From the NCBI RefSeq assembly GCF_000024605.1, contig NC_013385.1, positions 739,501-803,500 of the forward strand: DNA of 64,000 bases, written 5' to 3'. Below are positions 1 through 64,000 of this stretch, piece by piece. Below the pieces are notes generated by a model. It saw only the letters and a program-made list of their open reading frames with translations, made no database searches and was not told where the DNA came from. Source of the DNA: Ammonifex degensii KC4 (GTDB lineage Bacteria; Bacillota; Desulfotomaculia; Desulfotomaculales; Ammonificaceae). How positions within the stretch are numbered: position 1 is the stretch's first letter; each line of letters opens with the position of its first letter. The translations under genes were made by a program, and so were the position numbers.

Positions 1-303
1 CAAAGCGGGGAGAGTGAGCCTGCTTCCCGACAGCCGGCCGACCGATGGAAGGAGCCGGTGAGGGGCCGCTTTTTGGGGTGGCGAATAAAAGCTTGGCGAG
101 TCCTCTCCGCAGCCCTCACCGTCCCGGTTCTTGAAAAGTTTTCTCACGTGAAAGGCACCGTGAGGGACTTTTCTCCCCTGAGAGTGGTCCTGGTCTTGGG
201 GGACTGGGAACGGGCGGTGAGAAGGCCAGTTCCTGTTCCTGGTGCAGGGGCGGCTGTGCAAGAGTGTAGCTGAAACACTTTTGTACAGTTTTTCAAACCA
301 GGT
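1..303 (+). mobile_element. Right end of a TnpB-type (IS605/IS1341-like) element
   Basis: Positions 178-303 match 26314-26439 with about 6 mismatches and no gaps, and positions 1-20 match 26292-26311. The second copy directly follows the C-terminal part of a TnpB-like gene, so this stretch is read as the non-coding right end of an element whose tnpB lies to the left of the window. The 157 bases between the two matching blocks occur only here and include a hairpin at 134-172. The shared sequence ends at AAACCAGGT, after which the M48 peptidase reading frame begins abruptly. This end probably also encodes the 3' part of a TnpB guide RNA (inference). Confidence 0.6.
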
Positions 304-877
304 CAACGGCTACGCGCTGGGCTCGGGCGCCGTGGCCGTCACCACCGCCTGCCTCAAGCTGTCGCAGGGGGAACTCTGCGCCGTCCTGGCCCACGAGCTC
401 GGGCACCTGAGGCGCGGCGACCCCGACCGCTCCCGGGCGGTGGGCCGCCTCCTCTTCCTCAACCTCCTGCTGGTCAACGCGATCGGGTGCGTGTCGGCGT
501 TCTTCGCCGGCTTCGCGGGCCTGTCCGACGACGAGGAGCCGCCACCGCTGGGCATCTTCGGCCTCCTGGGGCTTATGGCGTTCGTCGGGTGCAAGCTCTT
601 CGAGTGGACGGCCTACCTGCTGAGCCACGCGGTGTACCTGGCGCTGTTCTACGCCTGCCGGGCGAACGAGTACGCGGCCGACCGCTACGCCGCCGAGATA
701 GGCTTCAAGGAGTGCCTGGTGGCCTTCCTCAAGAAGCTGGAGCGGGAAGAAAAACGGTGGAAGAGGAGCCTCTACGACGTCGTCTTCTCGACCCACCCGC
801 CGGCGAGGAAGAGGATAGAGGCGCTGGAAAAGTCCCCCTTCCCGGCGGGCGAGCCCTATTACCCGTGGGCGTGGTAG
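242..877 (+). pseudogene. M48-family membrane metallopeptidase, N-terminally truncated by an insertion
   Basis: The protein has a zinc-peptidase motif HELGH at residues 51-55, a preceding GSGAVAVTT segment typical of HtpX/Ste24-like M48 peptidases, two hydrophobic segments, the third ligand region NEYAAD (E about residue 143) and a C-terminal THPP motif. The first 20 residues come from transposon-end sequence, not from a peptidase, and the membrane segments and propeptide expected upstream are absent. The open frame survives only because the element reads through in phase. A rho-independent terminator follows. It may originally have belonged to the adjoining secretion cluster, which has its own membrane zinc peptidase at 7747. 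Whether the fragment is expressed is unknown. Confidence 0.7.
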
Positions 878-886
878 CGCCGAGCT

Positions 887-916
887 GGGCGGGCACGAAG
901 CCCGCCCTTTCCCGTT
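887..916 (+). terminator. Intrinsic terminator after the M48 fragment
   Basis: An 8-bp perfect GC stem (GGGCGGGC / GCCCGCCC) with a 5-base loop is followed by a T-rich tract. It separates the peptidase fragment from the secretion cluster. Confidence 0.7.
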
Positions 917-961
917 TTTGCAGGGGGATCGGCACAGGAAACAGAAAGGGGGTGGTGTGGT

Positions 962-1264
962 CTGGCGCGGCTCTTCACCGTGCCGATGGACCTGACGGAG
1001 GAGGAGAAGCTCATAGGCGGCGTGCTCTCCCTCCGGCAGGTGGGGTACCTGGTAGGAGGCGGGATGCTCTCCGTGCTGGGTGTGCTCTTCCTCAGGGCGC
1101 TGGGCGCTCCCTGGGCCCTGAGCGTCCTGGCCCTGCCCCCGGGCGCTGCCCTGGGGGTCCTCTTGGCCTTCTACCGCTTCGAGGGTATGAACGCGGACGA
1201 GTTCCTCTACCGCGCGCTCGCGTGGCGCTTCCGGAAAAAACGGTTTGCCTGGAAAGGGGAGTGA
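962..1264 (+). CDS. PrgI/TcpE-like small membrane protein of the T4SS cluster
   Basis: About 100 residues. An N-terminal segment VPMDLTEEEK followed by LSLRQ resembles the start of PrgI-family proteins, which sit directly upstream of VirB4-type ATPases in Gram-positive conjugation loci. Two hydrophobic segments follow, then a basic tail. The conserved-looking residues before the first GTG (980) suggest translation starts at CTG 962, which lies at normal spacing from the ribosome binding site AAGGGGGTGG. If CTG is not used, the protein starts at 980. The predicted role is an inner-membrane channel component. Homology is by pattern only. Confidence 0.6.
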   Translation: MARLFTVPMDLTEEEKLIGGVLSLRQVGYLVGGGMLSVLGVLFLRALGAPWALSVLALPPGAALGVLLAFYRFEGMNADEFLYRALAWRFRKKRFAWKGE

Positions 1265-1268
1265 TACC

Positions 1269-1622
1269 TTGAGACTCAAGACCTTATCTACCGGTCTGCT
1301 GGCTTCCCTCTCTACGCCTTTTCTCCTGGCCGGCCCCGCGCTGGCCCAAGGGCCGGTGAAGGTCGAGACCCCGGAAACGCTGACGCAGAAGCTCTTTGAC
1401 CTCATCAAGAACGTGGGCATGCCGCTGGGCGGGGTGATCTTCTTCGGGGCCATCTGTCTCGGCGCCATCGAGCTCATGCTGGCGAGGGGCAGGCCGGAGG
1501 AGAGGGCGCGGGTGATGTCCGGTCTCATGTACGTGGCGATAGGCGGCGTGATCCTGGGCGCGGCGCTCTTCCTGGCCGGGGCGTTCATAGGCATCGGCCA
1601 GAAGCTCGCCGGCCAAGGATAG
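1269..1622 (+). CDS. VirB2/TrbC-like pilin-type membrane protein
   Basis: The 117-residue product has a signal peptide ending near ALAQ, a short polar stretch, and two hydrophobic segments separated by a basic loop (ARGRPEERAR). This is the usual layout of VirB2/TrbC pilins or their Gram-positive counterparts. The TTG start sits 6-8 bases after AGGGGAGTG and just behind the stop of the PrgI-like gene. It is adjacent to another protein of the same design. The assignment rests on topology and context, not on a diagnostic motif. Confidence 0.5.
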   Translation: MRLKTLSTGLLASLSTPFLLAGPALAQGPVKVETPETLTQKLFDLIKNVGMPLGGVIFFGAICLGAIELMLARGRPEERARVMSGLMYVAIGGVILGAALFLAGAFIGIGQKLAGQG

Positions 1623-1634
1623 GTGGTGGTCTCC

Positions 1635-2003
1635 GTGCGGCTCTTTGCCTGCCTGCTGCTCGCGGTTTTCTTCGCCTCCTGCCTGGTTTTTCCGCTGGTG
1701 GCTTTAGCCGCGGACGCGCAGGGCCCGGCGGGAATACAGCCGATCCCCCCTTCCGAGGCGGTGAACAGGGTGGACACCCTCATGGGCAAGGGCTACCTCG
1801 CCCTGGGGAGCGTGGTGGACAGGCTGGCGCTCCTGGTCTTCGGCGCGGCGGCGGTCTGCGCCCTGGCCGCCTTCTTCACCGGCTGGGCCTTCTTCAAGAA
1901 GGTCCTGGGGATGCTGGCGCTGGTCGCCCTGGGGCTGCTGGTCTTCTACCTGGCGCCCTTCCTCGTGGGAGTGACGAAGGGCATCGCCGTCCACTTCAGT
2001 TAG
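1635..2003 (+). CDS. Second small secreted two-TM protein, pilin-like
   Basis: The 122-residue product has a signal peptide (cleavage near ALAAD), a linker with PIPPSEAVNRV, and two C-terminal membrane helices. The GTG start follows AGGTGGT and almost abuts the stop of the preceding gene. A strong terminator follows. It is probably a channel or pilus component working with its neighbour. An alternative start at 1623 lies inside the ribosome binding site and is less likely. Confidence 0.45.
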   Translation: MRLFACLLLAVFFASCLVFPLVALAADAQGPAGIQPIPPSEAVNRVDTLMGKGYLALGSVVDRLALLVFGAAAVCALAAFFTGWAFFKKVLGMLALVALGLLVFYLAPFLVGVTKGIAVHFS

Positions 2004-2016
2004 GCTTTCTTTTCGC

Positions 2017-2052
2017 GCCGGTGTCCTCCGGGACACCGGCTTTTCCTCTTTT
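2017..2052 (+). terminator. Intrinsic terminator
   Basis: A 10-bp perfect stem (GCCGGTGTCC / GGACACCGGC) with a 4-base loop is followed by TTTTCCTCTTTT. It separates the small membrane genes from the split VirB4 pair. Confidence 0.8.
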
Positions 2053-2117
2053 AAAGACCCTCTTCGAAGAAACTTCTTCTTTCTCGTACCTGACATCGAA
2101 AGACCGGAGGTGACGCT

Positions 2118-2954
2118 GTGGGCCCGCTCGTAGGCGCGCTCTTCTTCGTGCTGGGCATTGCGCTGGCGGCTTCCCTGCCGCTCCTCACGCGGTGGGCGGA
2201 AGCGCGCCAGGCGAGGAGCCGCTGGGACAGGAAGAGAAAGGGCGCCCCCGCGCCGTCCGGAAAGACGGCGGCGAAGGCAAAGGCGCCCGACATCTTCAAC
2301 CTGTGGGAAGTAGAAGACGTCAGGGACGGCCTCGTCAGGCTCACCCGCAACCGCTGGCGTATGGTGCTGAAGCTCTCCCCGGTGAACTTCAGCCTCCTGG
2401 ACGAGGACGGGCAGCTCGTGGTGGAGAACGCCCTGATGTCGGCCTTAATGGCGCTCGACCACCCGGTCGAGTTCGTCTGCACCACGGAGGTGGTCGACAC
2501 CAGGCGGGCGGTGGCGGATCTCGCCGCGGCCAAGTCCAGAGAGACCGACCCCGTCCGGGCGCGCTACGCGTCGGTGCTGCTCTCCTTCCTGGACGAGCTC
2601 ATGACCCGCCGCTCGGCGCTGGTCAAGCGCTCCTACTGCGTCCTGGGCTACGAGGCGGAGGACCCGGCGAAGGCGCGGGGCGTCTTAGAGCACCGGGCGG
2701 CACTTTTGTCCTCCGCCCTGAGCCGCGCGCGGGTAGTCGCCACGCCGCTCGACACCTCGGAGCTCGTGGACCTGCTGCACCACTTCATGAACCGCGGCAG
2801 GCTCCCCCGTCCGTCCGACATGGCCGAGGCGGGGGCCCTGGACCTGGTGATCTCGGGAAGGGGGGTGCGTGTCGGTGGGACTCCTGTGGAAAAAGAGGCG
2901 GGAGGAGCGGGGGCCGGAGCCAGACCCGCTGGGGCTCGGGCAGCCGAGGCTTGA
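2118..2954 (+). CDS. VirB4 N-terminal-like subunit (split VirB4)
   Basis: The 278-residue product begins with a membrane helix and then has a region (about residues 58-130) that reads like the N-terminal domain of VirB4/TraC ATPases: a 'duty' segment, a strand of the form LKLSPVNFSLL, and a helix followed by VEFVC. It lacks a P-loop. The gene overlaps the ATPase gene by 86 bases in another frame. A protein normally encoded as one polypeptide appears here as two translationally coupled pieces. It has an extended Shine-Dalgarno (GGAGGTGACG) and a GTG start. The predicted role is to anchor the motor at the membrane. Confidence 0.55.
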   Translation: MGPLVGALFFVLGIALAASLPLLTRWAEARQARSRWDRKRKGAPAPSGKTAAKAKAPDIFNLWEVEDVRDGLVRLTRNRWRMVLKLSPVNFSLLDEDGQLVVENALMSALMALDHPVEFVCTTEVVDTRRAVADLAAAKSRETDPVRARYASVLLSFLDELMTRRSALVKRSYCVLGYEAEDPAKARGVLEHRAALLSSALSRARVVATPLDTSELVDLLHHFMNRGRLPRPSDMAEAGALDLVISGRGVRVGGTPVEKEAGGAGAGARPAGARAAEA

Positions 2955-4737
2955 AGAGTTCTTCGCCCCCGACGGCCTGGAGGAAGGGAGGGACAGCCTC
3001 TACCTCGGTCCCGGCAGGCTCGCCCGGGTGTTCGTGATCTCCAAGTGGCCCAGGGACGTGCTCCTGGGCTGGCTCGACGAGGTCTTCGCCATAGGCCAGG
3101 TAGACGTCGCGGTCCACGTCCGCCCCGTGCCCGACCGGCTGGTGGTGAAGTCCCTCACCGACCGGGTGGTCTCCGCCCGCTCTCAGCTCATAATCGAGGT
3201 GAAGAAGGGGAGCGTGGTCAGGCTGTCGGAGCTCGAGGCGGTGATAAGGGACCTGGAGGGCTTGCAGGAGGCCATCCAGACCAACCGGGACCGGATGCTG
3301 CACGTGACGGTGGTCATCACCGTCTGGGGCAGGGACGAGGAGGACCTCGACAACCGCTCGAAGGAGCTGGAGAACATCCTGGCCCGGAAGGCGGCGGAAG
3401 TGAGGCCGCTCGTCTTCCGGCAGCTGGAGGGCTTCAAGAACACCCTGCCGGTCATGACCTACTCACTCAGTTCGCCCGGTGCGGTGAGGAACCTGACCCT
3501 GGGGGGTGCGATGGCGTGCCTCCCCGTGACCGCCTCGGAGCTCTCGCACCCGTCGGGCGCCTTCCTGGGCTTCACCTCCACGGGGGCACCGGTCTTCTTC
3601 GACCCCTTCGTGGGCCCTCCCTGGCTCCCGAACCCGCACGTGGCGGCCTTCGGCTACACCGGCTCGGGCAAGTCGGTCACCCTGAAGCTCCTGATAGGCA
3701 GGCTCTCCCTCGCCGGCGTGAGGTTTGTGGTGTTCGACCCGGAGGGGGAGTACCGGCGCCCCTGCCGGGAGCTGTGGGGCGGGGAGGTCATAACCCTGGA
3801 GGCGGGCGTGCCTGCGGGCGTGAACCCGCTCGACCTCCTGCCGGAAAAGGACCCCGACACCGGGAGGGAGGTCGTGAACGTGGCCGACAAGGTGGCGGAC
3901 GTGCGGGCGCTCGTGGCGACCATAGCCCGGGGGTTCGGCGGGAGGGAGCTCACCCCGCAGGAAGTCTCCCTGCTGGAGGCGGCCGTCCGGGAGCTCTACT
4001 CCGAGCGCGGCGTCACCTCCGACCCGGAGAGCCTGTACGAGAGGGGGAGGGCGCTCCCCGACGGCTCCTTCGCCGTGGGCAGGGTCTTGAAGAGGATGCC
4101 GCGGCTCTCCGACCTGGCGGCGAAGCTGGAGAGGTGGCCGGAGACGAAGGACCTGCGGCTCATCCTCGACCCCTTCCTGGAGGGCTCCAGCCTGGGCATG
4201 TTCGACTGCGAGACGGACAAGGAGCTCGACGCGCCGGTGGTGGTCTTCGACCTCTCCCGCATCAAGGACGAGTTCACCAAGCTCTACGCCATGTTCGTGG
4301 TGCTCACCTGGTGCTGGCACCGGTTCGCGCTCAGGCACGCGGGGAAGAAGATGGTGGTGCTGGACGAGGCGTGGATGTTCGCCAAGTGGCCCGACTCGGC
4401 GAAGTTTTTAGAGACCCTGGCGCGCCGGGGGCGCAAGCACAGGACGGGCCTGGTCGTGGCCTCCCAGCACATAGAAGAGTTCCTGGCGCGGGAAGAGGGG
4501 AGGGCGGTCATCTCCTCGTGCGCCACCAGGATCATCCTGGGCCAGAACCCGACGGTGGCCCGGGAGGTGGCGGAGGCCTTCAGGCTCCCCGCCGGCGCGG
4601 AGGAGAGGCTGGCGGGCTACGCCAACGGCCTCTGCCTCCTGGTGGCGGGAAACCAGATGGCCGAGGTGCAGGTCGAGTGCCTGCCCTACGAGCGCCAGTT
4701 CGTCTTCACGGGAGGTGCTGAGAGTGCGCAGTTGTAG
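2869..4737 (+). CDS. VirB4/ConE-type secretion ATPase
   Basis: The 622-residue hexameric-motor ATPase should power assembly or transfer through the T4SS-like channel. The Walker A motif GYTGSGKS is at residues 262-269, and it is followed by VVFDPEGEY as in VirB4/HerA relatives. Walker B is VVLDEAW near residues 496-502, with a downstream SQH motif. The N-terminal 230 residues carry the conserved fold preceding the motor. The GTG start lies inside the end of the preceding gene, so the two are probably co-translated. This is the best supported member of the secretion cluster. Confidence 0.85.
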   Translation: MSVGLLWKKRREERGPEPDPLGLGQPRLEEFFAPDGLEEGRDSLYLGPGRLARVFVISKWPRDVLLGWLDEVFAIGQVDVAVHVRPVPDRLVVKSLTDRVVSARSQLIIEVKKGSVVRLSELEAVIRDLEGLQEAIQTNRDRMLHVTVVITVWGRDEEDLDNRSKELENILARKAAEVRPLVFRQLEGFKNTLPVMTYSLSSPGAVRNLTLGGAMACLPVTASELSHPSGAFLGFTSTGAPVFFDPFVGPPWLPNPHVAAFGYTGSGKSVTLKLLIGRLSLAGVRFVVFDPEGEYRRPCRELWGGEVITLEAGVPAGVNPLDLLPEKDPDTGREVVNVADKVADVRALVATIARGFGGRELTPQEVSLLEAAVRELYSERGVTSDPESLYERGRALPDGSFAVGRVLKRMPRLSDLAAKLERWPETKDLRLILDPFLEGSSLGMFDCETDKELDAPVVVFDLSRIKDEFTKLYAMFVVLTWCWHRFALRHAGKKMVVLDEAWMFAKWPDSAKFLETLARRGRKHRTGLVVASQHIEEFLAREEGRAVISSCATRIILGQNPTVAREVAEAFRLPAGAEERLAGYANGLCLLVAGNQMAEVQVECLPYERQFVFTGGAESAQL

Positions 4738-5413
4738 GTACTTCCTGCTCGCGGGCGTCCTCCTGGCCCTGCTCGCCCTCCCTTCGTGCGGGTGCGGGAA
4801 GCGGGAGCACGCCCCCGCCCGGGCGCCGGGGGTCTCCGTCCGGGAGGACGGGAGGCAGGGGAGCTTACCCGGCCCTGCGGAGCTGGCCGAGAGGGCCTAC
4901 GCCTCCCTCGAAAAGGGCGTCTACTTCGAGGGGAACGCGGAAGTCGTGGGGAAGGGGAAGTGCAGGGTCAAGGGCTGGGCGTGGAAGGATGGCGAGAACG
5001 CCTTCTATTCCCGCACCGAGTCCTGGGACGACTCCCACCGCTTCGTCGTGTGGTACCGTTCGGTCGCCGGTGGACCGGCAGTCCTCGTCCTGCAGGACGC
5101 GCTCACCGGGGAGACCAGGAAGACCGAGCTCCCGGGGCAGGACCTGAGGCCCGCCATCTACGTGTACGGTGCCCCCGCGATACCGCCCAACTGGGGCTGG
5201 TACAAGGAGGCGGGCGTCGAGCGGGTGGGCGGCGTCCCCTGCGTGGTCCTCGACAGGCAGCACGGCACGGAACTGAGGGTCTGGGTGAGGCCGGCCGACG
5301 GCCTGCCCCTCAGGGCGGCCGGCCAGTACGTGAAGGGCTCCCGGGCCGTCTTCGAGGCCACCAGGATAGAAGTCAGGGAAGCACCTCCCGGCACCTTCGA
5401 CCTCCCCGGTTAG
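4724..5413 (+). CDS. Secreted lipoprotein, possibly LolA-like fold
   Basis: The 229-residue product has a lipoprotein signal peptide with lipobox LPSC. The mature part alternates short strands (for example EGNAEVVGKGKCRVKG, RVGGVPCVVLD) and ends with EVREAPPGTFDLPG, a pattern seen in LolA/sigma-regulator-like lipoproteins. The GTG at 4724 is favoured because the upstream GTG at 4715 lies within the ribosome binding site. It overlaps the VirB4 stop, so it is in the same operon. The role in the secretion complex is unknown; it could be an extracytoplasmic scaffold in the position of VirB7/VirB8. Confidence 0.55.
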   Translation: MRSCRYFLLAGVLLALLALPSCGCGKREHAPARAPGVSVREDGRQGSLPGPAELAERAYASLEKGVYFEGNAEVVGKGKCRVKGWAWKDGENAFYSRTESWDDSHRFVVWYRSVAGGPAVLVLQDALTGETRKTELPGQDLRPAIYVYGAPAIPPNWGWYKEAGVERVGGVPCVVLDRQHGTELRVWVRPADGLPLRAAGQYVKGSRAVFEATRIEVREAPPGTFDLPG

Positions 5414-5430
5414 AAAGGGGGGTGATCTCT

Positions 5431-7410
5431 CTGGAAGCCAGAAGAAGAAGGACGCTCTTCGCCCTGCTCCTGCTCTGCTTCCTGGCGGCGGTGCTCTCTT
5501 TCTTCCCGCCTGCCGCCTTCCCGGAAACGCCGGGCTATGAGGGGTCGGACGTTGACGAGTTTCTCAGCCACGCCCACGAGACCCACCTCCCCGGGGCGGC
5601 GGCGTCCTGGCAGGAGGCCCCGGAGAGGCAGCAGGCGCTGAAAGAAAAGTCACAGGACAACCAGCCGACTGAGGACGAGGGTGGCCTCTTCGAGCGGGCC
5701 ATAGCAGAGGTCTTCAACGCCATCTTTAAAGTGCTGTGGGGCCTGCTCGATAACTGGGGCTTCAAAGACCCGGACAAGCTCATCTTCGCGAAGCCCGAGC
5801 GCTGGGACGACCTGCTGCACCCGGCACCCTTCACGCCGGACACGTGGCGGAAGCTGGACGCCATGTACTACGGCATGGTGGGCGTGTCCTGGGCACTCTA
5901 CATGGTCCTCGTCCTGGTCGCCTCCGGGAGGTTCGTGCTCGGGGGCCTCAGCAAGTCCCCCGAGGCCCGGGCCGAGGGGAAGGCGACCCTGTGGCGGATG
6001 CTCTTCGCCCTGGTGGTCATGGCGGGCGCGCCGGTGCTGGTGCGCGCCTTCTTCGTCCTCGCCAACGCCGTCCAGGTGGGGATCGTGGACGCCGCCGGGT
6101 CGAGCTCGGGAATCCTCGACCGGGAGTTCGTACAGAACCTGAAGACCGGTTCGGTGCTCGGCACGGCCATAGTCAAGTGCGCCTTCGCCTGGGTCACCTT
6201 CCACATCAACCTCATCTTCTGGGTCCGCGACGTGGTCATGTACGTGATGTACGTGTTCACGCCGCTGATGGCCGTGCTGTGGGCCACCAACCGGAACGTG
6301 ACGGCGGCGGCCGTCTGGCTGGGCGAGCTCCTGTCCAACGCCTTCCTGCCCGCCGCCTACGCGCTCGCCGGGGCCGTGGTCGTCGTCTTCACGAGTGTCG
6401 GCGACGTCGGGTGGCCCCAGAAGCTCGTGGGCGTCATTATGCTCGTCACCCTGGCGAAGGTGCTGCGGAACGGCCTCCAGGGGCTCTGGACCCGCTGGGC
6501 CGGCGTGGAAGAGGAAGGCGCGGCGGCGAAGATCGCGGCGGGCATCACCGGCGCGATCGGCGTGGCGGGCGTCCTGGGCCTGGGTCGCGCCTTTTCCGCC
6601 AGCCTCGCCCCGCCTAAGATCCAGTTCCCCGCAGGGGGAGTGACAGGCGGTGGTCTCGGCGGCGTGGCGGGCAGTGGAGCGGTGGGCGCGGGTGGCGGGC
6701 TGGCGGGTGGCGGTGCCGGCCCCTGGGGGGTCGCGGGGAGCGTGGCGCCCTCCCTCGGTGGGGCCCCGGGCGGGCTCTCTGCTGCCGGTGCGGGAACTCC
6801 CGGTGGGTTCTCGGTCGCCGGTGTCGGGCTTTCCGGTAGGAGCCTTCCGGGAGAGAGTTCTCCCACCGCGCACCACCTCCTGGGCGGGACCGTCCCGCCC
6901 GGCGAGGGCGTCCCCCACGCGGCCGACCTGTCGAGGGGCGAGAACTGGCACCGGACTCCCACGGGGCTGCTCGCGCCGAACCCCGTTCTGCCCGGTGGAA
7001 CCGTGGGTGCTTCCAGCACGCCGTCTTCCTCGCCGTCCTCACCTCCTCCTCTCACTCCGGAAGCGGAAGCCAGGATGCACGCCCTGCAGGCCATAAACCG
7101 GTTCCACCGCGTGGGACACTTCGCGGGGCGCGTGTCCGCCGGGACCGTGGGGGCGCTCAACGCCCCGGGAGCGGCGGCCGTGCCGGAAGGGATGACGTTC
7201 CTGCGCCAGGTGGCCGGGGCGACCGCGTGGCTGACGGAGAAGGCGGGCTACGCCGCGGGCCTGGCGTACGGCACCTACAGGGCGCTCAAGGGCCGGGAGG
7301 GGAGCGCCTGGGAGAAGCTGAAGCAGGCGCCCAGGACGGCCCTGGACCTCAACAGGGAGTACAGGCAGCTCACCCGGGTGAGGTCCTTCGACGGCTACCG
7401 CTTCCACTGA
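5431..7410 (+). CDS. VirB6/TrbL-like polytopic membrane protein
   Basis: About 659 residues: signal-like N-terminus, a polar segment, then at least six membrane helices (roughly residues 145-385 of the mature order) and a long Gly/Pro/Ser-rich C-terminal region. This is the architecture of VirB6/TrbL-type channel proteins in Gram-positive T4SS. The best start is CTG at 5431, placed 8-9 bases after an extended Shine-Dalgarno AAGGGGGGTGATCT. GTG 5422 is in frame but overlaps that site. The low-complexity tail may face the cytoplasm or the wall. The stop is followed directly by a palindromic hairpin. Confidence 0.65.
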   Translation: MEARRRRTLFALLLLCFLAAVLSFFPPAAFPETPGYEGSDVDEFLSHAHETHLPGAAASWQEAPERQQALKEKSQDNQPTEDEGGLFERAIAEVFNAIFKVLWGLLDNWGFKDPDKLIFAKPERWDDLLHPAPFTPDTWRKLDAMYYGMVGVSWALYMVLVLVASGRFVLGGLSKSPEARAEGKATLWRMLFALVVMAGAPVLVRAFFVLANAVQVGIVDAAGSSSGILDREFVQNLKTGSVLGTAIVKCAFAWVTFHINLIFWVRDVVMYVMYVFTPLMAVLWATNRNVTAAAVWLGELLSNAFLPAAYALAGAVVVVFTSVGDVGWPQKLVGVIMLVTLAKVLRNGLQGLWTRWAGVEEEGAAAKIAAGITGAIGVAGVLGLGRAFSASLAPPKIQFPAGGVTGGGLGGVAGSGAVGAGGGLAGGGAGPWGVAGSVAPSLGGAPGGLSAAGAGTPGGFSVAGVGLSGRSLPGESSPTAHHLLGGTVPPGEGVPHAADLSRGENWHRTPTGLLAPNPVLPGGTVGASSTPSSSPSSPPPLTPEAEARMHALQAINRFHRVGHFAGRVSAGTVGALNAPGAAAVPEGMTFLRQVAGATAWLTEKAGYAAGLAYGTYRALKGREGSAWEKLKQAPRTALDLNREYRQLTRVRSFDGYRFH

Positions 7411-7413
7411 GAG

Positions 7414-7440
7414 GGGGTCACGCGCGTGACCCCTCTCTTT
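7414..7440. repeat. Copy 1 of the GGTCACGCGCGTGACC palindrome
   Basis: A 20-bp perfect palindrome (arms GGGGTCACGC) lies 3 bases after the VirB6-like stop and is followed by CTCTCTTTCTT and the next ribosome binding site. It could act as a terminator or attenuator. The same core occurs in three other intergenic sites in this window. Confidence 0.75.
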
Positions 7441-7459
7441 CTTCGGGGAGGTGGCGCGG

Positions 7460-7675
7460 GTGGGGCTTTTCCTCAAGCTGGTCTTCGCCGTCAAGCTGCT
7501 GGCGGGCTTCTGCGTCCTGGCTACCGTCGCCAACTGCCTGGCTTACCTCGTCGCCCGCCACTTCTGGTTCGACGGCGGCACCCTCGAGCGGAGGCTCGAC
7601 GGTGCTACCGTGTGCTCCATCGGGGCAACCGGCCTGTTTTTCGGGCTCACGCTGCTCTTCGTGCTGTGCCGTTAA
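7460..7675 (+). CDS. Small two-TM membrane protein
   Basis: The 71-residue product has two hydrophobic segments separated by a charged loop (GGTLERRLDGAT). The GTG at 7460 is chosen because 7451 lies inside the ribosome binding site GGGGAGGTGG. No family is recognised. It lies between the VirB6-like gene and the membrane zinc peptidase, so a structural role in the same complex is plausible. Confidence 0.5.
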   Translation: MGLFLKLVFAVKLLAGFCVLATVANCLAYLVARHFWFDGGTLERRLDGATVCSIGATGLFFGLTLLFVLCR

Positions 7676-7746
7676 AAGGAATTTCTTCCCTCCTGTTGAA
7701 GGTTTTCCGGAAAGATCGCCGGGAAGCCGTTAGGAGGGAAGCGGGT

Positions 7747-8475
7747 TTGGCAGAGCCTGTACTGAAGGTGCTTGCGGGTATGGGAGCCCTGTTTCTGGCA
7801 GTGGTACTGAAAGAGGTCAGGAAAAAGCACTTAGGGGAGGCGTTTGAGGAGTTGAAGAGGGTCTGCACCCTGGAGGTTGACGGTCCGCTCGACAACTTCG
7901 GCGTGGTGGCCGAAATAGCGCCGGACGTGGAGCCGGTCTTCGCCCCGGGGTCGGGCCGGTACCTCGTGAAGGAAAAGAAGGTGCTCCTGAGCTACCCGCA
8001 GGGAAGCAGGCAGCTGCTGGCGCTGCTGGAAGCGGCCCACGAAGCGGGGCACGCCCTCCACCGGGTCCGGGCCATAGACTGGATGTACGATCCCCGGCTG
8101 AAAAACAGTGCTTACTTGCTCCTGACGCTGGCCGCCTTGGCTTTCGTCCTGCTCTGGCCGGGCAACCGCACGGCGGCCTGCGCGGCGCTGCTGAGCCCCT
8201 TACTGGTCTTATACTCTCTCTTCGTCGCCGTCCGCGCGTATGAAGAGCTGAAGGCCGTTTTCTTCTCTTTCCGCTGGCTGAGCTCTTACCTCAACGGGCT
8301 CGGACTCGACAGGAAGGAATTCAGGACGCTGGTGTGTGTCTTGAGGGCGAAAACGGCCATGGAGGCGGCGTTTGTGGTCATCAATGGGTTGGCCTGCCTG
8401 TCCTTTGCGTTGGGTCTCTACCTGCTTCTCCTTGCGGGGCTGGAGCTCGACTTGTACCTGAGAGGCGGGGTCTGA
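7747..8475 (+). CDS. Membrane zinc metallopeptidase (HEAGH; YugP/M48-like)
   Basis: The 242-residue protein has an N-terminal membrane helix, a cytoplasmic catalytic segment with AAHEAGHALH (zinc ligands in HEAGH) and two or three C-terminal helices. The order HExGH then paired helices resembles the YugP-type zinc peptidases (DUF/Zn_peptidase_2). The TTG at 7747 is preceded by TAGGAGGG at 8-base spacing, which decides the start. Such enzymes usually degrade or process membrane proteins. In this cluster it may mature channel components. Confidence 0.65.
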   Translation: MAEPVLKVLAGMGALFLAVVLKEVRKKHLGEAFEELKRVCTLEVDGPLDNFGVVAEIAPDVEPVFAPGSGRYLVKEKKVLLSYPQGSRQLLALLEAAHEAGHALHRVRAIDWMYDPRLKNSAYLLLTLAALAFVLLWPGNRTAACAALLSPLLVLYSLFVAVRAYEELKAVFFSFRWLSSYLNGLGLDRKEFRTLVCVLRAKTAMEAAFVVINGLACLSFALGLYLLLLAGLELDLYLRGGV

Positions 8476-8476
8476 C

Positions 8477-8584
8477 ATGCGCTGTAGCAGGCAGAGGGAA
8501 ATGGACTGTATGTTCGTCGAGATGGTACTGCTCACCTCGCTAGTCATGCTCTACATGCTGCTGATGGGCTTCCCGCCGTTCTAG
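8477..8584 (+). CDS. Very small hydrophobic peptide (35 aa)
   Basis: An ATG start one base after the preceding stop encodes a 35-residue peptide with one predicted membrane helix (about residues 13-31, Met/Leu rich). The ribosome binding site would be GAGGCGGGG within the end of the preceding gene. It fills the gap before a palindromic hairpin. No homologue is recognised and it may be a non-functional frame. Confidence 0.35.
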   Translation: MRCSRQREMDCMFVEMVLLTSLVMLYMLLMGFPPF

Positions 8585-8607
8585 CCCCTGCCCGGCGTCG
8601 AAAAAAA

Positions 8608-8645
8608 GGAGAGGGGTCACGCGCGTGACCCCTCTCCCCTTTCTC
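8608..8645. repeat. Copy 2 of the GGTCACGCGCGTGACC palindrome
   Basis: This is the longest copy: a 30-bp perfect palindrome (outer arms GGAGAGG / CCTCTCC) preceded by seven A and followed by CCCTTTCTC, then the ribosome binding site of the wall hydrolase. The A tract and T-rich tail would make it a bidirectional hairpin. Confidence 0.8.
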
Positions 8646-8657
8646 GGGGGTGGTCTC

Positions 8658-10400
8658 TTGAGCACGGGCAGGAGAGTCCTGAACGCGGCCTTCCGGTGGG
8701 CGGCGAGGAAGGCCCTCGCGGCGGCGCTCCCCTGGCTGGGGCCGGTCGCCGTGGTCGCCGCCGTCCTCTTTCTCTTCATCGTCCTCGTGGCGGCGGTCTA
8801 CTGCGCCATGTGCCCGGGCTCCTACACCCAGGACGTAAAGCCCTCTCCCGAGGACCAGAAGGTCGTGGCCGAGTACGAGGGGCTGGCGGGGAGGGCCAAC
8901 CGGATGGACACCTGGTGCGTCAACCCGGACAGCCCTTCCCGCCCCGGCGGGCCGAGCTACGAGTCGACGCCCGACAACCCCTACTACGAGAGCCGGGGGA
9001 AGGTGGAGTACCTGGGCGAGATGGTGGACCGCTACCGGAACGACTTTCGGCTCAGGCTCACCTGGGGGCAGATACACGGCGCCTGCGTCTACCGGAACAT
9101 AGCGTTCAACCAGCCCGAGATCACGAAGGAGCAGAGGGAGAAGACCGCGAAAGACCTGCACCCGTACTTCTACTACAAGAAGTCCGTGGTCATCGTCTCC
9201 GGCAAGGACGGGACGGAGGAGTACGAGGTCTACCTGCTGGTGGAGGCGTACACCATCCAGGGGTGGTACCAGTTCCACTACGAGTGGGTGACGGAGTGCC
9301 ACGACGGCGGCTGCGTGACCTACGAGCGGCTGAAGAGCGTCAACCTGGTGAGGCCCGACCGGTGGGAGAGGCTCGAGGACTGGATGAAGAAGGAATACAA
9401 GCTCAGGGACGACGAGAAGGAGGTCGAGACGGCGCGGGTGTGGCTGTGGGAGGCGACCAGGGGCTTCGACGCCAGGGCGGAGTGGCTGGCGTGGCTCGCG
9501 GGGCTCCCCTCGCTCGACCCGTACTTCTCCGCCGCCGCCGTGCCGCCGGAGTTCGTGCCGTTCCTGAAGAAGGCGGAGGAGGCGTTCGGCATCCCCTGGT
9601 GGTTCCTGGCGGCGCTCTTCCAGACGGAGAGCTCGTGGGACCCCTTCGCCGTCAACCCCAAGACCGGCTGCTTCGGGATCTCCCAGCAGCACCCGGAGTA
9701 CTGGAAGGCCCGCTGGGAGGAGCTGAAGAGGATGGGGCTCGTCAGCTTCAGCACCCCGGAGGAGCTGCAGTGGGACCCGCTCGCGCAGATCCTGGCGGGC
9801 GCTTTAGACCTCAGGAACAAGTTCCTCCGGGCGGGAGTCGACCCCAGGGAGGTCGACTGGAAAGGGGGCGGCTGGAAGAGCGACGAGCGGGTCTTGAAGG
9901 CCGTGGCCTGGTACAAAGGGTGGAGCGACTGGAGGGAAGGGATGGCGCAGGTAAAGCAGGTGCTGGAGCTCGCAGAGGCGGTCCTCGAGAGGCCCGCCGC
10001 CTGGCCGGTGCCCGGCTTCTACCGGGTCTCCTCGCCGTACGGCTGGCGCAAGCACCCGGTGACGGGAGAGTGGAAGTTCCACTACGGCATCGACGTCCCG
10101 CTCGAGACCGGCACCCCGGTGGTGGCGGTCTCTTCGGGCGTAGTGACCTTCGTGGGCTGGCAGGAAGGCTACGGCTACACCGTCTGCTACCGGGACGCCA
10201 ACCACCTCTACCTCTACGCCCACCTCCTGCCGGACAGCGCCGGGGTGAAGGTCGGAGACAAGGTGTCCCCGGGGCAGGTCCTGGCGAAGGGGGACAGCAC
10301 GGGAGTGTCCACCGGGCCGCACCTGCACTTCGGCGTGAAGGACCTGGCGAACGACCACTGGATCGACCCGTTGCTGGTGCTCGGCGTGAAGGTGAAGTAG
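8658..10400 (+). CDS. Bifunctional cell-wall hydrolase: SLT-type transglycosylase plus M23 endopeptidase
   Basis: The 580-residue protein has an N-terminal membrane helix, a long extracellular spacer, a lytic-transglycosylase-like domain (about residues 295-400, with FQTESSWDPFAVN and GCFGISQQHP) and a C-terminal M23/LytM domain (about 455-575). The M23 part shows SPYGWRKHPVTGEWKFHYGI, a YAHL segment and HLHFGV, which contain the metal ligands. This pairs with the T4SS as in CwlT/VirB1-type enzymes: it opens peptidoglycan for the channel. The TTG at 8658 follows GGGGGTGGT. The domain pairing SLT+M23 instead of SLT+NlpC/P60 is a variant. Confidence 0.85.
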   Translation: MSTGRRVLNAAFRWAARKALAAALPWLGPVAVVAAVLFLFIVLVAAVYCAMCPGSYTQDVKPSPEDQKVVAEYEGLAGRANRMDTWCVNPDSPSRPGGPSYESTPDNPYYESRGKVEYLGEMVDRYRNDFRLRLTWGQIHGACVYRNIAFNQPEITKEQREKTAKDLHPYFYYKKSVVIVSGKDGTEEYEVYLLVEAYTIQGWYQFHYEWVTECHDGGCVTYERLKSVNLVRPDRWERLEDWMKKEYKLRDDEKEVETARVWLWEATRGFDARAEWLAWLAGLPSLDPYFSAAAVPPEFVPFLKKAEEAFGIPWWFLAALFQTESSWDPFAVNPKTGCFGISQQHPEYWKARWEELKRMGLVSFSTPEELQWDPLAQILAGALDLRNKFLRAGVDPREVDWKGGGWKSDERVLKAVAWYKGWSDWREGMAQVKQVLELAEAVLERPAAWPVPGFYRVSSPYGWRKHPVTGEWKFHYGIDVPLETGTPVVAVSSGVVTFVGWQEGYGYTVCYRDANHLYLYAHLLPDSAGVKVGDKVSPGQVLAKGDSTGVSTGPHLHFGVKDLANDHWIDPLLVLGVKVK

Positions 10401-10474
10401 TTTTCCTGGCTCTCGGGCCGTTTTCAGGCTGCGAGCGTCCCGCTTGCGGCAAATTCGAAAAAGTGGGGGAGGTT

Positions 10475-10515
10475 AAAAAACAGAGCCGGGTATTGGAAAC
10501 CCGGCTCTGTTTTTT
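10475..10515. terminator. Bidirectional intrinsic terminator
   Basis: A 17-bp perfect stem (outer A6/T6, GC-rich core CAGAGCCGGGT) with a 7-base loop lies between convergent genes, ending the wall-hydrolase operon and the minus-strand gene. Confidence 0.9.
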
Positions 10516-10548
10516 AGGGGATCGGAGAGAAGGAGGTGGTTGTGGCTT

Positions 10549-10749
10549 TTATCGCAGGGAGCGCTTGACAGTATCCTCGATCTCGACAAGTTTAACCTGG
10601 ATGTTGTAGAGCATGATAGCCATCGCATGGAACGCACACAGAGAAACAGGTCTGTCTGGGTAGGCGAACCTTAAAGCGCAGTCTTTTAAACAGGTGTTAT
10701 CCCTGAACGGACAGTAGGTTTCTGTTCCGGCACGTGTAGAGTTCAACAT
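10549..10749 (-). CDS. Small cysteine-containing protein, unknown
   Basis: The 66-residue protein is on the minus strand. It begins with ATG behind a clear ribosome binding site (GGAAGGAGGG on that strand), one of only two minus-strand genes in the window. Four cysteines occur as CPFRDNTCLKDC plus a later LCAFH, which could form a metal site. The base composition is less GC-rich than its neighbours. It faces the wall-hydrolase operon across a bidirectional terminator. No family is recognised. Confidence 0.6.
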   Translation of the reverse strand: MLNSTRAGTETYCPFRDNTCLKDCALRFAYPDRPVSLCAFHAMAIMLYNIQVKLVEIEDTVKRSLR

Positions 10750-10830
10750 TGACCCTCCTTCCTTGCATTACTTGATGAGGCGGAATTCTACAAGGACACC
10801 GGGTTTCCCTGTTAGAAGGGAGGTGTGCTA

Positions 10831-11046
10831 ATGCGGGACGATGTTCTAAGGGTTCTGAAGGAAGTCTTCGAGGCTTATGCGAGGTACGTGTGTTCCCGGG
10901 CGGAGAGGCGGTGCGTACATGACCCGGAAAGCGGGTCTCCCTTCGCCGCAGTGGACGCCGAGCTCTCGACCCACGTGGAGACCCTCCGCAGGCTCGGGGA
11001 AACGATAGTCAACATGGCGCGCGACAGTCGACATGATGCGCGGTAG
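10831..11046 (+). CDS. Small hypothetical protein
   Basis: The 71-residue soluble, helical protein has cysteines in CSRAERRC. The ATG is 5 bases after GGGAGGTG. It is divergent from the minus-strand gene and is followed by a palindromic hairpin. No homologue is recognised. Confidence 0.5.
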   Translation: MRDDVLRVLKEVFEAYARYVCSRAERRCVHDPESGSPFAAVDAELSTHVETLRRLGETIVNMARDSRHDAR

Positions 11047-11053
11047 GAGAAGA

Positions 11054-11087
11054 AAAGGGGTCACGCGCGTGACCCCTTTCTTTTTTT
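11054..11087 (+). terminator. Copy 3 of the GGTCACGCGCGTGACC palindrome, terminator-like
   Basis: A 26-bp perfect palindrome with outer AAA/TTT is followed by CTTTTTTT and, 4 bases later, the ribosome binding site of the GGDEF gene. This copy has the form of a canonical rho-independent terminator. Confidence 0.8.
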
Positions 11088-11104
11088 CGAGGAGGTGATG
11101 AGTT

Positions 11105-13225
11105 TTGCGCGTGCTCCTGGCCACCGGCATAGAGGAGCTGGACGAGGGCGTGGCGGCCCTGCTCGCGGGGCGCGGCGGCTTCGAGGTCGCGGGCGAGTGC
11201 TACTACCGCGAGGGACTGACCCTCCTGCTCCGGGAGAAGGGCGCCGACGCGGTGGTGCTGTCCCCCCGCCTGCCGGGCCAGGTCGGGCTCCCGGAACTGG
11301 TAAAGGAGCTCAGGATGGCCGGGGTGAGGGTGGTGCTGCTGCCGGGAAGCAGGGAGGACGGGGAGGCGGTGGAACTCGCCAGGAAGGCCGTGGCCCTGGG
11401 CGTCTACGACATAGTGTGGGACCCGGTGAAGCCCCAGAAGGTCGTCTACCGGCTGGAGAACCCGGCCGGTTTGAAGGACGCGGGCGTGGAGCCCGACTTC
11501 GGCGCGGTGGAGTACGAGCCGCCGCCCGCCCCCGTCCGGGAAGACAAAGAGGAGAAGAAGGCTTCTCTCTTGAAGAGGCTGTTCCCCTTCAGGCGCGCCC
11601 GGAAGAGTGGAGAGGAGTCCTCTCACGGGCGGGAGAAGACCAGAAGCAGGCGCGGCAAGAAGCGTGAGGCGGAAGTGTCGTCTCCCGTCCCGGTAGACGC
11701 CGGAGACGCGAGAGAAACGGTTTCCACACCGCTCCAGGAGGGTGCCAGGCCGGGCGCGGGCGGTGAAGGTGTGGCGCCACCCCGCCAGGAGGGAGAAAGA
11801 CCTGTTTCCCGGACCCGGGAGGGGGGCGGCGTCCTGGTCCTGGCGCCGCCCGAGGTGGCCGCGCGCCTCGCCCGCGCCGGCTTCCGGGTCGTCTCCGACC
11901 CCCGGGACGCGGGCGCGTGCGTCTGCGCGCCGGACAAGGTGCCCTTCGCCCCGGAGGGGGTGCCGGTGCTGGTCCTGAAGACCGGCAGGCTCTCCGACCT
12001 GCTGGCGGCCTCGCAGAAGCCCTCGGCCCGGCCGGTAGACCCCGACAGGCTGGAGGAAGAGCTCCGGGCCGCCCTGGGCGGCACTCCCTCGCCCGGGCCC
12101 GCGCCTGGAGAGGTGCCGGGAGGGGCCCGTGTCTCCCCGGACGGCGCTCCCCCGTCCGGGCCCGCGCCCGAGAGGGCCCCGGGGGTGGGGCCCGCCGGTG
12201 CCCGCGACCCCCTCACCGGGCTCCACACCCGCGACCTGCTCGCCTCCCTCGTCCCGGGTGAGGTCTGCTCCGTGGTCTTCGTCGACCTCGACGGCTTCAA
12301 GCGGGTCAACGACACCTACGGGCACGACGAGGGCGACCGGGTGCTGGCGCTCTTCGGCGAGTGCCTGCGGCGGCGCCTGCGGGAGAGAGACCTGGCGGTG
12401 AGGTGGGGCGGCGACGAGTTCGTCCTCGTCCTGCCGGACACGCACCCCGGCGCGGCGGAGAGGGTGGTCGAAGATCTGCGCCGGGAGTGGGAGCGGGTGC
12501 GCCCCTACCCCGTGGGCTTCTCCGCCGGGACGGCGGCGGTGAGAGGCAGCCTGGAGGAGGCGGTGAGGGAGGCGGACAGGAGGATGTACGCCGAGAAGGC
12601 CGCCCGGAAGGCGAGGGAGGAGGCGCTCGGGGCCGCCCGCCCGAGGCTGGCGGTCCTCCCCGGCCGGAAGGGGGAGGACGGCTTCACCCTGCCGGAGCAC
12701 GGCGTGGTCTACGTGGTGTGCCCGGGCGAGCCACCGGCCGCGGGCAGGCTGGCCGCCTCTCTAGCCGGGCAGGCGGAGGGGGCGGCCCTGGTCTGCGCCT
12801 CCCCCACCTCCACCGCCGCCCTGGCGCTGGGGATGAGGCCCGAGGACCTGGTCACCCGCGACTGGCGCGTCCCCGGCTCGGACGCCCCGGTGACCTTCGG
12901 CGGGGTGGTGGTCTGGCCGGTGGATCCGGCGAAGTTCCTGGACGTCCGCGACGCCCTGCCGAACGCCCTGGTGAGCCAGGTGAGGCACAGGTTCCGGCTC
13001 GTGGTGGTGGACTGCGGGGGCGACCTGGGCGTGGCCGCGGGCGCCCCCAGGGACGCGGTGGTGCTGGCCCTGAAGACCGGCAGGCCCGCCGCCGACTGGG
13101 CGCTCGACCAGTGGCTCAAGTCCTACGGCGCCAACGCCGTAGTCCTGACCGCGGGCCAGGCGGTGGCGCTGGAGGGGCACAGTGGAGGCTTCGTGGGGCA
13201 CGTCCAGGGAAGGCCGCACGTCTAG
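11105..13225 (+). CDS. Receiver-like / GGDEF diguanylate cyclase / CpaE-like fusion protein
   Basis: The 706-residue protein has four parts. Residues 1-130 are receiver-like, of the CpaE N-terminal type. A basic and Pro-rich linker follows, then a second degenerate receiver-like unit at about 240-310. A GGDEF domain spans about 375-520 with intact WGGDEF (434-439) and an inhibitory RxxD site at 426-429, so synthesis of c-di-GMP from two GTP with product inhibition is expected. The C-terminal 180 residues resemble a CpaE/MinD fold, but the P-loop is replaced by PGEPPAAGRL, so ATP binding is doubtful. The TTG start sits behind GGAGGTGATG. It probably couples c-di-GMP production to localisation of the pilus or T4SS. 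Confidence 0.75.
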   Translation: MRVLLATGIEELDEGVAALLAGRGGFEVAGECYYREGLTLLLREKGADAVVLSPRLPGQVGLPELVKELRMAGVRVVLLPGSREDGEAVELARKAVALGVYDIVWDPVKPQKVVYRLENPAGLKDAGVEPDFGAVEYEPPPAPVREDKEEKKASLLKRLFPFRRARKSGEESSHGREKTRSRRGKKREAEVSSPVPVDAGDARETVSTPLQEGARPGAGGEGVAPPRQEGERPVSRTREGGGVLVLAPPEVAARLARAGFRVVSDPRDAGACVCAPDKVPFAPEGVPVLVLKTGRLSDLLAASQKPSARPVDPDRLEEELRAALGGTPSPGPAPGEVPGGARVSPDGAPPSGPAPERAPGVGPAGARDPLTGLHTRDLLASLVPGEVCSVVFVDLDGFKRVNDTYGHDEGDRVLALFGECLRRRLRERDLAVRWGGDEFVLVLPDTHPGAAERVVEDLRREWERVRPYPVGFSAGTAAVRGSLEEAVREADRRMYAEKAARKAREEALGAARPRLAVLPGRKGEDGFTLPEHGVVYVVCPGEPPAAGRLAASLAGQAEGAALVCASPTSTAALALGMRPEDLVTRDWRVPGSDAPVTFGGVVVWPVDPAKFLDVRDALPNALVSQVRHRFRLVVVDCGGDLGVAAGAPRDAVVLALKTGRPAADWALDQWLKSYGANAVVLTAGQAVALEGHSGGFVGHVQGRPHV

Positions 13226-13264
13226 CGCCGCAGGCCCGGAGGCCGCTTTAAGGGAGGTGTCTCT

Positions 13265-13660
13265 GTGGCGAAGGAAGTTATCGTCTTCGAGAAGGTTGAG
13301 TGTCCCCGTTCCGTCCGGAAAGCGCTCCTCGTCCGCTACCTCAGGCAGAAGCTCGCCGAGTTGAAGAGAGGCCGTCCATGCCTCTACCTCGACAGGTTCG
13401 ACGCGGACCTGCCGCTGGACCTGCTGCTCTGGTGCGGGTACGTCCTGTTTTCCCTTGCGGCGCTCTACCTGGGCTGGCCGCTACATAGGGTGCTGGCGCT
13501 CGGCGGGTGGCTCCTGCTGTCCAACGCGGCGGCGGTCGCCCTGCACTTCCTCTACCTGGTGTGGAAGGACCTCGTCCGCGAGCGGCGAAACGAGTTCGTG
13601 AAGCTGTCGCCAAGGGAGGCTATGAGAGGGGTGGTCGACTTTGAAAGGTGGTGTGACTGA
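13265..13660 (+). CDS. Two-TM membrane protein, unknown
   Basis: The 131-residue protein has a soluble basic N-terminal half (KVECPRSVRKALLVRYLRQK), two membrane helices (about residues 54-100) and a charged tail. The GTG follows GGGAGGTG at good spacing. It lies directly downstream of the GGDEF-CpaE gene and 3 bases before the next gene, so it is probably in the same operon. No family is recognised. Confidence 0.55.
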   Translation: MAKEVIVFEKVECPRSVRKALLVRYLRQKLAELKRGRPCLYLDRFDADLPLDLLLWCGYVLFSLAALYLGWPLHRVLALGGWLLLSNAAAVALHFLYLVWKDLVRERRNEFVKLSPREAMRGVVDFERWCD

Positions 13661-13663
13661 GTC

Positions 13664-14419
13664 GTGGCCGGTCTGACCGTTGCCGTGTTGATGTTCCTGC
13701 TGCTGGTCTACATCCCCGGCAATGTCGCGCTGCACTTTGCCGGCCGCCGGAGGACGGAAAGGACGCCCCGCGACGTCCTGGTCGTTGGCTCCGGCGTCTC
13801 CGCGGGAGTCTTCCTGCTCGTGGGGTGCCTGCAGGTCTCCGGCAAGTCTGACCTCTTCGCGCGCTTCGTGAAGCTCGTGGCGGCCGCCAGCGGGGTGGCG
13901 CAGGCAGAACCGGGACAGTTCTTGCCCCTGCTCTGGATCTTCGTAGCCGAGTACTCGACGGCGTCGCTCCTCGGGCTGCTGGAACTCTTGCGGGTGACCG
14001 GGACGCCTCGCACACGCGGGCGGCGGGCGGTGAGGCTCAGACCGGAGGACCTGCTCCTGGAACTGCTCGTCAGGTACCGCGGTGCAGGCCTTAAACCCTT
14101 CGTGACGGTCTACACCGGCCAGGGCGGCAGAGTCACCGGGGAGTGCCTGAGGTACGGCTGGAACGGGAAAGCCTCGCTCCTGGTAAAAGACGCCGACGAC
14201 CCCGAGAAGCTGACCTGGGTGGACATCGAGGACGTCCTCAGGATCGAGTTCCACAACCGGGAACTCATAGAAGCGGCCGAGAAAGAAAGGGAGAGAGAGG
14301 CCGCTCTGCTCCAGAAGCTGGAATCGCTGAGGAAGCTGTACAACTGGGCGGCCGACGGCTGCGGGGACGAGCTGTATGGGGAAAGGATCGAGAACCTGAG
14401 GAGACGGGCGCTACCCTGA
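13664..14419 (+). CDS. Membrane protein with C-terminal soluble domain (possibly DUF6338-like)
   Basis: The 251-residue protein has three N-terminal membrane helices and a soluble C-terminal half with a short beta segment (VTVYTGQGGRVTGECL) and a charged helix ending in EKEREREAALLQKLESL. The layout of membrane helices followed by a small SH3-like region resembles DUF6338 proteins, but this is a guess. GTG start behind GGTGGTG. It ends at a terminator. Confidence 0.5.
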   Translation: MAGLTVAVLMFLLLVYIPGNVALHFAGRRRTERTPRDVLVVGSGVSAGVFLLVGCLQVSGKSDLFARFVKLVAAASGVAQAEPGQFLPLLWIFVAEYSTASLLGLLELLRVTGTPRTRGRRAVRLRPEDLLLELLVRYRGAGLKPFVTVYTGQGGRVTGECLRYGWNGKASLLVKDADDPEKLTWVDIEDVLRIEFHNRELIEAAEKEREREAALLQKLESLRKLYNWAADGCGDELYGERIENLRRRALP

Positions 14420-14420
14420 G

Positions 14421-14452
14421 GCCCGGCTCTCCCACCGGGCTTTCTCTTTTTT
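14421..14452 (+). terminator. Intrinsic terminator
   Basis: Stem GCCCGG / CCGGGC with an 8-base loop, then TTTCTCTTTTTT. The same sequence type recurs at 18152, 25871, 28783 and 29139. Confidence 0.75.
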
Positions 14453-14487
14453 GTCGTCAGGCGCGAACTTTTCCGGGGGTGAGAGCC

Positions 14488-15531
14488 GTGCCCGTCCCGG
14501 TGTTCTTCTTCGTGTCCCACCTGCGCTCGCTACTGAACATGCCCCTCGCACGAGTAGCTAAAGAGCTAGGCATAGCCACCAGCTATCTGTACTATCTGGA
14601 AACTTTTGACCGCCCGCCCGACTCCGACCTTACCGTCTGCCGGAAAGCCACCCTGGCCGAGGCCACAGCGGCGTTCCTTAGTTCCCGTGTCCACATACCC
14701 GTTGCCTTCCACTTCCTTGAGACCCCGCGTCTCACCGACCCGTGCGAGATCCGGCTCTGTTTCGAGCGCGAGGCGCTTTTCCATCAGCTCTTTTCCTCTC
14801 CCCTTCTGCTCAGGCTGTTGGAAGACCCCCTTTTCTTGAACACTCTGCTCCCCTTGCTCTCCGCCGGGGCCTACCAACCCCGAGAGTGGCACGTCAAAGC
14901 GCCTCACGACGCCAACGCTGCCCGTGCCTTGTGGTGGTTTTTCTCCAGGTTTTGCGGTTCTCTTACCGGACACCGGCGCAGAGAAGAGAAGGGAATTATG
15001 TTCGTCCCTGACGCGGGTGCGCCCGATGTCTTTTCCGCCGCTCCGGGGAGGCCGCTTGGCAGGCTCCATGATTTTCCCTCTCTTCAAGACCCGGGACGGA
15101 CAAAGCTCTTGCGGCTGTGGCTGTATCTTATCGCCGAGAAGCTCCTGGTCTGCCCTGCCTCGCCCCCCTCGCCCAAGGTTCGGTCTGCTTGGCGTGAGTG
15201 GTACTTCACGTACAACGCCTCGTGGCGGACGCGCGCTGGGAGGCCGGGGGACGGGAATCCGGAGTCATCCAGGGTCTCACCGTCTGATCGGTGGACCCAC
15301 GGACACGCGTGCCGCAGCAGGGAAGTCTTTTGGTTTGCCGTTCCTGACTTCCTCCCCCCTCCCGCCTTTGCCGCCGTTTTTCTCACCTGTTTTCCTCCGG
15401 AGGTGGGGAAGGTCACCGTGTTTTGGGGACCCCCGGTTCCCGTCGACGGCCGTGTTGCGTTTGAGGTTCACCCTTTCTGCGTCGTTCTGGGCGACCACCT
15501 TCCTGGGCCGGAGGTCAGAAACAGTTTCTGA
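14488..15531 (+). CDS. Hypothetical protein with N-terminal HTH-like segment
   Basis: The 347-residue product has a possible helix-turn-helix near its N-terminus (LARVAKELGIATSYLYYLE). The rest is rich in aromatic residues and Pro and matches no family recognised here. The GTG at 14488 follows TCCGGGGGTGAG. Codon usage is less extreme than in neighbouring genes, which may indicate separate acquisition. The IS607 element begins within about 40 bases of its stop. Confidence 0.45.
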   Translation: MPVPVFFFVSHLRSLLNMPLARVAKELGIATSYLYYLETFDRPPDSDLTVCRKATLAEATAAFLSSRVHIPVAFHFLETPRLTDPCEIRLCFEREALFHQLFSSPLLLRLLEDPLFLNTLLPLLSAGAYQPREWHVKAPHDANAARALWWFFSRFCGSLTGHRRREEKGIMFVPDAGAPDVFSAAPGRPLGRLHDFPSLQDPGRTKLLRLWLYLIAEKLLVCPASPPSPKVRSAWREWYFTYNASWRTRAGRPGDGNPESSRVSPSDRWTHGHACRSREVFWFAVPDFLPPPAFAAVFLTCFPPEVGKVTVFWGPPVPVDGRVAFEVHPFCVVLGDHLPGPEVRNSF

Positions 15532-15568
15532 TTTCTTTACCTTCTTTCTCAAGAAGACTTGCGTTTTG

Positions 15569-15599
15569 CCACCTGTTGTGATACCTTAACAACAGGTGG
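15569..15599. promoter_or_regulatory. Inverted repeat over the IS607 recombinase ribosome binding site
   Basis: A perfect 10-bp inverted repeat (CCACCTGTTG / CAACAGGTGG) with an 11-base spacer. The right arm contains the AGGTGG used as Shine-Dalgarno for the recombinase. It could be a recombinase operator at the left end or an RNA hairpin limiting translation. Confidence 0.55.
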
Positions 15600-15607
15600 T
15601 GATTACT

Positions 15608-16297
15608 GTGAAGCTCTACACGATCAGGGAAGCGGCAGAAGCGCTGGGGGTCAGCGTTTCCACCCTGCGCCTGTGGGACAAGAAGGGCATCCTCGTACCC
15701 CTGAGGACACTCACGGGCAAGCGGCGCTACACGGAAGAGATGATCCAGCGGGCGCTGGGCCTCAAGAAGCTGAGGTCTGAGCCCCGGAAGGTGGTGCTTT
15801 ACGCCCGCGTGTCCTCAAAGGCGCAGGAGCCCGACCTGGAAAACCAGGTGGCTTACCTCAAGGAGTTCGCCGCCGGGAGGGGACTTTGCGTCGACGAGAT
15901 AATCACCGACGTGGGTTCGGCCTTAAACTGGCACCGCAAGGGCCTCATGAAGCTCTGCGACCTGGTGCTCCGGGGGGAGGTCAAGACGGTCGTCGTGGCT
16001 TATAAGGACCGGTTGGCGCGCTTCGGCTTCGAGTTCCTGGAAAAGCTCTTCGCCCGCTTCGGGTGCGAGATACTGGTGGTCAACCGGGCGGAGGACGCCT
16101 CGCCCGCGCGGGAGCTGGCCGAAGACCTGGTGAGCGTCGCGCGGCACTTCGCCGCCAGGCTTTACGGCCAGCGGACGTACAGGGCCCGGAAGCTGGTAAA
16201 AAAGGTGAAGGAGGCGCTGGCGGATGCGGCGGACGGTGAGGCAGAAGAGCCTGCCGCTGAACAGCGGAAAGTGGGCCAGGCTGGTCGAGACCGCTGA
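15608..16297 (+). CDS. tnpA: IS607-type serine recombinase/transposase
   Basis: The 229-residue enzyme catalyses cut-and-join transposition by a covalent serine-DNA intermediate. The N-terminal MerR-type helix-turn-helix (KLYTIREAAEALGVSVSTLR, residues 2-21) is followed by a resolvase domain beginning VVLYARVSS, where Ser69 (or 70) is the nucleophile, and by a DRLARFGFEFLE segment typical of the family. GTG 15608 is preferred to 15596 because the latter lies in the ribosome binding site and family members begin near MKLYT. It overlaps tnpB by 74 bases. Confidence 0.9.
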   Translation: MKLYTIREAAEALGVSVSTLRLWDKKGILVPLRTLTGKRRYTEEMIQRALGLKKLRSEPRKVVLYARVSSKAQEPDLENQVAYLKEFAAGRGLCVDEIITDVGSALNWHRKGLMKLCDLVLRGEVKTVVVAYKDRLARFGFEFLEKLFARFGCEILVVNRAEDASPARELAEDLVSVARHFAARLYGQRTYRARKLVKKVKEALADAADGEAEEPAAEQRKVGQAGRDR

Positions 16298-17654
16298 GGC
16301 TTACGCCCGCCAGAAGGACGCCTTCCTGGTGGAGTACGCCCACATCAAGTACCCGCGCTACCTGGGCGACAAGCGCGCCCTGCGCGACGAGCTGGTCTCC
16401 CGGGGCTTCACCAGTCCCTTCGGGCTTAGCGCCCGCATGTGGAAGCTCTGCCTGGAAGACGCCCTCTTCACCCTGGAGAGGCAGTGGGAAGCGGCCATAG
16501 AGACCGTGAGGGGCCTGGTCGCCCGCCACGGAGGACTCACCGACGAAGAAAAGCGCTACGCTTTCTGGCTGCTGTACAAGCCGGAGAAGGGCAGCCGCCC
16601 GTGGGAACGCGTCCAGGCCATCTTCACCGGCGAAGACGTCACCGGCGGGCAGGTAAAGCTGGACGAAGCCGACAGGCTGAGGGTGAGGAACTACCTGAGG
16701 CGCGCGCTCCGCCGCGTCCTCGGCAAAAGGCCGAGAGTAAAGAAGGCCCGCAGCTTCGTGGTGGACCCACAGATGTACCGGGTGTTTTCCACGGAGAAGA
16801 GGCAGTACATAGCGGTGTCTACTCTGACTCCCGGGGAGAGGGTGGTCGTCCCCCTGGCGGGGGTGCACGCGGTGAAGGGCAACCTGCGGCTGGTGCTCCT
16901 GCCCGACGAGCGGGCGGTGGAAGTCCACATAAGCTGTGAGCCGGCAGTTTTTCCTCCCGGGGACGGAGAGGCGGGCATAGACCTTGGCGTGACGGAGGTG
17001 TTCACCGACGACACGGGCAGGAAGTACCGGCCGGAGTACGGCGAAGCCCTCAAAGAGATGTCGGACTACATCCTGGACAAGAGCAGGAAGCGCCAGAAGC
17101 TCTGGGCGCTGTACCGCGAGAACCTGGAGAAGGACCCCGCCAAAGCGCGGCGCATAAGGAAGCACAACCTGGGCGTCCTCAAGCAGCGGGAGCGGTGCCG
17201 GAGGTTCCGGCGGAGGTGCGAAAACGAAGTCAACCGCGCTTTCAACGAGTTCCTGAAGGCGCGCAGGCCCAGGGTAGTGGCCTACGAGGACCTGTCGCGT
17301 CTGCGGGGCAAGGCAAAAAGCAGAGGACTTTCCCGGAGGGTCTCCATGTGGCAGAGGAGCATCATCAGGGAGCGCATGGGGTTCAAGTGGTTTGTGTACT
17401 CGGTAGAGGACCCGGGGCCGGTGAACGCGGCCTATTCCAGCCAGACCTGCCCCGCGTGCGGGTGGCCGGACCCGCAGAACCGCAGTGGGGACACTTTCAG
17501 GTGCAGGAAGTGCGGTTTCACCGCCGACGCCGACCAGGTGGCAGCGGTGAACCTGAAGGCCAGGCTGCGCGACGAGGAGATAACGCGGTATACGCCCAGG
17601 AACAAGGTAAAGGAGATCTTGCTGCGTCGGTATTCCGGGAACGGCGCGGTTTAG
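16224..17654 (+). CDS. tnpB: TnpB RNA-guided nuclease of an IS607 element
   Basis: The 476-residue protein belongs to a family that uses a right-end-derived RNA to cleave DNA, which helps retain the element. RuvC residues are intact: Asp253 in GIDLGV, Glu355 in AYEDL and Asp437 in ADADQVAAVNL. The zinc ribbon CPACG ... CRKCG lies between the last two motifs. It is full length, translationally coupled to tnpA, and has no frameshift. It is longer than typical TnpB (about 400) because of an N-terminal extension. Confidence 0.9.
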   Translation: MRRTVRQKSLPLNSGKWARLVETAEAYARQKDAFLVEYAHIKYPRYLGDKRALRDELVSRGFTSPFGLSARMWKLCLEDALFTLERQWEAAIETVRGLVARHGGLTDEEKRYAFWLLYKPEKGSRPWERVQAIFTGEDVTGGQVKLDEADRLRVRNYLRRALRRVLGKRPRVKKARSFVVDPQMYRVFSTEKRQYIAVSTLTPGERVVVPLAGVHAVKGNLRLVLLPDERAVEVHISCEPAVFPPGDGEAGIDLGVTEVFTDDTGRKYRPEYGEALKEMSDYILDKSRKRQKLWALYRENLEKDPAKARRIRKHNLGVLKQRERCRRFRRRCENEVNRAFNEFLKARRPRVVAYEDLSRLRGKAKSRGLSRRVSMWQRSIIRERMGFKWFVYSVEDPGPVNAAYSSQTCPACGWPDPQNRSGDTFRCRKCGFTADADQVAAVNLKARLRDEEITRYTPRNKVKEILLRRYSGNGAV

Positions 17655-18087
17655 TCTTTTGGCCGCGGTCGTTTTGCCCCGGGTGTCCCGGGGCGTGTGG
17701 GCGGGAGGCCGGCCTGGCGGGAGAAAGCGCCGCCTGAAACGCGCTCCGGCCGGGAAAGGGAGTGCGCGAGGGCGGGCTTTAACGGGGGTGGGCCCCGCAC
17801 CGCCGGGTGCCTTCCCTGGGGCGCGCGGGAAACGGCGTCCCGGGTGGCGGTAAGCAACCTCCTGCCTTCCGGGTGGGAGCCCCGCGGGCCGGGCGTCATG
17901 ACCACCCCGCCGTTTGGAAGCCCGAAGGTCGGACGAAGACGGTGGGTCCCCTGGGGCCCGCCGGATGACGCGCCGGCCTGACGGTGACTGTTTCGGGCGG
18001 GACTCCAGAAGCACAGGCCCTGCCCCTCCCTCCCGGCCGGGAGGGCAGGTGTCCGGCCTCTCGGAGAGCGTGAACTTCCAGGCCCGC
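17655..18087 (+). ncRNA. Candidate TnpB guide RNA (omega/reRNA) region and IS607 right end
   Basis: No gene is seen in this stretch. It is very GC-rich with many self-complementary segments, for example CCCCGGG/CCCGGGG near 17680 and CCCGGCCGGG near 18032. In TnpB elements the guide RNA is transcribed from the 3' end of tnpB through the right end, so this is where it is expected. No transcript boundary can be set from sequence alone. Confidence 0.45.
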
Positions 18088-18130
18088 TTTGCTACCAGGA
18101 TGCTACTCCTTGATAGCACTTGGTAGCAAA
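18088..18130. promoter_or_regulatory. Nested palindrome upstream of the ParB-like gene
   Basis: Outer arms TTTGCTACCA / TGGTAGCAAA are perfect over 10 bp. An inner pair TGCTA / TAGCA lies between them, so a GCTA-type half site occurs four times in 43 bases. It lies about 70 bases before the ParB-like start and may be an operator or partition site. Confidence 0.5.
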
Positions 18131-18151
18131 ATTGAAACAGGTCTAGCTCCA

Positions 18152-18183
18152 CCCGGTCTTTCGTGCCGGGCTTTCTCTTTTTA
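18152..18183 (+). terminator. Intrinsic terminator before the ParB-like gene
   Basis: A 6-bp stem (CCCGGT / GCCGGG, one G-T pair) with a 7-base loop, then CTTTCTCTTTTT. It is followed within 3 bases by the ribosome binding site GGGAGGTGATC. Confidence 0.65.
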
Positions 18184-18199
18184 AGGGAGGTGATCCGTC

Positions 18200-19651
18200 T
18201 TGGTCAGCGAGGTGCCGGTCAGTCTCCTCAAGCCACACCCGAAGAACGCGGAGTACTACTCTCCTCCCACTCCGGAGGAGCGGGAAGCGTTGAGGCGCAG
18301 CATCGCGGCGGAGGGCATCCGCGACCCGCTGAAGGTGACCCCCGACTACACGGTGATAGCGGGGCACGTGCGGCTGGAGATAGCGAGGGAGCTCGGCCTG
18401 GAGAGGGTGCCCGTGGTCATCGTGGACGGGCCGCCGGAGTACCTGGAGTACCTGCTGATCGCGGACAACGACGAGAGGCGCCTCTGCCGGGACCCGATCA
18501 AGAAGGCGAAACGCGCGGAGTTCTTAAAGCGGTACTGGGGAGTACGGGAAGGGAGCGCGAATCCCAAAGGCACTGTGGTCCCTCGTCAGGTGCAAAATGC
18601 ACCTCACGAAGGGAAGACCCTGGTCGATGTTGCCGAAGCTATCGGTGAAAGCGTGGATACCACGAAGCGCCTTCTTAAGCTCAACGACCTGATCCCCGAG
18701 CTCCAGCGGCTCGTCTCCCAGGGGAAGCTCTCCCAGACGGCGGCCTACTCCCTGGCCTTCCTGCCGCCAGAGGAGCAGAGACGGCTCCTCAAGGTTCTGG
18801 GAGAGACCGGCGTGAGCGACCTCTCGGTCAAGCAGGCTCAGGAACTCCGGAAGGAGCTCGAAGCCGAGCGCAGGGAGAAGGAAGCGCTCTCCCGCCGCCT
18901 GGCCGAGCTGGAGGAGGAGAAGAAGTACCTCTCCGCCGAGCTCACCAGGCTCTCCGGGGAACTCACCTTCAGGGAAGAGCAGGGACGGAAGGTAGAGGAA
19001 CTGCGCGCCCTCCTGGAGGAGAAGGAGAGGGAGTTGGCGGGGCTCAGGCGGAAGCTCAGGGAGCTCCAGGAGAGGCCCGTCGAGAGGGTCGTGGAGAAAG
19101 TGGTCTACAGGACCGACCCCGCGCTGGAGGCGGAGCTGGAGGCGGCGAGGGAGCAGGCGGCGAAGCTCCTCGAAGAGAAGGAGTTCTACGAGCAGAGGTT
19201 CAGGGATCTGGCGAGGGAGAAGGAGCGGAAGGAGGCGAAGCTCCGCTCCCTGGAGCAGGAGCTGGAGAGGCTGGAGCGGAGGTACGAGCATGTCTGCCGG
19301 GAGCTCAAGAGGGAGAAGGAGTACCCGAAGCCGCCGCAGTGGTCGAAGGAGCACGCCGAGTTCAGGCAACTCGTGGCGGACGCTTCCCAGCACGCCTGCG
19401 CCCTGGCGGAGGCGCTGGGGAACCTGCTCAAACGGCACAGGGACAGGCTCCTGGCGGCGGCCCGCGTCCGGGGCGCTCCGGGAGAAGAACTCGGGGAACT
19501 CGTGGAGGTTCTGAACGACACGATGTTCTTCGCCACCTTCAAGAGTTCCCTCAACATCGCGGCCTCCCGGATCGTCGAGGTGTGGGAGGTCCTGGAGCCG
19601 GGAAAGCCGAAGCTCCAGGTGCTGAGAGGCGGGAAGGAAAAAGAAGACTGA
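18200..19651 (+). CDS. ParB-like nuclease-domain protein with long coiled coil
   Basis: The 483-residue protein has an N-terminal ParB/Srx-type domain (about 1-95) with the box VIAGHVRLEIARELG, where the GHxR element corresponds to the CTP/phosphate-binding loop of ParB relatives. A helix-turn-helix region follows at about 140-200 (KTLVDVAEAIGESVDTTKRL), then about 200 residues of Glu/Arg/Leu-rich coiled coil and a short C-terminal domain. ParB proteins bind centromere-like sites and work with ParA-type ATPases. No adjacent ParA is present, but CpaE/MinD-like proteins are abundant in the window. TTG start behind GGGAGGTGATC. The coiled coil is unusually long. Confidence 0.75.
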   Translation: MVSEVPVSLLKPHPKNAEYYSPPTPEEREALRRSIAAEGIRDPLKVTPDYTVIAGHVRLEIARELGLERVPVVIVDGPPEYLEYLLIADNDERRLCRDPIKKAKRAEFLKRYWGVREGSANPKGTVVPRQVQNAPHEGKTLVDVAEAIGESVDTTKRLLKLNDLIPELQRLVSQGKLSQTAAYSLAFLPPEEQRRLLKVLGETGVSDLSVKQAQELRKELEAERREKEALSRRLAELEEEKKYLSAELTRLSGELTFREEQGRKVEELRALLEEKERELAGLRRKLRELQERPVERVVEKVVYRTDPALEAELEAAREQAAKLLEEKEFYEQRFRDLAREKERKEAKLRSLEQELERLERRYEHVCRELKREKEYPKPPQWSKEHAEFRQLVADASQHACALAEALGNLLKRHRDRLLAAARVRGAPGEELGELVEVLNDTMFFATFKSSLNIAASRIVEVWEVLEPGKPKLQVLRGGKEKED

Positions 19652-19668
19652 ACTCCGCGCGGGAGACC

Positions 19669-19700
19669 GGCCGGGAAAGGACCCACCCGGCCTTTCTTTT
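19669..19700 (+). terminator. Intrinsic terminator after the ParB-like gene
   Basis: A 7-bp stem (GGCCGGG / CCCGGCC) with a 10-base loop, followed by TTTCTTTTT. Confidence 0.75.
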
Positions 19701-19775
19701 TGTCGGAGAGTCTGTCGGAAAGGAGGTGTTGGGGGTAGGTGGTGGCACCTGCTGGAGGGCGAGGTTGTCGCTAAA

Positions 19776-19964
19776 GTGGTGGCGGCGGTGCGGAGCCTGG
19801 CGTCGCTTCTCGGCCGACCGCCCTCGGGTGTCGAGTACGACCTGTACCGCCTCCCGGGCCGGCACCTCCCGTGCGCGGCTACGCTGCGCAAGAGGTTCGG
19901 CCCCTGGAGGGCGTTCGTCTCACGGTGCCTGGAGGGAAAAGGCGTGCGGTGTAACAGCTCTTAG
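19776..19964 (+). CDS. Small DNA-binding-like protein with an HNH-associated repeat
   Basis: The 62-residue frame contains YDLYRLPGRHLPCAATLRK followed by RFGPWRAFVSRC. This resembles the homing-endonuclease-associated repeat in which a conserved R-FG-W follows a short helix. The reading frame stays open upstream to about 19725, but the only good ribosome binding site (AAAGGAGGTG at 19720) is followed by a start in another frame (TTG 19729). The start is therefore uncertain and a small frameshift is possible. It may be a remnant of a mobile nuclease. Confidence 0.4.
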   Translation: MVAAVRSLASLLGRPPSGVEYDLYRLPGRHLPCAATLRKRFGPWRAFVSRCLEGKGVRCNSS

Positions 19965-20077
19965 TAACTCCAGCTTCGTGCTTTGCGCTTGTGGTCCGCG
20001 TCTTGAGCGGCGTTGTTGAGTAGGAGGCGGTCGAACGTCAGTCGGTATCTGGACATTGCTCAGCTCCCCGCGGAGTG

Positions 20078-20196
20078 TGTGACGGTCATTCGTAACCCCG
20101 TCACAAATGGCAAGAATCAATCCGTCACAACGGAGTGTGACGACCGTCACAGGAAAAACTTGGACGACCTGTGGAAGCCCACCTGATTGCGTCACA
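20078..20196. repeat. Cluster of six CGTCACA motifs (iteron- or parS-like)
   Basis: The heptamer CGTCACA occurs at 20099, 20123, 20145 and 20190, and its reverse complement TGTGACG at 20078 and 20136. Two of the inverted copies share the extended context CGGAGTGTG. Six copies in 119 bases is far above chance. Location 430 bases after the ParB-like gene suggests a partition site, replication iterons or a promoter control region. Confidence 0.6.
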
Positions 20197-20239
20197 TCTG
20201 CGCCCTGCCAACCGACGACCTTAAACTCGCTGTGGTTAG

Positions 20240-20533
20240 GAAAATAGCCGAGAGCCCTCCCGCTGGAAGGAGAAGGACGTTGCTGCCGAGTGTTCCCGCC
20301 TGAAAAAGCGACACGAACTTTCGCTCGTGGTGCTGGCGTGCGCCGGCCTTGAGGGCAAGGAAGCGAGTGTCTTCCCTGACCCGGCGGCGGTGCAGGAGCT
20401 AAGAGCCGCGACCGCGAAGTATATAAGCAAGAACGCGGTTGTTTCCGGCGAAGTAGTCGCGGGCAGGGATCCCGAAAGCACGGAGGGGTTTGCCCAGGCC
20501 GAGCTACTTGAAGTGGGGACCGCGCCTGGGTGA
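20240..20533 (+). pseudogene. Open fragment of an unrecognised gene
   Basis: This frame is open for about 97 codons with gene-like composition (RLKKRHELSLVVLACAGLEG) but has no credible start or ribosome binding site at its 5' end. The first possible start is GTG at 20327. It is probably a gene remnant left by rearrangement. The rest of the 19965-20598 interval holds only the motif cluster. Confidence 0.25.
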
Positions 20534-20598
20534 TCGTCCATTGCAACGACTACACCACCGCTGTGGAGGCGACCGCCTTGAGAAAAGGAGGTTTGTCG

Positions 20599-21501
20599 AT
20601 GGGTAACGCAATAATCATTTTAGCAGGAGCTACCGGTAATCTCGGCAGGCGCATTGCGAAAGCCCTGCTTGAGCGGGGCGCCAAAGTGAGAGCGCTCGTC
20701 CGTCGTAGCAGTGCGCTTGACAAGGTCGATGAGTTGCGGAAGCTGGGTGCGGAGATCGCCGAGGTGGACTTCAACAACGTTCATGAGCTGACGAGGGCGT
20801 GCGCTGATGGAGACTGCGTCATCTCTGCCCTGTCCGGACTGCGGGACGTAATCGTTGATACGCAGACGTTGCTGCTCGATGCAGCGGTCAAGGCTGGGGT
20901 GCCGCGCTTCATCCCATCCGACTTCTCCATCGATTTCACGAAGTTGCCTCCTGGAACGAATCGCAATCTCGATCTGCGTCGAGAATTCCACGAGCGCCTC
21001 GATAAGGCACCGATCTCGGCTACCTCGATCTTTAATGGCATGTTCACGGATTTGCTGACCGGTCAGGCGCCGATCATCCTCTTCAAATTGAAGCTGGTTG
21101 TCTACTGGGAGGACCCCGATCAGCTACTGGACTTCACAACCATGGATAATACCGCTGAATTCACCGCACTCGCAGCTCTCGACCCTTCTACTCCCAGGTT
21201 CTTGCGCATTGCTGGTGATCAAGTAAGCGCCCGAGGGTTGGTGGAAGTCGCAACTCAAGTGACCGGGGAAAAGTTCCGCCTGTTCCGCGCAGGAGGTCTG
21301 AGGAGGCTCGAGACACTGATCAAGGTCACACGCGCAATCTTTCCGCAGAGGAACGCAGTCTATCCACTCTGGCAAGGCATGCAGTACCTGCACAACATGT
21401 TCAGCGGACAAGCGAAACTCGAGCCGCTCGACAACGACCGTTATCCAGGTATCCGATGGACAAAAGTGCGGGATGTCCTGGCGGCACGCTATTCACGGTG
21501 A
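20599..21501 (+). CDS. NmrA/isoflavone-reductase-like NAD(P)-binding protein
   Basis: The 300-residue atypical short-chain dehydrogenase has an N-terminal Rossmann motif GATGNLGRR (residues 10-18) and IPSDFSIDF, a segment common in the isoflavone-reductase branch of NmrA proteins. It could be an NAD(P)H-dependent reductase or a redox sensor; the substrate is unknown. ATG start with AAAAGGAGG. GC content and codon choice (many GAT, AAG, CAA, ATC) differ from the surrounding genes and nothing nearby is functionally related, so it looks recently acquired. Confidence 0.8.
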   Translation: MGNAIIILAGATGNLGRRIAKALLERGAKVRALVRRSSALDKVDELRKLGAEIAEVDFNNVHELTRACADGDCVISALSGLRDVIVDTQTLLLDAAVKAGVPRFIPSDFSIDFTKLPPGTNRNLDLRREFHERLDKAPISATSIFNGMFTDLLTGQAPIILFKLKLVVYWEDPDQLLDFTTMDNTAEFTALAALDPSTPRFLRIAGDQVSARGLVEVATQVTGEKFRLFRAGGLRRLETLIKVTRAIFPQRNAVYPLWQGMQYLHNMFSGQAKLEPLDNDRYPGIRWTKVRDVLAARYSR

Positions 21502-21634
21502 AGCAACGGAAGGCGTCCACGTCCGCCTAACCAAGGAGCGGAGTTCCCCAAAGCTGGTGACGATCTCGGTTACCTACTAAAACTGTACACTACCATACGG
21601 CTGTAAGGAAGTTACGGGCCGCTGGGCATCAGGC

Positions 21635-21664
21635 GCCGCCCTTCCAGGCGGCTTTTTCGTTTTT
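21635..21664 (+). terminator. Intrinsic terminator
   Basis: Stem GCCGCC / GGCGGC with a 6-base loop followed by TTTTTCGTTTTT. It lies directly before the ribosome binding site of the next CpaE-like gene. Confidence 0.75.
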
Positions 21665-21683
21665 CAGCAGGGGGTGGTTTTCT

Positions 21684-23745
21684 TTGCGCCTTTACGTCGT
21701 CTTCGGCGAATTCACGGAAAAGCTCTGCCAGCGCCTTTCTTCCAGGTACGAGATAATCGGCTCCGACCGCACCCTGGAAGCGGCGGTGGCCGCGGCGGGG
21801 GTTCTCGAAAGACACCCCGACGCCTTCCTGGTCCTGGGGGACGCGCTGGCCTCTACGCTGGTGGACGGCAAGTTCGACCGCGACGCGGCCTTAGTCAGGA
21901 ATCTAGAGGAGCTCAGGAAGACCTGCCCGACGAGCCGCGTGGTCCTGGTCCTGGGACCGAGAGCGAGCGACTCCCTGGTCCAGGAGATAGCCAAGCTGGG
22001 GATCTACGACATCCACCGCGTCGGGGAAGTCACCCCGGACACTCTCTGCGCGCTCGTAGAGACCCGCAAGACCTTCGCCGACTACGACATCGACTTAAAA
22101 GTCACCGGGAGCGCGGGGGAAACTCCCCGCGTCGCGGTCCGGGAACCAGAGGAGAAAGCCCCCAGGCCCTCCGTAAGGGACCTCGTAGCGGGCCTCGCAC
22201 GCTTGGTCCCGCGTCCCAAAACGGAGTCACAGCCGGGTGAAATTACGGACGGGAAAAAGGCAGTCGACCGGGCGCGGGCGTCTGCCTGCACGAACTCCAT
22301 TCCGCCGGGTGGGGGAGGGAAAGAGGTGGAGAAAAGGGGCGGGGGAACTCCGAAAATGCCGTTCTGGCAGAAGCTCTTCCGGCGGGCGAAGGCCGCCACG
22401 GAGGAGCAGGGAAAGCGGAACGGGGTCGGGGCACTGCCAGGACCGGCGACGGAGCATCCGGAACCGCTCCCGGCGGCGGGCGGGGTTACTGCCCCGCTTG
22501 ATCTGGAGAGGGAGCCTTTTGGGGGACCCGTACCACCCCCTGTCCGGCGCGAGGGTAGCCGCGCGGACAGCCCGGTTCCCGACACGGGGGCCCGCAGGGC
22601 CCCGGGGGAGCGGCGGAGTGTTCCCGCCGTGCTTCTCCTGGGAAACCGGTCGGAAGCGCTTGCTGCCGAGGTGGTGTCCCGGGGGTGGCGGACGGTGATC
22701 GGCAACCCTTCGGCGCCGGTGGATGCAGCGGTGGTGGACACCGAGCTTTTGCCTGCCGTGCTTGACAGGTTGCGGTGCCCGGTGGTGGCCCTCAGTTCCG
22801 GGCGGTTGAGCGACTGGCTTTCGCTAACCGACTGCGGCGTGCCGGTTGTCGTCGGCGGTGCCGCGTGCCTTGCTCTGGTGGCCGAGCACCTGGGGAGTTG
22901 TCCGGGGGTTCGGCTTCCCGTGGGGGAACGCCCCACCGCGGGGGATTCTACTTCCGCCGCGTGCGGTGGGAGCGCTTCCCGGTTTGCTCCTCCCGCGAGG
23001 AGGGGTATTGTCCTCGCCTTCTACTCCGGTGCGCAGGGGTTCCAAGGGAAGACCGCCCTGGCCGTCAATACGGCGGCCCTGCTGGCGGAGAGGGGGCTCT
23101 CGGTGTGCCTGGTGGATCTGGACACTGACAAGGCCGGGCTGACGGCGCTGTGCGGCTTCTCCGAGACGAACCCCCCGCCGGCTGACTTGGTTGCCTGCCT
23201 TGGAGAGGCACCCCCCAGTCGGGGGCCCCGCCGGGGTGAAGCTCGTTCCCGCGCCGCTCCGGTCGCCGGGCTGGTTCCCCGAGCCGCGCCAGGCTGAGGA
23301 ACTCGTGGCGAGGCTTGCTTCGGGCCACGACGCCGTCGTGCTGGACTTCGGGGCCAGACTGGCGTCCCCTGCCGTGGTGGTCTTGCTCAGGTCGTGCGAT
23401 AGGGTGTTCCTCGTCTCGACCCCGCTCCGCACAGCGCTCAGGGCGGTGTCCCGGTTCCGCGGCAGGGGGTTGGCCGAGGTGGGCGGCGAGAAAGTCGTGG
23501 CGGTGATAAACCGCGTCGGGGTGAGGGGAGGTCTCTCGCCCCGCGACGCCGCACACCTTCTGGGCTTCGGTGAATTCTTCGAGGTGCCCGAGGACCCGGC
23601 GGTGATGCAGGCTGAAAACGAGGCCCTGGAGAGAGGCGTGTATGCTCCCCCTGCCCTTAAAAAGAAGAGCCTGATCAGGTCGGCTCTCTTGGCTCTTTTG
23701 GACCGGGCGGGCGCGTGGCGGAAAAAGGAGGTTGAGTTGTGCTGA
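21684..23745 (+). pseudogene. CpaE-like protein with two receiver-like domains, +1 frameshift
   Basis: The N-terminal receiver-like domain (1-140) is followed by a Pro/charged linker, a second degenerate receiver-like unit (about 310-420) and a CpaE/MinD-like ATPase domain whose P-loop reads GAQGFQGKTA: the GKT is kept but the signature lysine of KGG is lost. Translation in the first frame ends at 23297. The family-like sequence continues in the next frame (KLVPAPLRSPGWFPEP ... VVLDFGARL) to 23745. Removing one C from the six-C run at 23211-23216 restores one continuous protein of about 686 residues. It could be an inactivated gene, a slippage-controlled gene or a sequencing error. TTG start behind GGGGGTGGT. 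Confidence 0.65.
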
Positions 23746-24434
23746 GCGGCTTCTATCTGCACTACCAGCCCATCTTCTACCTGCACGACCTCTCCCGGGT
23801 GCTGGGGTACGAGGCGTTGCCGCGCCACCCGGCTGGGTGGTCACCCCACGACCTGCTGCGGGAGGCCAGGCGTGTCGGCGCGATCCCGGTGTGGGAGCTG
23901 AGGGTGCTTGAAAGGGCGGTCGAGGAGGTGCTGCTGCGCACCTCCGAAACGCTCTTCCTCAACCTCACGCCGGAGGCGTTCACGGATACCGCTTTCGCGG
24001 TAAGGGTGAGGCGCGCGGTAGAGGGGAAAGGTGTTTCGCCGACCAGGGTGTGCGTGGAGGTCTCCGAACAGAGCCTCTACACGCCGGAGGAGTTCGGGCG
24101 CGCGCTGGAGGAGTGGGTCGGCCTGGGCTTCTACGTGGCGCTGGACGACTTCGGTACGAAGGGGTCGAACCTGGACATCGTGCTCTCCGTGAAGCTGGAC
24201 TTTGTGAAGCTGGACAGGGTGCTGGTCGGCGGGATTTCCCGCGACCGGCAAAAGCAGAGGTTGTTGACGGGGCTGGTGGAGGCGCTGTCCGGCAACGGCG
24301 TGTACCCCATCCTGGAGGGGGTCGAGGACGAGGATGACATGAAATGGCTCGCGGGGAAGGGCTGGGACGTGGGTGTGCAGGGCTTCGCCCTCGCCCGCCC
24401 GGGCTCTTTACCGTGTAGGCTCGAAAGGAGTTGA
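23739..24434 (+). CDS. Stand-alone EAL-domain c-di-GMP phosphodiesterase
   Basis: The 231-residue, single-domain protein is predicted to hydrolyse c-di-GMP to pGpG. The catalytic set looks complete: EAL at 25-27, Asn in NLTP, Glu in CVEVSE, ALDDFG, the Lys of VKLDR, EGVE and the terminal VQGFALARP. The GTG start overlaps the end of the frameshifted CpaE-like gene and uses AAAGGAGG, so it is translationally coupled to it. It is the natural counterpart of the GGDEF protein at 11105. No sensor domain is attached, so control may come from partner proteins. Confidence 0.85.
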   Translation: MLSGFYLHYQPIFYLHDLSRVLGYEALPRHPAGWSPHDLLREARRVGAIPVWELRVLERAVEEVLLRTSETLFLNLTPEAFTDTAFAVRVRRAVEGKGVSPTRVCVEVSEQSLYTPEEFGRALEEWVGLGFYVALDDFGTKGSNLDIVLSVKLDFVKLDRVLVGGISRDRQKQRLLTGLVEALSGNGVYPILEGVEDEDDMKWLAGKGWDVGVQGFALARPGSLPCRLERS

Positions 24435-24438
24435 AAGC

Positions 24439-25867
24439 GTGCAGCTGCAGCGGTTGGTGATCAACGCTGACTCGGAGATGCTCGCGCGGGTTGCCAGGAT
24501 CTCCGGGTTGGAGTGCCTCCCCCTGAACGGGAGTGCCCCGCCGCCGGGTTCCGCGGTCGTGGTTCTTCGCCCCCCGGGGGGCGGCTCCGAGGACGAGGTG
24601 CTGAACGCGGTAAGAAGTGCTGCCGCACTCGGGGTGCCGGTCGTCGTGATTGCGGGCGGCCGCGACCCGGTGGAACAGGCGCTGCTGCGAGAAGCGGCGC
24701 TCTGCGGCGTGCCGGGGGAGTGCGTGTTGCTCGTGGACGCCGGGAAGGTAGTGGACGCCACCGGGGCGGTCGTCGCGGACGCTCTGCGGGGGAAGGGTAT
24801 CGGTGTGGTGGCCGTCGTCCGGGCGGCGGAGAGGGCCCTCCGGGAGAATCTCGTGCCAGAGCCGGCCCTGTGGGAGGAGGGCGCTCCGGCCGGGGAGGAG
24901 GTCCTGTGGGAGGAAGGCGGGCGGCCAGGCGAGGTTGCTGCCGGCGTGTCCGCTCCTGAGGCACCCACGGGGCAGCCTGTTCGGACCGACGCTCCTGCCC
25001 AGCGCTCCCCCGTCGGGGCGTTTTTCGACCTGGCGGGGGCCGTGGTGGCTGTTTTCGGCGTCAAGAGCGGCGTCGGGGCCACTACGGTCGCGGCGTGCCT
25101 GACCGGGGTGCTCGCCGACCACGGCGGGTTCCACCTCGAGGTGGCGGGGCAACCCACGGGCTACGTCTACTACGGCGGCTCGCCACTGCAGGCCGCCTCG
25201 ACCGGTAGGTACGCCTGCTTTGACGGGAGCAGGCTCACCGGGGATGCCCGTAGGGTCGGCGTGCTGGTAGCCGACGTGTCCCTTACGGAGCTGGCGGACG
25301 TCGCATACGGGCGTGCGGGGTGCACGGTCTTCGTGGCGGACGGTTCGCCCGTCAGCTTCAAGAGAGTGCAGTCCCTGCTCCGAGGCGGGTGGCGGTGCGA
25401 TGTGCTCGTCGTCAACCGGGTCGTGCCCGGCGCGGGGTACCCGCCTGAGGTGTACGCCGGTGAGTTCGGCTTTTCCCGGGTCGTCGGCGTGCCGGGCGGT
25501 CTCGACGAAGAGGCAGCCGTTAACCAGGCCCAGCACGCCGGAACCCTCCCGTTGGGGCGTCCCCACGAGGGAGCTGGCGGAGAAGCTCTACGGCGACCCG
25601 GGGGAGAGGGAGAAGGTGGTGAGGCTGGCCCGCAGCCTGCGCCGCCTGGGCTTCGCCGTGTACGGCTTCGGCGGCGTGTACTACCTGGGGACGGAGGCCG
25701 TCCTGGAGATGGCGGTCTTGCGCTACGGCAAGGTGGGCTCCGGCTTCTACCTGGGTAGCCTGGGGACGCTCAGGAACCTCGCCGAGAAAGACCCCGGGCG
25801 CGCCAGGGAACTCCTGGCGGACCTCAAGAGGCAGGTTAGGGAACTCTCCCGCAAGCTGAAAGTCTAG
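24439..25867 (+). pseudogene. CpaE-like protein with C-terminal extension, +1 frameshift
   Basis: The N-terminal 150 residues form an alpha/beta domain shared with the protein at 42932. The ATPase-like domain has VKSGVGATT, lacking the P-loop lysine. Near residue 372 the frame breaks. Deleting one G from the four-G run at 25554-25557 joins GTLPLG to VPTRELAEKLYG and continues to 25867 with a helical C-terminal domain (REKVVRLARSLRRLGFAV), also found at 28517. The GTG start follows AAAGGAG, five bases after the EAL gene. It is a pseudo-ATPase even before the frameshift; its role may be regulatory. Confidence 0.6.
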
Positions 25868-25870
25868 TCC

Positions 25871-25902
25871 GCCCGGCTTCTCGCCGGGCCTTTTCTTTTT
25901 TT
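25871..25902 (+). terminator. Intrinsic terminator
   Basis: A 7-bp stem (GCCCGGC / GCCGGGC) with a 5-base loop, then CTTTTCTTTTTTT, followed at once by a ribosome binding site. Confidence 0.8.
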
Positions 25903-25922
25903 GAGGGGAGGTGGTGGCGGGA

Positions 25923-26405
25923 AGGCAGAAGATAGGGGTCCTGGCCAGGAGGCACGGGGTGGCCGTCGAGAAAAAGGACCCCGCCTACACTTCGGTGATA
26001 GGGAAGTTGAAATACGCGCCCCAGTACCTGGTAGACAAGGACGTGGCCGGGGCCCTGGTGATCGGCAGGAGGGCCTTAGGCTTCGAGGAGGAGCTGCCGG
26101 AAGCTTACCGGCTTTTGCTCAGGGATGAAGAGTTTCTGCTCTACTCCGTAGCTCAGCTCGAAGAGAAGGTAAAGGAGCTCAAACAGGAACTGAAGGGAGA
26201 AACGAACGAGTGGCGGAAGAAGGCCATCAAAAAGCGGTTGTCGGTCACACGCAGTGACCTGAAGATCCTCCAGAAGCACCTGCGTATCCTTCAAAGCGGG
26301 GAGGGTGAGCCCGCTGAGAGTGGTCTTGGTCTTGGGGGACTGGGAGCGGGCGGCGAGAAGGTCAGTTCCCGTTCCTGGTGCGGGGGCGGCTGTGCAAGAG
26401 TGTAG
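25923..26405 (+). pseudogene. C-terminal remnant of a TnpB-like (IS605 OrfB) protein
   Basis: The segment IGVLARRHGVAVEKKDPAYT followed by SVIGKLKYAPQY and ALVIGRRALGF matches the C-terminal end of a thermophile-type OrfB/TnpB family, in which PAYTS and the IGRRALGF motif are diagnostic. The N-terminal RuvC part is missing. The preceding ribosome binding site and first codons (VAGRQK) match the vestige at 29176, so a deletion has joined another gene start to the transposase tail. The final 35 codons run into transposon-end sequence. Confidence 0.65.
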
Positions 26406-26439
26406 CTGAAACACTTTTGTACAGTTTTTCAAACCAGGT
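26292..26439 (+). mobile_element. Right end of the same element as at 1-303
   Basis: It matches the window start at about 95% over 126 bases plus a 20-base block, with 157 bases deleted relative to that copy. It follows the TnpB remnant and ends at AAACCAGGT. Confidence 0.65.
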
Positions 26440-26447
26440 GAGGTTGC

Positions 26448-26549
26448 GTGAGGAAGAGGGAGCTTGAGAAAGGCGTGCGCAGGCCGAAGAAGGGCACCCT
26501 CAGCGAGGTCATGCTGGGCATCCTGGAGGAGGGAGGGACTGAAGCCTAG
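26448..26549 (+). CDS. Short frame (33 aa) next to the element end
   Basis: GTG start after AGGTGAGG. The basic peptide RKRELEKGVRRPKKGTLSEV ends ILEEGGTEA. It may be the C-terminal fragment of the gene disrupted by the element or a tiny independent gene. No family is recognised. Confidence 0.3.
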   Translation: MRKRELEKGVRRPKKGTLSEVMLGILEEGGTEA

Positions 26550-26726
26550 CTGGCCTGCTGGAAAAATCTCCGGCCCTAGGAGGAAAGACATTACGAAGGA
26601 TCAATCAGGCTGCGAACCGGGCGATTTGTTAAGGTTGGTTCGGGAACGGCGAAAAAGTAGGAGTAAGGGCGTATGGATGCGAAAAAAAATTCTCAAGCCA
26701 GACCAGGCACCGGGGGAGGGCTAGAA

Positions 26727-28496
26727 ATGAAGAGCAAAGTTGGAATTTTCTTGGCGACTGTACTGGTGGCTATGGCCGTCTTCTTGTGTTCGCAGCCTTC
26801 TTGGGCAGCGATGCGGGTTGCGCAGTTCATCGTTGGCTATCCGGCTTATGCCGTTGAAGGCCGGGAATTTCCGATGGACGTGGCCCCGTTCATCCAAAAT
26901 GGGCGTGTCTACGTGCCAGTGCGCTACCTGGCCTATGCCCTGGGAGTTCGGGAGTCGGACGTTATGTGGTACCCCGAGACGGGGCAGGTTACGATCTGTG
27001 CCCCACCGGGTTGCAAGGCCTGCTCTTACGTTCAGTTATGGGTAGACAGTAACACCTTGCTCATCAACTATGGCTTACCCTCCAGAACAGCAAGAGTAGA
27101 CATGGACGTTACGCCTGTACTTCTAGATGGGCGCGTTATGCTGCCCGCCCGCTGGGTAGCCGAGGCCTTCGGAGCAACGGTGGTCTGGAATCCTTGGAAT
27201 CAGCAAGTAACTGTTTCGATCCCGCTGCAGGATGGTGGTACAAACCAACCGATTAGTCAAACAGGTACCGGCCAAGTAACCGAACGGCGCCAGCCAATTG
27301 CTCCGAGGTTAGAAGCTCCTGCCGAGCTACACGTGGCAAACATCGTGCCAGTAACAGGTTACCCTGGTGCCTACCACGTGACTTTGTCCTGGAGCCCGGT
27401 AAACGGCGCTAGTGGCTACAAGGTTTATACGAAGGCTCTCTGGCCTCCCGGAGCCGGTTACGTCGCCACCGAAACCCAGACCAATTCTTATACCACCATT
27501 TTCGGCGTAGCCCATCCGGAGGGCCATGCTAGCTGGGAGATCTACGTAACCGCCGTGAATGCGGCCGGAGAGAGTCCGCCCAGCAACGTCATAACCGTTG
27601 ACCTTCCTCCTGCAGCACCGACGCAGCAGGAAATTGAAAGTATTATGGCCAGAACAGTGGAACAAGACGATTGCAGGTTTCACTTCGTGCCTGAAGGAGA
27701 TCCGCTAACAGTGCCTGATGGCCAAGGAGGAACTTTGACTGCAGTTATAGGACAGCGGTACCCGACGGCTGACGGATATGGCGAACTTGTGTTCTTCTGG
27801 CATAACAAGGATTTCCTCGGCTGGGACTGTGATCACGAACACAACGACATAATAGACGTTTCTTCCCCAGGACCGGGGCGCATAACGGTTACTTATGCGC
27901 ACTATGCCGAAAACGACCCCCTGTGTGCTCCATCTCTCCCTCCGGTGAAGGTAACCTTCGCCTGGATTCCCAGTAGGCCAGATATACCGGATGATCCCCG
28001 GCTGGTCATGCTCGACAATATGCCTCCGGAGGATCCTGGGATAAAGGTTAAAGTTAAACTACTCCCAACGGCCAACACTCAGCCTAAGGTTGTAGGAAGC
28101 CAGCATTACCGGGAGGTGATACAAGGGGCTTTGGACCTGCTGGCCCGCTACGATCCGGAGGACTACCACCTTGTCGGGGAACACCTTACCGAGATAAAGG
28201 AAAGTGACAGGTCCGGTGTTAACATCTACACGGGCGTGTTCGAAAACAAGCTCGATAGTGGTAGCGGAAAAGAGTTGATGATGAAAGAGGCGGGGGAGAT
28301 AGTGCATGATGCTACCCATGTGTGGCTCTACAAAAACGGCTATCAATGGTGGGGTGAGGAGGCCGAGAGGTACTGCTGTGAAGCACAAAAGCGGGCACTT
28401 AGGAGGATAGGTGCACCACAGTGGATGATCGATGGCATAGACGCCGCGTTCCAGACCCGGTATTGGGAGATCCCTTATGAGCAGAGGTACTGGTAG
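26727..28496 (+). CDS. Secreted protein: copper-amine-oxidase-N-like domain, FN3 domain, possible metallopeptidase
   Basis: The 589-residue protein has a signal peptide (cleavage near WAAM), a 'copper amine oxidase N-terminal' type stalk domain (about 30-165, with VPVRYLAYALGV and LPARWVAEAFGA; it binds no copper and is not an oxidase), a fibronectin type III domain (about 200-290) and an uncharacterised C-terminal domain. The latter has EIVHDATHVW at about 525-534 and GEEAERYC about 15 residues later, the spacing of an HxxxH...E zinc site, with Asp in place of the usual Glu. ATG start with GGGGAGGG. The gene is clearly lower in GC than its surroundings, a sign of transfer. Confidence 0.65.
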   Translation: MKSKVGIFLATVLVAMAVFLCSQPSWAAMRVAQFIVGYPAYAVEGREFPMDVAPFIQNGRVYVPVRYLAYALGVRESDVMWYPETGQVTICAPPGCKACSYVQLWVDSNTLLINYGLPSRTARVDMDVTPVLLDGRVMLPARWVAEAFGATVVWNPWNQQVTVSIPLQDGGTNQPISQTGTGQVTERRQPIAPRLEAPAELHVANIVPVTGYPGAYHVTLSWSPVNGASGYKVYTKALWPPGAGYVATETQTNSYTTIFGVAHPEGHASWEIYVTAVNAAGESPPSNVITVDLPPAAPTQQEIESIMARTVEQDDCRFHFVPEGDPLTVPDGQGGTLTAVIGQRYPTADGYGELVFFWHNKDFLGWDCDHEHNDIIDVSSPGPGRITVTYAHYAENDPLCAPSLPPVKVTFAWIPSRPDIPDDPRLVMLDNMPPEDPGIKVKVKLLPTANTQPKVVGSQHYREVIQGALDLLARYDPEDYHLVGEHLTEIKESDRSGVNIYTGVFENKLDSGSGKELMMKEAGEIVHDATHVWLYKNGYQWWGEEAERYCCEAQKRALRRIGAPQWMIDGIDAAFQTRYWEIPYEQRYW

Positions 28497-28516
28497 CTTC
28501 AGGCCTGCTGTCAGAT

Positions 28517-28780
28517 TTGAGGGGTGGCGCAAAAAAGGTCTACCGGCTGGCCCGCGGCCTGAGGCAGATGGGCTTCGCCCTGTGCGAGAGGCAGCCCAGG
28601 AAGCTCAAGCTGGTGGTAGAGCGCTCCGTGGAAGTGGCCGCCGGCACCTTCCGCTCGCTTCCCAGAGTGGTCGCGGCCGTGGAAGAGGCGGGCGAAGGAG
28701 CCCTGGCCCGGGAACTGAGGCGGACGATAAGAGAGGCCCTCGGCCAGCTGGCCCGGGAGTTCGGAGTCGAGGAGACTTGA
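28517..28780 (+). pseudogene. Fragment homologous to the C-terminal domain of the 24439 protein
   Basis: KKVYRLARGLRQMGFAL parallels EKVVRLARSLRRLGFAV in the other gene, and both end in a helical segment (REALGQLAREF). No ribosome binding site precedes it and composition changes sharply just upstream. It looks like the tail of a second CpaE-like gene whose body was replaced when the low-GC gene arrived. Confidence 0.5.
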
Positions 28781-28782
28781 CC

Positions 28783-28817
28783 GGCCCGGCTTTCCGTGCC
28801 GGGCCTTTTCTTTTTTT
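28783..28817 (+). terminator. Intrinsic terminator
   Basis: An 8-bp stem (GGCCCGGC / GCCGGGCC) with a 7-base loop, then TTTTCTTTTTTT. Confidence 0.8.
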
Positions 28818-28838
28818 GGGTCTGGTCCCGGCCTGGCT

Positions 28839-29096
28839 CTAGCGCCTGAGGACCCACTCCAGGACGACGACGCCCAGGGTGAAGACCGCCGTGATGGCCG
28901 CCACGGCACCCCAGAAGTGGCCCTTCAGGCTCGCCACTTCCTGTCTGATTTCCTGCCTGACCGCCGATATTTCCGCGGAGAGCTTTTCGTCAAGCCTGTC
29001 TATGCGCTGGAGCAGGAAGAAGAACTCCGGCGACGCCACCCGGTACGGGAACTCTTCCGCCCTCGGTTCTCTCTTAGCTTCTTCCACAGGCGCCAC
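28839..29096 (-). CDS. XhlA-like coiled-coil tail-anchored protein
   Basis: The 85-residue minus-strand protein has a central amphipathic helix (RIDRLDEKLSAEISAVRQEI) and one C-terminal membrane helix ending LEWVLRR. This layout is typical of XhlA/BhlA-like phage-associated proteins and similar small membrane coiled coils. GTG start behind GGGAGAAAGG on that strand. It could be a holin-associated protein or a simple membrane scaffold. No other phage genes are present. Confidence 0.55.
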   Translation of the reverse strand: MAPVEEAKREPRAEEFPYRVASPEFFFLLQRIDRLDEKLSAEISAVRQEIRQEVASLKGHFWGAVAAITAVFTLGVVVLEWVLRR

Positions 29097-29138
29097 TACC
29101 TTTCTCCCGTGCTTCCCGCCTCCATTTTAACAGAAAGG

Positions 29139-29170
29139 GCCCGGCTTTCCCACCGGGCTTTCTCTTTTTT
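29139..29170 (+). terminator. Intrinsic terminator
   Basis: Stem GCCCGG / CCGGGC with an 8-base loop, followed by CTTTCTCTTTTTT, then a ribosome binding site after two bases. Confidence 0.7.
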
Positions 29171-29269
29171 AAGGGGAGGTGGTGGCGGAAAGGCAAAAGA
29201 CCTGTAGCCTCTGTACCGAAAACTCTGGTAGAATCTCGCCGAGGAAAAATTTTCCCGGAGGTGGTGAGC

Positions 29270-30301
29270 TTGAAGAAGTTCAAGGTTCTCAGCTTAGCGG
29301 TGCTTGTTGTGTTCCTCTTGGCGGGAAGCGTCTTCGGTGCGGTCAAGTGCCTGGCCCAGGAGGAGAAGGTAGTCACGGACCAGGGGTGGGTCGTGTTCAG
29401 GCTGGGCGACCCCAGGGTGTTCGTGAAGGGGCCGAACGCGGACAAGTTCGCCCCGGAGGTGCCGCGCCGTCCCGCCGACGGGGCGCCCGATGTCACCGTG
29501 CTGAAGATCGACGTGGCGCCCTACACCAACAAGGACGGGCGGACGATGGTGCCGTTCCGCTTCCTGGCCAACGCGCTCGGCGTCGACAACCGCTGCATCC
29601 ACTGGGACGGCGCCCTCCGGCAGGTGACCCTCGACGACCCGGCGTTCCCGACGGTGCAGATGATCGTCGGCGAGAGGGTCATAGCCACGGGCGGGCGCGA
29701 GATCCCCATCGACACGGCGCCCGAGCTCGTGTCGCCGCCCGGCCGCACGACGCTTCCGGCCAGGTTCGTGGCGCAGGCCCTGGGCTACAATGTCGAGTGG
29801 GACGAGAAGACCAACACCGTCTACTGCTGGAAGGGCCAGAGGCCAAAGGAACAGGTGAGGGACGAGATCTTAAAGCTACTGGGTGGGGAACTCGCCTGGA
29901 GGTCCATAGGCGTTTCCACCGCCAACAAGGTGCTCGCGCCCCCGGGCGGCCACATCGTGCCGGGCAACGGGGCCTACAGTGTGAACGGGGTGATGGTCAT
30001 TGACGAGAGTGATGGCGTCGTGTGCATCCTCACCACCGTCGGCATCCAGCCCAAGGCCACGCTGCCGGACGGCACCACCTGGGAGCAACAGATGGCTACC
30101 CTGCGGCAGGTGCTGGAGAGGAACTTCGGCCCCGGAGAGTTCACCGAGAAGCTGATGTACATGGCCGAGCAGAAGGACAGCCAGTACAAGAACTACCCGC
30201 CGCTCCAGGTCCTGACCGCTCCCGACGGCCGCCAGGTGATGGTGGATGACGACGGCGGCGGCATCTTCATCGCGGTCAAGCCGCCGGGGGTGGGCTTCTG
30301 A
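29270..30301 (+). CDS. Secreted stalk-domain protein (copper amine oxidase N-like)
   Basis: The 343-residue protein has a signal peptide, then a two-lobed 'copper amine oxidase N-terminal' domain (VPFRFLANALGV ... WDGALRQVTL; LPARFVAQALGY ... VEWDEKTNTV), a common extracellular module in Firmicutes. The C-terminal 140 residues are unassigned. The TTG at 29270 is chosen over GTG 29261 because the latter sits inside GGAGGTGGTG. It overlaps the next start by one base. It is probably part of the surface structure built by the adjacent genes. Confidence 0.7.
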   Translation: MKKFKVLSLAVLVVFLLAGSVFGAVKCLAQEEKVVTDQGWVVFRLGDPRVFVKGPNADKFAPEVPRRPADGAPDVTVLKIDVAPYTNKDGRTMVPFRFLANALGVDNRCIHWDGALRQVTLDDPAFPTVQMIVGERVIATGGREIPIDTAPELVSPPGRTTLPARFVAQALGYNVEWDEKTNTVYCWKGQRPKEQVRDEILKLLGGELAWRSIGVSTANKVLAPPGGHIVPGNGAYSVNGVMVIDESDGVVCILTTVGIQPKATLPDGTTWEQQMATLRQVLERNFGPGEFTEKLMYMAEQKDSQYKNYPPLQVLTAPDGRQVMVDDDGGGIFIAVKPPGVGF

Positions 30302-31794
30302 TGCGGGAGGTCAGGAACTTCTTCCTGGCGGTCCTGGGGGCGCTGGCGGTACTGCTCGGCGCCCTCAGCGTTTCCCCCGCCCTGGCCAGGGAAGTGCCGG
30401 TGGATCTGCGGCTCGTGGAAAGGGCCAACAACTACGTTTGGGAGAAGTTCGGGTTCTCCGAGTTCTTCGCCCCGACCAACCAGCAGGGGCAGGGCCTGCG
30501 GCAGCACTGGCTGAAGTCCGACATGGTGCCCGACTCCTTCCCCATACTGGTCTGGGGGCCCTGGCACGGGGACATGAAGGGAGACCGCGCCAGGTTCATC
30601 GGGTACGGGAAGTACGGCGAGGACGTGACCAACGTCGAGTTCCCGCCGGACAGGTCGGGCGGCGGGAGGTCGATAGCCTCCCTCAACTGGATACCGAGGC
30701 CGTGGGAGGACTACTCCGTCCGCAAGGCCTTCCCGAACTTCGTTAAGAGCCGAAGACTTGACGCCAAGGCCAACCCGGAGGTAGTCCAGCGGCTCCGCTG
30801 GGGCGTGGAGTACACCTGCTGGGCCAACGGCTTCGCCTTCGACCCGAGCGCCCCCGTCTACCAGAGCCCGCAGGAGTATGTGCACATCACCGTGCCGCCC
30901 ACTCCCGACACGTGGGGCATGGGCGTGATGTTCCACGACGAGGGCAGCGGCGTCTGGTACGTCTCCGTGCCGATACCGCCCAAGCCGCCGGTAATGCCCG
31001 ACTACGCCGTGGACGTACAGCCGCGGGAGCAGACCGGGCAGGTCGGGCAGGCCGTGACCTTCGACATAACCGTCTCCTGGAGGGACAACCCGTCCGACCG
31101 GACCTGGCGGCTCATCCTGGCGCACAAGGTAGGTGACAGGCAGTACCCGGTGCCGTTCGTCTTAACCGGGGGCGGAGAGACGGTGCAGTCCATACAGCTC
31201 GACGACCAGAGCTACGCCGACTTTCCCGGCATCGGGCAGTGGGAAGGGGAAGTACATGTCCAGGCCACGGTGCATGTGCAGGAGGTGCCGTCCACGCTTG
31301 TAGCGCAGGTGGTGCCGGTGGACGGCAACACGGACATGCCGCTGCCGATTGAGCCGCCTTACGACTTCGACCCGTCCGACAACGAGGTCGCGGCGCAGAT
31401 AAAGCCGCTCGGCTGCGACCTGGCGGTGAGCGTGAGGCCCGCGGGAAGCTACAGGCTCCCTTGGACCGGCGGGTGCGTGAACGCGGGCGCGCTGGTGGAC
31501 GTGCGGAGGAAGGACCAGGGGCCTCCCGTGGAGGCGGTGCTGACCCTCCAAGGGCCCGCGGGGACTCAAGAGAAGCGCTTCACCATAGCGGGCGGCGAGA
31601 GGAAGACCTTCGGCTACTCGTTCCGGGCCTGCTCGCCCGGGAACTACGCGGTGAGCGCCGAGGTCTGGCCCGTCCCGCGGGAGCAGGAGCTGTACCCGCC
31701 GGACAACGCCGCCTCCGCCGTGGTGAGCGTCGCGAAGACGCAACCGCCGCCCACCCCGAAGTCCGACGTCCACGTCGAGCTGGGCGGCTCTTAA
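30301..31794 (+). CDS. Large secreted protein with C-terminal Ig-like/CARDB-like domains
   Basis: The 497-residue protein has a signal peptide (cleavage near ALAR). The N-terminal 230 residues are rich in aromatic residues. Two C-terminal beta-sandwich-like units follow (YAVDVQPREQTGQVGQAVTF and LAVSVRPAG ... PPDNAASAVVSV), which resemble CARDB/adhesion modules. It is coupled to the preceding gene by stop-start overlap. The architecture resembles that of the protein at 53801. It is a likely surface or pilus-associated protein of unknown ligand. Confidence 0.6.
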   Translation: MREVRNFFLAVLGALAVLLGALSVSPALAREVPVDLRLVERANNYVWEKFGFSEFFAPTNQQGQGLRQHWLKSDMVPDSFPILVWGPWHGDMKGDRARFIGYGKYGEDVTNVEFPPDRSGGGRSIASLNWIPRPWEDYSVRKAFPNFVKSRRLDAKANPEVVQRLRWGVEYTCWANGFAFDPSAPVYQSPQEYVHITVPPTPDTWGMGVMFHDEGSGVWYVSVPIPPKPPVMPDYAVDVQPREQTGQVGQAVTFDITVSWRDNPSDRTWRLILAHKVGDRQYPVPFVLTGGGETVQSIQLDDQSYADFPGIGQWEGEVHVQATVHVQEVPSTLVAQVVPVDGNTDMPLPIEPPYDFDPSDNEVAAQIKPLGCDLAVSVRPAGSYRLPWTGGCVNAGALVDVRRKDQGPPVEAVLTLQGPAGTQEKRFTIAGGERKTFGYSFRACSPGNYAVSAEVWPVPREQELYPPDNAASAVVSVAKTQPPPTPKSDVHVELGGS

Positions 31795-31801
31795 AGGATA
31801 T

Positions 31802-31839
31802 AGTGCCCCGGCAAGAGACAGGTGCCGGGGCACTTTTCT
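31802..31839 (+). terminator. Intrinsic terminator
   Basis: A 12-bp perfect stem (AGTGCCCCGGCA / TGCCGGGGCACT) with a 9-base loop, then TTTCTT and the next ribosome binding site. Confidence 0.85.
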
Positions 31840-31853
31840 TCGAGGTGTTGGGG

Positions 31854-32312
31854 ATGCCGGTCAGGTTCGGTGACGAAAAGGGGAACGCCCTCGTGGAGTT
31901 CACCCTCTGCTTCCTGGTGTTCGCCGCCTTCGTGTCGGCCCTCTTCGGGCTCCTGTGGTGGGGGCTGTCGTCGCTCTTCCTGCAGGAGGCCGCCTTCGAG
32001 GCCGCCCACAGCTACGCCGTCTACCGGGACGAGGGCAGGGCCAGGGAGATGGCCCTCGGCGCCATAGGCCGGGGCGGGTGGCTCTTCGTGGTCCCGTCCT
32101 CCGTGCAGGTGCGGGTCTGGAGGGACGGGGAGAAGGCGCACGCCCGCGTCGCGGGGAGGCCGCGCGTGCCGCCCGACTTCTTGGGCCTCGTGAAGCTCCT
32201 CCCCGGGCCGCGGGAGGCCTGGTGGGAAAACCAACCGCGGCTGATGGTGAAGGAGGCCTCCTGCACGCTGGAGTACCGCTTCCGCAACCCCTGGCAGTTC
32301 GAGGGGACTTAA
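31854..32312 (+). CDS. TadE-like pseudopilin
   Basis: The 152-residue protein has a charged N-terminus followed by GNALVEFTLCFLVFAAFVS, the TadE signature in which a type IV prepilin-like helix starts after a Gly and carries a Glu at +5. The rest is extracellular. ATG 31854 follows GAGGTG. It opens the first Tad locus and is a minor pilin or assembly factor processed by the prepilin peptidase at 34688 or 59096. Confidence 0.75.
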   Translation: MPVRFGDEKGNALVEFTLCFLVFAAFVSALFGLLWWGLSSLFLQEAAFEAAHSYAVYRDEGRAREMALGAIGRGGWLFVVPSSVQVRVWRDGEKAHARVAGRPRVPPDFLGLVKLLPGPREAWWENQPRLMVKEASCTLEYRFRNPWQFEGT

Positions 32313-32315
32313 AAA

Positions 32316-32331
32316 GGTCACGCGCGTGACC
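32316..32331. repeat. Copy 4 of the GGTCACGCGCGTGACC palindrome
   Basis: A 16-bp perfect palindrome preceded by five A, four bases after the TadE-like stop. It lacks a T tract, unlike copies 2 and 3, so it is less likely to be only a terminator. A separate hairpin terminator follows at 32342. Confidence 0.75.
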
Positions 32332-32341
32332 CTCCCCGCAG

Positions 32342-32375
32342 GCCCGGCGTACACGCCGGGCTCCCTTCTTTTTTG
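32342..32375 (+). terminator. Intrinsic terminator
   Basis: An 8-bp stem (GCCCGGCG / CGCCGGGC) with a 4-base loop, then TCCCTTCTTTTTT. Confidence 0.8.
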
Positions 32376-32391
32376 TGGAGGTGTTTGCTCT

Positions 32392-32739
32392 GTGCGAAAG
32401 ATACCCGCGTCGAGGCTCCGGGTCGCCTCCACCTTCTTCTCCCGCCTCAGGGGCCTCACGTTCCGCCGGGGGATGTTGCCGGGCGAGGCGCTGCTCCTCT
32501 ACCCCCGCCGGGCGGTGCACACCTGCTTCGTGCGCTTCCCCGTCGACGTGGTCTTCCTGTCGCGGGAGGGCGAGGTCGTGCGGGTGGAAAGGAAGGTGCC
32601 GCCCTGGCGGGTGCTGGGGCCGGAGAGGCGCGCCTACGCCGCGCTGGAGCTCCCGGCGGGCGCGGCGGACCTGGCGGGGATAGAAGTGGGCCAGTCCCTC
32701 GAAGTCCCGTGGCGCGGGAAGGGAGGAGAGGAGGTATGA
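32392..32739 (+). CDS. DUF192 family protein
   Basis: The 115-residue protein carries features of the DUF192 fold: FFSRLRGLTFRR, VHTCFVRFPVDVVFLS and LELPAGAADLAGIEVG. Family members are often encoded near Tad/Flp loci and in secreted-protein clusters, but their biochemical role is unknown. GTG start behind GGAGGTG. The stop overlaps the ATG of the following TadE-like gene. Confidence 0.8.
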   Translation: MRKIPASRLRVASTFFSRLRGLTFRRGMLPGEALLLYPRRAVHTCFVRFPVDVVFLSREGEVVRVERKVPPWRVLGPERRAYAALELPAGAADLAGIEVGQSLEVPWRGKGGEEV

Positions 32740-33164
32740 GGTTCCGGCGCGCCGGGGAAGAGGGGTCTATCATCGTGGAGACGGTGGTCGCCTGCGTGGT
32801 GCTCACCGCGTTCTTCTTGGCTTCGGCGGCCGTCGCCCTGCTCATAATAGACAAGGTTCACCTCCAGAGGGTGGTGCGGGAGGCCGCGCGGGAGGTCGCC
32901 ATAACCGACAGCGTGGCCGCGGGGGAGCAGAGGGGGCGAGACCTGGCCCGGATGTACTTCGGGAAGAGGGCGGGCGAGGTAGACCTCTCCGTGGACATCT
33001 CCGCCGTCCGCGCCGGCGACAGGGTAGAGCGCTACGTGACGGCCACGGGTTCTTTCCCCCACAGGGTGTTCGGGGGGAAGTTCCTGGGGCTGGGGGAGGT
33101 GAGGTTGCATGCCCAGGCTACTTTCGGCTGGTGGGACTTCCCTCACGGCTCCCCTCAGGGATGA
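32736..33164 (+). CDS. TadE/TadF-like pseudopilin
   Basis: The 142-residue protein begins with a basic N-terminus, EEGSIIVETVVACVVLTAFF, then an extracellular helical/beta region. The Glu at about +5 after Gly follows the TadE rule. ATG start with GGAGAGGAGG. It overlaps the next gene by 56 bases, so the minor pilins are probably made in fixed ratio. Confidence 0.75.
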   Translation: MRFRRAGEEGSIIVETVVACVVLTAFFLASAAVALLIIDKVHLQRVVREAAREVAITDSVAAGEQRGRDLARMYFGKRAGEVDLSVDISAVRAGDRVERYVTATGSFPHRVFGGKFLGLGEVRLHAQATFGWWDFPHGSPQG

Positions 33165-33882
33165 GAGGGGCGCGGTCCTGGTCTTGATGTCGGCCCTGTG
33201 CGTGGTGCTGGCGCTGCTCTTCGTGGGGCTCTCGGAGTTCGGGCGCTGGCTCATAGCCAGGGAGCAGGCCCAGGTGGCGGCGGACGCGGCGGCCCACGCC
33301 GCCGTCCTCTCCGGCGGGGAGAGGATGGTGAAGTTGCGCATCTACAGGGAGCCCGGGGCGATGTACGAGACGTGCTGCCCCTGCGAGGACGGGTGCTGCA
33401 CCTGCTGCGAGGACTGCGGCGACTACGAGATAGTCGTCACCGGGACGGCGAAGCACCTCCTGGACGAGGGAGGGTGGTACACCGACTACTACGGCGAGGT
33501 CTGCGGTCCCTGCGACTGCGGCTGCTCCATGAACTACGAGATACTGGACCACTGGGTGCGGTTCGACGCCCCCGTCGGGGAGGCCGCGGCGGAGGCGTAC
33601 TTCCAGGCCAACTACCCGGAGCAGGCCTACCTGGCGGGGAAGCGCCCGGTGAAGTTCTACGACCGCACCTCGCCCTACGGCCCCTCGGCGGTGGTGTACG
33701 CGTGGTACCGGGTGAAGAGCCTCTTCCCCAGGCTCTTCGGCGTCTTCCCGGACGACTACGGCGGCGTGGTCTGCGCGCAGGCCGACGCCTTCTACAGGGA
33801 CTACGAGGGCGACAGGTACATAAGCGACAAGTACAAGAGGCGCGCCCCGGAGTGCGCCTGCTGGAAGGACGGCGCGTACTAG
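33109..33882 (+). CDS. TadG-like protein with cysteine-rich insert
   Basis: The 257-residue protein has RDERGAVLVLMSALCVVLAL (TadG/TadE-like N-terminal helix) followed by AADAAAHAAVLSG, typical of TadG. The extracellular part carries 12 cysteines within about 50 residues: eight in the 15-residue stretch from 89 to 103 and four more at 132-139. The cysteines could form disulfides or bind metal. ATG start after GGGGGAGGTG inside the preceding gene. A thiol-redox membrane protein at 38065 in the same locus may act on it. Confidence 0.7.
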   Translation: MPRLLSAGGTSLTAPLRDERGAVLVLMSALCVVLALLFVGLSEFGRWLIAREQAQVAADAAAHAAVLSGGERMVKLRIYREPGAMYETCCPCEDGCCTCCEDCGDYEIVVTGTAKHLLDEGGWYTDYYGEVCGPCDCGCSMNYEILDHWVRFDAPVGEAAAEAYFQANYPEQAYLAGKRPVKFYDRTSPYGPSAVVYAWYRVKSLFPRLFGVFPDDYGGVVCAQADAFYRDYEGDRYISDKYKRRAPECACWKDGAY

Positions 33883-33897
33883 CGGGGGCGGCGGTCC

Positions 33898-33932
33898 GGG
33901 GCCGGGAGAGGAGTCCCGGCCCCCGTTTTTTT
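33898..33932 (+). terminator. Intrinsic terminator
   Basis: A 10-bp perfect stem (GGGGCCGGGA / TCCCGGCCCC) with a 6-base loop, then CGTTTTTTT. Confidence 0.9.
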
Positions 33933-33950
33933 CCCGGGAGGTGTCGTCGG

Positions 33951-34703
33951 GTGCTCGGCGTGGTCGTCCCGGCCTTCAACGAGGAAGAGAGGGTAAGGGA
34001 GACCGTCAGGGCAGTTCTCGCCGCTTTCCCTTCCGCCCTGGTCGTCGTCGCCGACGACGGGAGCGCGGACCGCACCGCCGCCGAGGCGGAAGAGGGGGGC
34101 GCCCTCGTGGTGGCCCTGCCGGAGAACCGGGGCAAGGGGGCGGCGGTGAGGGAGGGAGTCCTGGAGGCCCTGCGGAGGGGTTGCGCGGAAGTCCTCTTCA
34201 CCGACTGCGACCTGGCGTGCCCGCCGGGGGAGTGGGGGAAGCTCCTGGCCCCGCTCCGGGGAGGGTCGGCGGACGTCGCCGTCGCTTCCAGGTGGCTCGG
34301 GGACAGCCGGGTAGAGGGGAGGACGCCGACCAGGGCGCTGGCGAGCTGGTGCTTCGCCGCCCTGGCGCGGCGCGCCACCGGCCTCCCCTACCGGGACTTC
34401 CAGTGCGGGTGCAAGGCGTTCACCCGGGGGGCGGCCCTGGCCCTGTTCTCGGAGCCCCTCTCGTGCGAGAGGTACGCCTTCGACGTGGAAGTGCTCCTGC
34501 GGGCGCGCCTGCTGAGCCTCAGGGTGGTCGAGGTCCCCGTGCTGTGGCGGGCGGGCGGGGCGTCCAGGGTCAGGCTCCTGAGGCACGGGCCGGAGATGCT
34601 GCTGCACCTCCTCCGGCTCCGCCGGGAGTACTTGGGACGGCCCCCGGTCTCGCTCTCCACGCCGGGGCCGGGAGAGGGGGTGGGGCGGTGGACGGCGGGC
34701 TGA
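33951..34703 (+). CDS. Polyprenyl-phosphate glycosyltransferase (GT2, DPM1-like)
   Basis: The 250-residue cytoplasmic enzyme is of the dolichol-phosphate-mannose-synthase type: VVVPAFNEEERV at the start, VVADDGSADRT, and the metal-binding region FTDCDLACP. The conserved FQCGCKAF matches FQCGFKAF of polyprenyl-phosphate glucosyl/mannosyl transferases. It should transfer a sugar from a nucleotide donor to undecaprenyl phosphate. GTG start behind GGGAGGTG. Together with the small transporter at 35200 and the polytopic protein at 35562 it may glycosylate pilins. Confidence 0.8.
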   Translation: MLGVVVPAFNEEERVRETVRAVLAAFPSALVVVADDGSADRTAAEAEEGGALVVALPENRGKGAAVREGVLEALRRGCAEVLFTDCDLACPPGEWGKLLAPLRGGSADVAVASRWLGDSRVEGRTPTRALASWCFAALARRATGLPYRDFQCGCKAFTRGAALALFSEPLSCERYAFDVEVLLRARLLSLRVVEVPVLWRAGGASRVRLLRHGPEMLLHLLRLRREYLGRPPVSLSTPGPGEGVGRWTAG

Positions 34704-35182
34704 GGGAACTGCTGTGCTTCGGCGTCGGGTGCTTCCTGCCCGCGGCGGTGGGCGCCTACGCGGACCTGAAGTCGGGGGTCATCCCCGACAAGGCGACCCT
34801 GCCCGTCATCCTGGCGGGCCTCGTCTACGGGCTGTGCACGGGGCACCTGTGGTGGGGGCTGGTGGGTTTCCTGGCCGCCCTCGCGCTCTTCGGGGGCGCC
34901 GCCCTCGCGGGGGGCGTGGGAGGGGGAGACCTGAAGCTCGCTCTGGGGCTCGGCCTGTGGCTGGGGCCGTTCGGGTTCCTCTGGGCGGTCGCCGTGGCGG
35001 GTCTCTCCGCCTTCCTCTACGGGGCGGCGCGGAAGGCGAGGAAGAAGGAGCTCCGCCTGTGGGCGTGGCGGTTCGCTACCGGCGCCCCGGTGGCGGGGAG
35101 CGAGGCCGTGCCGTTCGGGCCCTTCCTGTGCCTCGGCGCCCTCGCGTCCTTCCTGCTGAGTCCTGGTACCCTCCACTCGTAG
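34688..35182 (+). CDS. Prepilin peptidase, TadV/CpaA type (A24)
   Basis: The 164-residue polytopic aspartic protease removes the leader of Flp and TadE/F-type prepilins. Catalytic Asp regions are DLKSGVIPDKAT and GGGDLKLALGL. The N-terminal methylase domain of PilD is absent, as usual for the Tad branch. The GTG start overlaps the stop of the glycosyltransferase gene. A second such peptidase lies at 59096. Confidence 0.85.
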   Translation: MDGGLRELLCFGVGCFLPAAVGAYADLKSGVIPDKATLPVILAGLVYGLCTGHLWWGLVGFLAALALFGGAALAGGVGGGDLKLALGLGLWLGPFGFLWAVAVAGLSAFLYGAARKARKKELRLWAWRFATGAPVAGSEAVPFGPFLCLGALASFLLSPGTLHS

Positions 35183-35199
35183 GCGAGGAGGAGAGTCGG

Positions 35200-35541
35200 T
35201 TGTCGGGCTCTTTCAGTACATGGCTCTTCGCGGCTCTCGCGGTGATCCTCGGCTCGCTGGGGCAGGTGTTCCTCAAGATGGGGGCGGGGCACGACCTGCT
35301 GCGGTCGCTCGCCGACCGGCACACGCTGCTGGGCGTCCTTCTCTACGGGGGGTCGTTCCTCTGCTGGCTGAAGGTCCTCGCGGCGTGGCCCCTCAGCAGG
35401 GCCTACCCGGTGCTGGCGCTCAACTTCGGGCTGGTGGCCCTGCTCTCGGCGCTGGTGCTCGGCGAAGACTTGGGGGCGGCCCGGGTGCTGGGAACCGTCC
35501 TCTGCGCGGTGGGCGTGGTCCTGGTCTCCCTGGGGAGCTAG
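35200..35541 (+). CDS. EmrE/ArnE-like small transporter
   Basis: The 113-residue, four-helix protein ends with GLVALLSALVLGEDLG and TVLCAVGVVLVSLG, the pattern of SMR/EamA half-transporters. Located between a GT2 enzyme and a GT-C-like protein, it probably flips a polyprenyl-phosphate sugar rather than exporting drugs (context inference). TTG start with GAGGAGGAG. Confidence 0.7.
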   Translation: MSGSFSTWLFAALAVILGSLGQVFLKMGAGHDLLRSLADRHTLLGVLLYGGSFLCWLKVLAAWPLSRAYPVLALNFGLVALLSALVLGEDLGAARVLGTVLCAVGVVLVSLGS

Positions 35542-35561
35542 TGGGGAGGAGGAGAGAGAGC

Positions 35562-36995
35562 TTGCCGCGGTGGTTCTCCGTCTTCCTGGTGGCGGCGTGC
35601 CTCGCCGGGGCGTGCCTCGTCACCGGGAAGTACCAGGTGGAAGGCGACACCCTCTGGCACCTGAAGGCGGGGGAGTGGATAGTCGCCCACGGGGCGGTGC
35701 CGAAGGCCGACCCCTTCTCGTGGACCGCCGGGGGCAAGCCCTGGCACGCCCACGAGTGGCTGTGGGAAGTGCTGGCCTACGGGGCGTCCTGCCTCGGTGG
35801 GAAGTGGGGCGTGTGGGCGCTCACCTGCGCGGGGGCGCTCCTCTGGGGCGGGTCGCTCTTCCACTTGACGCGCCGCTCGGGCACCCTGGGAGTGTGCCTC
35901 GCGGGCTTCGCCCTCCTCTGCGCCTCTCCCTTCTGGGACGCGCGTCCGCATTCTCTGGCACAGGGGCTCTGGGCGCTGTGGGTGTGCCTCCTGTCGGGGG
36001 TGGTCTCCCGGAAGGGGTGGAAGGCGGGCCTGCCCGCCGGGCTCTCCCTGGCGGCGCTGTGGGCCAACCTCCACGCCTCGGCGGTCATGGCCCCCCTCTC
36101 CGCCCTGCTCTTCGCCCTCCCGCCCGGGCCGAGAGGGGAGAGGCTGGGCTACCTGGGCGCCGCGGCGGGGGCGGCCCTGGGGGCGTGCCTGAACCCCTGG
36201 GGGGCGGGGATATACCCCTACGCGCTGGCCGCCTCGCGCGCCCCCGACGTCGTCGACCACATCGGGGAGTGGAGCAGCCCGGACTTCCACAACAGCTTCT
36301 TCCTGCTCTCCTTTCTCGTCCTTTTCGCCCCCGCCCTGCTGGGAGTCCTGTGCCGGGCGAGGGAGGGGAGTGGCCTCCGCCCCGCCCACCTGTTCCTGGC
36401 CCTCACCTCCGTCATGGCGCTCGTGTCGGTGAGGCACATGCCGTACTTCTACTTCGCGGCGGCCTGGGCGGCCTCCCGCGACCTGCTGCCGCTCTACCTC
36501 AGGGCCGCCTCCGGGAGGGTCGCGGCCGCCGCGCTCTCCCTGGTGGCCGCGCTGGTGGCGGCCACTACCCTCGCGGCGGGAGCGGCGCACTTCCCTCCCA
36601 GCTGGACCGAAGACCCGCGCGCGCACCTGCCCTTCCCGGAAGGAGCGGTCGACTTCATGCTGGAGAGGGGCCTCACGGAGAGGGTCTTCAACTACTACGG
36701 TTGGGGTGGCTACCTCGTCTACCGCGGGGTAAGGCCCTTCGTCGACGGCAGGGCCGACATGTACGTCCTGTCCGGTTCCGGCGTCTTCAGGGACTACTTC
36801 CGCGCTTCCGGCGGCCTGAAGGGCGGGAGGTGGGAGCCGTGCGACCCGCTGGGCGTGATGGAAAAGTGGGGGGTAGAGGCGGTCTTGGTTCCCCGCGGTT
36901 CCCTGCCGGAGCTGGCCCTCGAAGGGCGGGGCTGGGAGGCCGTATACCGGGACGACTTCTCCGTGCTCCTGGTCCGCGACCGGGAGCGGCGGTAG
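35562..36995 (+). CDS. Polytopic GT-C-like membrane protein
   Basis: The 477-residue protein has about ten membrane helices. An early extracytoplasmic motif GDTLWHLKAGEWI, followed by ADPFSW and HEWLWEVLAY, is shared by uncharacterised relatives of GT-C glycosyltransferases. The C-terminal 100 residues are soluble and contain NYYGWGGYLVYRG and VDGRADMY. It would use a lipid-linked sugar to modify an exported protein. TTG start with GGGGAGGAGG. It ends 13 bases before TadC. Confidence 0.65.
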   Translation: MPRWFSVFLVAACLAGACLVTGKYQVEGDTLWHLKAGEWIVAHGAVPKADPFSWTAGGKPWHAHEWLWEVLAYGASCLGGKWGVWALTCAGALLWGGSLFHLTRRSGTLGVCLAGFALLCASPFWDARPHSLAQGLWALWVCLLSGVVSRKGWKAGLPAGLSLAALWANLHASAVMAPLSALLFALPPGPRGERLGYLGAAAGAALGACLNPWGAGIYPYALAASRAPDVVDHIGEWSSPDFHNSFFLLSFLVLFAPALLGVLCRAREGSGLRPAHLFLALTSVMALVSVRHMPYFYFAAAWAASRDLLPLYLRAASGRVAAAALSLVAALVAATTLAAGAAHFPPSWTEDPRAHLPFPEGAVDFMLERGLTERVFNYYGWGGYLVYRGVRPFVDGRADMYVLSGSGVFRDYFRASGGLKGGRWEPCDPLGVMEKWGVEAVLVPRGSLPELALEGRGWEAVYRDDFSVLLVRDRERR

Positions 36996-37008
36996 GGGGT
37001 GGTCTTTC

Positions 37009-37818
37009 TTGAACGTCGAGTCGGTGGCGGCCGTCTGCGCGGGGGTGAGCGTGGCCCTCCCCCTCCTGGCGCGGGCGCTGCCGAAGGGGAAAAGGGAGTG
37101 GAGGGAAGTCCTGACCCGCACGGGAGTGAAGCTCGTCCCCGCCGAAGAGCTGACCGCCCTGGGCGCGAAGCTGGTGCGGGCGGGGCTCTCCATCACCCCC
37201 GCGGAGTTCGTGGGGGCGCGGGCGCTTCTGTGCCTCGGTTTTGTCTTTTCCGTGTTGCCCCTCTGCTTCCTCTTCGGCGTGGACTTCTTCTGGGTGGTCT
37301 TCTTCCTCCCCCTGCTGTGGTTCGCCCCCGTACTGTGGCTCAACAGCAGGGTGGCCCGGCGCAAGGCGCTCATAAGGCGCCAGCTCCCCGACTTCTCCGT
37401 CTTCCTGGCGACCGCCCTTACGGCGGGTGCCGACCTGCCGACGGCGCTGAGGGAGGCCGGGACGCACGTCGGGGGCCCCATCGGCGAGGAGGTGGAAAGA
37501 GTCCTCTTGGAGTTCGGGCTCGGGCGCAACCTGGTGTCCGCCTTGGAGGACATGGCGGACAGGTGCGACATGGACGAGCTGAGGCTCCTCCTCTGGTCGG
37601 CGGGCAGGGCCTACGCGTACGGGACCTCGGTGGCGGAGGAGGTCCGGGCGCAGGCGGACAGGCAGCGCTCCATGCGCAGGTTCGAGGTCATGGAAGCGGC
37701 GGGAAAGCTGGCGATATACCTCATCTTCCCCATCCTCTTTTTCATGCTGCTGCCCCTCATGGTCGTGGTCATGTACCCCGCGGCGGTGGCGCTCTACCAG
37801 GCCTTCGTGGGCAGGTAG
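37009..37818 (+). CDS. TadC-like pilus inner-membrane platform protein
   Basis: The 269-residue protein has an N-terminal membrane pair, then a T2SSF domain (LPDFSVFLATALTAGADLPT) and C-terminal helices. With TadB (41740) it forms the platform on which CpaF drives pilus extrusion. TTG start behind GGGGGTGGT. A terminator follows and then the Flp pilin gene. Confidence 0.8.
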   Translation: MNVESVAAVCAGVSVALPLLARALPKGKREWREVLTRTGVKLVPAEELTALGAKLVRAGLSITPAEFVGARALLCLGFVFSVLPLCFLFGVDFFWVVFFLPLLWFAPVLWLNSRVARRKALIRRQLPDFSVFLATALTAGADLPTALREAGTHVGGPIGEEVERVLLEFGLGRNLVSALEDMADRCDMDELRLLLWSAGRAYAYGTSVAEEVRAQADRQRSMRRFEVMEAAGKLAIYLIFPILFFMLLPLMVVVMYPAAVALYQAFVGR

Positions 37819-37824
37819 GGGCCG

Positions 37825-37862
37825 GGGCCCGGCAGGGAGAGCCGGGCCCTCCCTTCTTTTTG
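37825..37862 (+). terminator. Intrinsic terminator before the Flp pilin gene
   Basis: A 9-bp perfect stem (GGGCCCGGC / GCCGGGCCC) with a 7-base loop, then TCCCTTCTTTTT, followed within 3 bases by GGAAGGAGGTG. Confidence 0.85.
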
Positions 37863-37880
37863 GGAAGGAGGTGAAGCCGG

Positions 37881-38084
37881 ATGCTGGAGAAGGTGAAGGG
37901 CGCTCTCGCCCGGTTCGTCGCCGTGTTGAAGAGCGAGGAGGGCCAGGGCCTCTCGGAGTACGGCCTCATCCTGGCCCTGGTGGCCATCGCGGTGATCCTG
38001 GCGCTCACCGCTCTGGGCATCGTCATAAAGAACAAGTTCAAGCACGTCGCGGAGACGATCAACAATGCGAACTCTACTTATTAA
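37881..38084 (+). CDS. flp: Flp-type major pilin
   Basis: The 67-residue prepilin has a charged leader ending EEG, then QGLSEYGLILALVAIAVI with the family Glu-Tyr at positions 5-6 of the mature protein, and a short polar tail. Cleavage after Gly is expected from a TadV-type peptidase. Very strong Shine-Dalgarno (GGAAGGAGGTG) and ATG, as expected for the major subunit. Confidence 0.9.
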   Translation: MLEKVKGALARFVAVLKSEEGQGLSEYGLILALVAIAVILALTALGIVIKNKFKHVAETINNANSTY

Positions 38085-38841
38085 GGCCTTTCTCTGCCCC
38101 GTCTTCCTGCTCCCCGCGGTGCTCACCCGGGGGCAGGCGCTGTGGCTCCCGGTGCTGCTCGTCTCCCTCGCCTCCGCTGGGTTGCTGTTCACTTCCTTCT
38201 GGGGCTGGGCGTCCGTCCTGGCGTCGGCCGCGGCCTGCGCGTCGTTTTCCATGCAGGCGGTCCTGGGCTTCTGCCCTTCCTGCTTCGCGGGGGCGGCGCT
38301 CTTCCTCGCGGGGGCGTTCCTCGCCGCCGTCGGCGCGCCCGCCGGGAAGCAGAGGGCGGCGGCCCTCCTCTGCCTCTTCCTCCCGGTGCTCGCCCTCGGC
38401 TGGCTCTCCCGGACCGTCCCGCCGGGAGTCCCCGGAGAGGCGGGAGTCCTTCCCGTAGCGGGAGGGAGCGTCCGGGAAGAGTCCCGCGCGGCCCCGACGA
38501 CCGACCGGGCGTCACCGGGCCCGGGTTCCTCCCCGGAGGGCGCGCCCCCTCCCGGCGGGAAGGTGGAGCTCTACTTCTCTCCTTCCTGCCCCGCCTGCGG
38601 GGAGGCCGTGCTGGAGGCGGCCCGGGCCGACCCCGAAGGGGAAAGGTGGGTGCCGGTCGTGGTTCCCGGCACGGCCTTTCATCTCGGGGAAGAGGAGCTC
38701 GCCCGCGCGGGGTACCGCGGCGCCGTCCGGCGGGACGCCAGGTCCCCGTGCGGGCACGTCCCCTGCTTCTTCCTGGACGGGAGGCCCGTCGCGAGGGAAG
38801 AAGCGCTCTCCTTCGTCAGGCAGGGACGGCCTGAGCCTTGA
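38065..38841 (+). CDS. Thiol-redox membrane protein: VKOR-like helices fused to a thioredoxin-like domain
   Basis: The 258-residue protein has four or five N-terminal membrane helices with a C70-P-S-C73 pair, then a Pro-rich linker, then an extracytoplasmic domain with SPSCPACGE (Cys175, Cys178) and a later ...CGHVPCFFLDGRP. The arrangement resembles VKOR-thioredoxin fusions that introduce disulfides. ATG overlaps the Flp gene by 20 bases. Its position in the locus suggests it oxidises pilus components, such as the 12-Cys TadG-like protein. Confidence 0.6.
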   Translation: MRTLLIKAFLCPVFLLPAVLTRGQALWLPVLLVSLASAGLLFTSFWGWASVLASAAACASFSMQAVLGFCPSCFAGAALFLAGAFLAAVGAPAGKQRAAALLCLFLPVLALGWLSRTVPPGVPGEAGVLPVAGGSVREESRAAPTTDRASPGPGSSPEGAPPPGGKVELYFSPSCPACGEAVLEAARADPEGERWVPVVVPGTAFHLGEEELARAGYRGAVRRDARSPCGHVPCFFLDGRPVAREEALSFVRQGRPEP

Positions 38842-38868
38842 GTCGAGACGACAGCGAGGTGGTGTCCG

Positions 38869-39534
38869 TTGGTGCTTCGCGTCCGGAAGAGGGAGGGAGG
38901 GACTCCCTCTCCCACTCGTCTCCCGACCCTTTCCGTCCTGATGTCGGCGCTCTTCGGGGTGGCGGCGGGGCTCGCCGTCTGGTTCGCCCTGCAGGTGGCG
39001 AGGCCCACCGTGCCGGTGGTGGTCGCCCTGCGCGACATGCAGGTGGGGCATGTCGTCCGCCCGGACGAGGTGGCGGTGAGGAAGTACCCGCCGGTGGCGG
39101 TGCCCCCCGACGCCGTGAGGAAGCCCGAAGAGGCGGTGGGCAAGACGGTCACCGGGGGCGCCGTCCTGCAGGGCGACGTTCTGCGGAAGAAGAGGCTCTC
39201 GGCGGAGGGCTCCCTGGAGGCCAGCCTGAAGTCGCTGGCTCCCCCCGGCTGGGTCGCCGTGCAGCTCCCCGAGGGGTCTGCCCAAGGCATGCTGGGGCTG
39301 AGGCGCGGCGACAGGGTGGACATCTACGCCGAGACTCCCACTCCCGGGGGCGCTAAGCAGGTGCTCCCGGTGGTCAGGGGTGCGGTCCTGCTCCTCACGC
39401 CCTTCCAGGAAGGCGCCAAGTGCTACGTAGTCGCCGTGCCGCCGGACTCCGCCCAGGCCCTGGCCGCCATCGACGTGTACGGGAAGAAGGTGTCTCTGGT
39501 CTTGGGGCCCGCCACCGGGGGTGACCGGCGGTGA
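38869..39534 (+). CDS. cpaB: CpaB/RcpC-like SAF-domain pilus protein
   Basis: The 221-residue protein has an N-terminal membrane helix, an SAF domain (VVVALRDMQVGHVVRPDEV) and a following RcpC-type domain (GWVAVQLPEGSAQG, GDRVDIYAE). In Gram-negatives CpaB acts in the periplasm with the secretin. Here no secretin is seen, which fits a monoderm cell. TTG start after GAGGTGGT. Its stop overlaps the start of the CpaE-like gene. Confidence 0.8.
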   Translation: MVLRVRKREGGTPSPTRLPTLSVLMSALFGVAAGLAVWFALQVARPTVPVVVALRDMQVGHVVRPDEVAVRKYPPVAVPPDAVRKPEEAVGKTVTGGAVLQGDVLRKKRLSAEGSLEASLKSLAPPGWVAVQLPEGSAQGMLGLRRGDRVDIYAETPTPGGAKQVLPVVRGAVLLLTPFQEGAKCYVVAVPPDSAQALAAIDVYGKKVSLVLGPATGGDRR

Positions 39535-40247
39535 GGCTCCCCTTCCCCCTCTCGCCGCAACAGGCGGGCGGCGGTAAGGTGTACGGCTTCGTGGGCGCTT
39601 CCCCCGGGGCGGGGGCCACTACCCTGGCCTGCGCCTCCGCCCTCCACCTGGCGGGGGCCGGGGAAGTCGTTCTGGTGGACCTCAGCCCGCACGGCAAGGT
39701 GCGGGTGTACATGGGGCTCCTGCCCGACACCTGCCCGGGCAGCGTGCTGGACGCCGAGGGGCTGTCCGACCCGGCGGGCATCAGGGTGGTGGCGGTGGAC
39801 TCGGGACGCGGCCCGCAGGTCATCCCGGCCCCTTGGCGCGGGCTGGACTGCGCCCGCGTCACCGCGTCCCTGGTGCTGAAGGCCCTCCTGGGGTGCAGGA
39901 AGGCCTTCCCCCTCACCGTCGCCGTCCTCCCCCCGCTGTGGGGGGCGGGCTGGCCCGGAGCGCTCCTCTCCGACACCCTCTTCGTGGTGACTAAGCCCGA
40001 CCGGGAAGACCTCGACCGCCTGGGAGACGTCCTCTCCCTCGCGGCGCGGCTGGGCGCGGGGGCGAGGACCAGGGTGGTCGCCAACCAGGTGGGCCTCCCC
40101 GGAGGCATAGCCACGCCGGACTTCCTGGAAGCCGTCAGGCCTCACGCCAGCGTCCCCTATGCGCGCGCGGTGCGGGAGCAGTGCAACCGCAGGTTCCTCA
40201 ACCCTTCCGGCAAGCTCTTCGGGGAACTCTTTTCCCTGCTGGAATAG
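39531..40247 (+). CDS. Minimal CpaE/MinD-like protein, degenerate P-loop
   Basis: The 238-residue protein has only the ATPase-fold domain, with no receiver domain. The P-loop reads GASPGAGATT: both the signature lysine and the GKT lysine are lost. VVLVDLSPHGKV takes the place of the switch I region. It is coupled to cpaB by a 4-base overlap and lies before CpaF. It probably helps place the pilus machine at the membrane without ATP hydrolysis, or as partner of an active paralogue. Confidence 0.7.
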   Translation: MRLPFPLSPQQAGGGKVYGFVGASPGAGATTLACASALHLAGAGEVVLVDLSPHGKVRVYMGLLPDTCPGSVLDAEGLSDPAGIRVVAVDSGRGPQVIPAPWRGLDCARVTASLVLKALLGCRKAFPLTVAVLPPLWGAGWPGALLSDTLFVVTKPDREDLDRLGDVLSLAARLGAGARTRVVANQVGLPGGIATPDFLEAVRPHASVPYARAVREQCNRRFLNPSGKLFGELFSLLE

Positions 40248-40335
40248 GATCTGCGCCGCCCGCGCGGTCCGGCTCACATACCGGTCCGGCGGGCGCCGAC
40301 GGTGCTCGACGGCAGCTTAGAGGGAGGTGGTCTCG

Positions 40336-41738
40336 GTGCCAGGCGCTTCCGGAGTCGACATGGGGCTGCTGGGCGTCCTGGCGGTGAGGGACGGGCTCGC
40401 TTCCTGGGAGTCCCTCTCGGCGGGAGAGGGGACCCAGGGAGAAGACGCCCTCCCCGTCGACCGGGAGCTGTACCGCGAGGTCTGCGGCTATGTGCGGGAG
40501 GTCGCCCGGCAGCAGTTCACCCTGGAGGAGACCGCCCGGGCGAGGGATCCGGTCATCAGGGAGCGCTTCCGGAACATAGTGGTCAAGTCCCTGGAGGACC
40601 TGAAGTTGCAGGTGAGCGAAGCGGATCTGCCCGCCCTGGTGGAGAGGCTCTTCCAGGACATCCTGGGCTTCGGGCCGGTGGAGAAGTACTTCTACGACCC
40701 TGAGGTCACGGAAATAGTGATAAGCGGCACCACCATAAGGATATCGAAGCACGGGCTGAGGTTCACCGCTCCCGAGAGGTTCGAGAGCGTGGAGCACGCC
40801 CGCCAGGTGGTGGAGAGGATGATAGCGCCCACGGGGCGCAGGCTCGACCTCGCCAACCCCCGCGTCCACGCCCGGCTCTTCGACGGGTCGCGCCTGTGCG
40901 CCCACATAGCGCCGGTGGCCGTGGACGGCATAACCGCCACGGTGCGGCGCTTCCGGCAGGACATCGACGCCCCTACCCTGGTGAGGACGGGGTACGCGTC
41001 GCGGGAGCTCCTGGAGTTCTTGAAGGCGTGCGTGCTGGCCCGCCTCAACATAGTGATCTCGGGGGCACGGGCTCCGGCAAGACCACGCTCCTGAACGTTC
41101 TCTCGTCCTTCATCCCCGAAGGGGAGAGCATCATCACCATAGAGAACCCGGCGGAGCTGCAGCTGCAGCACCCGGACGTGAGGCGGCTGGAGGCCCGCCC
41201 GCCGAACATAGAAGGGAAGGGAGAGGTCACCCAGCGGGAGCTCGTCCAGGACGCCCTCCGGATGTTCCCCGACCGCATAATCGTGGGGGAAGTGCGCGGC
41301 GGCGAGGCGTTCGACATGCTGCAGGCCATGAACTCCGGACACCTCGGCTCCATGACCACCGGGCACGCCAACGACGCCCAGGGCATGGCGCGGCGGCTCG
41401 TGAGCATGGTGCAGATGGCGGAGGACATAGACATGCCCTACTCGGTGGCCGTGGACCTGGTGGCGAACGGGATAGACCTGATAGTCCACATCGTGCGCGA
41501 GAAGACGGGGAGGCGGAGGATAGACCACGTGGTGGAAGTGGTAGGGCCCGTCAGGGGACCCGACGGGGCCAGCTACGACGTGGAGCTCAACCCCCTCTGG
41601 AAGTACGTGCAGGGGAAGGGGTTCGTGTGGGTGGCCGAAGAGATGCGGGCCGACCACCTGGAGAGGCTGAGGGACAAGGGCGGGTGGAGGCCCCCCGCCG
41701 GGCTCCGCCCCCTGCGCCCCGGCGGGGAGGTGGCGTAG
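40336..41738 (+). pseudogene. cpaF: CpaF/TadA secretion ATPase with a -1 frameshift in Walker A
   Basis: The first frame (to 41094) carries the CpaF N-terminal domain to ARLNIVISG; the family sequence then resumes in another frame with GTGSGKTTLLNVLSS, ENPAELQL, the His-box GHLGSMTTGHAND and the C-terminus to 41738. Adding one G to the five-G run at 41061-41065 restores one protein of about 467 residues. The break falls exactly in the nucleotide-binding loop, so the motor is dead if the sequence is right. The intact CpaF at 48094 could substitute. GTG start behind GGAGGTGGT. Confidence 0.8.
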
Positions 41739-41739
41739 C

Positions 41740-42597
41740 TTGGACGCCCTGGTCCTGGAAGTCCTGCCCCTCCTCGCCTCCCTCTTCGCCTTCTGCGCCG
41801 CCTTTTGCCTGTGGCGCGCGGTCTCCACGCCGAGGGGCGTCCCCCTCGGGGCGGAGTACCGGGCGGGCGGAAGGGGGAAGGAGAGGGCGGAGTTCCTGGT
41901 CCTGACCCTGGTCTCGGCGGCGGGGGTGGCCCTGGCGGCCTACGGGGTCACCGGTCAAGTACACCTGGCGCTCCTCTCCGCGCCCGGCGGCTTCTTCGCC
42001 GCCACCGCCCTGGTCCGGAGGAGGGCGGCGGCGCGGCTCGCCCTCCTGCGCCACCAATACCCGATGGCGCTGGCCGCGCTGGCCTCGGCGATGCAGGGCG
42101 GCTGCTCCTTCTACCAGGCGCTGGAGCAGGTCACGCCGACCCTCCGCCCCCCGATGAGGGACGTCTTCGCGGACGTCCTGCGCCGGGTGCGCACCAGCAC
42201 CTCGCCCCGCGCCTACGAAGAGGCGGTGCTGGAGGTGGCGAAGGCCGCGGGCTTCCCCGACCTCAACTCGCTCGCCATGTCCGTGGGGCTCTACCAGAGG
42301 ACGGGCGGGAACCTGGTGGAAGTCCTGGATCACCTGGTGAAGTGCCTGTACGAGAGGGAGAGCGACAGGAGGTACGTCGCGGCGGTGACGGCGGAGGCCA
42401 GAGTGACCGCCGCCTTCCTGAGCGCCCTCCCCTTCGCCCTCATGGGCGTCTTCCGGGCGGTGAACCCGGAGTTCATGAGGCCGGTCTTCCACACCTTGTG
42501 GGGCAACGCGCTGGTGGTGTGGGTGGCCCTGATGGTGTTGCTGGGCAACGCGGTGGTGCGCCGTATGGTGTCGAAGACGGTCGGCGGAGAAGAATAG
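41740..42597 (+). CDS. tadB: TadB-like pilus platform protein
   Basis: The 285-residue protein has an N-terminal membrane pair, then a T2SSF domain (YPMALAALASAMQGGCSFYQ; KAAGFPDLNSLAMSVGLYQR) and two C-terminal helices. It partners TadC and CpaF. TTG start after GGGGAGGTGG, immediately behind cpaF. Confidence 0.85.
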   Translation: MDALVLEVLPLLASLFAFCAAFCLWRAVSTPRGVPLGAEYRAGGRGKERAEFLVLTLVSAAGVALAAYGVTGQVHLALLSAPGGFFAATALVRRRAAARLALLRHQYPMALAALASAMQGGCSFYQALEQVTPTLRPPMRDVFADVLRRVRTSTSPRAYEEAVLEVAKAAGFPDLNSLAMSVGLYQRTGGNLVEVLDHLVKCLYERESDRRYVAAVTAEARVTAAFLSALPFALMGVFRAVNPEFMRPVFHTLWGNALVVWVALMVLLGNAVVRRMVSKTVGGEE

Positions 42598-42631
42598 TGA
42601 GCCCCACAGGCTCGAGGGCGGGGTGGGAAGC

Positions 42632-42892
42632 TTGGGCGAGAGGTCTTTCCCCTTTTGTTGGAAGTGGTTCTTCGCCGGCGTGCTCGTCGGGTTCCTGCTC
42701 GACCGCCTGACCGACCGGGTGGAGGGCGACCTCGGCTTCCTGGGGAGCATGGTCGTGCTCTTCCTCGGCGCGGTCTCCCTGTTCGCCTTCCTTTCCCTCT
42801 CCGGCGGTTCCGTGCTGGGGGTCGTCTCTCAGGCGGTAGAAGGCGTCCTGAAGCTGAGCGCGCTGCTCGGGCAGTCCGGTTCGCCGTTCTGA
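42632..42892 (+). CDS. Small two-TM membrane protein
   Basis: The 86-residue protein has two hydrophobic segments and an ALLGQSGSPF tail. The TTG at 42632 is preferred since 42623 overlaps the ribosome binding site GGCGGGGTGG. No family is recognised. It closes the first Tad locus. Confidence 0.5.
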   Translation: MGERSFPFCWKWFFAGVLVGFLLDRLTDRVEGDLGFLGSMVVLFLGAVSLFAFLSLSGGSVLGVVSQAVEGVLKLSALLGQSGSPF

Positions 42893-42931
42893 CGGTGCCC
42901 GGTTGAAAAGGAAAGGAGGGATCCTGCGGGG

Positions 42932-43933
42932 ATGCGCATACTGTGCAACTTGCCGCCCGACAAGAGAGAGAGGCTGAGCCTCGCGAGCCGCGTGGAGTTC
43001 GCCGGACTGGACGCGAGGGGATCGTACGGAGAGGACGACGTGTGCCTGGTGGTGCGCTCGCCCGGCTTTGAAGCGCACCTGGAAAAGGCGGTCGCTACCG
43101 GGCTCTGCGTCGTGGTGGTGGCCGGGACCAGAGACCCGGAAGGAGAAGAGGTAGTGCGGCGGTCGCTCGGCATGGGCGTGCCGCCGGAGTGCGTCCTCCT
43201 CAAAGAAAACGGGCGGGTCGTGGACGCCGCCGGGAACGACTTCGGGCCCGCCCCTCAGAGGGGGATCGACTACCGGCCCGTCGTCGACGCCGCCAGGAGG
43301 GCGCTGGCGGAAGGTCTGCGCCCCTGCGTCCTGGTGTGGGAGGAGGCGCCGGGAGCCACGGTCGGCCCGACCCGGGAGGAAGGAGTCTGGGAAGAGGAAG
43401 AGTCTAAAGTGGAGGTTAACCGGCCTTCCTCCGTCGTTCCCGCGTCCCTCGGCGACCTCCTGGACCTGGCGGGCGCGGTCACGGTCTTCTTCCGGGCCGC
43501 CCTTGGGGGCGAGGAGGCCGTGGTGGAGTACGCCCGCGGGAGGGACGGCGTGCTACTGGAGCTGGGGAAGGAACCCCGCCTCTTCACCTTCTTCGGCGGC
43601 ACGGTCGAGGAGGCCGCCGGGACGGGCAGGTACGCCTACTCGGACGGCGGGCGGACGGTGGCGGGGCCCGTCCCACCTGCTCCCCACCTGGTGGTGGACG
43701 CCTACCTGACCGCGGACGTCCCGCTCGACGCGCTGGAGGCCGTGCACCGCAGGGCTGGCAAGACCTACCTGGTGGCCTCCGGGCAGGCCGAAGTGGTGCG
43801 GGGCATGGTCGAGGTCTTCCGGGCGAACGGGTGGAGGCTCGACGGCGTGGTCCCGGCCGACCCCGCCCTAGACCACCTGATCCGGGAGCTCCGCGACCAG
43901 GGGCTGGAAGTCGTCGGCTTCCCGGGGTGGTAG
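42932..43933 (+). CDS. CpaE-like pseudo-ATPase, paralogue of the 24439 protein
   Basis: The 333-residue protein aligns along its length with the protein at 24439: the same N-terminal alpha/beta domain (VVVVAGTRDP, PPECVLL), an acidic linker with WEEEE, and DLAGAVTVFFRAALGGEEA where the P-loop should be. All nucleotide-binding residues are lost, yet the fold-defining parts (GTGRYAYSDGGRTV, YLTADVPLDAL) remain. It is likely a regulatory or structural partner of active CpaE proteins. ATG with AAAGGAGGG. Confidence 0.65.
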   Translation: MRILCNLPPDKRERLSLASRVEFAGLDARGSYGEDDVCLVVRSPGFEAHLEKAVATGLCVVVVAGTRDPEGEEVVRRSLGMGVPPECVLLKENGRVVDAAGNDFGPAPQRGIDYRPVVDAARRALAEGLRPCVLVWEEAPGATVGPTREEGVWEEEESKVEVNRPSSVVPASLGDLLDLAGAVTVFFRAALGGEEAVVEYARGRDGVLLELGKEPRLFTFFGGTVEEAAGTGRYAYSDGGRTVAGPVPPAPHLVVDAYLTADVPLDALEAVHRRAGKTYLVASGQAEVVRGMVEVFRANGWRLDGVVPADPALDHLIRELRDQGLEVVGFPGW

Positions 43934-43937
43934 GGCG

Positions 43938-45035
43938 GTGCGGGACTCTGTCAGAGTCCTCCTGCTGGGGGTCCCAGACCTCCCGCTTCCCGGGGTCGTG
44001 CCGGTGTCCGACCCGGGAGACGCTCAGGTGGTGGTGGCCGCCCCTTCCTTCGTCCACCTGGCCCCGCCCGGCGTGCCCCTCGTGGTCGCGGGCACGGGCT
44101 CGACGACCGACCTGGTCGTGAAGGCCCAGAGGCCGGACGCCAGGGTCGTGCCGGCTTCCAGCCTGGCGGAAGAAGTCCGGAAGCTGGCCGCCTCCCTGCC
44201 TCCCGGGCCGCCGCCCGTCGTCCCGGACGGGGAGGGGCGGGCCGCAGTCCCGGAAGACCCGGACGGCTCCCCGGCGGGGAGAGGCGCCGGGGCCTCTCTC
44301 TGGGCGCGGCTGGCGGGGCTTTTGGGCGTGAGGCCGAGGGAAAAGGCCGTCGCGCCCCTCCCGGCGGTCCGACTCCCGCCGGGAGTCCTGCCCAATGTCC
44401 TGGGCTTTTACTCCGGGGCCAAGGGGGGCGTGGGGAAGACCACGCTGGCGTGCAACCTGGCGGCGTGGCTCTCTTCCCGCGGCGCGCGGACGGCCCTGGT
44501 GGACGCGGACGAGGGCACGCGCTCCGCGACCATCCTCGCCTTCGGCTCCCAGGAAGCGCGGTGGCCCAGGGGCGGCGAGCCGGGACAGGCCTTTGGGAAG
44601 GTGAGGGTCTACCCGCCCGGGACATCCCTCGCGGGCCTCGCTTCCGCTCACGACGTGGTCGTGGTGGACTTCCCTCCCCGCTTCGACGAGGGCACGGCCC
44701 GGCTCCTGGAGGCGTGCGGCGCGGTCGTGATGGTGGGCGTCCCGGAGAGGCTGGTGGTAAAGACCCTGGCCTGGTTCCTCGGGGGGAAGGGGCGGTCCCA
44801 CGTGAGGGGGAGGCTCCTGCTCGCCGTCAACCGCGTCCGCCCGCGCTCCGAAATCCCGCCGTGGAAGGTGGGGGAAGAACTGGGGCTCCCGGTCGCCGCC
44901 GTGGTACCCGAGACGCCGGAAGTGGAGAAGGCGCTGAGGAGGGGGACCCTGCCCGTGCTGGCCTACCGGAAGGGGACCATGGCGCGCGCGGTCTCTTCCC
45001 TGTGGGAGAAGTTAGACTCCGGAAAGGAGGTCTAG
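43938..45035 (+). CDS. cpaE: CpaE/MinD-like ATPase, canonical P-loop
   Basis: The 365-residue protein has a short alpha/beta N-terminal domain, a Pro-rich linker, and an ATPase domain with the deviant Walker A KGGVGKTT (Lys162, Lys167), TALVDADEG and VVVDFPPR. It is expected to dimerise with ATP on the membrane or a partner and direct pilus assembly to a site. GTG start 4 bases after the preceding stop. One of only two paralogues here with complete catalytic residues. Confidence 0.8.
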   Translation: MRDSVRVLLLGVPDLPLPGVVPVSDPGDAQVVVAAPSFVHLAPPGVPLVVAGTGSTTDLVVKAQRPDARVVPASSLAEEVRKLAASLPPGPPPVVPDGEGRAAVPEDPDGSPAGRGAGASLWARLAGLLGVRPREKAVAPLPAVRLPPGVLPNVLGFYSGAKGGVGKTTLACNLAAWLSSRGARTALVDADEGTRSATILAFGSQEARWPRGGEPGQAFGKVRVYPPGTSLAGLASAHDVVVVDFPPRFDEGTARLLEACGAVVMVGVPERLVVKTLAWFLGGKGRSHVRGRLLLAVNRVRPRSEIPPWKVGEELGLPVAAVVPETPEVEKALRRGTLPVLAYRKGTMARAVSSLWEKLDSGKEV

Positions 45036-45041
45036 TCACCG

Positions 45042-46100
45042 TTGATAGCGGTACTCTGCAGTCAGGTGCAGGCGAAGCTCTTGAAGCCGCGGATCGAGGG
45101 CGTCGAGGTCGTGGGCGACGCCTCCTCCATCCCGGAGGGGGCGCGCCTGGTGGTGGTGCTGAGGGGCCCGGGAGTGCCGCCGCAGGCGGTGGCCGACGCC
45201 GTCTTCCAGACGGGCGGCCGCGTGCCCGTGGTGGTGGCGGCGGGCCCGACGGACGGGACCGGCGAGGCGTTCCTCCGGGCCGCCAGGTCGGTGGGGATAC
45301 CGGAGAAGTGCGTGCTGACGGGCCCGGCGACCGTGTCGCAGCTCGTGCGCGTCCTGGAAGGGGTGGACGCGGGCTCCGACCTCCCGGACCCGCCCCTCTT
45401 CGAGCTCGAAGAAGGGCTGCTCGACCCGCCCCTCTTCCAGGACGCCTGCGTGTGGGAGGAGCCGGGTAGGACTGAGGAGACACCGCCGGAACCCGCTCCC
45501 TGGGCTCCCCCGGCTTCCGGGGTCCTCGTCCCCGTCCTGGGCGCCACGGGCGGGGTCGGCAGGACGGTCGTGGCGGCCAGCCTGGCGGCGGTGCTGAAGC
45601 GCCAGGGAGCGGGCGTCGTCCTGCTGGACGCGGGCCGTCCGCCCTGCCTGTCCCACTACCTGCGCGGCGAGGGAGTGGTCGAGGTCGACGGCCTCGAAGC
45701 GGGAGCGGTCGCCAGCGCGGTCGCCCGGGCCTCGGGCGACGTGGTGCTACTGGACACCCCTCCTTCTCCCCCTTACCTCCCCGGCCTCCTGGGGGTCGCG
45801 GAAAAGGCGGTGGTGGTGGTCACTCCCGACCCGCTGGTGGTGGAAGCGACGAAGGCGTTCTGGCCGCAGGTGGCCGGTAAAGCGGTGCTGGTGGTGAACC
45901 GGGTCTCTCCCGGGGTGCGGAACCTCCGCGGGTCCTTCCGCAGCGCCGTCCTGGAGGCGGAGCTGCCGGGAGCGCTGGGCGTGGTGGACGTCCCGGAGAC
46001 GGAGGACGTGGTGCTGGCCGCCACGAGGGGCGTCTCCCCCGCCTCGTTCGACACCTTCGGGTCGGCGGCCGCCCAGGTCCTGTCGCTCCTGGGTGTCTGA
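45042..46100 (+). CDS. CpaE-like protein with altered P-loop (K to R)
   Basis: The 352-residue protein shares with its neighbours an N-terminal alpha/beta domain (LVVVLRGPGVPPQAVAD; GIPEKCVLTG), acidic linker with two PPLF repeats, and an ATPase fold in which the P-loop is ATGGVGRTV. The signature lysine is Thr and the GKT lysine is Arg, so hydrolysis is unlikely though nucleotide binding may persist. VLLDTPPSPPYLP marks Walker B. TTG after GGAGGTC. Confidence 0.7.
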   Translation: MIAVLCSQVQAKLLKPRIEGVEVVGDASSIPEGARLVVVLRGPGVPPQAVADAVFQTGGRVPVVVAAGPTDGTGEAFLRAARSVGIPEKCVLTGPATVSQLVRVLEGVDAGSDLPDPPLFELEEGLLDPPLFQDACVWEEPGRTEETPPEPAPWAPPASGVLVPVLGATGGVGRTVVAASLAAVLKRQGAGVVLLDAGRPPCLSHYLRGEGVVEVDGLEAGAVASAVARASGDVVLLDTPPSPPYLPGLLGVAEKAVVVVTPDPLVVEATKAFWPQVAGKAVLVVNRVSPGVRNLRGSFRSAVLEAELPGALGVVDVPETEDVVLAATRGVSPASFDTFGSAAAQVLSLLGV

Positions 46101-46119
46101 CCGTGAGGGGGTAGTGAGA

Positions 46120-46764
46120 GTGACGCGGCAGAAGTTCTTCTTCCTGATGGCCGTCCTGGCGGGGCTGGTGGCGGCGGGCTCCCTGGCCTGGCTGCTGAGC
46201 GCGTTCCTGCCGCAGAAGACCGTGCTGGTGGCGAAGTCGGACGTCCCCGCGCGGGGCCCCGTGACCGAAGTGGAAGCGGTGAGCCTCCCGAAGGCGGGAC
46301 TGCCGCCCGACGCCGTGACCGAGAGGGGAGAGCTGGCCGGGAAGGTCGCCCGGGGGTTCATCCCCGCCGGGACCGTCCTGCGCAGGGCCATGCTGCAACC
46401 CAAGTGGGCGGCGGGCGCCGCGGGGGCGCTGGCGGAGATCGGCCCCGGCTACCGCATGCTGGCCCTGCCCCTGACGGCGGACACCACGGTCGGGGGCTGC
46501 GTGGCGTCCGGCGACAGGATAGACGTCTACCTGGTACGCGGTGGCCGGGCGGAGCTGGTGGCCGCCGACGTGCTGGTGTTCTCCGGCCCCGGCGTCCCCT
46601 CGCGGGAAGGCAAGAAGGGCTTTGGGGCCCTGACCGGCGGCGACAGAGAGCAGGAGAAAAGGGACTCCCTGGTGGTCGTGGTGCGGCCGGACGAGGCGGA
46701 GAGGCTGGTGTCGGCCCTCGGGGGAGACGGCAAACTGGTGGCGGTCCTCCGCCCCCTCGACTGA
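46120..46764 (+). CDS. cpaB: CpaB/RcpC-like SAF-domain protein, second copy
   Basis: The 214-residue protein has an N-terminal membrane helix, then an SAF domain (TVLVAKSDVPARGPVTEVEA, LPPDAVTERGELAGKVAR) and an RcpC domain (YRMLALPLTADTTVGGCVAS, GDRIDVYLV). It heads the second Tad motor set. The GTG at 46120 fits the spacing from GAGGGGG better than upstream starts. Confidence 0.8.
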   Translation: MTRQKFFFLMAVLAGLVAAGSLAWLLSAFLPQKTVLVAKSDVPARGPVTEVEAVSLPKAGLPPDAVTERGELAGKVARGFIPAGTVLRRAMLQPKWAAGAAGALAEIGPGYRMLALPLTADTTVGGCVASGDRIDVYLVRGGRAELVAADVLVFSGPGVPSREGKKGFGALTGGDREQEKRDSLVVVVRPDEAERLVSALGGDGKLVAVLRPLD

Positions 46765-46782
46765 CGGAAAGGGGTGGTGTCG

Positions 46783-48078
46783 TTGAAAGTCTTGGTAGCG
46801 GGCGCTGAAGACTTCGTGGAGTCCTGCGTCCGGCGCGCGGAGGGCACGCCGGTGAGGGTGGTGTCGGTCGCCACTTCCCCCGTGGTGGCGGCCGACCTCC
46901 TCCTGCAGGGCGGCTACGACGCCGTCGTGCTGGGTTTCCCCGTGGGGGACTGCGAGGCGCTGCTCAGGGAGTGCCCCCTTCCGGAAGGGGTGCTCTGCCT
47001 CGTCTCCCTGCCGGAGGTGACGGCCTCCGACTGGAGGAGGCTCGCCTCCCTGGGCGCGGCCCCGGTGAGGGCGGGGAGCGAGGTCGACGAGCTCCTGCGG
47101 GCCGCGCCCAGGGCCCTGCCGGCCCGGGAGGAGGAGCGAGTCCCCGGCGAGTTCGAGGAGTTCGCCCGGGAGGACGCCCGCGCCCGCGTCTCCGAAGTCA
47201 GGAAGCAGACGGCGGCGGGGAAGGCGGTGGCGCTCAAGCACCGCGTCTTCGCCTTTTACGCCCCGAAGGGCGGGGAGGGGAAGACCACCCTCGCGGTGGC
47301 GTTCGCCTCTTCGGTGGCGAAGCTGGCCGGGCTCAAGGTCGTCCTCCTGGACGTCGACCCCACGAGGGAGGGGAGCGACGTGGCCCGGCGCTTCGGCTAC
47401 TTCGTCTCCCGGGGGGTCCGCCCGCCGGTGACCCTGGCCTCGTGGCGCGACTTCCCCCAGGACAGGTGGCGCCTGTGGGAGACGGTGGAGAAGTACGTGG
47501 TGCCCACTCCCGTGGAGGGCCTGTGGTTCCTCCCCGCGCCCTGGGACGTGGCGGACGCGGAGGTCGTCACCAGGGAGCTGGTGTCCCGGGTCATGACCGT
47601 CCTGAAGCGGCACTTCGACCTGGTGGTGGCGGACACCTCGCCCAGCCTCACGGAGGGGGTGGTGGAGGTCCTGGACCAGGCGGACGTGGTGGTGCTGGTC
47701 TGCCGCCCCACGCTGGACGAGGCGGACGCCCTGGCGGGCTTCAGCCGGAAGACCGTGGGGAAGCTCAACTTCCCCCGCGAGAAGATACGCCTGGTCTTCA
47801 ACCTCGTCCCTCCCGACCTGCCGTACTCCACGAAGGAAGTGGCGGCGAACGCGGGGCTGGTGGAAACGGCGGCCGTGCCCTTCGATCCCACCGTCGTGCG
47901 GGTGAGGAGCCGGAGCGAAGTCCCGGACGCCCAGCTCGACTCGCCGTTCGGCCGGGCCGTGTACCGGATGGTGCAGTCCCTCCTCCCGGCGGGCCTCCTC
48001 CCGGAAGAGGAGGAGAAGGGGGAGAGGAGAGTGGGGTTCCTCGCCCGGCTCCTGGGGCGCCGGAAGGCGCGGGCTTAG
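46783..48078 (+). CDS. cpaE: CpaE ATPase with receiver-like domain, canonical P-loop
   Basis: The 431-residue protein has a receiver-like domain (1-110) lacking a clear phosphorylatable Asp, a charged linker, and an ATPase domain with PKGGEGKTT (Lys162, Lys167), VVLLDVDPTREGSD and VVADTSPSLTE. The layout is that of classical CpaE in tad operons. TTG start behind AAAGGGGTGGT, 16 bases before cpaF. Most likely the functional CpaE for the second pilus. Confidence 0.85.
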   Translation: MKVLVAGAEDFVESCVRRAEGTPVRVVSVATSPVVAADLLLQGGYDAVVLGFPVGDCEALLRECPLPEGVLCLVSLPEVTASDWRRLASLGAAPVRAGSEVDELLRAAPRALPAREEERVPGEFEEFAREDARARVSEVRKQTAAGKAVALKHRVFAFYAPKGGEGKTTLAVAFASSVAKLAGLKVVLLDVDPTREGSDVARRFGYFVSRGVRPPVTLASWRDFPQDRWRLWETVEKYVVPTPVEGLWFLPAPWDVADAEVVTRELVSRVMTVLKRHFDLVVADTSPSLTEGVVEVLDQADVVVLVCRPTLDEADALAGFSRKTVGKLNFPREKIRLVFNLVPPDLPYSTKEVAANAGLVETAAVPFDPTVVRVRSRSEVPDAQLDSPFGRAVYRMVQSLLPAGLLPEEEEKGERRVGFLARLLGRRKARA

Positions 48079-48093
48079 AAGGGGGTGGTCGAG

Positions 48094-49389
48094 TTGAGGC
48101 AGAGGGAGTTCTCCGGCTTCGGTCCCGGGTACGCCTTCGCGGGCAGGAGGGAGTCTCCCGGCCTGACCGCCCGGCTGGACGAAGCGGCGGACGCCCTGCG
48201 GGGCCACCTCCTGTCCCTCTACCGCTCGGGAGAGCTGGACCTGGAGGACGAGCAGGAAGTGTTCCGGGCGGCGGTCGGGTGGCTCCAGGGGCGGTACCCC
48301 GACCTCTCCTACCAGGAGTGCGCGGGCGTGGCCCGCAGCGTGCTCAAGGACATGCAGGGGTACGGCCCCATACACTCCCTCATGACCGACCCCGAGGTGT
48401 CGGACATCATCATCCACTCCCACGACGACATCACCTACGAGAAGCTAGGGCAAAAGTACGCGCACGGGGAGCGCTTCCGCTCGGCGGCGCACCTCAGGCT
48501 GTTCGTCGAGAAGCTGGCCCACCTGGGGAGGGCGAGGGTGGACGAGTCGAGGCCCTACGGGACGTTCACCCTGCCCGAGGGGCACCGCGTGGCAGTGGCG
48601 GTCCCCCCCTGCTCCGGCTTCAGCCCCCACGTGGCCATCCGGAAGTTCGTCCGGGTCCCGACCCTCGAGGAGCTGGTGGAGCAGGGGTTCTTCTCCCCGG
48701 AGGCGGCCGAGTTCTTCCGGCTGGCCGTGAAGGGGAGGAGGAACATCCTCTTCACGGGGGGCATGGGCACCGGCAAGACGACCATGATAGCCGTGGCGGG
48801 CCGCCTCTTCGGGGACGACGACCACGTGGTGCTGGTGGAGGAGGTCATGGAGTGCCCCCTCTCCTGCAGGCACCTCCGCAGGCTGGTGGCCCGCCCGCCG
48901 TCGGTGGAGGGGACGGGAGAGATCACCCTCGCCACGCTCCTGAAGCTGGCCCTGATGATGAAGCCCACGCGCATCCTCGTGTCGGAGGTGCGCGACGGCG
49001 CCATATTCATCATGCTCCAGGCGATGCTGGTGGGGCACGAGGGCTCCATGAGCACCATCCACGCCGACTCTGCGCAGAAGGCCCTCTTCGAGCGCGTCCC
49101 CCTGATGCTCTCCATGTCGAAGGAGGCGGCCGCGTTCACCCCCCAGGAGAAGCTGAGGTTCGCCGCCTCGGCCCTGCACCTCATCTTCCACCTGGAGCAG
49201 GACCCCTTCACCGGGAAGAGGTACTGCAAGGAGATCGCGGAAGTCCTGGACGACCCGCCGGGGGTGCGGTTGCTCTTCGCGCGCGAGGACGGGACGCTCC
49301 GCCCCACGGGGGAGTACCCGGAGAGGGCGGCCCTGGGCGCCGTCCGCTACGGCGTGACCTTCCCCCGGGAGCTCTTCGAGAGGAGGTAG
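48094..49389 (+). CDS. cpaF: CpaF/TadA pilus-assembly ATPase, intact
   Basis: The 431-residue hexameric ATPase powers Flp pilus extrusion. Walker A GGMGTGKTT is at 222-230; other motifs are VLVEEVMECPL, SEVRDGAIFIML (Walker B region) and the His box GHEGSMSTIHADSA. TTG start behind GGGGGTGG. It follows cpaE directly and precedes tadB by one base. It differs from the other cpaF clearly, so this is a separate lineage rather than a recent copy. Confidence 0.9.
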   Translation: MRQREFSGFGPGYAFAGRRESPGLTARLDEAADALRGHLLSLYRSGELDLEDEQEVFRAAVGWLQGRYPDLSYQECAGVARSVLKDMQGYGPIHSLMTDPEVSDIIIHSHDDITYEKLGQKYAHGERFRSAAHLRLFVEKLAHLGRARVDESRPYGTFTLPEGHRVAVAVPPCSGFSPHVAIRKFVRVPTLEELVEQGFFSPEAAEFFRLAVKGRRNILFTGGMGTGKTTMIAVAGRLFGDDDHVVLVEEVMECPLSCRHLRRLVARPPSVEGTGEITLATLLKLALMMKPTRILVSEVRDGAIFIMLQAMLVGHEGSMSTIHADSAQKALFERVPLMLSMSKEAAAFTPQEKLRFAASALHLIFHLEQDPFTGKRYCKEIAEVLDDPPGVRLLFAREDGTLRPTGEYPERAALGAVRYGVTFPRELFERR

Positions 49390-49390
49390 G

Positions 49391-50248
49391 GTGGCGGTGC
49401 TCCTGGCAGAAGCGCTCTTCCTGACCAGCTCCTTCGGCCTGGTAGTCTTCTCCGCGCTGGCGTGGGCGCACCGCCCGGGGAAGTTCAGCAGGCTCGTGGG
49501 GGGAGTGGAAGGAGAGGCCCACCCGGCCTCGGGCGCCCGGCGGCGGGTCCCCGCCCGCCTCCCCTCCTCCGCCGTCGCGGCTTCCGCCCTCCTGCTGTTC
49601 GGGCTCCTCGCCCTCGCCGGAGACCCCGCCCTGGGGGCGTTCCTCGCGGCGTGCGTCTGCCTCGCGCCGCGCCTCGCCGCCCGCGCCCGGGAGGCGCTGC
49701 GGCGCGAGGCCGTGGTGTCCGGGCTCGAGGGGGTGTGCGGGGTGATGGCCACGGCCCTCCGCGCCGGGCAGGACGTCATGTCGGCCGTGGAGGGCTCCGT
49801 GAAGTACGCCCGCCCTCCCCTGAAGCGGGAGCTGGAGGAGCTGGTGGCGGAGGTGAAGCTGGGCCGGTCTCTCGGCGAGGCCGTGGAGAACTTCGCGAGG
49901 AAGTGGCCCTCGCCCGAGACGAGGCTCCTGGCGTACGCCGTGACGCTGGCCCAGAGGATGGGCGGGCAGGCGGTCCCAAAGGCGCTGCTGTCGGTCACTT
50001 CTTCCGTCCGGGAGCGGCTGGAGCTGAAGCACCAGGTGAGGGCGAAGACCACCTACCAGAGGGTGTCGGCCGTGGTGGTGGGAGCCGTCCCCCTCTGGTG
50101 CTTGGGCGTCATGTGGTTCCTGAACCCGGGCTTCCTCGGCTCCCTCCTGGAGACGCCCGGCGGCCGGGCGTGCTTCACCGTGGGCGTGGCGCTCCTGGTC
50201 GTGGGGTGGCTGCTCGCCTACGCGGCCAGCCGGGCGGAAGAGTTTTAG
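49391..50248 (+). CDS. tadB: TadB-like pilus platform protein, second copy
   Basis: The 285-residue protein has N-terminal helices, T2SSF domain (GVCGVMATALRAGQDVMSAV; LAYAVTLAQRMGG) and C-terminal helices ending in ASRAEEF. GTG start immediately behind the cpaF stop, with GAGAGGAGG inside cpaF. Confidence 0.85.
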   Translation: MAVLLAEALFLTSSFGLVVFSALAWAHRPGKFSRLVGGVEGEAHPASGARRRVPARLPSSAVAASALLLFGLLALAGDPALGAFLAACVCLAPRLAARAREALRREAVVSGLEGVCGVMATALRAGQDVMSAVEGSVKYARPPLKRELEELVAEVKLGRSLGEAVENFARKWPSPETRLLAYAVTLAQRMGGQAVPKALLSVTSSVRERLELKHQVRAKTTYQRVSAVVVGAVPLWCLGVMWFLNPGFLGSLLETPGGRACFTVGVALLVVGWLLAYAASRAEEF

Positions 50249-50266
50249 GAGGAGGGGAGAGACCGG

Positions 50267-51160
50267 ATGCCGGTGCTGTACACGGTGGCCGTCTTGGCCT
50301 TCGGCTTCGCGTCCTTCTTCGGCGTCCTGTGCCTCGCCCACAGGGTGTCGGGGCTGGAGGCGGCCTTCGAGAAGGGGGAGCGCCTCCGCGTGGAGGACGT
50401 GAGGGCCGCGCTCCTGCGCCTGCTCTCCGGCGCGCTGGAAGAGGTCTACCGGCGCGGCAGGAGGTTCTTGCCGGTGGGCTTCTTCTGGGACGCCGGGAGG
50501 TTCAGGGTGGCCGAGGACTCGGGTTCTCCCCTCTCCGCCGAGGCGCTGTGCGCCCTGCACCTGGTGGTCACCGCGTTTTTCGGCTCCTGCGCCCTCGTCT
50601 CGTGGCTCGTCGGGTCGGGCCAGCTCGTCTTCCCCACCCTGGCCCTCACCCTAGCGTCCCTCCTCGCCCCCTCGGTCTTCCTCGGCCACGCCAGGGCGAA
50701 GAGGAGGGCGCGGATGGCGCGCGAGACCCTCGCGCTGGCCGAGTTCACCGCCGTGGGCGTGGCCGCCGGGCTCACGCCCTGGGCGGCCCTGAAAGAGGCC
50801 GCCCAAGGAGGGGACGGCCCCCTCTACCGGGAAGTGAAGAGGGCCCTCGAAGAGGGGGAGGCGCAGGCGCGGTCGGGCCCCCGCACGGCGGTCCTGGGCG
50901 CCCTGGCGGAGGAACTGGGCGTCCCGGAGTTCAGCTCCTTCGCCGAGCTGGTGTGCCAGGCCATCGAGTACGGGGCGGAGGGGTTCGTGTCCGCCATCGA
51001 GGACGCCGTGAGGCACATGAGGGAAGTGCGCCGGGCCAAGCTGGAAGCGGCCGCCCAGAAGGCCCAATCGAAGATGCTCGTCCCCCTGCTCGTCCTGGTG
51101 GGGGCCATGATGTGCTTCCTCCTGGGCCCCCTCTTCGCGAGGGTCGGCGCCGCGTTCTGA
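50267..51160 (+). CDS. tadC: TadC-like pilus platform protein, second copy
   Basis: The 297-residue protein has an N-terminal helix, then a T2SSF domain (LALAEFTAVGVAAGLTPWAA; ELVCQAIEYGAEG) and two C-terminal helices. ATG behind GGAGGGGAG. It completes the order cpaB-cpaE-cpaF-tadB-tadC-pilin of the second locus. Confidence 0.85.
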   Translation: MPVLYTVAVLAFGFASFFGVLCLAHRVSGLEAAFEKGERLRVEDVRAALLRLLSGALEEVYRRGRRFLPVGFFWDAGRFRVAEDSGSPLSAEALCALHLVVTAFFGSCALVSWLVGSGQLVFPTLALTLASLLAPSVFLGHARAKRRARMARETLALAEFTAVGVAAGLTPWAALKEAAQGGDGPLYREVKRALEEGEAQARSGPRTAVLGALAEELGVPEFSSFAELVCQAIEYGAEGFVSAIEDAVRHMREVRRAKLEAAAQKAQSKMLVPLLVLVGAMMCFLLGPLFARVGAAF

Positions 51161-51184
51161 CCGGACGACTGCCGCCGCAGGCCT

Positions 51185-51223
51185 CGCCGGGGTCCAGACG
51201 GCCCCGGCGCCTTTCTTTTTTTT
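51185..51223 (+). terminator. Intrinsic terminator before the second pilin-like gene
   Basis: An 8-bp stem (CGCCGGGG / CCCCGGCG), then CCTTTCTTTTTTTT and the strong ribosome binding site GGAAAGGAGGTGATC. It mirrors the arrangement before the Flp gene at 37881. Confidence 0.85.
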
Positions 51224-51244
51224 GGAAAGGAGGTGATCGGAAGG

Positions 51245-51439
51245 ATGCGCGGGCTGGTGAAGAAGGCTTCCGACGGGCTCCTGCGCCTGTGGGCGCGCCT
51301 GCAGTGCGGGTCGAGGGGCGACTTCGTGCAGCAGGCCCTCTTCTGGGCACTGATCGTGGTAGTCGCCATCGCCATCCTCGCGGGCATCGGCTACAAGGTA
51401 GTGCAAAAGTTCACGGCCATCAACAACGCCTTGGACTGA
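51245..51439 (+). CDS. Atypical Flp-like pilin
   Basis: The 64-residue protein has a basic leader ending SRG, then DFVQQALFWALIVVVAIAIL, one helix, and a short polar tail (VQKFTAINNALD) much like that of the Flp pilin (AETINNANSTY). The canonical Glu-Tyr at +5/+6 is replaced by Gln-Ala. It has pilin-level translation signals (ATG, extended Shine-Dalgarno). It probably forms the second pilus or a pilin-like membrane ring. Confidence 0.7.
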   Translation: MRGLVKKASDGLLRLWARLQCGSRGDFVQQALFWALIVVVAIAILAGIGYKVVQKFTAINNALD

Positions 51440-51448
51440 CGCCCGCCC

Positions 51449-51491
51449 GTGGCCGGGAAGGGAGAGTCCCCCTTCCCGGCCACCGCCTTTT
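51449..51491 (+). terminator. Intrinsic terminator after the pilin-like gene
   Basis: A 14-bp perfect stem (GTGGCCGGGAAGGG / CCCTTCCCGGCCAC) with a 7-base loop, then CGCCTTTTCG. Confidence 0.85.
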
Positions 51492-51546
51492 CGTGGGGGA
51501 TTCCCCGCCCGAGAGGTCCAGTATTCGAAAGGAGGGGAAAGCTTCA

Positions 51547-52014
51547 GTGCGGTGGAGGAAGGCGGTGGCCGCGGCGGGGATCGTCCTGCTCCTCGCGCTC
51601 GCGGCCGGGGCCGCGGCGTGGTCTTGTCTGAGGGGGAGGGCGACGGGGGACGGCCCGCCGCCGAAGGCGAACGTGAGCACCGAGCTCCCGGGGTCGCAGG
51701 AAGAGGTCAACGACGCCACCTTTTCGGGGCGGGTCGTGAGGCTCGACCCCGCCAGGAAGGCCTTCCTGATGAAGGTCGAGTCCACCCCGGGCAGGCGCAG
51801 GGAGGCGGTCGGCAGGGAGCTGTGGTTCTACACCGTGCCCGAGACCTTCTGGCAGGAGGGCAACACCGCCTGCGGGAGGGAAGACCGCTTCTCCCACCTG
51901 AAGCCGGGGACGCACGTGGACGTCCTGGCGCGTGAAAACGTGGCGCTGGCCGTCCACTACGTGCCCGAGTCCGGCCCCACTGAGGAGGAGCGGGGAGGAG
52001 GGGAGAGTAAGTGA
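51547..52014 (+). CDS. Signal-anchored small extracytoplasmic protein
   Basis: The 155-residue protein has one N-terminal membrane helix, then a small beta-rich domain (FSGRVVRLDPARKAFLMKVE ... HLKPGTHVDVLARENVALAV) reminiscent of DUF5666/OB-like folds. GTG start behind AAAGGAGGGG. It is coupled to the next gene by TGATG overlap, and the two share layout, so they may be a heteromeric pair. Confidence 0.55.
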   Translation: MRWRKAVAAAGIVLLLALAAGAAAWSCLRGRATGDGPPPKANVSTELPGSQEEVNDATFSGRVVRLDPARKAFLMKVESTPGRRREAVGRELWFYTVPETFWQEGNTACGREDRFSHLKPGTHVDVLARENVALAVHYVPESGPTEEERGGGESK

Positions 52015-52466
52015 TGTTGCGGAAGCGGCTCCTGGCAGTCCTCCTCGTGGCGGCCTTCCTCGCCGGGGGCGTGGCGGGCTGGTGCGCGCGCCGACTCTAC
52101 CCTCCTCCCACGGCACCGCCGGGCGAGGCCACGGTCTCCGCCCCGGCGTCGCCCGCGGAGGACACCGGCTTCGCGTCCAGGATGGTAGTGGGAACCGCCA
52201 CCCGCGTCGAGCCGACTTCCATAGCCCTGCGGGTGCGGGAGGGGAAGTGGACGGGTACCACGGCCGAGGCGCGGGCGGACAGCGACACCTATGTGGTGGT
52301 GGGCGCGGAGACGGTCAAGAAGAAGGGAGGAGAGACGGATCTCACCCGCTGGTTCAAGCCCGGCGACACCGTCGGCGTGGTGTTCGACACGGACTTCCGG
52401 TTCGACAGGGACAGGGAAACGCTTTGCGGGAAGGCGCTCTCGGTCTGGAAGCCCGCCGGGAGCTGA
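52014..52466 (+). CDS. Signal-anchored small extracytoplasmic protein, partner of 51547
   Basis: The 150-residue protein has one membrane helix, a Pro-rich linker and a beta-rich domain (VVGTATRVEPTSIALRVREG; WFKPGDTVGVVFDTDF) similar in plan to the preceding protein. The ATG overlaps the preceding stop. Function unknown; likely an accessory of the pilus or surface layer. Confidence 0.55.
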   Translation: MLRKRLLAVLLVAAFLAGGVAGWCARRLYPPPTAPPGEATVSAPASPAEDTGFASRMVVGTATRVEPTSIALRVREGKWTGTTAEARADSDTYVVVGAETVKKKGGETDLTRWFKPGDTVGVVFDTDFRFDRDRETLCGKALSVWKPAGS

Positions 52467-52471
52467 GTGTG

Positions 52472-52480
52472 TGCTATGAT
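52472..52480 (+). promoter_or_regulatory. Possible extended -10 promoter
   Basis: TGCTATGAT fits an extended -10 element 74 bases before the next start, in one of the few gaps with room for a promoter. No good -35 is seen at the usual distance. Confidence 0.3.
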
Positions 52481-52553
52481 TAACATGATTGGAGGGGAGG
52501 GAGACCGCGATCTCCCCCCTCCGATCCGTCAAGACTCGAGGGAGGTGGGTTCT

Positions 52554-53705
52554 TTGAGGAAAGCGTTCGGTCTGGCGTCCCTGCTCGTCGCGTTCGCGCT
52601 CGCGCTCTTCGCCTGGGTCCCGCCCGGCCCGGCGGCCGAGCTCCACGCGAAGTTCGTCATCGGGAAGACCACCTACTGGGTGAAGGGGCAGGGCCACTCC
52701 ATGGACGTCGCCCCGTTCGTCGAGAACGACCGCACCTACGTGCCGGTCAGGTTCCTGGCCTACGCTTTAGGCGTGCCCGAGAGCGGGGTCGAGTGGGACC
52801 CGGCGGCGCGGAAGGTGACCCTCACGAAGGACGGCACGACCGTGGCGCTGGTGGTGGGCCGGCCCACCGTCTGGGTGAACGGCCGGGCGAGGGCGATGGA
52901 CGTCGCCCCGTTAGTAATCCCGCCCGGAAGGACGGTGCTCCCGGCCAGGTTCGTGGCCGAGGCCTTCGGGTACACGGTGGTGTGGGACAACGCTACCCGG
53001 AGCGTGCTGGTGTACGCCCCCGAGCCCTCGGGCTACAGGATAGACATGGCGCTGGCGCGGGCCGGGAAGCTCGCACCGCCCCCGGGCGCCGTGGCTCCCC
53101 CCGACAGCGGGAACACCTTCAGCTTCCCGCCCAGCAAGAAGTGCAGGACGCTGGAGTGCAGGGTGGGGTCGAGGTACGCCACCGTGACCGACTGGGACGG
53201 GAACACCTACACGGTAGACCTGGGCACGGAGTGCGTCCTGGCGGGCGATGCGGCGACCGTCCAGCGCGCCAAAGAATGGTACCCGCACATTTACAACGAC
53301 AGCAACACCTATGTGATACCGGGGCTACCGGACAACTCGCTCTACGCCGTTTACGTCCCCTTCCTGAAGGTCGCGGAGCTCATAGGCGTCCCGAAGGGGA
53401 ACGTGGTGTGGGACGGTGAACACCTCGCCGTCTTCGGCTACAAGGGCAAGCTCGCCAACTACCAGGTGTTCGCCGCGGGGTCGAGGGAAGTGGTCGCCAA
53501 CTTCTCCGACTACGGCGAGAAGATAAGCCTTGTCCACCCATTGCTGGCCCGCGACGGCCTGCCGATGTACGGAACCAGCAACATGTCGGACATAAAACCC
53601 TTGTGTTGCTACATGCTACGGTGCTTCTACGACGGCGGCTTCAACCACGAGACGGGGGTGTACCGGCTGGAGATAAGACCCCTGATGGGAACCACGCCGC
53701 AGTAG
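52554..53705 (+). CDS. Secreted stalk-domain protein (copper amine oxidase N-like)
   Basis: The 383-residue protein has a signal peptide (cleavage near PAAE) and a two-lobed 'copper amine oxidase N-terminal' module (VPVRFLAYALGVPESGVEW ... ; LPARFVAEAFGYTVVW). A third partial copy appears near residue 275 (VYVPFLKVAELIGVPKG, NVVWDGEHLAV). C-terminal cysteines in PLCCYMLRC. TTG start after GGGAGGTGG. Probably a surface or pilus-shaft protein. Confidence 0.7.
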   Translation: MRKAFGLASLLVAFALALFAWVPPGPAAELHAKFVIGKTTYWVKGQGHSMDVAPFVENDRTYVPVRFLAYALGVPESGVEWDPAARKVTLTKDGTTVALVVGRPTVWVNGRARAMDVAPLVIPPGRTVLPARFVAEAFGYTVVWDNATRSVLVYAPEPSGYRIDMALARAGKLAPPPGAVAPPDSGNTFSFPPSKKCRTLECRVGSRYATVTDWDGNTYTVDLGTECVLAGDAATVQRAKEWYPHIYNDSNTYVIPGLPDNSLYAVYVPFLKVAELIGVPKGNVVWDGEHLAVFGYKGKLANYQVFAAGSREVVANFSDYGEKISLVHPLLARDGLPMYGTSNMSDIKPLCCYMLRCFYDGGFNHETGVYRLEIRPLMGTTPQ

Positions 53706-53721
53706 CCGGGAGGACCGGTCG

Positions 53722-53766
53722 GGGCCCGGGCGCGGGACGGAACCGCCCCGGGCCCTCCCTTTTTTC
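53722..53766 (+). terminator. Intrinsic terminator
   Basis: A 9-bp stem (GGGCCCGGG / CCCGGGCCC) with a 16-base loop, then CTCCCTTTTTT. Confidence 0.75.
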
Positions 53767-53800
53767 TGGAGGCAGTCTTTCGGAAAGGAGGTGGCGCAGG

Positions 53801-56068
53801 TTGAGGTTCTGGAAGAGGCTCCTGGCGTGCGCGGCGCTCCTGGCCTTCCTCGCGGCCCCCGCCCTGGCCGGAGACCAGTGGACGGATCCTGAGCGGGAGG
53901 GCTTCCAGGCCCCGCCGTCGTACGCGGCCATGGGGAGGACGGAGTACGCCCGGAAGCACTGGGTGGACTTCTACCTCAACGACGGCGCGCAGGACTTCCA
54001 CCTGTTCTCCGGCTACTGCGACGTGTTCTGCACGCCCGGCGACCTGGGCCAGGGGTACACGGCCATCGACGACTTCGACAGAGAGTACGCCTTCCCCGCC
54101 TTCGGCGCGGCGATGATCCTCGCCAGCCTGGGAGTGCCGTACGAGCCCATAAACAGCACGGACGGGTACTGGCTGGTGAGCCCCGCGTTCTGGAGGGAGT
54201 ACACACTGCGGCACCCCGAGATCCTGCAGTGGAACGCCTTCTTCATCGCGGGCGGCGAACAGATACTGGACGTGCCGATAGGTAGTAGCTACACCGGCTT
54301 CCCGGACGGGAGTGCCCCCAAACCCTTGTCGGAGACCGTCAATAACCCCTTGTGCGTGTACAACTGCACCAGCAACGGGGAGGCGCCGGGGTTCAAGGCG
54401 GCCGGCTGGGAGGGGACTCCGGGGGCCCCGGGGAGCAGAGTGCGCTACTGGTGGAGCACCTCCCCGGTGTCGCCGGTGAAGGTGCGGAAGGAGGCGGCCG
54501 CCACCCTGGCGTACAACAGCTACACTTCCCGCGCGGTGATCAAGTACCAGTTCACCCGCGACATAGCGGTCACCGAGCTGAAGCCCCTCGGCGACCCGGC
54601 GGGCGGCAAGCAGTCCTGGGAGGCCACGGTCGTCAACTACACTCCCTTCGTGGCCCTGGGAGTCCGCCTGAGGGCGTACGTCGCCACCGCGGCGGGGAAG
54701 TCCCTGGCAGCGGAGACTTCCACCGACATAGGCCCGGCCCCGGTGCTGGACTGGCGCACCGGCGGGGTCAAGAGGCCGGAGACGACCTGGTGGGACGGCC
54801 CGGGCGTGGTGAGGACGGACCGCAACAACGTGATAAAGTGGAGGTTCACCGTCGACGTCCCCGCCTCCGGGGACTACAGCGTGACCGCCTCGGCCAACCT
54901 GGACTTCTCCGGCGTCAGGGGGAAGCCCGAGCCCCTGAGCCTCAAGACCGCCTACGGCGACGCCACGCGCTTCGACGGCATAGACAAGCCGTACCACGAG
55001 ACGAAGGCGCTCTTCCGCCCTCCCGGCAACCTCCTGGACTCCATCGAGGGCGGCGTGGAGGGCTACCTCGACAACTGGCTGACGGTGGACGTGAAGGGCA
55101 ACCAGGTGCAGAGCCCCCTGCCGGACTACGAGGCGGTGTACGTCAAGGTGTTCGACCCCAGCGGCAACGAGGTGCCGGACGGCGGGGAAGTCGACCCCGA
55201 CAGGAGCTACCGCATCGTGGCGCGCTTCGTGCAGAAGAACCCGAAGTTCACCCAAGGGCAGTACGTCCGGACGGCCATAGGCATGGAGGACAACGGCACG
55301 AACGTGCTGAAGTACGACGACGCCACGTGGTTCGCGGGCCCCGGGCAGCACGTGGACCTGGTGGTGGACTCCTACAGGTTCGGCGGGCCGCCCAGGACGG
55401 TCACGCTCTTCGGCTCGGTCAACGGCGACCGCCGGGTGGAGGAGTCGGACTACGGCAACAACCGGGCGTACGTCAGCCTGAGGGTCAGGGGCTTAAAAGA
55501 GGGCAACCTGTCCGTCACCGGCCTCTCCACGGGGGCCACCGCCAGCGGCGGCTACGACACGGCCGAGCCGGGGAAGAGCTACACGGCCACCGCCACCTTC
55601 AAGTCCACCTTCCCCGTGGCCGGGAGCGCGTGGGTGCGCCTCTACTGGAAGACGGAAGACCCCGCCGGGCCCGTGACCCTCATAAAGGAGGAGAAGAGGA
55701 GCTTCAGCCCGGGCGGGGAGGTCCAGCTCTCCGCCACGTGGACCATGCCGCAGAACGCCAGGAGCGGGGTGCTGTACGCCACGGTGGCCGAGAAGTGGGA
55801 CGGCAGCAAGTGGGTCACGGAACCCTTCGAGGGGGCGGACGGCAAGCGGTACACGGAGCAGGACTACACCGACAACGTGGCCTACAGGTCGGTGAGCGTC
55901 AGGGTGCAGCCGAGCCAGACCCGGAAGGAGCAGAAGTACCTGCGCGTCATCACCCGCCAGGAGCAGGTGCAGGTGACCCGGACGGTCTGGTACCAGGACG
56001 GCGTGTGGGTGGTGAACACCACCGACCAGCCCGGCCGGGTGCAGACGGAAGTGTTCCTCGTGAAGTAG
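53801..56068 (+). CDS. Very large secreted protein with CARDB-like domains
   Basis: The 755-residue protein has a signal peptide (cleavage near ALAG), an aromatic-rich N-terminal region with Cys pairs (SGYCDVFCTPG; CVYNC), and several beta-sandwich units (VVDSYRFGGPPRTVTLFG ... YGNNRAYVSL; AEPGKSYTATATF). The repeated 'DY-NNxAY-S-RV' strand ends are typical of CARDB. TTG start behind AAAGGAGGTGG. The domain plan resembles the protein at 30301, consistent with duplicated loci. Candidate adhesin or pilus-tip protein. Confidence 0.6.
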   Translation: MRFWKRLLACAALLAFLAAPALAGDQWTDPEREGFQAPPSYAAMGRTEYARKHWVDFYLNDGAQDFHLFSGYCDVFCTPGDLGQGYTAIDDFDREYAFPAFGAAMILASLGVPYEPINSTDGYWLVSPAFWREYTLRHPEILQWNAFFIAGGEQILDVPIGSSYTGFPDGSAPKPLSETVNNPLCVYNCTSNGEAPGFKAAGWEGTPGAPGSRVRYWWSTSPVSPVKVRKEAAATLAYNSYTSRAVIKYQFTRDIAVTELKPLGDPAGGKQSWEATVVNYTPFVALGVRLRAYVATAAGKSLAAETSTDIGPAPVLDWRTGGVKRPETTWWDGPGVVRTDRNNVIKWRFTVDVPASGDYSVTASANLDFSGVRGKPEPLSLKTAYGDATRFDGIDKPYHETKALFRPPGNLLDSIEGGVEGYLDNWLTVDVKGNQVQSPLPDYEAVYVKVFDPSGNEVPDGGEVDPDRSYRIVARFVQKNPKFTQGQYVRTAIGMEDNGTNVLKYDDATWFAGPGQHVDLVVDSYRFGGPPRTVTLFGSVNGDRRVEESDYGNNRAYVSLRVRGLKEGNLSVTGLSTGATASGGYDTAEPGKSYTATATFKSTFPVAGSAWVRLYWKTEDPAGPVTLIKEEKRSFSPGGEVQLSATWTMPQNARSGVLYATVAEKWDGSKWVTEPFEGADGKRYTEQDYTDNVAYRSVSVRVQPSQTRKEQKYLRVITRQEQVQVTRTVWYQDGVWVVNTTDQPGRVQTEVFLVK

Positions 56069-56069
56069 C

Positions 56070-56108
56070 GTCCCCGGGAGGCCCCGCCCCGGGGACTCTT
56101 CTTTTTCC
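56070..56108 (+). terminator. Intrinsic terminator
   Basis: A 9-bp perfect stem (GTCCCCGGG / CCCGGGGAC) with a 9-base loop, then TCTTCTTTTT. Confidence 0.85.
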
Positions 56109-56129
56109 GGAAAGGAGGTGAGGCGGGTC

Positions 56130-57866
56130 GTGCGCTTCAGGAAGCTGGCCGCGGCGGTCCTGGCGGCGCTCCTCGCCGCGTCCCTCCTGCTCCCCGGCAG
56201 GGCGGGCGCGGAGACCGCCACCCTGGTGGAGAGGAACGGCGAGGAGGTGACCGTGGCGGAGGGCTACTGGAAGCTCCTGACCTCGTCCGACGGGAAGCAG
56301 TACCGGGTCTTCTTCCTGACCGCCCCGGCGGTGAGCTCCAAGGGGAGGAGGCACGCGCCCCCGGAGGCCTTCGTCGACACTTCCCGCTACGAGAACGTCA
56401 CCGTGACCGAGTGGCGCGCGGTCACCTCGTACGAAGAGGCGGTCATCCGCAGCCCGCTGGTCCAGAGGGTGGAGCAGGAGCGCAAGGGCAGCGGCAGGGT
56501 CAGGGTACAGCTCTTGAACGACAGCCCCTACGCGGGCGAGAGGGTGAGGGTCGAGATGACGGCGCCCGCCCGGGGCTCCGGGGAGACGACCCTGGCCGCC
56601 GGGGGTGGCACGGGGTCGGTCACCCTGGACGCGGGCGTCAACACGCCCGGCTTCGTGAACACCCAGGTGAAGGCCACGGTGGTGGAGAACCTGGACCCCC
56701 TCGTGCGGGACGACTACAGGTACCCCCAGGGGCTGGACACCGCGTGGCAGGGGCAGGTGTACTTCGACTTCTACGCGCCCGGCATAACCCTGTCGCCCTC
56801 CGGCGCGGGCCTGCAGGTCGCCGTGCGCAACCCCAACGAGGTCCGCGGGCAGATCCAGGTGTACTACGAGATGCGGAGGGTGAGGGACGGCTCCCTAGTG
56901 TCCTCCGGCTTCCTCAGCAGGTTCGGCGACCCGGGGGCGTGGTGGAACGCTGGGGAGACCAGAACCTTCAGCCTCTCCCGCCCGCCGGAGGCGTACCAGG
57001 AGAGCGTCAGGGTGACGGTCGGAGCCAGGTACGGGAACGACGGCGGCCCCAGGTCGGAGGCGTCGTACACCTTCGAAGTCCTCGCTCCCGGCGTGAGCCT
57101 TTCCGACCAGGGCAGTTATGTCCGCGTCTACGTCACCAACCGCAACAACTTCGGGGGCTACGTCCGGGTGAGCATCTCCCACGACGGCACGCAGATATAC
57201 CTGAACACGTTCTGGATGGGGGCCGGTGGTTCTTGGAGCTACGACGTGCAGAAGAAGGCCGACTCCGGCGGCACGCACACGGTGTCGGCCGCGGCCAGGT
57301 TCAACCCGGAGAACGGGCCCGTCAACTCGAGCTCGATCACCTACCAGGTCTTGGCCCCCGGCGTGAGCCTGAGCGATTACGGTAGCTACGTCCGCGTCTA
57401 CGTCACCAACCGCAACAACTTCGGGGGCTACGTCCGGGTGAGCATTTCCCACGACGGCACGCAGATATACCTGAACACCTTCTGGATGGGGGCCGGTAGT
57501 TCTTGGAGCTACGACGTGACGAAGAAGAAGAGTTCCGGCTGGCACACGGTGTCGGCCGCGGCCAGGTTCAACCCGGAGAACGGGCCCAAGAACAGCAGTT
57601 CGACGTCTTACTATGTCGAGTCGCCACCGCCGCCCTACGTCTACACCAGCGGGGGCACGGTGTACGTCTACAACCCCTCCTCCGAGGGCGGCTGGTTCAG
57701 GGTGTGGGACGACAAGCTCGGCTACCTGGCGGGCGGGAGCAGCTACGAGGCCCGCATCGGCCCCCACGAGACCTGGTCGTACTATGTGGGGAACGGCCAC
57801 AGCGGCGCGTTCAAGGGCTGGAACTACGACTACTCGAGGCGCAACGCGAGTAGCTGGAGCACCTGA
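56130..57866 (+). CDS. Secreted repeat protein with near-identical tandem 90-residue units
   Basis: The 578-residue protein has a signal peptide (cleavage near AGAE), an N-terminal region with charged strands, then repeated beta-sandwich units beginning LAPGVSLSD. Two units are almost identical (both contain YVRVYVTNRNNFGGYVRVSI and FNPENGP) and a third, older unit (YAPGITLSPSGAGLQVAVRN) precedes them. The C-terminus is Tyr/Ser/Gly-rich. GTG start behind AAAGGAGGTG. Likely a surface fibre or adhesin whose length varies by repeat number. Confidence 0.65.
   Translation: MRFRKLAAAVLAALLAASLLLPGRAGAETATLVERNGEEVTVAEGYWKLLTSSDGKQYRVFFLTAPAVSSKGRRHAPPEAFVDTSRYENVTVTEWRAVTSYEEAVIRSPLVQRVEQERKGSGRVRVQLLNDSPYAGERVRVEMTAPARGSGETTLAAGGGTGSVTLDAGVNTPGFVNTQVKATVVENLDPLVRDDYRYPQGLDTAWQGQVYFDFYAPGITLSPSGAGLQVAVRNPNEVRGQIQVYYEMRRVRDGSLVSSGFLSRFGDPGAWWNAGETRTFSLSRPPEAYQESVRVTVGARYGNDGGPRSEASYTFEVLAPGVSLSDQGSYVRVYVTNRNNFGGYVRVSISHDGTQIYLNTFWMGAGGSWSYDVQKKADSGGTHTVSAAARFNPENGPVNSSSITYQVLAPGVSLSDYGSYVRVYVTNRNNFGGYVRVSISHDGTQIYLNTFWMGAGSSWSYDVTKKKSSGWHTVSAAARFNPENGPKNSSSTSYYVESPPPPYVYTSGGTVYVYNPSSEGGWFRVWDDKLGYLAGGSSYEARIGPHETWSYYVGNGHSGAFKGWNYDYSRRNASSWST
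57091..57630 (+). repeat. Tandem 270-bp coding repeat
   Basis: GCGTGAGCCT at 57091 recurs at 57361, giving a period of 270 bases (90 codons). Long stretches, for example around TACGTCCGGGTGAGCAT, are identical at the DNA level between the two units. Confidence 0.8.
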
Positions 57867-57867
57867 C

Positions 57868-57902
57868 GCGGGGAGTATTCCCTCCCCGCTTTTCTTTTTT
57901 TT
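57868..57902 (+). terminator. Intrinsic terminator
   Basis: An 8-bp stem (GCGGGGAG / CTCCCCGC) with a 6-base loop, then TTTTCTTTTTTTT. Confidence 0.85.
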
Positions 57903-57929
57903 CCGAAACGACCGTGCGGGGTGGTGGTC

Positions 57930-58559
57930 TTGCGGGTTCTGAAGGGAGAAAAAGGCTACGCCCTCCTCTACTTCGCCTTCCTCCTCCCCGTGCTCGTCAT
58001 CGTGGCGGCGTGGGCGCTGGACTTCACCCGGATAAGGCTGGTGAAGGACCAGCTGTGGGCCGCGTGCGACGCCGCGGCGCACGCCGGGGCGATGGAGGCG
58101 AAGCTCGTGCCGGGGGAGGTCGAGCAGAGGGTCGTGACCGGCCCGGACGGGAAGCCGCAGAGGGTGGAGACGCGGGTCAAGTGGTACAGGCTCCTGCTGG
58201 ACGAGAACGCCGCCAGGCAGAAAGCGTGGGAGGTCTTCTTCAAGAACGCCCAAGACCACGGGTGGATGGTGGACGTCACGGGCAGCCCGTCGTCGCCGAG
58301 GGGGGTCTTCGTCCCCTCCGGCTGCTTCAGGACGGAAGCGGGGTCGTCCACCGGCAGGCCCGACGTGCAGCAGGATCTGTACACGGTGTCGGCGGAAGCG
58401 CGGGTGAGGACTTACCTGGTGGCCGGGGCGGTGCGGCTGGCGGAAGCGCTCTCCGGGAGGACGGACCCGGCGCGGGACTACCTGAAGAGGGGAGAGGTGG
58501 CGGTCGCCGCCACGGCCACCGCCAAGGTGAGGGTCTCGGGGGTGAAGGTCGGGCCTTGA
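57930..58559 (+). CDS. TadG/TadE-like protein
   Basis: The 209-residue protein begins EKGYALLYFAFLLPVLVIVA and continues ACDAAAHAGAME, a pattern typical of TadG N-termini, although the Glu of the TadE pilin motif is not obvious. The extracytoplasmic remainder is helical and beta. TTG start behind GGGGTGGT. Its stop overlaps the next start (TTGA). Confidence 0.65.
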   Translation: MRVLKGEKGYALLYFAFLLPVLVIVAAWALDFTRIRLVKDQLWAACDAAAHAGAMEAKLVPGEVEQRVVTGPDGKPQRVETRVKWYRLLLDENAARQKAWEVFFKNAQDHGWMVDVTGSPSSPRGVFVPSGCFRTEAGSSTGRPDVQQDLYTVSAEARVRTYLVAGAVRLAEALSGRTDPARDYLKRGEVAVAATATAKVRVSGVKVGP

Positions 58560-59077
58560 AGGTGCTGCTCGAAAGGAGGGGCGACGTGCTGGAGCTGGCC
58601 CTGGTCCTGGGCCTCCTGGTGTCGCTCCTGCTGGTCACGATGGGGCTGGCCCAGAGGGTGCAGGTGAGGGCGGCGGCGGAGGCGGCCGCGCGCGAGGCGG
58701 CCCGCTACATAGCCGCCTACAGCGTCTTCGAGGACGGGAAGCTGGTCGTGCCGCCCGGCGTCAGGCAGGAAGCGGAGAGGCGGGCGCGCGAAGTGGTGGC
58801 GCGGAATGTCAGCCCCGCGGCGCGTGGGGCGGGCCGCACAGACCCCTACAGGGGCATAACGGTGACCGTGGACTGCGGCACGGCCGAAGTGGGGAGCGAC
58901 AGGGTGAAGGTCACGGTCAAGTGCGACTACACCGCCTTCGCCTCCCTCTCTCCCCGGGGAGGGCTGTGGGGCTTTCTGGCCCCCGGCGGCGGGGCGAGCG
59001 TGGTGGAGTCCTGCGTCTTCCGCGTCCCGCACCCCATAAAGCCCGAAGAGCCGCAAGAGGCTCCCGTATTTGGTTAA
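58556..59077 (+). CDS. TadE-like pseudopilin
   Basis: The 173-residue protein has the N-terminus RRGDVLELALVLGLLVSLLL, with Glu five residues after Gly as in TadE/pilin proteins, then AAAEAAAREAARYIAA, a helical region shared with other TadE-like proteins here. Coupled to the preceding gene by a 4-base overlap and followed by a prepilin peptidase. Confidence 0.7.
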   Translation: MKVLLERRGDVLELALVLGLLVSLLLVTMGLAQRVQVRAAAEAAAREAARYIAAYSVFEDGKLVVPPGVRQEAERRAREVVARNVSPAARGAGRTDPYRGITVTVDCGTAEVGSDRVKVTVKCDYTAFASLSPRGGLWGFLAPGGGASVVESCVFRVPHPIKPEEPQEAPVFG

Positions 59078-59095
59078 GGGAGGGAGGGGCAGGCC

Positions 59096-59518
59096 TTGCT
59101 CGTCTTCGCCGTCGCCTCCGTCTTTCTCCTGTGGGCCTCCGTGGTAGACCTGAAGAGGAGGGAGATCCCGGACGGCGCCGTGCTGGGGGTGCTCCTCTGC
59201 GCCCTGGCGCGGCTGCTCGCCTGCCCCGGCGGGTGGGCCCCCGGCCTCGCGGGCGGGCTCTCCGTGGCCTGCCTCTACCTCTTCCTGCGGTGGGCGTCGG
59301 GCGGCGGCGTCGGGGGAGGGGACGTGAAGCTGGGCGCGGCGGCGGGCCTCCTCCTGGGCTGGCCCGCCTCCCTCCTGATGGTGGGCGTCGCCTCCGCCAC
59401 GGGGCTCCTGCACTGCCTGGCCTCGCGGCAGAGGGGCGTCCCCCTGGCTCCCCATATCTTTCTCGGTTGCCTCGCCGCCTGTCTTCTGGATCTTTCGGAA
59501 AGTCTTTGGGTTTTTTAA
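59096..59518 (+). CDS. Prepilin peptidase (A24), second copy
   Basis: The 140-residue polytopic protease has catalytic Asp regions VVDLKRREIPDGAV and GGGDVKLGAAAG. No methylase domain. TTG start after GGGAGGGAGGGG. It may process the TadE-like proteins beside it while the enzyme at 34688 serves the Flp pilin, but overlap is likely. Confidence 0.85.
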   Translation: MLVFAVASVFLLWASVVDLKRREIPDGAVLGVLLCALARLLACPGGWAPGLAGGLSVACLYLFLRWASGGGVGGGDVKLGAAAGLLLGWPASLLMVGVASATGLLHCLASRQRGVPLAPHIFLGCLAACLLDLSESLWVF

Positions 59519-59552
59519 AGCCGAGTTGGGTTAATAGCGACATTAAAGCACG

Positions 59553-59584
59553 CCTGGCGGAAAGGCCAGGTTTTTCTTTTTTTA
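59553..59584 (+). terminator. Intrinsic terminator
   Basis: Stem CCTGGC / GCCAGG with a 6-base loop, then TTTTTCTTTTTTT. Confidence 0.8.
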
Positions 59585-59616
59585 GAAAACGAACGACAGG
59601 AAAGGGGGGACGAAGT

Positions 59617-60030
59617 ATGCGCAGGGGCGTAGCCTTACTGGTGCTGGCCGCCTTCGCGGTGGTGGCTCTGGCGACGCCGGCGTTCGCCGCTCCCATCGGC
59701 ATCCAGCCGCCCGAGCTTCCCAAGAAGCCGGGGTTTGTGGAGCCGAAGCCGCCGGTGTTCGCGCCCAGGCCGGTGCCGGCACCTCCAAAGATGCCGGTAA
59801 TCGTGCCGGAGCCGAAGCCGCCGAAAGGGCCGAAGCCGGTGCCGGTGCCGCCGGTCCTGCCGGGGCCTAAGCCTGTTCCGGAGCCGGCGCCCAAACCAGG
59901 GCCCAGGCCGGTGCCGCCGGTCCTGCCGGGGCCTAAACCGGAGCCCAGGCCGGTGCCGCCGGTTCTACCGGGGCCTAAACCGGAGCCCAGGCCGGTGCCC
60001 GGGGATCCGGTGGTCAAGCCGGTGGTGTAG
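59617..60030 (+). CDS. Secreted proline-rich repeat protein
   Basis: The 137-residue protein has a signal peptide (cleavage near FAAP) and a mature part that is almost wholly Pro/Lys/Val/Glu, with repeats of PRPVPPVLPGPKPE (three related copies) and PKPVP. It should form extended polyproline II rods. ATG behind GGAAAGGGGGG. It could be a wall-spanning spacer or a surface fibre. Own terminators on both sides suggest a single-gene unit. Confidence 0.7.
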   Translation: MRRGVALLVLAAFAVVALATPAFAAPIGIQPPELPKKPGFVEPKPPVFAPRPVPAPPKMPVIVPEPKPPKGPKPVPVPPVLPGPKPVPEPAPKPGPRPVPPVLPGPKPEPRPVPPVLPGPKPEPRPVPGDPVVKPVV

Positions 60031-60040
60031 TTTCTCCCGG

Positions 60041-60079
60041 GCCGGGCACCCTCTCTCCAGGGTGCCCGGCTCTTTTTTC
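60041..60079 (+). terminator. Intrinsic terminator
   Basis: A 12-bp perfect stem (GCCGGGCACCCT / AGGGTGCCCGGC) with a 6-base loop, then TCTTTTTT. Confidence 0.9.
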
Positions 60080-60247
60080 TGTACGAACCAAAGAAGGGGT
60101 TGAGTTTGCGTGGGGAAAGGGGTTTTCGGTTATAAAACCGCCGCGGGAAGACCCGCCTCCTTCAGGGGGCGGGATGAGAGCGGCGATTAGGTTTCCGTAC
60201 TGCAATTAACCCGAGTACCGCATTCCAAGAGAAAGGGGGTGAGAAGT

Positions 60248-61558
60248 GTGGCCTGGAGCGATAAGTCACACCCCCACCGGCTCCTCTTGACCAAACAGTT
60301 CCCGCTGGGCCTGGAAGCGCTGCCGGTCTTCCGACCCGTCATGCGGGCGGCAAACCGCATCTGGAACTCCTGCGTCTGGCACAGCCGTGAGACCTTCGAG
60401 CGGGAGGGCCGCTGGCCGACGGAGGCGGAGCTCTAGGCGAAGTTCAAGTCCTTCGCCGCGTGGAGAGAGCTCCACTCCCAGTCGGCCCAGGCGGTGGTGG
60501 AGGAGTACTTCGAGGCCGTGTCCGCCTACCGGAAGCACAGGGAAAACGGCCACCTGGAAATGAACCCGCCGGGCTTCAAACCGAAGGACCACCTCCGCAC
60601 CGTCACCTGGAAGAGGCAGGGCTTCGACGTTGAAGGCAACACCCTCGTGTTGAAGCTCTCACGCGGGAAGGAGCCCGTCAGGGTCGCGCTGCCCGAAGGG
60701 TGGGACATGGTCGTCCTGCCGGACGGCACGGAGGTGAAGGGCGTCCCGGTCGAGGTCAAGGTGAAGGCGGTCGTCCGCCGCCGCGAGGTGGAAAACCTGG
60801 TGCTCCACGTGACCCTCGACCTGGGGGTGGTGCCTGTTCACCGTGCGGGTGCCGTTTCGGCCTACGACTACAACTCTGCTGTGGTGGCGCGGGCCACGTC
60901 AGAAGGACACCTGGACCTCTTCGTCTGTCGGGGACTCCTCTCCCTGGTGCAGTACAGGAACAAAATCACAGCGGAGTTCCAGGAAAAGATGAGCCGCTTA
61001 AAGGAAGGCTCCCGCAGGTGGAAGAGGTGTCTTTCTGCAAAGGCGCGTGCGTTAAAGAGACTCGACCGTCGCATAAGACAAATGGAGCACTCCCTGACAA
61101 AGCTCTTTGCGGAACTGGACGAAGCAGAGGATGTGGCCTTCGCAGTAACGGGGGACTTAAAGGATCTGCGCCGCTCTGCCCGTACCGGAATGAAGGGCAA
61201 GAAGGCCAGTCAGAAGATCAACCAGATGGCCTACGACCGGTTGGCTAGGGAGCAGCGCTACAAGAACCTCATGCGGGACATTGAGACCGACACCTGGACG
61301 GAGAAGAACACGTCCTCCACGTGCTGCCTTTGCGGCGCCCGCAACCCTGCCTGGCGGAGATACCGGGGCTTATGGGTGTGCGGGAGGTGCGGGCTGATCC
61401 TGCAGGCCGACCTCAACGGCGCGGCCAACCTCTTAAAGCAGTACCTCTTCGGCAGCTGCACCGGCCGAGCCGAGCCTTTTACCTTCAAGGAAGTACGGGT
61501 CTGGCGCTGGGACGGGAGGCACAACCGGTTTGTGCAAGTATCTCCAAGGGCCGCTTAA
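60248..61558 (+). pseudogene. tnpB: tnpB with an in-frame amber stop
   Basis: GTG start behind AAAGGGGGTG. The frame is interrupted only once, by TAG at 60434-60436 (codon 63), after which it runs to 61558 with the OrfB-type domains: Asp in SAYDYNSAVV, GDLKDLR, zinc ribbon CCLCG ... CGRCG and Asp in ILQADLNGAANLL. A single base change would restore about 436 residues. In-frame restart at 60494 would lack the N-terminal part of the protein. It shows little similarity to the IS607 TnpB. Confidence 0.8.
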
Positions 61559-62001
61559 GCGGCGCCTGGAGTAGTCGGGATGGCAGTGACGGTCCCCTCC
61601 GGGAGGCCCTCCGGCGACGGGTCTAAAGGGGCCGCTCGTACCGGTGTAACCCGGCATCAGTACCTAGAAAAGGGGAACGTGCCGCAAGGAAGCCCTACCC
61701 CTTTAGGGGTAGGGAGGAAGTCACGTGTGGGGCTTAAAGTCTCACATTCGGAAGCCGAGTCAGTGCGCCGTTTACGAGGGGGCACCGGGAAAGCCCACTC
61801 TCTTTTAAAGGCGGGACGAAAGGCGGCCAAGGTCGGCCCGAGCCGCAATCGGGCCGTAGGGTCAGGCCCCCGCGCGGACTCGGGCCCCCGGAGGGGGAGG
61901 CCGTCGCGCGGGTACTGGGGAGCGACCCCCGTGTCCGCGTAAGCTTCCTCCCGTGAAAGGGGAAGCCCGCCTCCTTTAGAGGTGGGAGGAGGTCACGTGT
62001 C
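61559..62001 (+). ncRNA. Candidate guide RNA region with two right-end-like hairpins
   Basis: No gene is seen here. Two related hairpin blocks occur: AAGCCCTACCCCTTTAGGGG near 61699-61718 and AAGCCCGCCTCCTTTAGAGG near 61964-61983, each followed by GGGAGGA(A/G)GTCACGTGT. Such blocks mark the right end of IS605/IS1341-type elements, where the TnpB guide RNA terminates. The duplication suggests an elongated or nested end. Confidence 0.5.
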
Positions 62002-62056
62002 AGCACGGCAGGCGTTGACAGCAGTCGTTGACTTTTTAGAGGGAGGTGTAGAACGA

Positions 62057-63511
62057 GTGCGAGGCTTAGGTGGTGTTTGCGGCCTGCTGGCGGAACGGCT
62101 GAAAGAAAAGAGGGGGGACTTCGCCGTCTACGCCCTCACCTTTCCGCTCTTCCTCTTCCTGGTATTCGCCGGGACGGTAGGGGTGATCGCCTGGAACGCC
62201 AAGCAGGTGGTGACGGAGGCCGCCCGGGAGGGGGTCCGGTTGGCCTCGGTGGGGGCTTCCGACGCGGCCGTGAAGCAGAAGGTCGCGTCCGTCGTCGTCC
62301 CGCACCTCTTGGGGGCGAAGAAGGTGCCGTCCTCCGGCGAGGTCGGGAAGTCGTACGACCTCAGGGGGCTACTCGTCCGGGACAAGGGGAAGCTGTGGGT
62401 CTCCGGCGTGGAGGTGCGCGGCGCCAGCGGTAGCGTCCAGGCGAAGCTACAGTCCCTAGTGGGGAAGGAAGTGGGACTCACGGGGCAGTACAAGGAAGAG
62501 CAACTGGGGAAGACCCCCATGGCGGTGGTGCCGGGTAGCCCCCAGCAGGGCGGGCAAGGGCAGAAGGAGGTGGTAGGCACCGGCGGGAGGCTGTGCCTCC
62601 GCGCCTACGGGCACAATGTCAGCCTTACCTCCCAGGCGTGGAGCCCCCCTCCCGGCGCGAAGATCCTCAGGGTGCACCTGAAAGGAAACAGCGAGCGAGG
62701 GTGGGACTGGGGCTACCTGCAGGGTTGGGACGGCTCCAAGTGGGTCGACTTGGCCAAGAGGTCGGGCGCCTACGACGAGTGGGTCGCCGTCCCCGGCGGG
62801 GTGACGCAGATCAGAACCCGCCTGACCACGGACCGGAGCGTCCTCTGGGACCCGACCTATGTGGACGCTCCCGAGGTCGAGGTGGAGGTTCAGGGGGATC
62901 GGTACGGTGTGGAGTACCCCCGGTCTGCCCAGGCGCCGGCCGGAGTGAGAAAGGGAGAGAGCTTCACCGTGGAAGTCTACGCCGTAAACAGGTGCAGCTT
63001 CTCCTGGACGCCGGAAGGCAGGGTCGGCATGGCCTACCACTGGTACGACGACAAGGGGAAGCCGGTCCTGTGGGACGGGGAGAGGGACTATGTGAAGACG
63101 ACAGTCCCCCCTGGCGGGGGCTATACCTTCAGGGTGCCCGTGAAGGCGCCGGACGCCCCCGGCAAGTACACCTTGGTCCTCGACCTGGTGCGGGAGGGCG
63201 TGACCTGGTTTGAGCAAAAGGGCTGCCCGGTCTTGAAGGCGCAGGTCGACGTGGTCGACTCCTTCCCGCGCTTTTTCGAGGCGACCTCGGCGGAAGAAGC
63301 CAGCAACGCGAAAGAGTTCAGGACCGTCGAGGTGACGACCTTCGACCCCGACAGAGACGTCGTCATCTCCCGGGTCGGGGACAGGGTGAGCGTGGAGGTG
63401 CGGTACCACGTGCCCTCGTTCTTCCCCGTCGGCAGGCTCCTGGGAAAGGACGTCTGGGGACCGGAGATCACCGTGAAAGGTACGGCGTCGGCTTACAGGG
63501 AACCCGTTTGA
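62057..63511 (+). CDS. Large TadE-like secreted/anchored protein
   Basis: The 484-residue protein begins EKRGDFAVYALTFPLFLFLV and continues NAKQVVTEAAREGVRLASVG, the TadE-type helix. The pilin Glu is replaced (GDFAVYA), so processing is uncertain. A long extracytoplasmic region with beta-sandwich parts (ILRVHLKGNSERGWDWGYLQ; YTFRVPVKAPDAPGKYTLVL) follows, a much larger ectodomain than typical TadE. GTG 62057 behind GAGGGAGGTG. A transposon end lies just upstream and may have displaced its promoter. Confidence 0.6.
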   Translation: MRGLGGVCGLLAERLKEKRGDFAVYALTFPLFLFLVFAGTVGVIAWNAKQVVTEAAREGVRLASVGASDAAVKQKVASVVVPHLLGAKKVPSSGEVGKSYDLRGLLVRDKGKLWVSGVEVRGASGSVQAKLQSLVGKEVGLTGQYKEEQLGKTPMAVVPGSPQQGGQGQKEVVGTGGRLCLRAYGHNVSLTSQAWSPPPGAKILRVHLKGNSERGWDWGYLQGWDGSKWVDLAKRSGAYDEWVAVPGGVTQIRTRLTTDRSVLWDPTYVDAPEVEVEVQGDRYGVEYPRSAQAPAGVRKGESFTVEVYAVNRCSFSWTPEGRVGMAYHWYDDKGKPVLWDGERDYVKTTVPPGGGYTFRVPVKAPDAPGKYTLVLDLVREGVTWFEQKGCPVLKAQVDVVDSFPRFFEATSAEEASNAKEFRTVEVTTFDPDRDVVISRVGDRVSVEVRYHVPSFFPVGRLLGKDVWGPEITVKGTASAYREPV

Positions 63512-63567
63512 GTCCCCCGCGGCCGGGGCCACAGCCGCAGTCCGGGCTTAAGAGGGGGTCTGGCGCC

Positions 63568-64000
63568 TTGTCCGGCCTGTTCCTGGGGAAAGAGACTGCT
63601 ACCGGAAGCCCGTTCTTCCTGGACGCCGAACGGCCCCGCGTGATCCTCGTCTGCGGGAAGCGCGGGGCCGGGAAGTCCCACACCGCGGCGGTCTTCGTCG
63701 AGGAAGTGTGCGCCGTCCGGAGAGACGACACCGTCGTGGTCGTGGACCCGATGGGGAGCTCTCACTCCCTCGCCTTCCCCGCTCCCCCCGAGTCCTTGAG
63801 GGGGTGGAACCTGAAGCCTTCCCGTTTTCCCGTCAGGGTGTTCGTGGCGGGAGACCCGGCCCGGGCCTACGGGGGCGAGGTACTCCTCCGGATGCGGGAA
63901 GCGGGGATCGAGGTGTTGCGGCTCGCCGTCGTCCCTTCCGAGGTCGCGCCGGAGCTGTGGTGCGGCCTCCTCCGCCTGGGGTCGGACACGGCGGCGGGGG
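63568..64000 (+). CDS. HerA/TraG-type P-loop ATPase, partial at the window end
   Basis: The N-terminal 144 residues are visible. Walker A GKRGAGKSHT lies near residues 31-40 after RPRVILVC, then VVVVDPMGS, as in HerA/FtsK/VirD4-like DNA pumps (DUF87). It could be the coupling protein or a second motor for the secretion cluster, but the C-terminal domains are outside the window. TTG start behind GAGGGGG. Confidence 0.65.
   Translation, partial: MSGLFLGKETATGSPFFLDAERPRVILVCGKRGAGKSHTAAVFVEEVCAVRRDDTVVVVDPMGSSHSLAFPAPPESLRGWNLKPSRFPVRVFVAGDPARAYGGEVLLRMREAGIEVLRLAVVPSEVAPELWCGLLRLGSDTAAG

Follow-up and report, generated by a model that had tools for sequence, protein, structure and literature searches.

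The window analysed here, a 64,000 nucleotide stretch of the genome of the thermophile Ammonifex degensii KC4 (positions 739501-803500), carries at 11105..13225 on the + strand a gene of 706 codons plus stop (coding 11105-13222), which is supported by the ORF call, profile matches, and third-codon-position GC (GC3). There is a Shine-Dalgarno sequence, AGGAGGTG, at 11090..11097 on the + strand, seven bases 5' of the TTG start. Third-codon GC is 0.94-0.97 across all four domains of the protein, a pattern which matches that of VirB4 and CpaF of the window, and this is therefore a genuine coding frame. A chance or shadow ORF is ruled out by this pattern, together with the Shine-Dalgarno sequence and the existence of an orthologue-like relative. 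That the gene is a one-off fusion or an assembly artefact is likewise ruled out, the fusion being seen again in at least 13 genomes.

The domain order is REC1, linker, pREC2, linker, GGDEF, and pseudo-MinD (pMinD). In the full-length fold prediction REC1 and the GGDEF domain are modelled well and pREC2 and the linkers poorly, while pMinD is modelled poorly in the full-length alignment and well only from an alignment of its own. The predicted model superposes on PleD, WspR, and DgcR over residues 1-502 (Z 20.4 for PleD), with a rigid-body rmsd to PleD that is large because the inter-domain angles differ. A previous sequence-only reading had placed an ORF with receiver-like, GGDEF, and C-terminal domains at exactly these coordinates, and its reading of the parts, as receiver-like, an intact GGDEF, and a P-loop-less MinD/CpaE-like C-terminus, is backed by the structure prediction. 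What it did not contain are the second, degenerate receiver-like stretch, the same fusion in relatives, the versions without a GGDEF that occupy the same gene slot, and the setting in a putative integrative conjugative element (ICE).

REC1 (about residues 1-126, 11105..11482, + strand) is an atypical receiver-like domain that lacks the phospho-acceptor Asp. Its receiver-like fold is predicted with confidence by AlphaFold (pLDDT about 97 for residues 1-125), it aligns with PleD, WspR, and DgcR, and it matches the REC1 profile with an E of 6e-53, although that profile itself includes the window sequence. There is a Ser at the acceptor site in the window protein and in 13 out of 14 aligned family members, which sets REC1 apart from phosphorylatable receivers of the PleD type, with their acidic pair, Asp, and Lys. 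Further along, pREC2 (about residues 240-331, 11822..12097, + strand) appears to be a second, degenerate receiver-like stretch. It shares 37% identity with the N-terminal part of the CpaE encoded at 43938 in the window (E 4e-9) and is modelled with low confidence. In the 706-aa protein the GGDEF domain separates pREC2 from pMinD.

The GGDEF domain (residues 366-505, 12200..12619, + strand; pLDDT about 95) matches the Pfam GGDEF model over residues 385-502 (E 3.3e-27) and TIGR00254 (E 3e-28), and GGDEF-type models are the only Pfam models to match the protein. The motif region, RERDLAVRWGGDEF, reads RERD-LAVRW-GGDEF, such that the active-site motif (G435-F439, 12407..12421, + strand) is preceded by five residues and the I-site RERD (R426xxD429, 12380..12391, + strand), and both sites are intact, as had been proposed. 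The I-site Arg is variable, the closest relatives having a Lys at the first position (KxxD), while the active-site motif is complete, as GGDEF or GGEEF, in every tabulated fusion. By motif and by modelled fold the protein is predicted to be an active diguanylate cyclase. There are at least eight further GGDEF loci in the genome.

The C-terminal domain, pMinD (about residues 525-706, 12677..13222, + strand), appears from its fold model and alignment to be a MinD/ParA-fold pseudo-ATPase with a DWRVPGS motif. Structure prediction of the C-terminal region had been suggested as a check, and when residues 520-706 are aligned with 18 relatives and modelled by AlphaFold (mean pLDDT 91.1, pTM 0.89) Foldseek and VIA-align do place the domain in the MinD/ParA fold, with Z 13.2 for both 1g3q (MinD) and 3ea0 (ParA family) and Z 12.1 for FleN, where rows within 1 Z unit count as tied. 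The fold match rests on the model, since the pMinD profile has no significant match among PDB sequences, and there is no family model for the domain in Pfam or NCBIfam. At the P-loop site the window protein has PGEPPAAGRL and the relatives mostly have PWRPxLAGRL, and the P-loop Lys is missing from all 19 aligned pMinD sequences. The DWRVPGS motif and the Asp of the Walker B region (D117 of the domain) are invariant in the same 19 despite the lost Lys, which would suggest that the domain is being conserved rather than decaying and, from its motifs, that it is a conserved pseudo-ATPase. Compared with what defines CpaE/TadZ, the MinD/ParA fold is present and a Walker A or deviant Walker A is not. 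When profiles are compared, pMinD and intact CpaE proteins show weak similarity (hhalign probability 12.7, p 0.0023), and the label CpaE-like therefore rests upon the fold, pREC2, and the gene context. Without the P-loop Lys, a CpaE-like localisation of the protein cannot be assumed.

Upstream of the gene is a T4SS-like module (980..10400, + strand) of a PrgI-like protein, a VirB2/TrbC pilin (1245), VirB4 (2118-4737), a VirB6-like protein, and an SLT+M23 peptidoglycan hydrolase (8625). Downstream are Tad genes (31461..51160, + strand), comprising TadE/G-like genes, a prepilin peptidase, and two sets of CpaB/CpaE/CpaF/TadB/TadC. CpaE genes are at 43938, 45042, and 46774 and a CpaF gene is at 48085, and the P-loop is intact in the CpaE encoded at 43938. 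Between them is a stand-alone EAL c-di-GMP phosphodiesterase gene with its catalytic motifs kept (23739..24434, + strand), the sole EAL gene near the locus. No c-di-GMP receptor is recognised in the locus, and the only PilZ of the genome is about 1.27 Mb away. Adjoining CpaE, at 42932-43933, is a MinD-region protein with no Pfam or NCBIfam family match. Frameshifts break three genes of the window, a REC-MinD paralogue (21684; about 23200), a CpaE-like gene (24373; about 25500), and one CpaF (40327; about 41060), and may be due to decay or to sequencing error. Since the broken genes include a Tad motor gene, out of the two present, and a pair of MinD-like genes, part of the locus may be decaying.

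The order of genes is recurrent, running VirB4-VirB6-SLT/M23, a modular protein, CpaB-CpaE-CpaF-TadB-TadC, and a copper-amine-oxidase-N protein. Across the order, a REC1-bearing modular protein is found within about 2 kb after 23 out of 26 full-length SLT/M23 genes, and in the three exceptions (G010, G012, G020) the contig ends there. In G086 the cyclase is upstream of TadE, TadG, TadC, CpaB, and CpaE, an arrangement that it shares with the window. The protein is thus, like CpaE/TadZ, encoded at a tad locus by conserved gene order, and the tie to the Tad pilus system that had been made from the one sequence holds in many genomes. It is plausible that the protein would place c-di-GMP synthesis at the pilus site. 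Many proteins in this slot have no GGDEF, and the slot therefore does not depend upon the making of c-di-GMP.

Just 5' of the gene, at 11054..11079 on the + strand, there is a palindromic hairpin followed by a T-run. The perfect palindrome, GGTCACGCGCGTGACC, occurs four times in the window (7416-7431, 8615-8630, 11059-11074, 32316-32331), against a chance expectation of 0.79 copies when up to 3 mismatches are allowed. All four are intergenic and just 5' of gene starts, and those at 7416, 8615, and 11059 have a pyrimidine or T-rich run directly after them. There are seven exact copies in the genome, the others being at 733197, 892677, and 1370846, and five of the seven are within the putative element described below. 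The palindrome is a possible shared attenuator or operator. The window contains no Rfam families.

The window lies inside a 145 kb region, 701804-847159 in the genome, that is bounded by a 28 bp exact direct repeat, CGTGAATGATGTAGCTCCAATTAAGCCC, at 701804 and 847132. A tyrosine integrase gene ends at about 847067, beside the right copy of the repeat, and VirD4 (PF02534) is at 831382, a distance of 83 kb downstream. In ten comparable loci of eight further genomes VirD4 is 30-57 kb downstream, on the same strand and contig. The region also contains SSB, primase, the VirB2-like pilin, and VirB4, and thus has VirB4, VirD4, and an integrase within one set of direct repeats, as would an ICE. For most of its length it is richer in GC than the left flank. 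Its GC is about 0.60-0.70, dropping to near 0.56 in one stretch towards the right end; that of the left flank is about 0.56-0.63, and this flank also holds one AT-rich stretch near 670-679 kb. No tRNA was found at the repeat, and the relaxase PF03432 (MobA/VirD2) is absent from the genome. These features strongly suggest, rather than demonstrate, that the region is an integrative conjugative element. Since the locus sits with VirB2, VirB4, and VirD4 in such a putative element, the machine that the cyclase serves may be a conjugation apparatus.

Other mobile and repeated sequences are present in and around the region. The window has an IS607-type serine recombinase with TnpB at 15596-17654 and a second TnpB-like gene at 60494-61558. 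Elsewhere inside the element (L230 7541-15270, genome about 810940-818670) there is, judging from a reading of the genes, a putative type III CRISPR effector module with a large Cas10-like protein and RAMP-like neighbours, and a two-gene block is duplicated about 15 kb apart (L230 2088-4022 and 17365-19299). A HEARO RNA (Rfam RF02033; L232 12976-13244) is just outside the element.

Of 113 genomes covered from the order, 16 have the pMinD domain, and a 398-genome sample of the phylum adds 8 more. A relative from G086, in another family, is 57% identical and has pREC2-GGDEF-pMinD, its N-terminus being cut by the contig end. In the order and phylum samples together, a GGDEF is found with a pMinD or CpaE-like domain in one ORF in 15 HMM-supported genes from 13 genomes (the window, L127, L129, L131, L132, L133, L134, L180-L184, L191, L193, L194), to which reading of the sequences adds three that look similar (L199, L208, L213). 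The HMM scan gives varied arrangements: REC-REC-GGDEF-pREC2-pMinD (L180-L182), MinD-like-GGDEF-pMinD-like (L131, L132), ParA-GGDEF-TM (L133), REC-GGDEF-ParA with an intact KGGVGKT (L134), and REC-GGDEF-REC-pMinD (L129). In Ammonifex thiophilus (L144) the slot protein has no GGDEF and there is a separate GGDEF-EAL gene in the same cluster. Searches with the whole protein return nearly all unrelated GGDEF proteins, the only match outside the GGDEF being from A. thiophilus (L009). When 41 GGDEF domains are placed in a maximum-likelihood tree, those of eight slot proteins, including that of the window, group together with support (97/90), and five domain architectures are represented among them. 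This would suggest that the GGDEF lineage is retained in the slot as the domains joined to it are exchanged. The tree is compatible with one origin for all of the slot GGDEFs and equally with more than one.

The sequence-only reading had not known this domain order as a described family, and no such architecture is catalogued in the Pfam or NCBIfam libraries or in open-licence papers, in a search that was not exhaustive. Among open-licence PMC papers, those on GGDEF with CpaE, TadZ, or MinD describe no such fusion, and those on Tad genes in conjugative elements describe no such arrangement. The fusion of GGDEF with a MinD/CpaE-like domain is a recurrent and apparently undescribed architecture. 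It is a new combination of known parts and not a new kind of enzyme, and it brings to light in the DWRVPGS domain an uncatalogued conserved pseudo-ATPase domain.

The reading favoured here, with a probability of about 0.58, is that the protein is a competent, element-borne diguanylate cyclase built into a pilus or transfer machine, where it would be docked through its CpaE-like pseudo-ATPase. REC1 and pREC2 would be non-phosphorylatable modules of the CpaE/TadZ and PleD kind, serving as surfaces for dimerisation or docking. The pMinD domain would attach to the complex of the Tad assembly ATPase (the CpaE-CpaF ring), or to partners of that complex, without ATP hydrolysis, so that the protein joins or touches the ring through pREC2 and pMinD. 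In a published model six CpaE dimers encircle CpaF and touch one another through their REC domains (PMC13170226). Docking may pair or orient the GGDEF domains, such that c-di-GMP would be made at the machine, with product feedback via the RxxD site, and the local c-di-GMP might then switch assembly, retraction, or transfer through a putative effector. The activity of the Caulobacter Tad pilus does respond to c-di-GMP (PMC6581867). The EAL gene 10 kb downstream (23739) would erase the signal, as the natural opponent of the cyclase.

It might instead be that the GGDEF is a sensor or scaffold like BcsE, binding c-di-GMP at the I-site and holding the machine together, with catalysis weak or irrelevant. 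In BcsE the REC-GGDEF tandem is degenerate; the protein binds c-di-GMP, and BcsQ, a member of the MinD family, is recruited by it (PMC7439463). The slot members that have no GGDEF would allow a scaffold role to be ancestral. The GGDEF motif is, however, intact in all of the tabulated fusions, unlike that of BcsE, and the I-site Arg is not conserved among the nearest relatives, which have KxxD. A kept active site with a variable I-site Arg is the opposite of what a pure sensor would predict, making this role improbable. An ordinary soluble cyclase that feeds the global c-di-GMP pool, with pREC2 and pMinD serving simply for dimerisation or regulation and the association with Tad/T4SS genes due to hitch-hiking on a mobile element, would fit with the eight or more other GGDEF loci, with how commonly domains are shuffled, and with the cargo usual on such elements. 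The slot is conserved, together with the genes beside it, across many families of both the order and the phylum, and the GGDEF lineage remains in the slot as its partners change, both of which make this unlikely as well.

That the gene is a relic, in decay along with the element that carries it, as the three other, frameshifted genes of the window might imply, is scarcely credible when the ORF is intact, the GC3 signal is strong in every domain, the catalytic motifs are all kept, and there is a 57% identical relative in another family. It is quite possible that the Tad genes encode ordinary adhesion pili carried as cargo by the element and that the cyclase controls adhesion rather than conjugation, which overlaps with the favoured reading, as that leaves the purpose of the machine open. 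Tad pili are known adhesins, those of Caulobacter are acted upon by c-di-GMP (PMC6581867), and the T4SS and Tad modules are distinct gene families. Against this, VirB4 and SLT/M23 adjoin the Tad genes and are collinear with them in many genomes, and VirD4 follows on the same strand in the ten loci noted above, as it does at the greater distance here.

A more speculative extension of the docked cyclase, and on present evidence a doubtful one, is that there is a family of Firmicute ICEs with a hybrid T4SS-Tad machine, in which the mating filament would be switched by an on-board c-di-GMP circuit. The cyclase, placed in the CpaE-CpaF ring via its pseudo-ATPase, would be opposed by the EAL protein of the element, such that the element controls its own local pool. 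The recurrent T4SS-Tad arrangement on a putative mobile element does raise the question of whether Tad filaments are used in conjugation. Covalent fusion of the cyclase with a CpaE-like part, which recurs and does so in varied domain orders, makes local signalling directly testable.

Like CpaE/TadZ, the window protein has an atypical receiver-like domain and a MinD/ParA-fold domain and is encoded with CpaB, CpaF, TadB, and TadC, and its pREC2 shares the 37% identity with the N-terminus of the intact CpaE of the window. Unlike CpaE/TadZ, it lacks the P-loop Lys, has an altered A' motif, gains a GGDEF and an extra receiver, and is only weakly similar in its ATPase-domain profile. It shares with PleD and WspR the receiver domain or domains followed by a GGDEF with active and I sites (model Z 20 to PleD over 1-502), but its receivers have no phospho-acceptor Asp, its linkers are long and of low complexity, and neither PleD nor WspR has a C-terminal pseudo-MinD.

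The surrounding region resembles the Firmicute VirB4/PrgI-type conjugative elements in its VirB2-like pilin, PrgI, VirB4, VirB6-like protein, SLT/M23, VirD4, integrase, and flanking direct repeat, and differs from them in having Tad assembly genes and a diguanylate cyclase inside the transfer region and no PF03432 relaxase found. The R64 thin pilus, a type IVb pilus used in conjugation, is likewise a type IV filament with its genes on a conjugative element, whereas the window has Tad (type IVc) genes whose role in mating is putative; R64 is not known to have a diguanylate cyclase. By analogy, the nearest described logic is that of BcsE-BcsQ in E. coli cellulose secretion, where a REC and GGDEF regulator with c-di-GMP input is tied, at the machine for secretion, to a protein of the MinD family. 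There the GGDEF has no catalytic activity and the MinD-family NTPase, BcsQ, is a protein of its own (PMC7439463), whereas the window protein has an intact GGDEF motif and carries its MinD-like, P-loop-less part as a fused domain.

Follow-up and report, generated by a model that had tools for sequence, protein, structure and literature searches.

The window, a stretch of 64,000 nucleotides of the Ammonifex degensii KC4 genome (NC_013385.1, positions 739,501 to 803,500), carries on its forward strand a gene for a stand-alone EAL domain protein at 23739-24434. The 231-residue product, which starts at a GTG, consists in Pfam of an EAL domain without other domains, and the match is full-length (E = 9.1e-36 over residues 4-221; 123.8 bits; profile positions 12-236 of 236). 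The genome (2.16 Mb) has four matches to EAL; the three besides this one are parts of longer open frames. As an earlier note on this DNA had proposed, the gene sits between two CpaE-like genes, CpaE1 upstream and CpaE2 downstream, although the upstream gene is present as two frames and the downstream gene is truncated. From its GTG onward, the EAL gene shares 7 bases with the end of the upstream open frame (stop at 23743-23745), and a GGAGG precedes the start; this bears out the note's view that the EAL gene is translationally coupled to a CpaE-like gene. The second CpaE-like gene follows as closely as had been said, but its GTG (24439) is separated from the EAL stop by 4 bases rather than 5.

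CpaE1, which is a single frame in its relatives, is read in the window as two overlapping frames on the plus strand. The 5' part (21684-23297) encodes a receiver-like N-terminus, a linker and the P-loop of a MinD/ParA-type domain, after which the frame is lost; its Pfam CbiA match (3.8e-5) falls below the curated cut-off, and CbiA is also found in CpaE1 of the relatives. The 3' part (23191-23745) lies in the other frame, shows homology from about 23215 and ends in the stop that overlaps the EAL start; it has no Pfam match of its own in the window. The relatives include a 610-aa protein of Desulfofundulus thermosubterraneus (locus L084) and a 578-aa protein of the window's own genus (L046). By tblastn, 22299-23228 is 45% identical to the L084 CpaE1 and 23215-23742 is 80% (80-81%) identical to its positions 436-610, in a different frame from the 5' match. 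The break falls near a C run at 23211. Because CpaE1 is conserved on both sides of this point, with dN 0.126 and dS 0.72 for the 3' part, the break is either recent or a sequencing error.

Weak Response_reg matches (0.00017-0.0094), all below the Pfam cut-off, were obtained for four of ten CpaE-type proteins scanned. CpaE1 of L084 and L047 scored 32.8 and 40.6 bits, respectively, against NCBIfam TIGR03815 and so did not reach its cut-off of 154.45; this model describes the actinobacterial homologue and thus does not define the whole TadZ/CpaE family. The gene immediately before the EAL gene in genome G208 (L178 10389-12782) encodes a CpaE-like protein of 797 aa that consists of two fused ParA/MinD-like units.

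The homologous part of CpaE2 runs on the plus strand from 24439 to 25569. Up to that point it shares 67% identity with the gene of L084; there the match to relatives stops, the C-terminal tail is missing, and the open frame continues to 25758. The CpaE2 end is joined to a 5'-truncated gene on the same strand but in a different frame (25562-25867; 33% identical to L178 17509-17219), leaving a junction scar, and the intact relative of this fragment is a 142-aa protein that adjoins ParB in L178. The P-loop of CpaE2 is degenerate (GVGATT, with the Walker-A lysine replaced). CpaE2 has no Pfam match in the window or in L046, and that of L047 gives CbiA at 6.2e-6. A profile of seven CpaE2 relatives matches PDB 3fkq, which we take to be TadZ of E. 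rectale (E 0.0017), and the CpaE structure 4n0p (E 0.094); the AlphaFold model, which is modest (pLDDT 67.6, pTM 0.43), matches MinD/ParA folds, including 3fkq at E 1.1e-3. There are also weak BcsQ profile matches to CpaE2 and to CpaE3, the third CpaE-like protein of the relatives. The assignment of the CpaE1 3' part and of CpaE2 is drawn from relatives, weak profile matches and predicted fold, and we label CpaE1 and CpaE2 CpaE-like rather than CpaE. A mobile or viral origin of the module was considered and dropped: CpaE2 of L084 had no match among 72,556 plasmid records, and no relative of the EAL gene was found in viral contigs.

The window protein has all 11 metal- and substrate-binding positions of EAL domains, a set that we take from work on RocR (E25, N75, E107, E110, D136, D137, K157, D159, E193, E196 and Q214); in an alignment of seven members of its clade they are invariant. 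In a profile comparison with the phosphodiesterase MorA, the columns align one to one, and the AlphaFold model (mean pLDDT 89.9) matches the folds of MorA, BifA, MucR and RocR, as well as that of FimX. The loop after DDFG reads KGSNL instead of the usual GYSSL and varies within the clade. Since the predicted active site is complete and the fold resembles active phosphodiesterases, the window EAL protein is likely to hydrolyze c-di-GMP. Against D. thermosubterraneus, the gene has dN 0.115 and dS 0.91 over 185 codons, values which indicate that it is under purifying selection. Its product is 80% identical to the EAL protein of another family and 61% identical to that of its own genus, and these identities suggest transfer between families.

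The conservation of this arrangement was investigated in 113 genomes of the class, 398 genomes sampled from the phylum and 22 genomes of one further class. Within the class and the phylum sample, a sharp gap sets 10 loci in 9 genomes (E < 1e-77) apart from the next matches (9e-46 or weaker), and in a tree of EAL domains these 10 loci form one clade with a support of 0.999. The locus at E 9e-46 (L180, genome G412) lies beside an ABC transporter and was not counted as a member. The order CpaE1-EAL-CpaE2 occurs in 7 of the 10 loci, drawn from three families (f1, f9 and f31): the window, L046 (G001), L047 (G007), L048 (G002), L084 (D. thermosubterraneus, G079), L164 (G081) and L178 (G208). In all seven, the CpaE1-EAL and EAL-CpaE2 junctions are overlapping or closely spaced, and position and coupling are kept even where the EAL proteins are only 36-41% identical. 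Thus, the adjacency for which the earlier note had sought a check in related genomes is conserved. Tad or CpaE-like genes were found near none of 78 EAL loci outside the clade (80 loci minus the clade members L084 and L085), as judged by tblastn searches (1e-5) that used the Tad proteins of this group as queries against flanks of up to 10 kb, shorter for some loci. On this difference, 7/10 versus 0/78, we reject a chance neighborhood.

The remaining three clade loci are arranged differently. In L166 and L167, the EAL gene lies downstream of a prepilin peptidase gene (called by Pfam in L166 and by sequence likeness in L167) and a P-loop gene recognized by its motif alone, without a Pfam match; L179 (G281) has no CpaE, Tad or prepilin peptidase neighbor. 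CpaE1, EAL and CpaE2 are open frames in the G081, G208, G001, G002 and G007 copies, with the G081 CpaE1 beginning near the contig start. In L084 of D. thermosubterraneus, a one-base break interrupts the EAL gene (7994-8698) beyond the EAL motif; translation from a start in the other frame would yield a product lacking that motif. Proteins with copper-amine-oxidase-N domains in Pfam are encoded at 26673-30301, near the EAL module of the window, and in L167 and L179 sequences that by reading resemble such domains, together with a transglutaminase-like part, lie 3' of the EAL gene.

Two things escaped the earlier note: a Tad pilus operon is the context that is conserved, and the copy in the window is damaged. 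CpaB, CpaE3, CpaF, TadB and TadC follow the module in five of the seven loci (L047, L048, L084, L164 and L178), and in L046 the contig stops just after the CpaB start. In these relatives the EAL gene is a regular member of a Tad (Flp) pilus operon. In the window, a ParB-like protein typical of the locus type is encoded upstream on the plus strand (18200-19651; Pfam HTH_ParB 3.4e-6; 47-65% identical to ParB of L178, L047 and L048), and the cognate CpaB, CpaE3, CpaF, TadB and TadC are absent directly downstream of the module. The window copy is a truncated, frameshifted remnant of the operon, with the frame breaks judged from one assembly of the organism. Two further Tad clusters, neither with an EAL gene, lie on the plus strand 14-27 kb downstream of the module: cluster A (38869-42597), with CpaB-like, CpaE-like, CpaF (in two frames) and TadB genes, and cluster B (42932-51160), with two CpaE2-like genes, one CpaE1-like gene, CpaB, a CpaE3-like gene, CpaF, TadB and TadC. 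In the cluster A CpaF (40327-41738), the frame break coincides with a G run immediately ahead of the Walker A motif. With the cognate type, the CpaF proteins encoded elsewhere in the genome share only about 34-37% identity. The window EAL protein may act alone, may act with Tad clusters A and B, or may be heading for loss.

The GGDEF-CpaE fusion that had been noted elsewhere in the window is indeed present, at 11105-13225 on the plus strand. It comprises a receiver-like N-terminus, a CpaE1-type middle, an inserted GGDEF domain and a degenerate C-terminal domain; the Pfam GGDEF match (3.3e-27, profile positions 30-159 of 161) is one of 11 in the genome and the only one inside the window. The GGDEF motif lies at residue 435 and RERD, of the RxxD type, at residue 426. 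The N-terminus is 60% identical to the L084 CpaE1, and the G081 relative of the fusion is 62% identical. Relatives of the fusion make up 11 rows in 10 genomes, and four of the 11 have the GGDEF domain (the window, L187 of G081, L191 of G080 and L190 of G029). In the G029 protein (L190 4812-6191), the receiver-like N-terminus and GGDEF domain are followed by a probable membrane helix that replaces the P-loop ATPase domain.

Both the EAL gene and the fusion keep their catalytic motifs, in keeping with the proposal that the window contains a complete circuit for making and breaking c-di-GMP tied to CpaE-family proteins. As a complete circuit, however, the proposal is not supported: the module and the fusion lie about 10.5 kb apart, both CpaE partners of the EAL protein are damaged here, and module and fusion were found together in only two genomes, that of the window (G000) and G081, each also being found without the other. 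An IS607-like pair, a MerR-resolvase and a protein with a TnpB/Cas12f-like C-terminal domain, is encoded between them (15596-17654). The block immediately preceding the fusion gene (2118-10400) comprises genes for a VirB4/TraC-like ATPase, a large membrane protein and an M23/SLT enzyme of the cell wall. CpaE-like genes in L189-L195 come after a block of identical order and often have Tad genes next; because this order is conserved in several relatives, we conclude that loci of this type combine type IV secretion-like and Tad genes.

With respect to possible outputs, Rfam gave no family in the window. c-di-GMP-I riboswitches occur in four of seven genomes, not including G000, and by the listed coordinates none is at the EAL locus; on the contig of G079 that holds this locus (C69), the only one lies about 33 kb away. 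PilZ has one match in each of the seven genomes, and in G000 it is far from the EAL locus. As neither a riboswitch nor PilZ is linked to the EAL gene, no output protein was found besides CpaE1 and CpaE2.

On balance, and with confidence only a little better than even, we favor a reading in which the EAL protein serves one Tad (Flp) operon subtype as its dedicated c-di-GMP phosphodiesterase, acting via TadZ/CpaE-like scaffolds. This reading is based on sequence family, active-site residues, conserved gene order and gene overlap, and on the Tad setting of the relatives. In an intact operon, the EAL protein would be made together with two TadZ/CpaE-like scaffold proteins by coupled translation and would probably be held by these scaffolds, CpaE1 and CpaE2. 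It would then clear c-di-GMP from the surroundings of the pilus base, and this removal would set the timing of pilus building or withdrawal; in some carriers, it would be opposed by a predicted diguanylate cyclase that forms one chain with a CpaE-like protein from the same kind of locus. Counting against a phosphodiesterase of this kind are the damage in the window, the frameshift in the L084 EAL gene, the G281 locus without CpaE or Tad genes, the altered loop, and the lack of an EAL gene in clusters A and B.

Several of these points would suit other explanations. The altered loop in the clade, the FimX-type structures among the fold matches and the two CpaE-like neighbors as an obvious output are what one might expect of a c-di-GMP receptor, not an enzyme, that signals in a FimX-like manner to pilus ATPases through CpaE1 and CpaE2; according to PMC6581867, FimX works with the pilus ATPase PilB. 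We nevertheless consider a receptor unlikely, given that all 11 catalytic positions are kept and are invariant among the seven aligned members. FimX-type receptors have lost some catalytic positions. Less probable still is an ordinary global phosphodiesterase, carried by chance on a T4SS/Tad locus and unrelated to CpaE function. It would account for the G281 clade member and for a locus type that also holds ParB, M23 and VirB4-like genes, and the identity to another family (80% versus 61% to its own genus) fits transfer; however, position and coupling are maintained in seven loci of three families down to 36-41% EAL identity, and such linkage is seen in none of the 78 controls.

A further explanation concerns the window itself, where the module may be a dying remnant, with CpaE1 broken, CpaE2 truncated, the pilus genes lost and the EAL gene not yet degraded. 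The CpaE1 frame break, the CpaE2 junction scar, the missing cognate motor genes, for which the other CpaF proteins at about 34-37% identity are distant counterparts, and the cluster A CpaF, likewise in two frames, all point this way. Yet the EAL gene has kept an intact, strongly conserved frame, CpaE1 beyond its break is still 80-81% identical, with the dN and dS given above, and the breaks in CpaE1 and in the cluster A CpaF both coincide with C or G runs, a frequent source of error in older sequencing; we regard decay of the whole module as possible but rather doubtful. Returning to the scaffold-bound phosphodiesterase, a broader version can be put forward, tentatively and at well under even confidence: TadZ/CpaE-like proteins would be general docking platforms for c-di-GMP enzymes in this branch of the Bacillota, with a cyclase in the same chain or a phosphodiesterase coupled to them, maintaining a private c-di-GMP pool at the base of the Tad (perhaps linked type IV secretion) machine that would be read out by degenerate P-loop proteins. 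The operons of G081 and G208 are intact and suited to biochemistry.

No account of an EAL gene within a Tad operon or of a GGDEF-CpaE fusion was found among the titles and abstract openings of a literature library with few subscription papers. The FimX-PilZ-PilB system of type IVa pili likewise ties an EAL-domain protein to a pilus motor and the cell pole. FimX is a multidomain, catalytically degenerate receptor, whereas here a stand-alone EAL protein with a complete active site is encoded inside a Tad operon, beside CpaE-like proteins rather than PilZ. In Caulobacter crescentus, enzymes acting on c-di-GMP are encoded away from the Tad genes; in contrast, here a predicted phosphodiesterase lies inside the Tad operon and a predicted cyclase is fused to a CpaE-like protein. 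Tad pili of C. crescentus respond to c-di-GMP by a mechanism still to be shown, according to PMC6581867. With a predicted phosphodiesterase encoded between two CpaE-like proteins, the TadZ/CpaE step becomes a candidate for where c-di-GMP enters Tad control. BcsQ, a MinD-like protein beside c-di-GMP-controlled cellulose synthesis, offers a similar pairing of a MinD-like protein with c-di-GMP signaling, and its profile weakly matches CpaE2 and CpaE3, but the machine here is a different one and we know of no EAL gene coupled to BcsQ. The remaining likeness is to the polar positioning ATPase TadZ/CpaE, since both the CpaE2 profile and the predicted model match 3fkq; unlike that protein, CpaE1 and CpaE2 are without parts of the P-loop signature, have several paralogues in each operon and stand on either side of an EAL gene.
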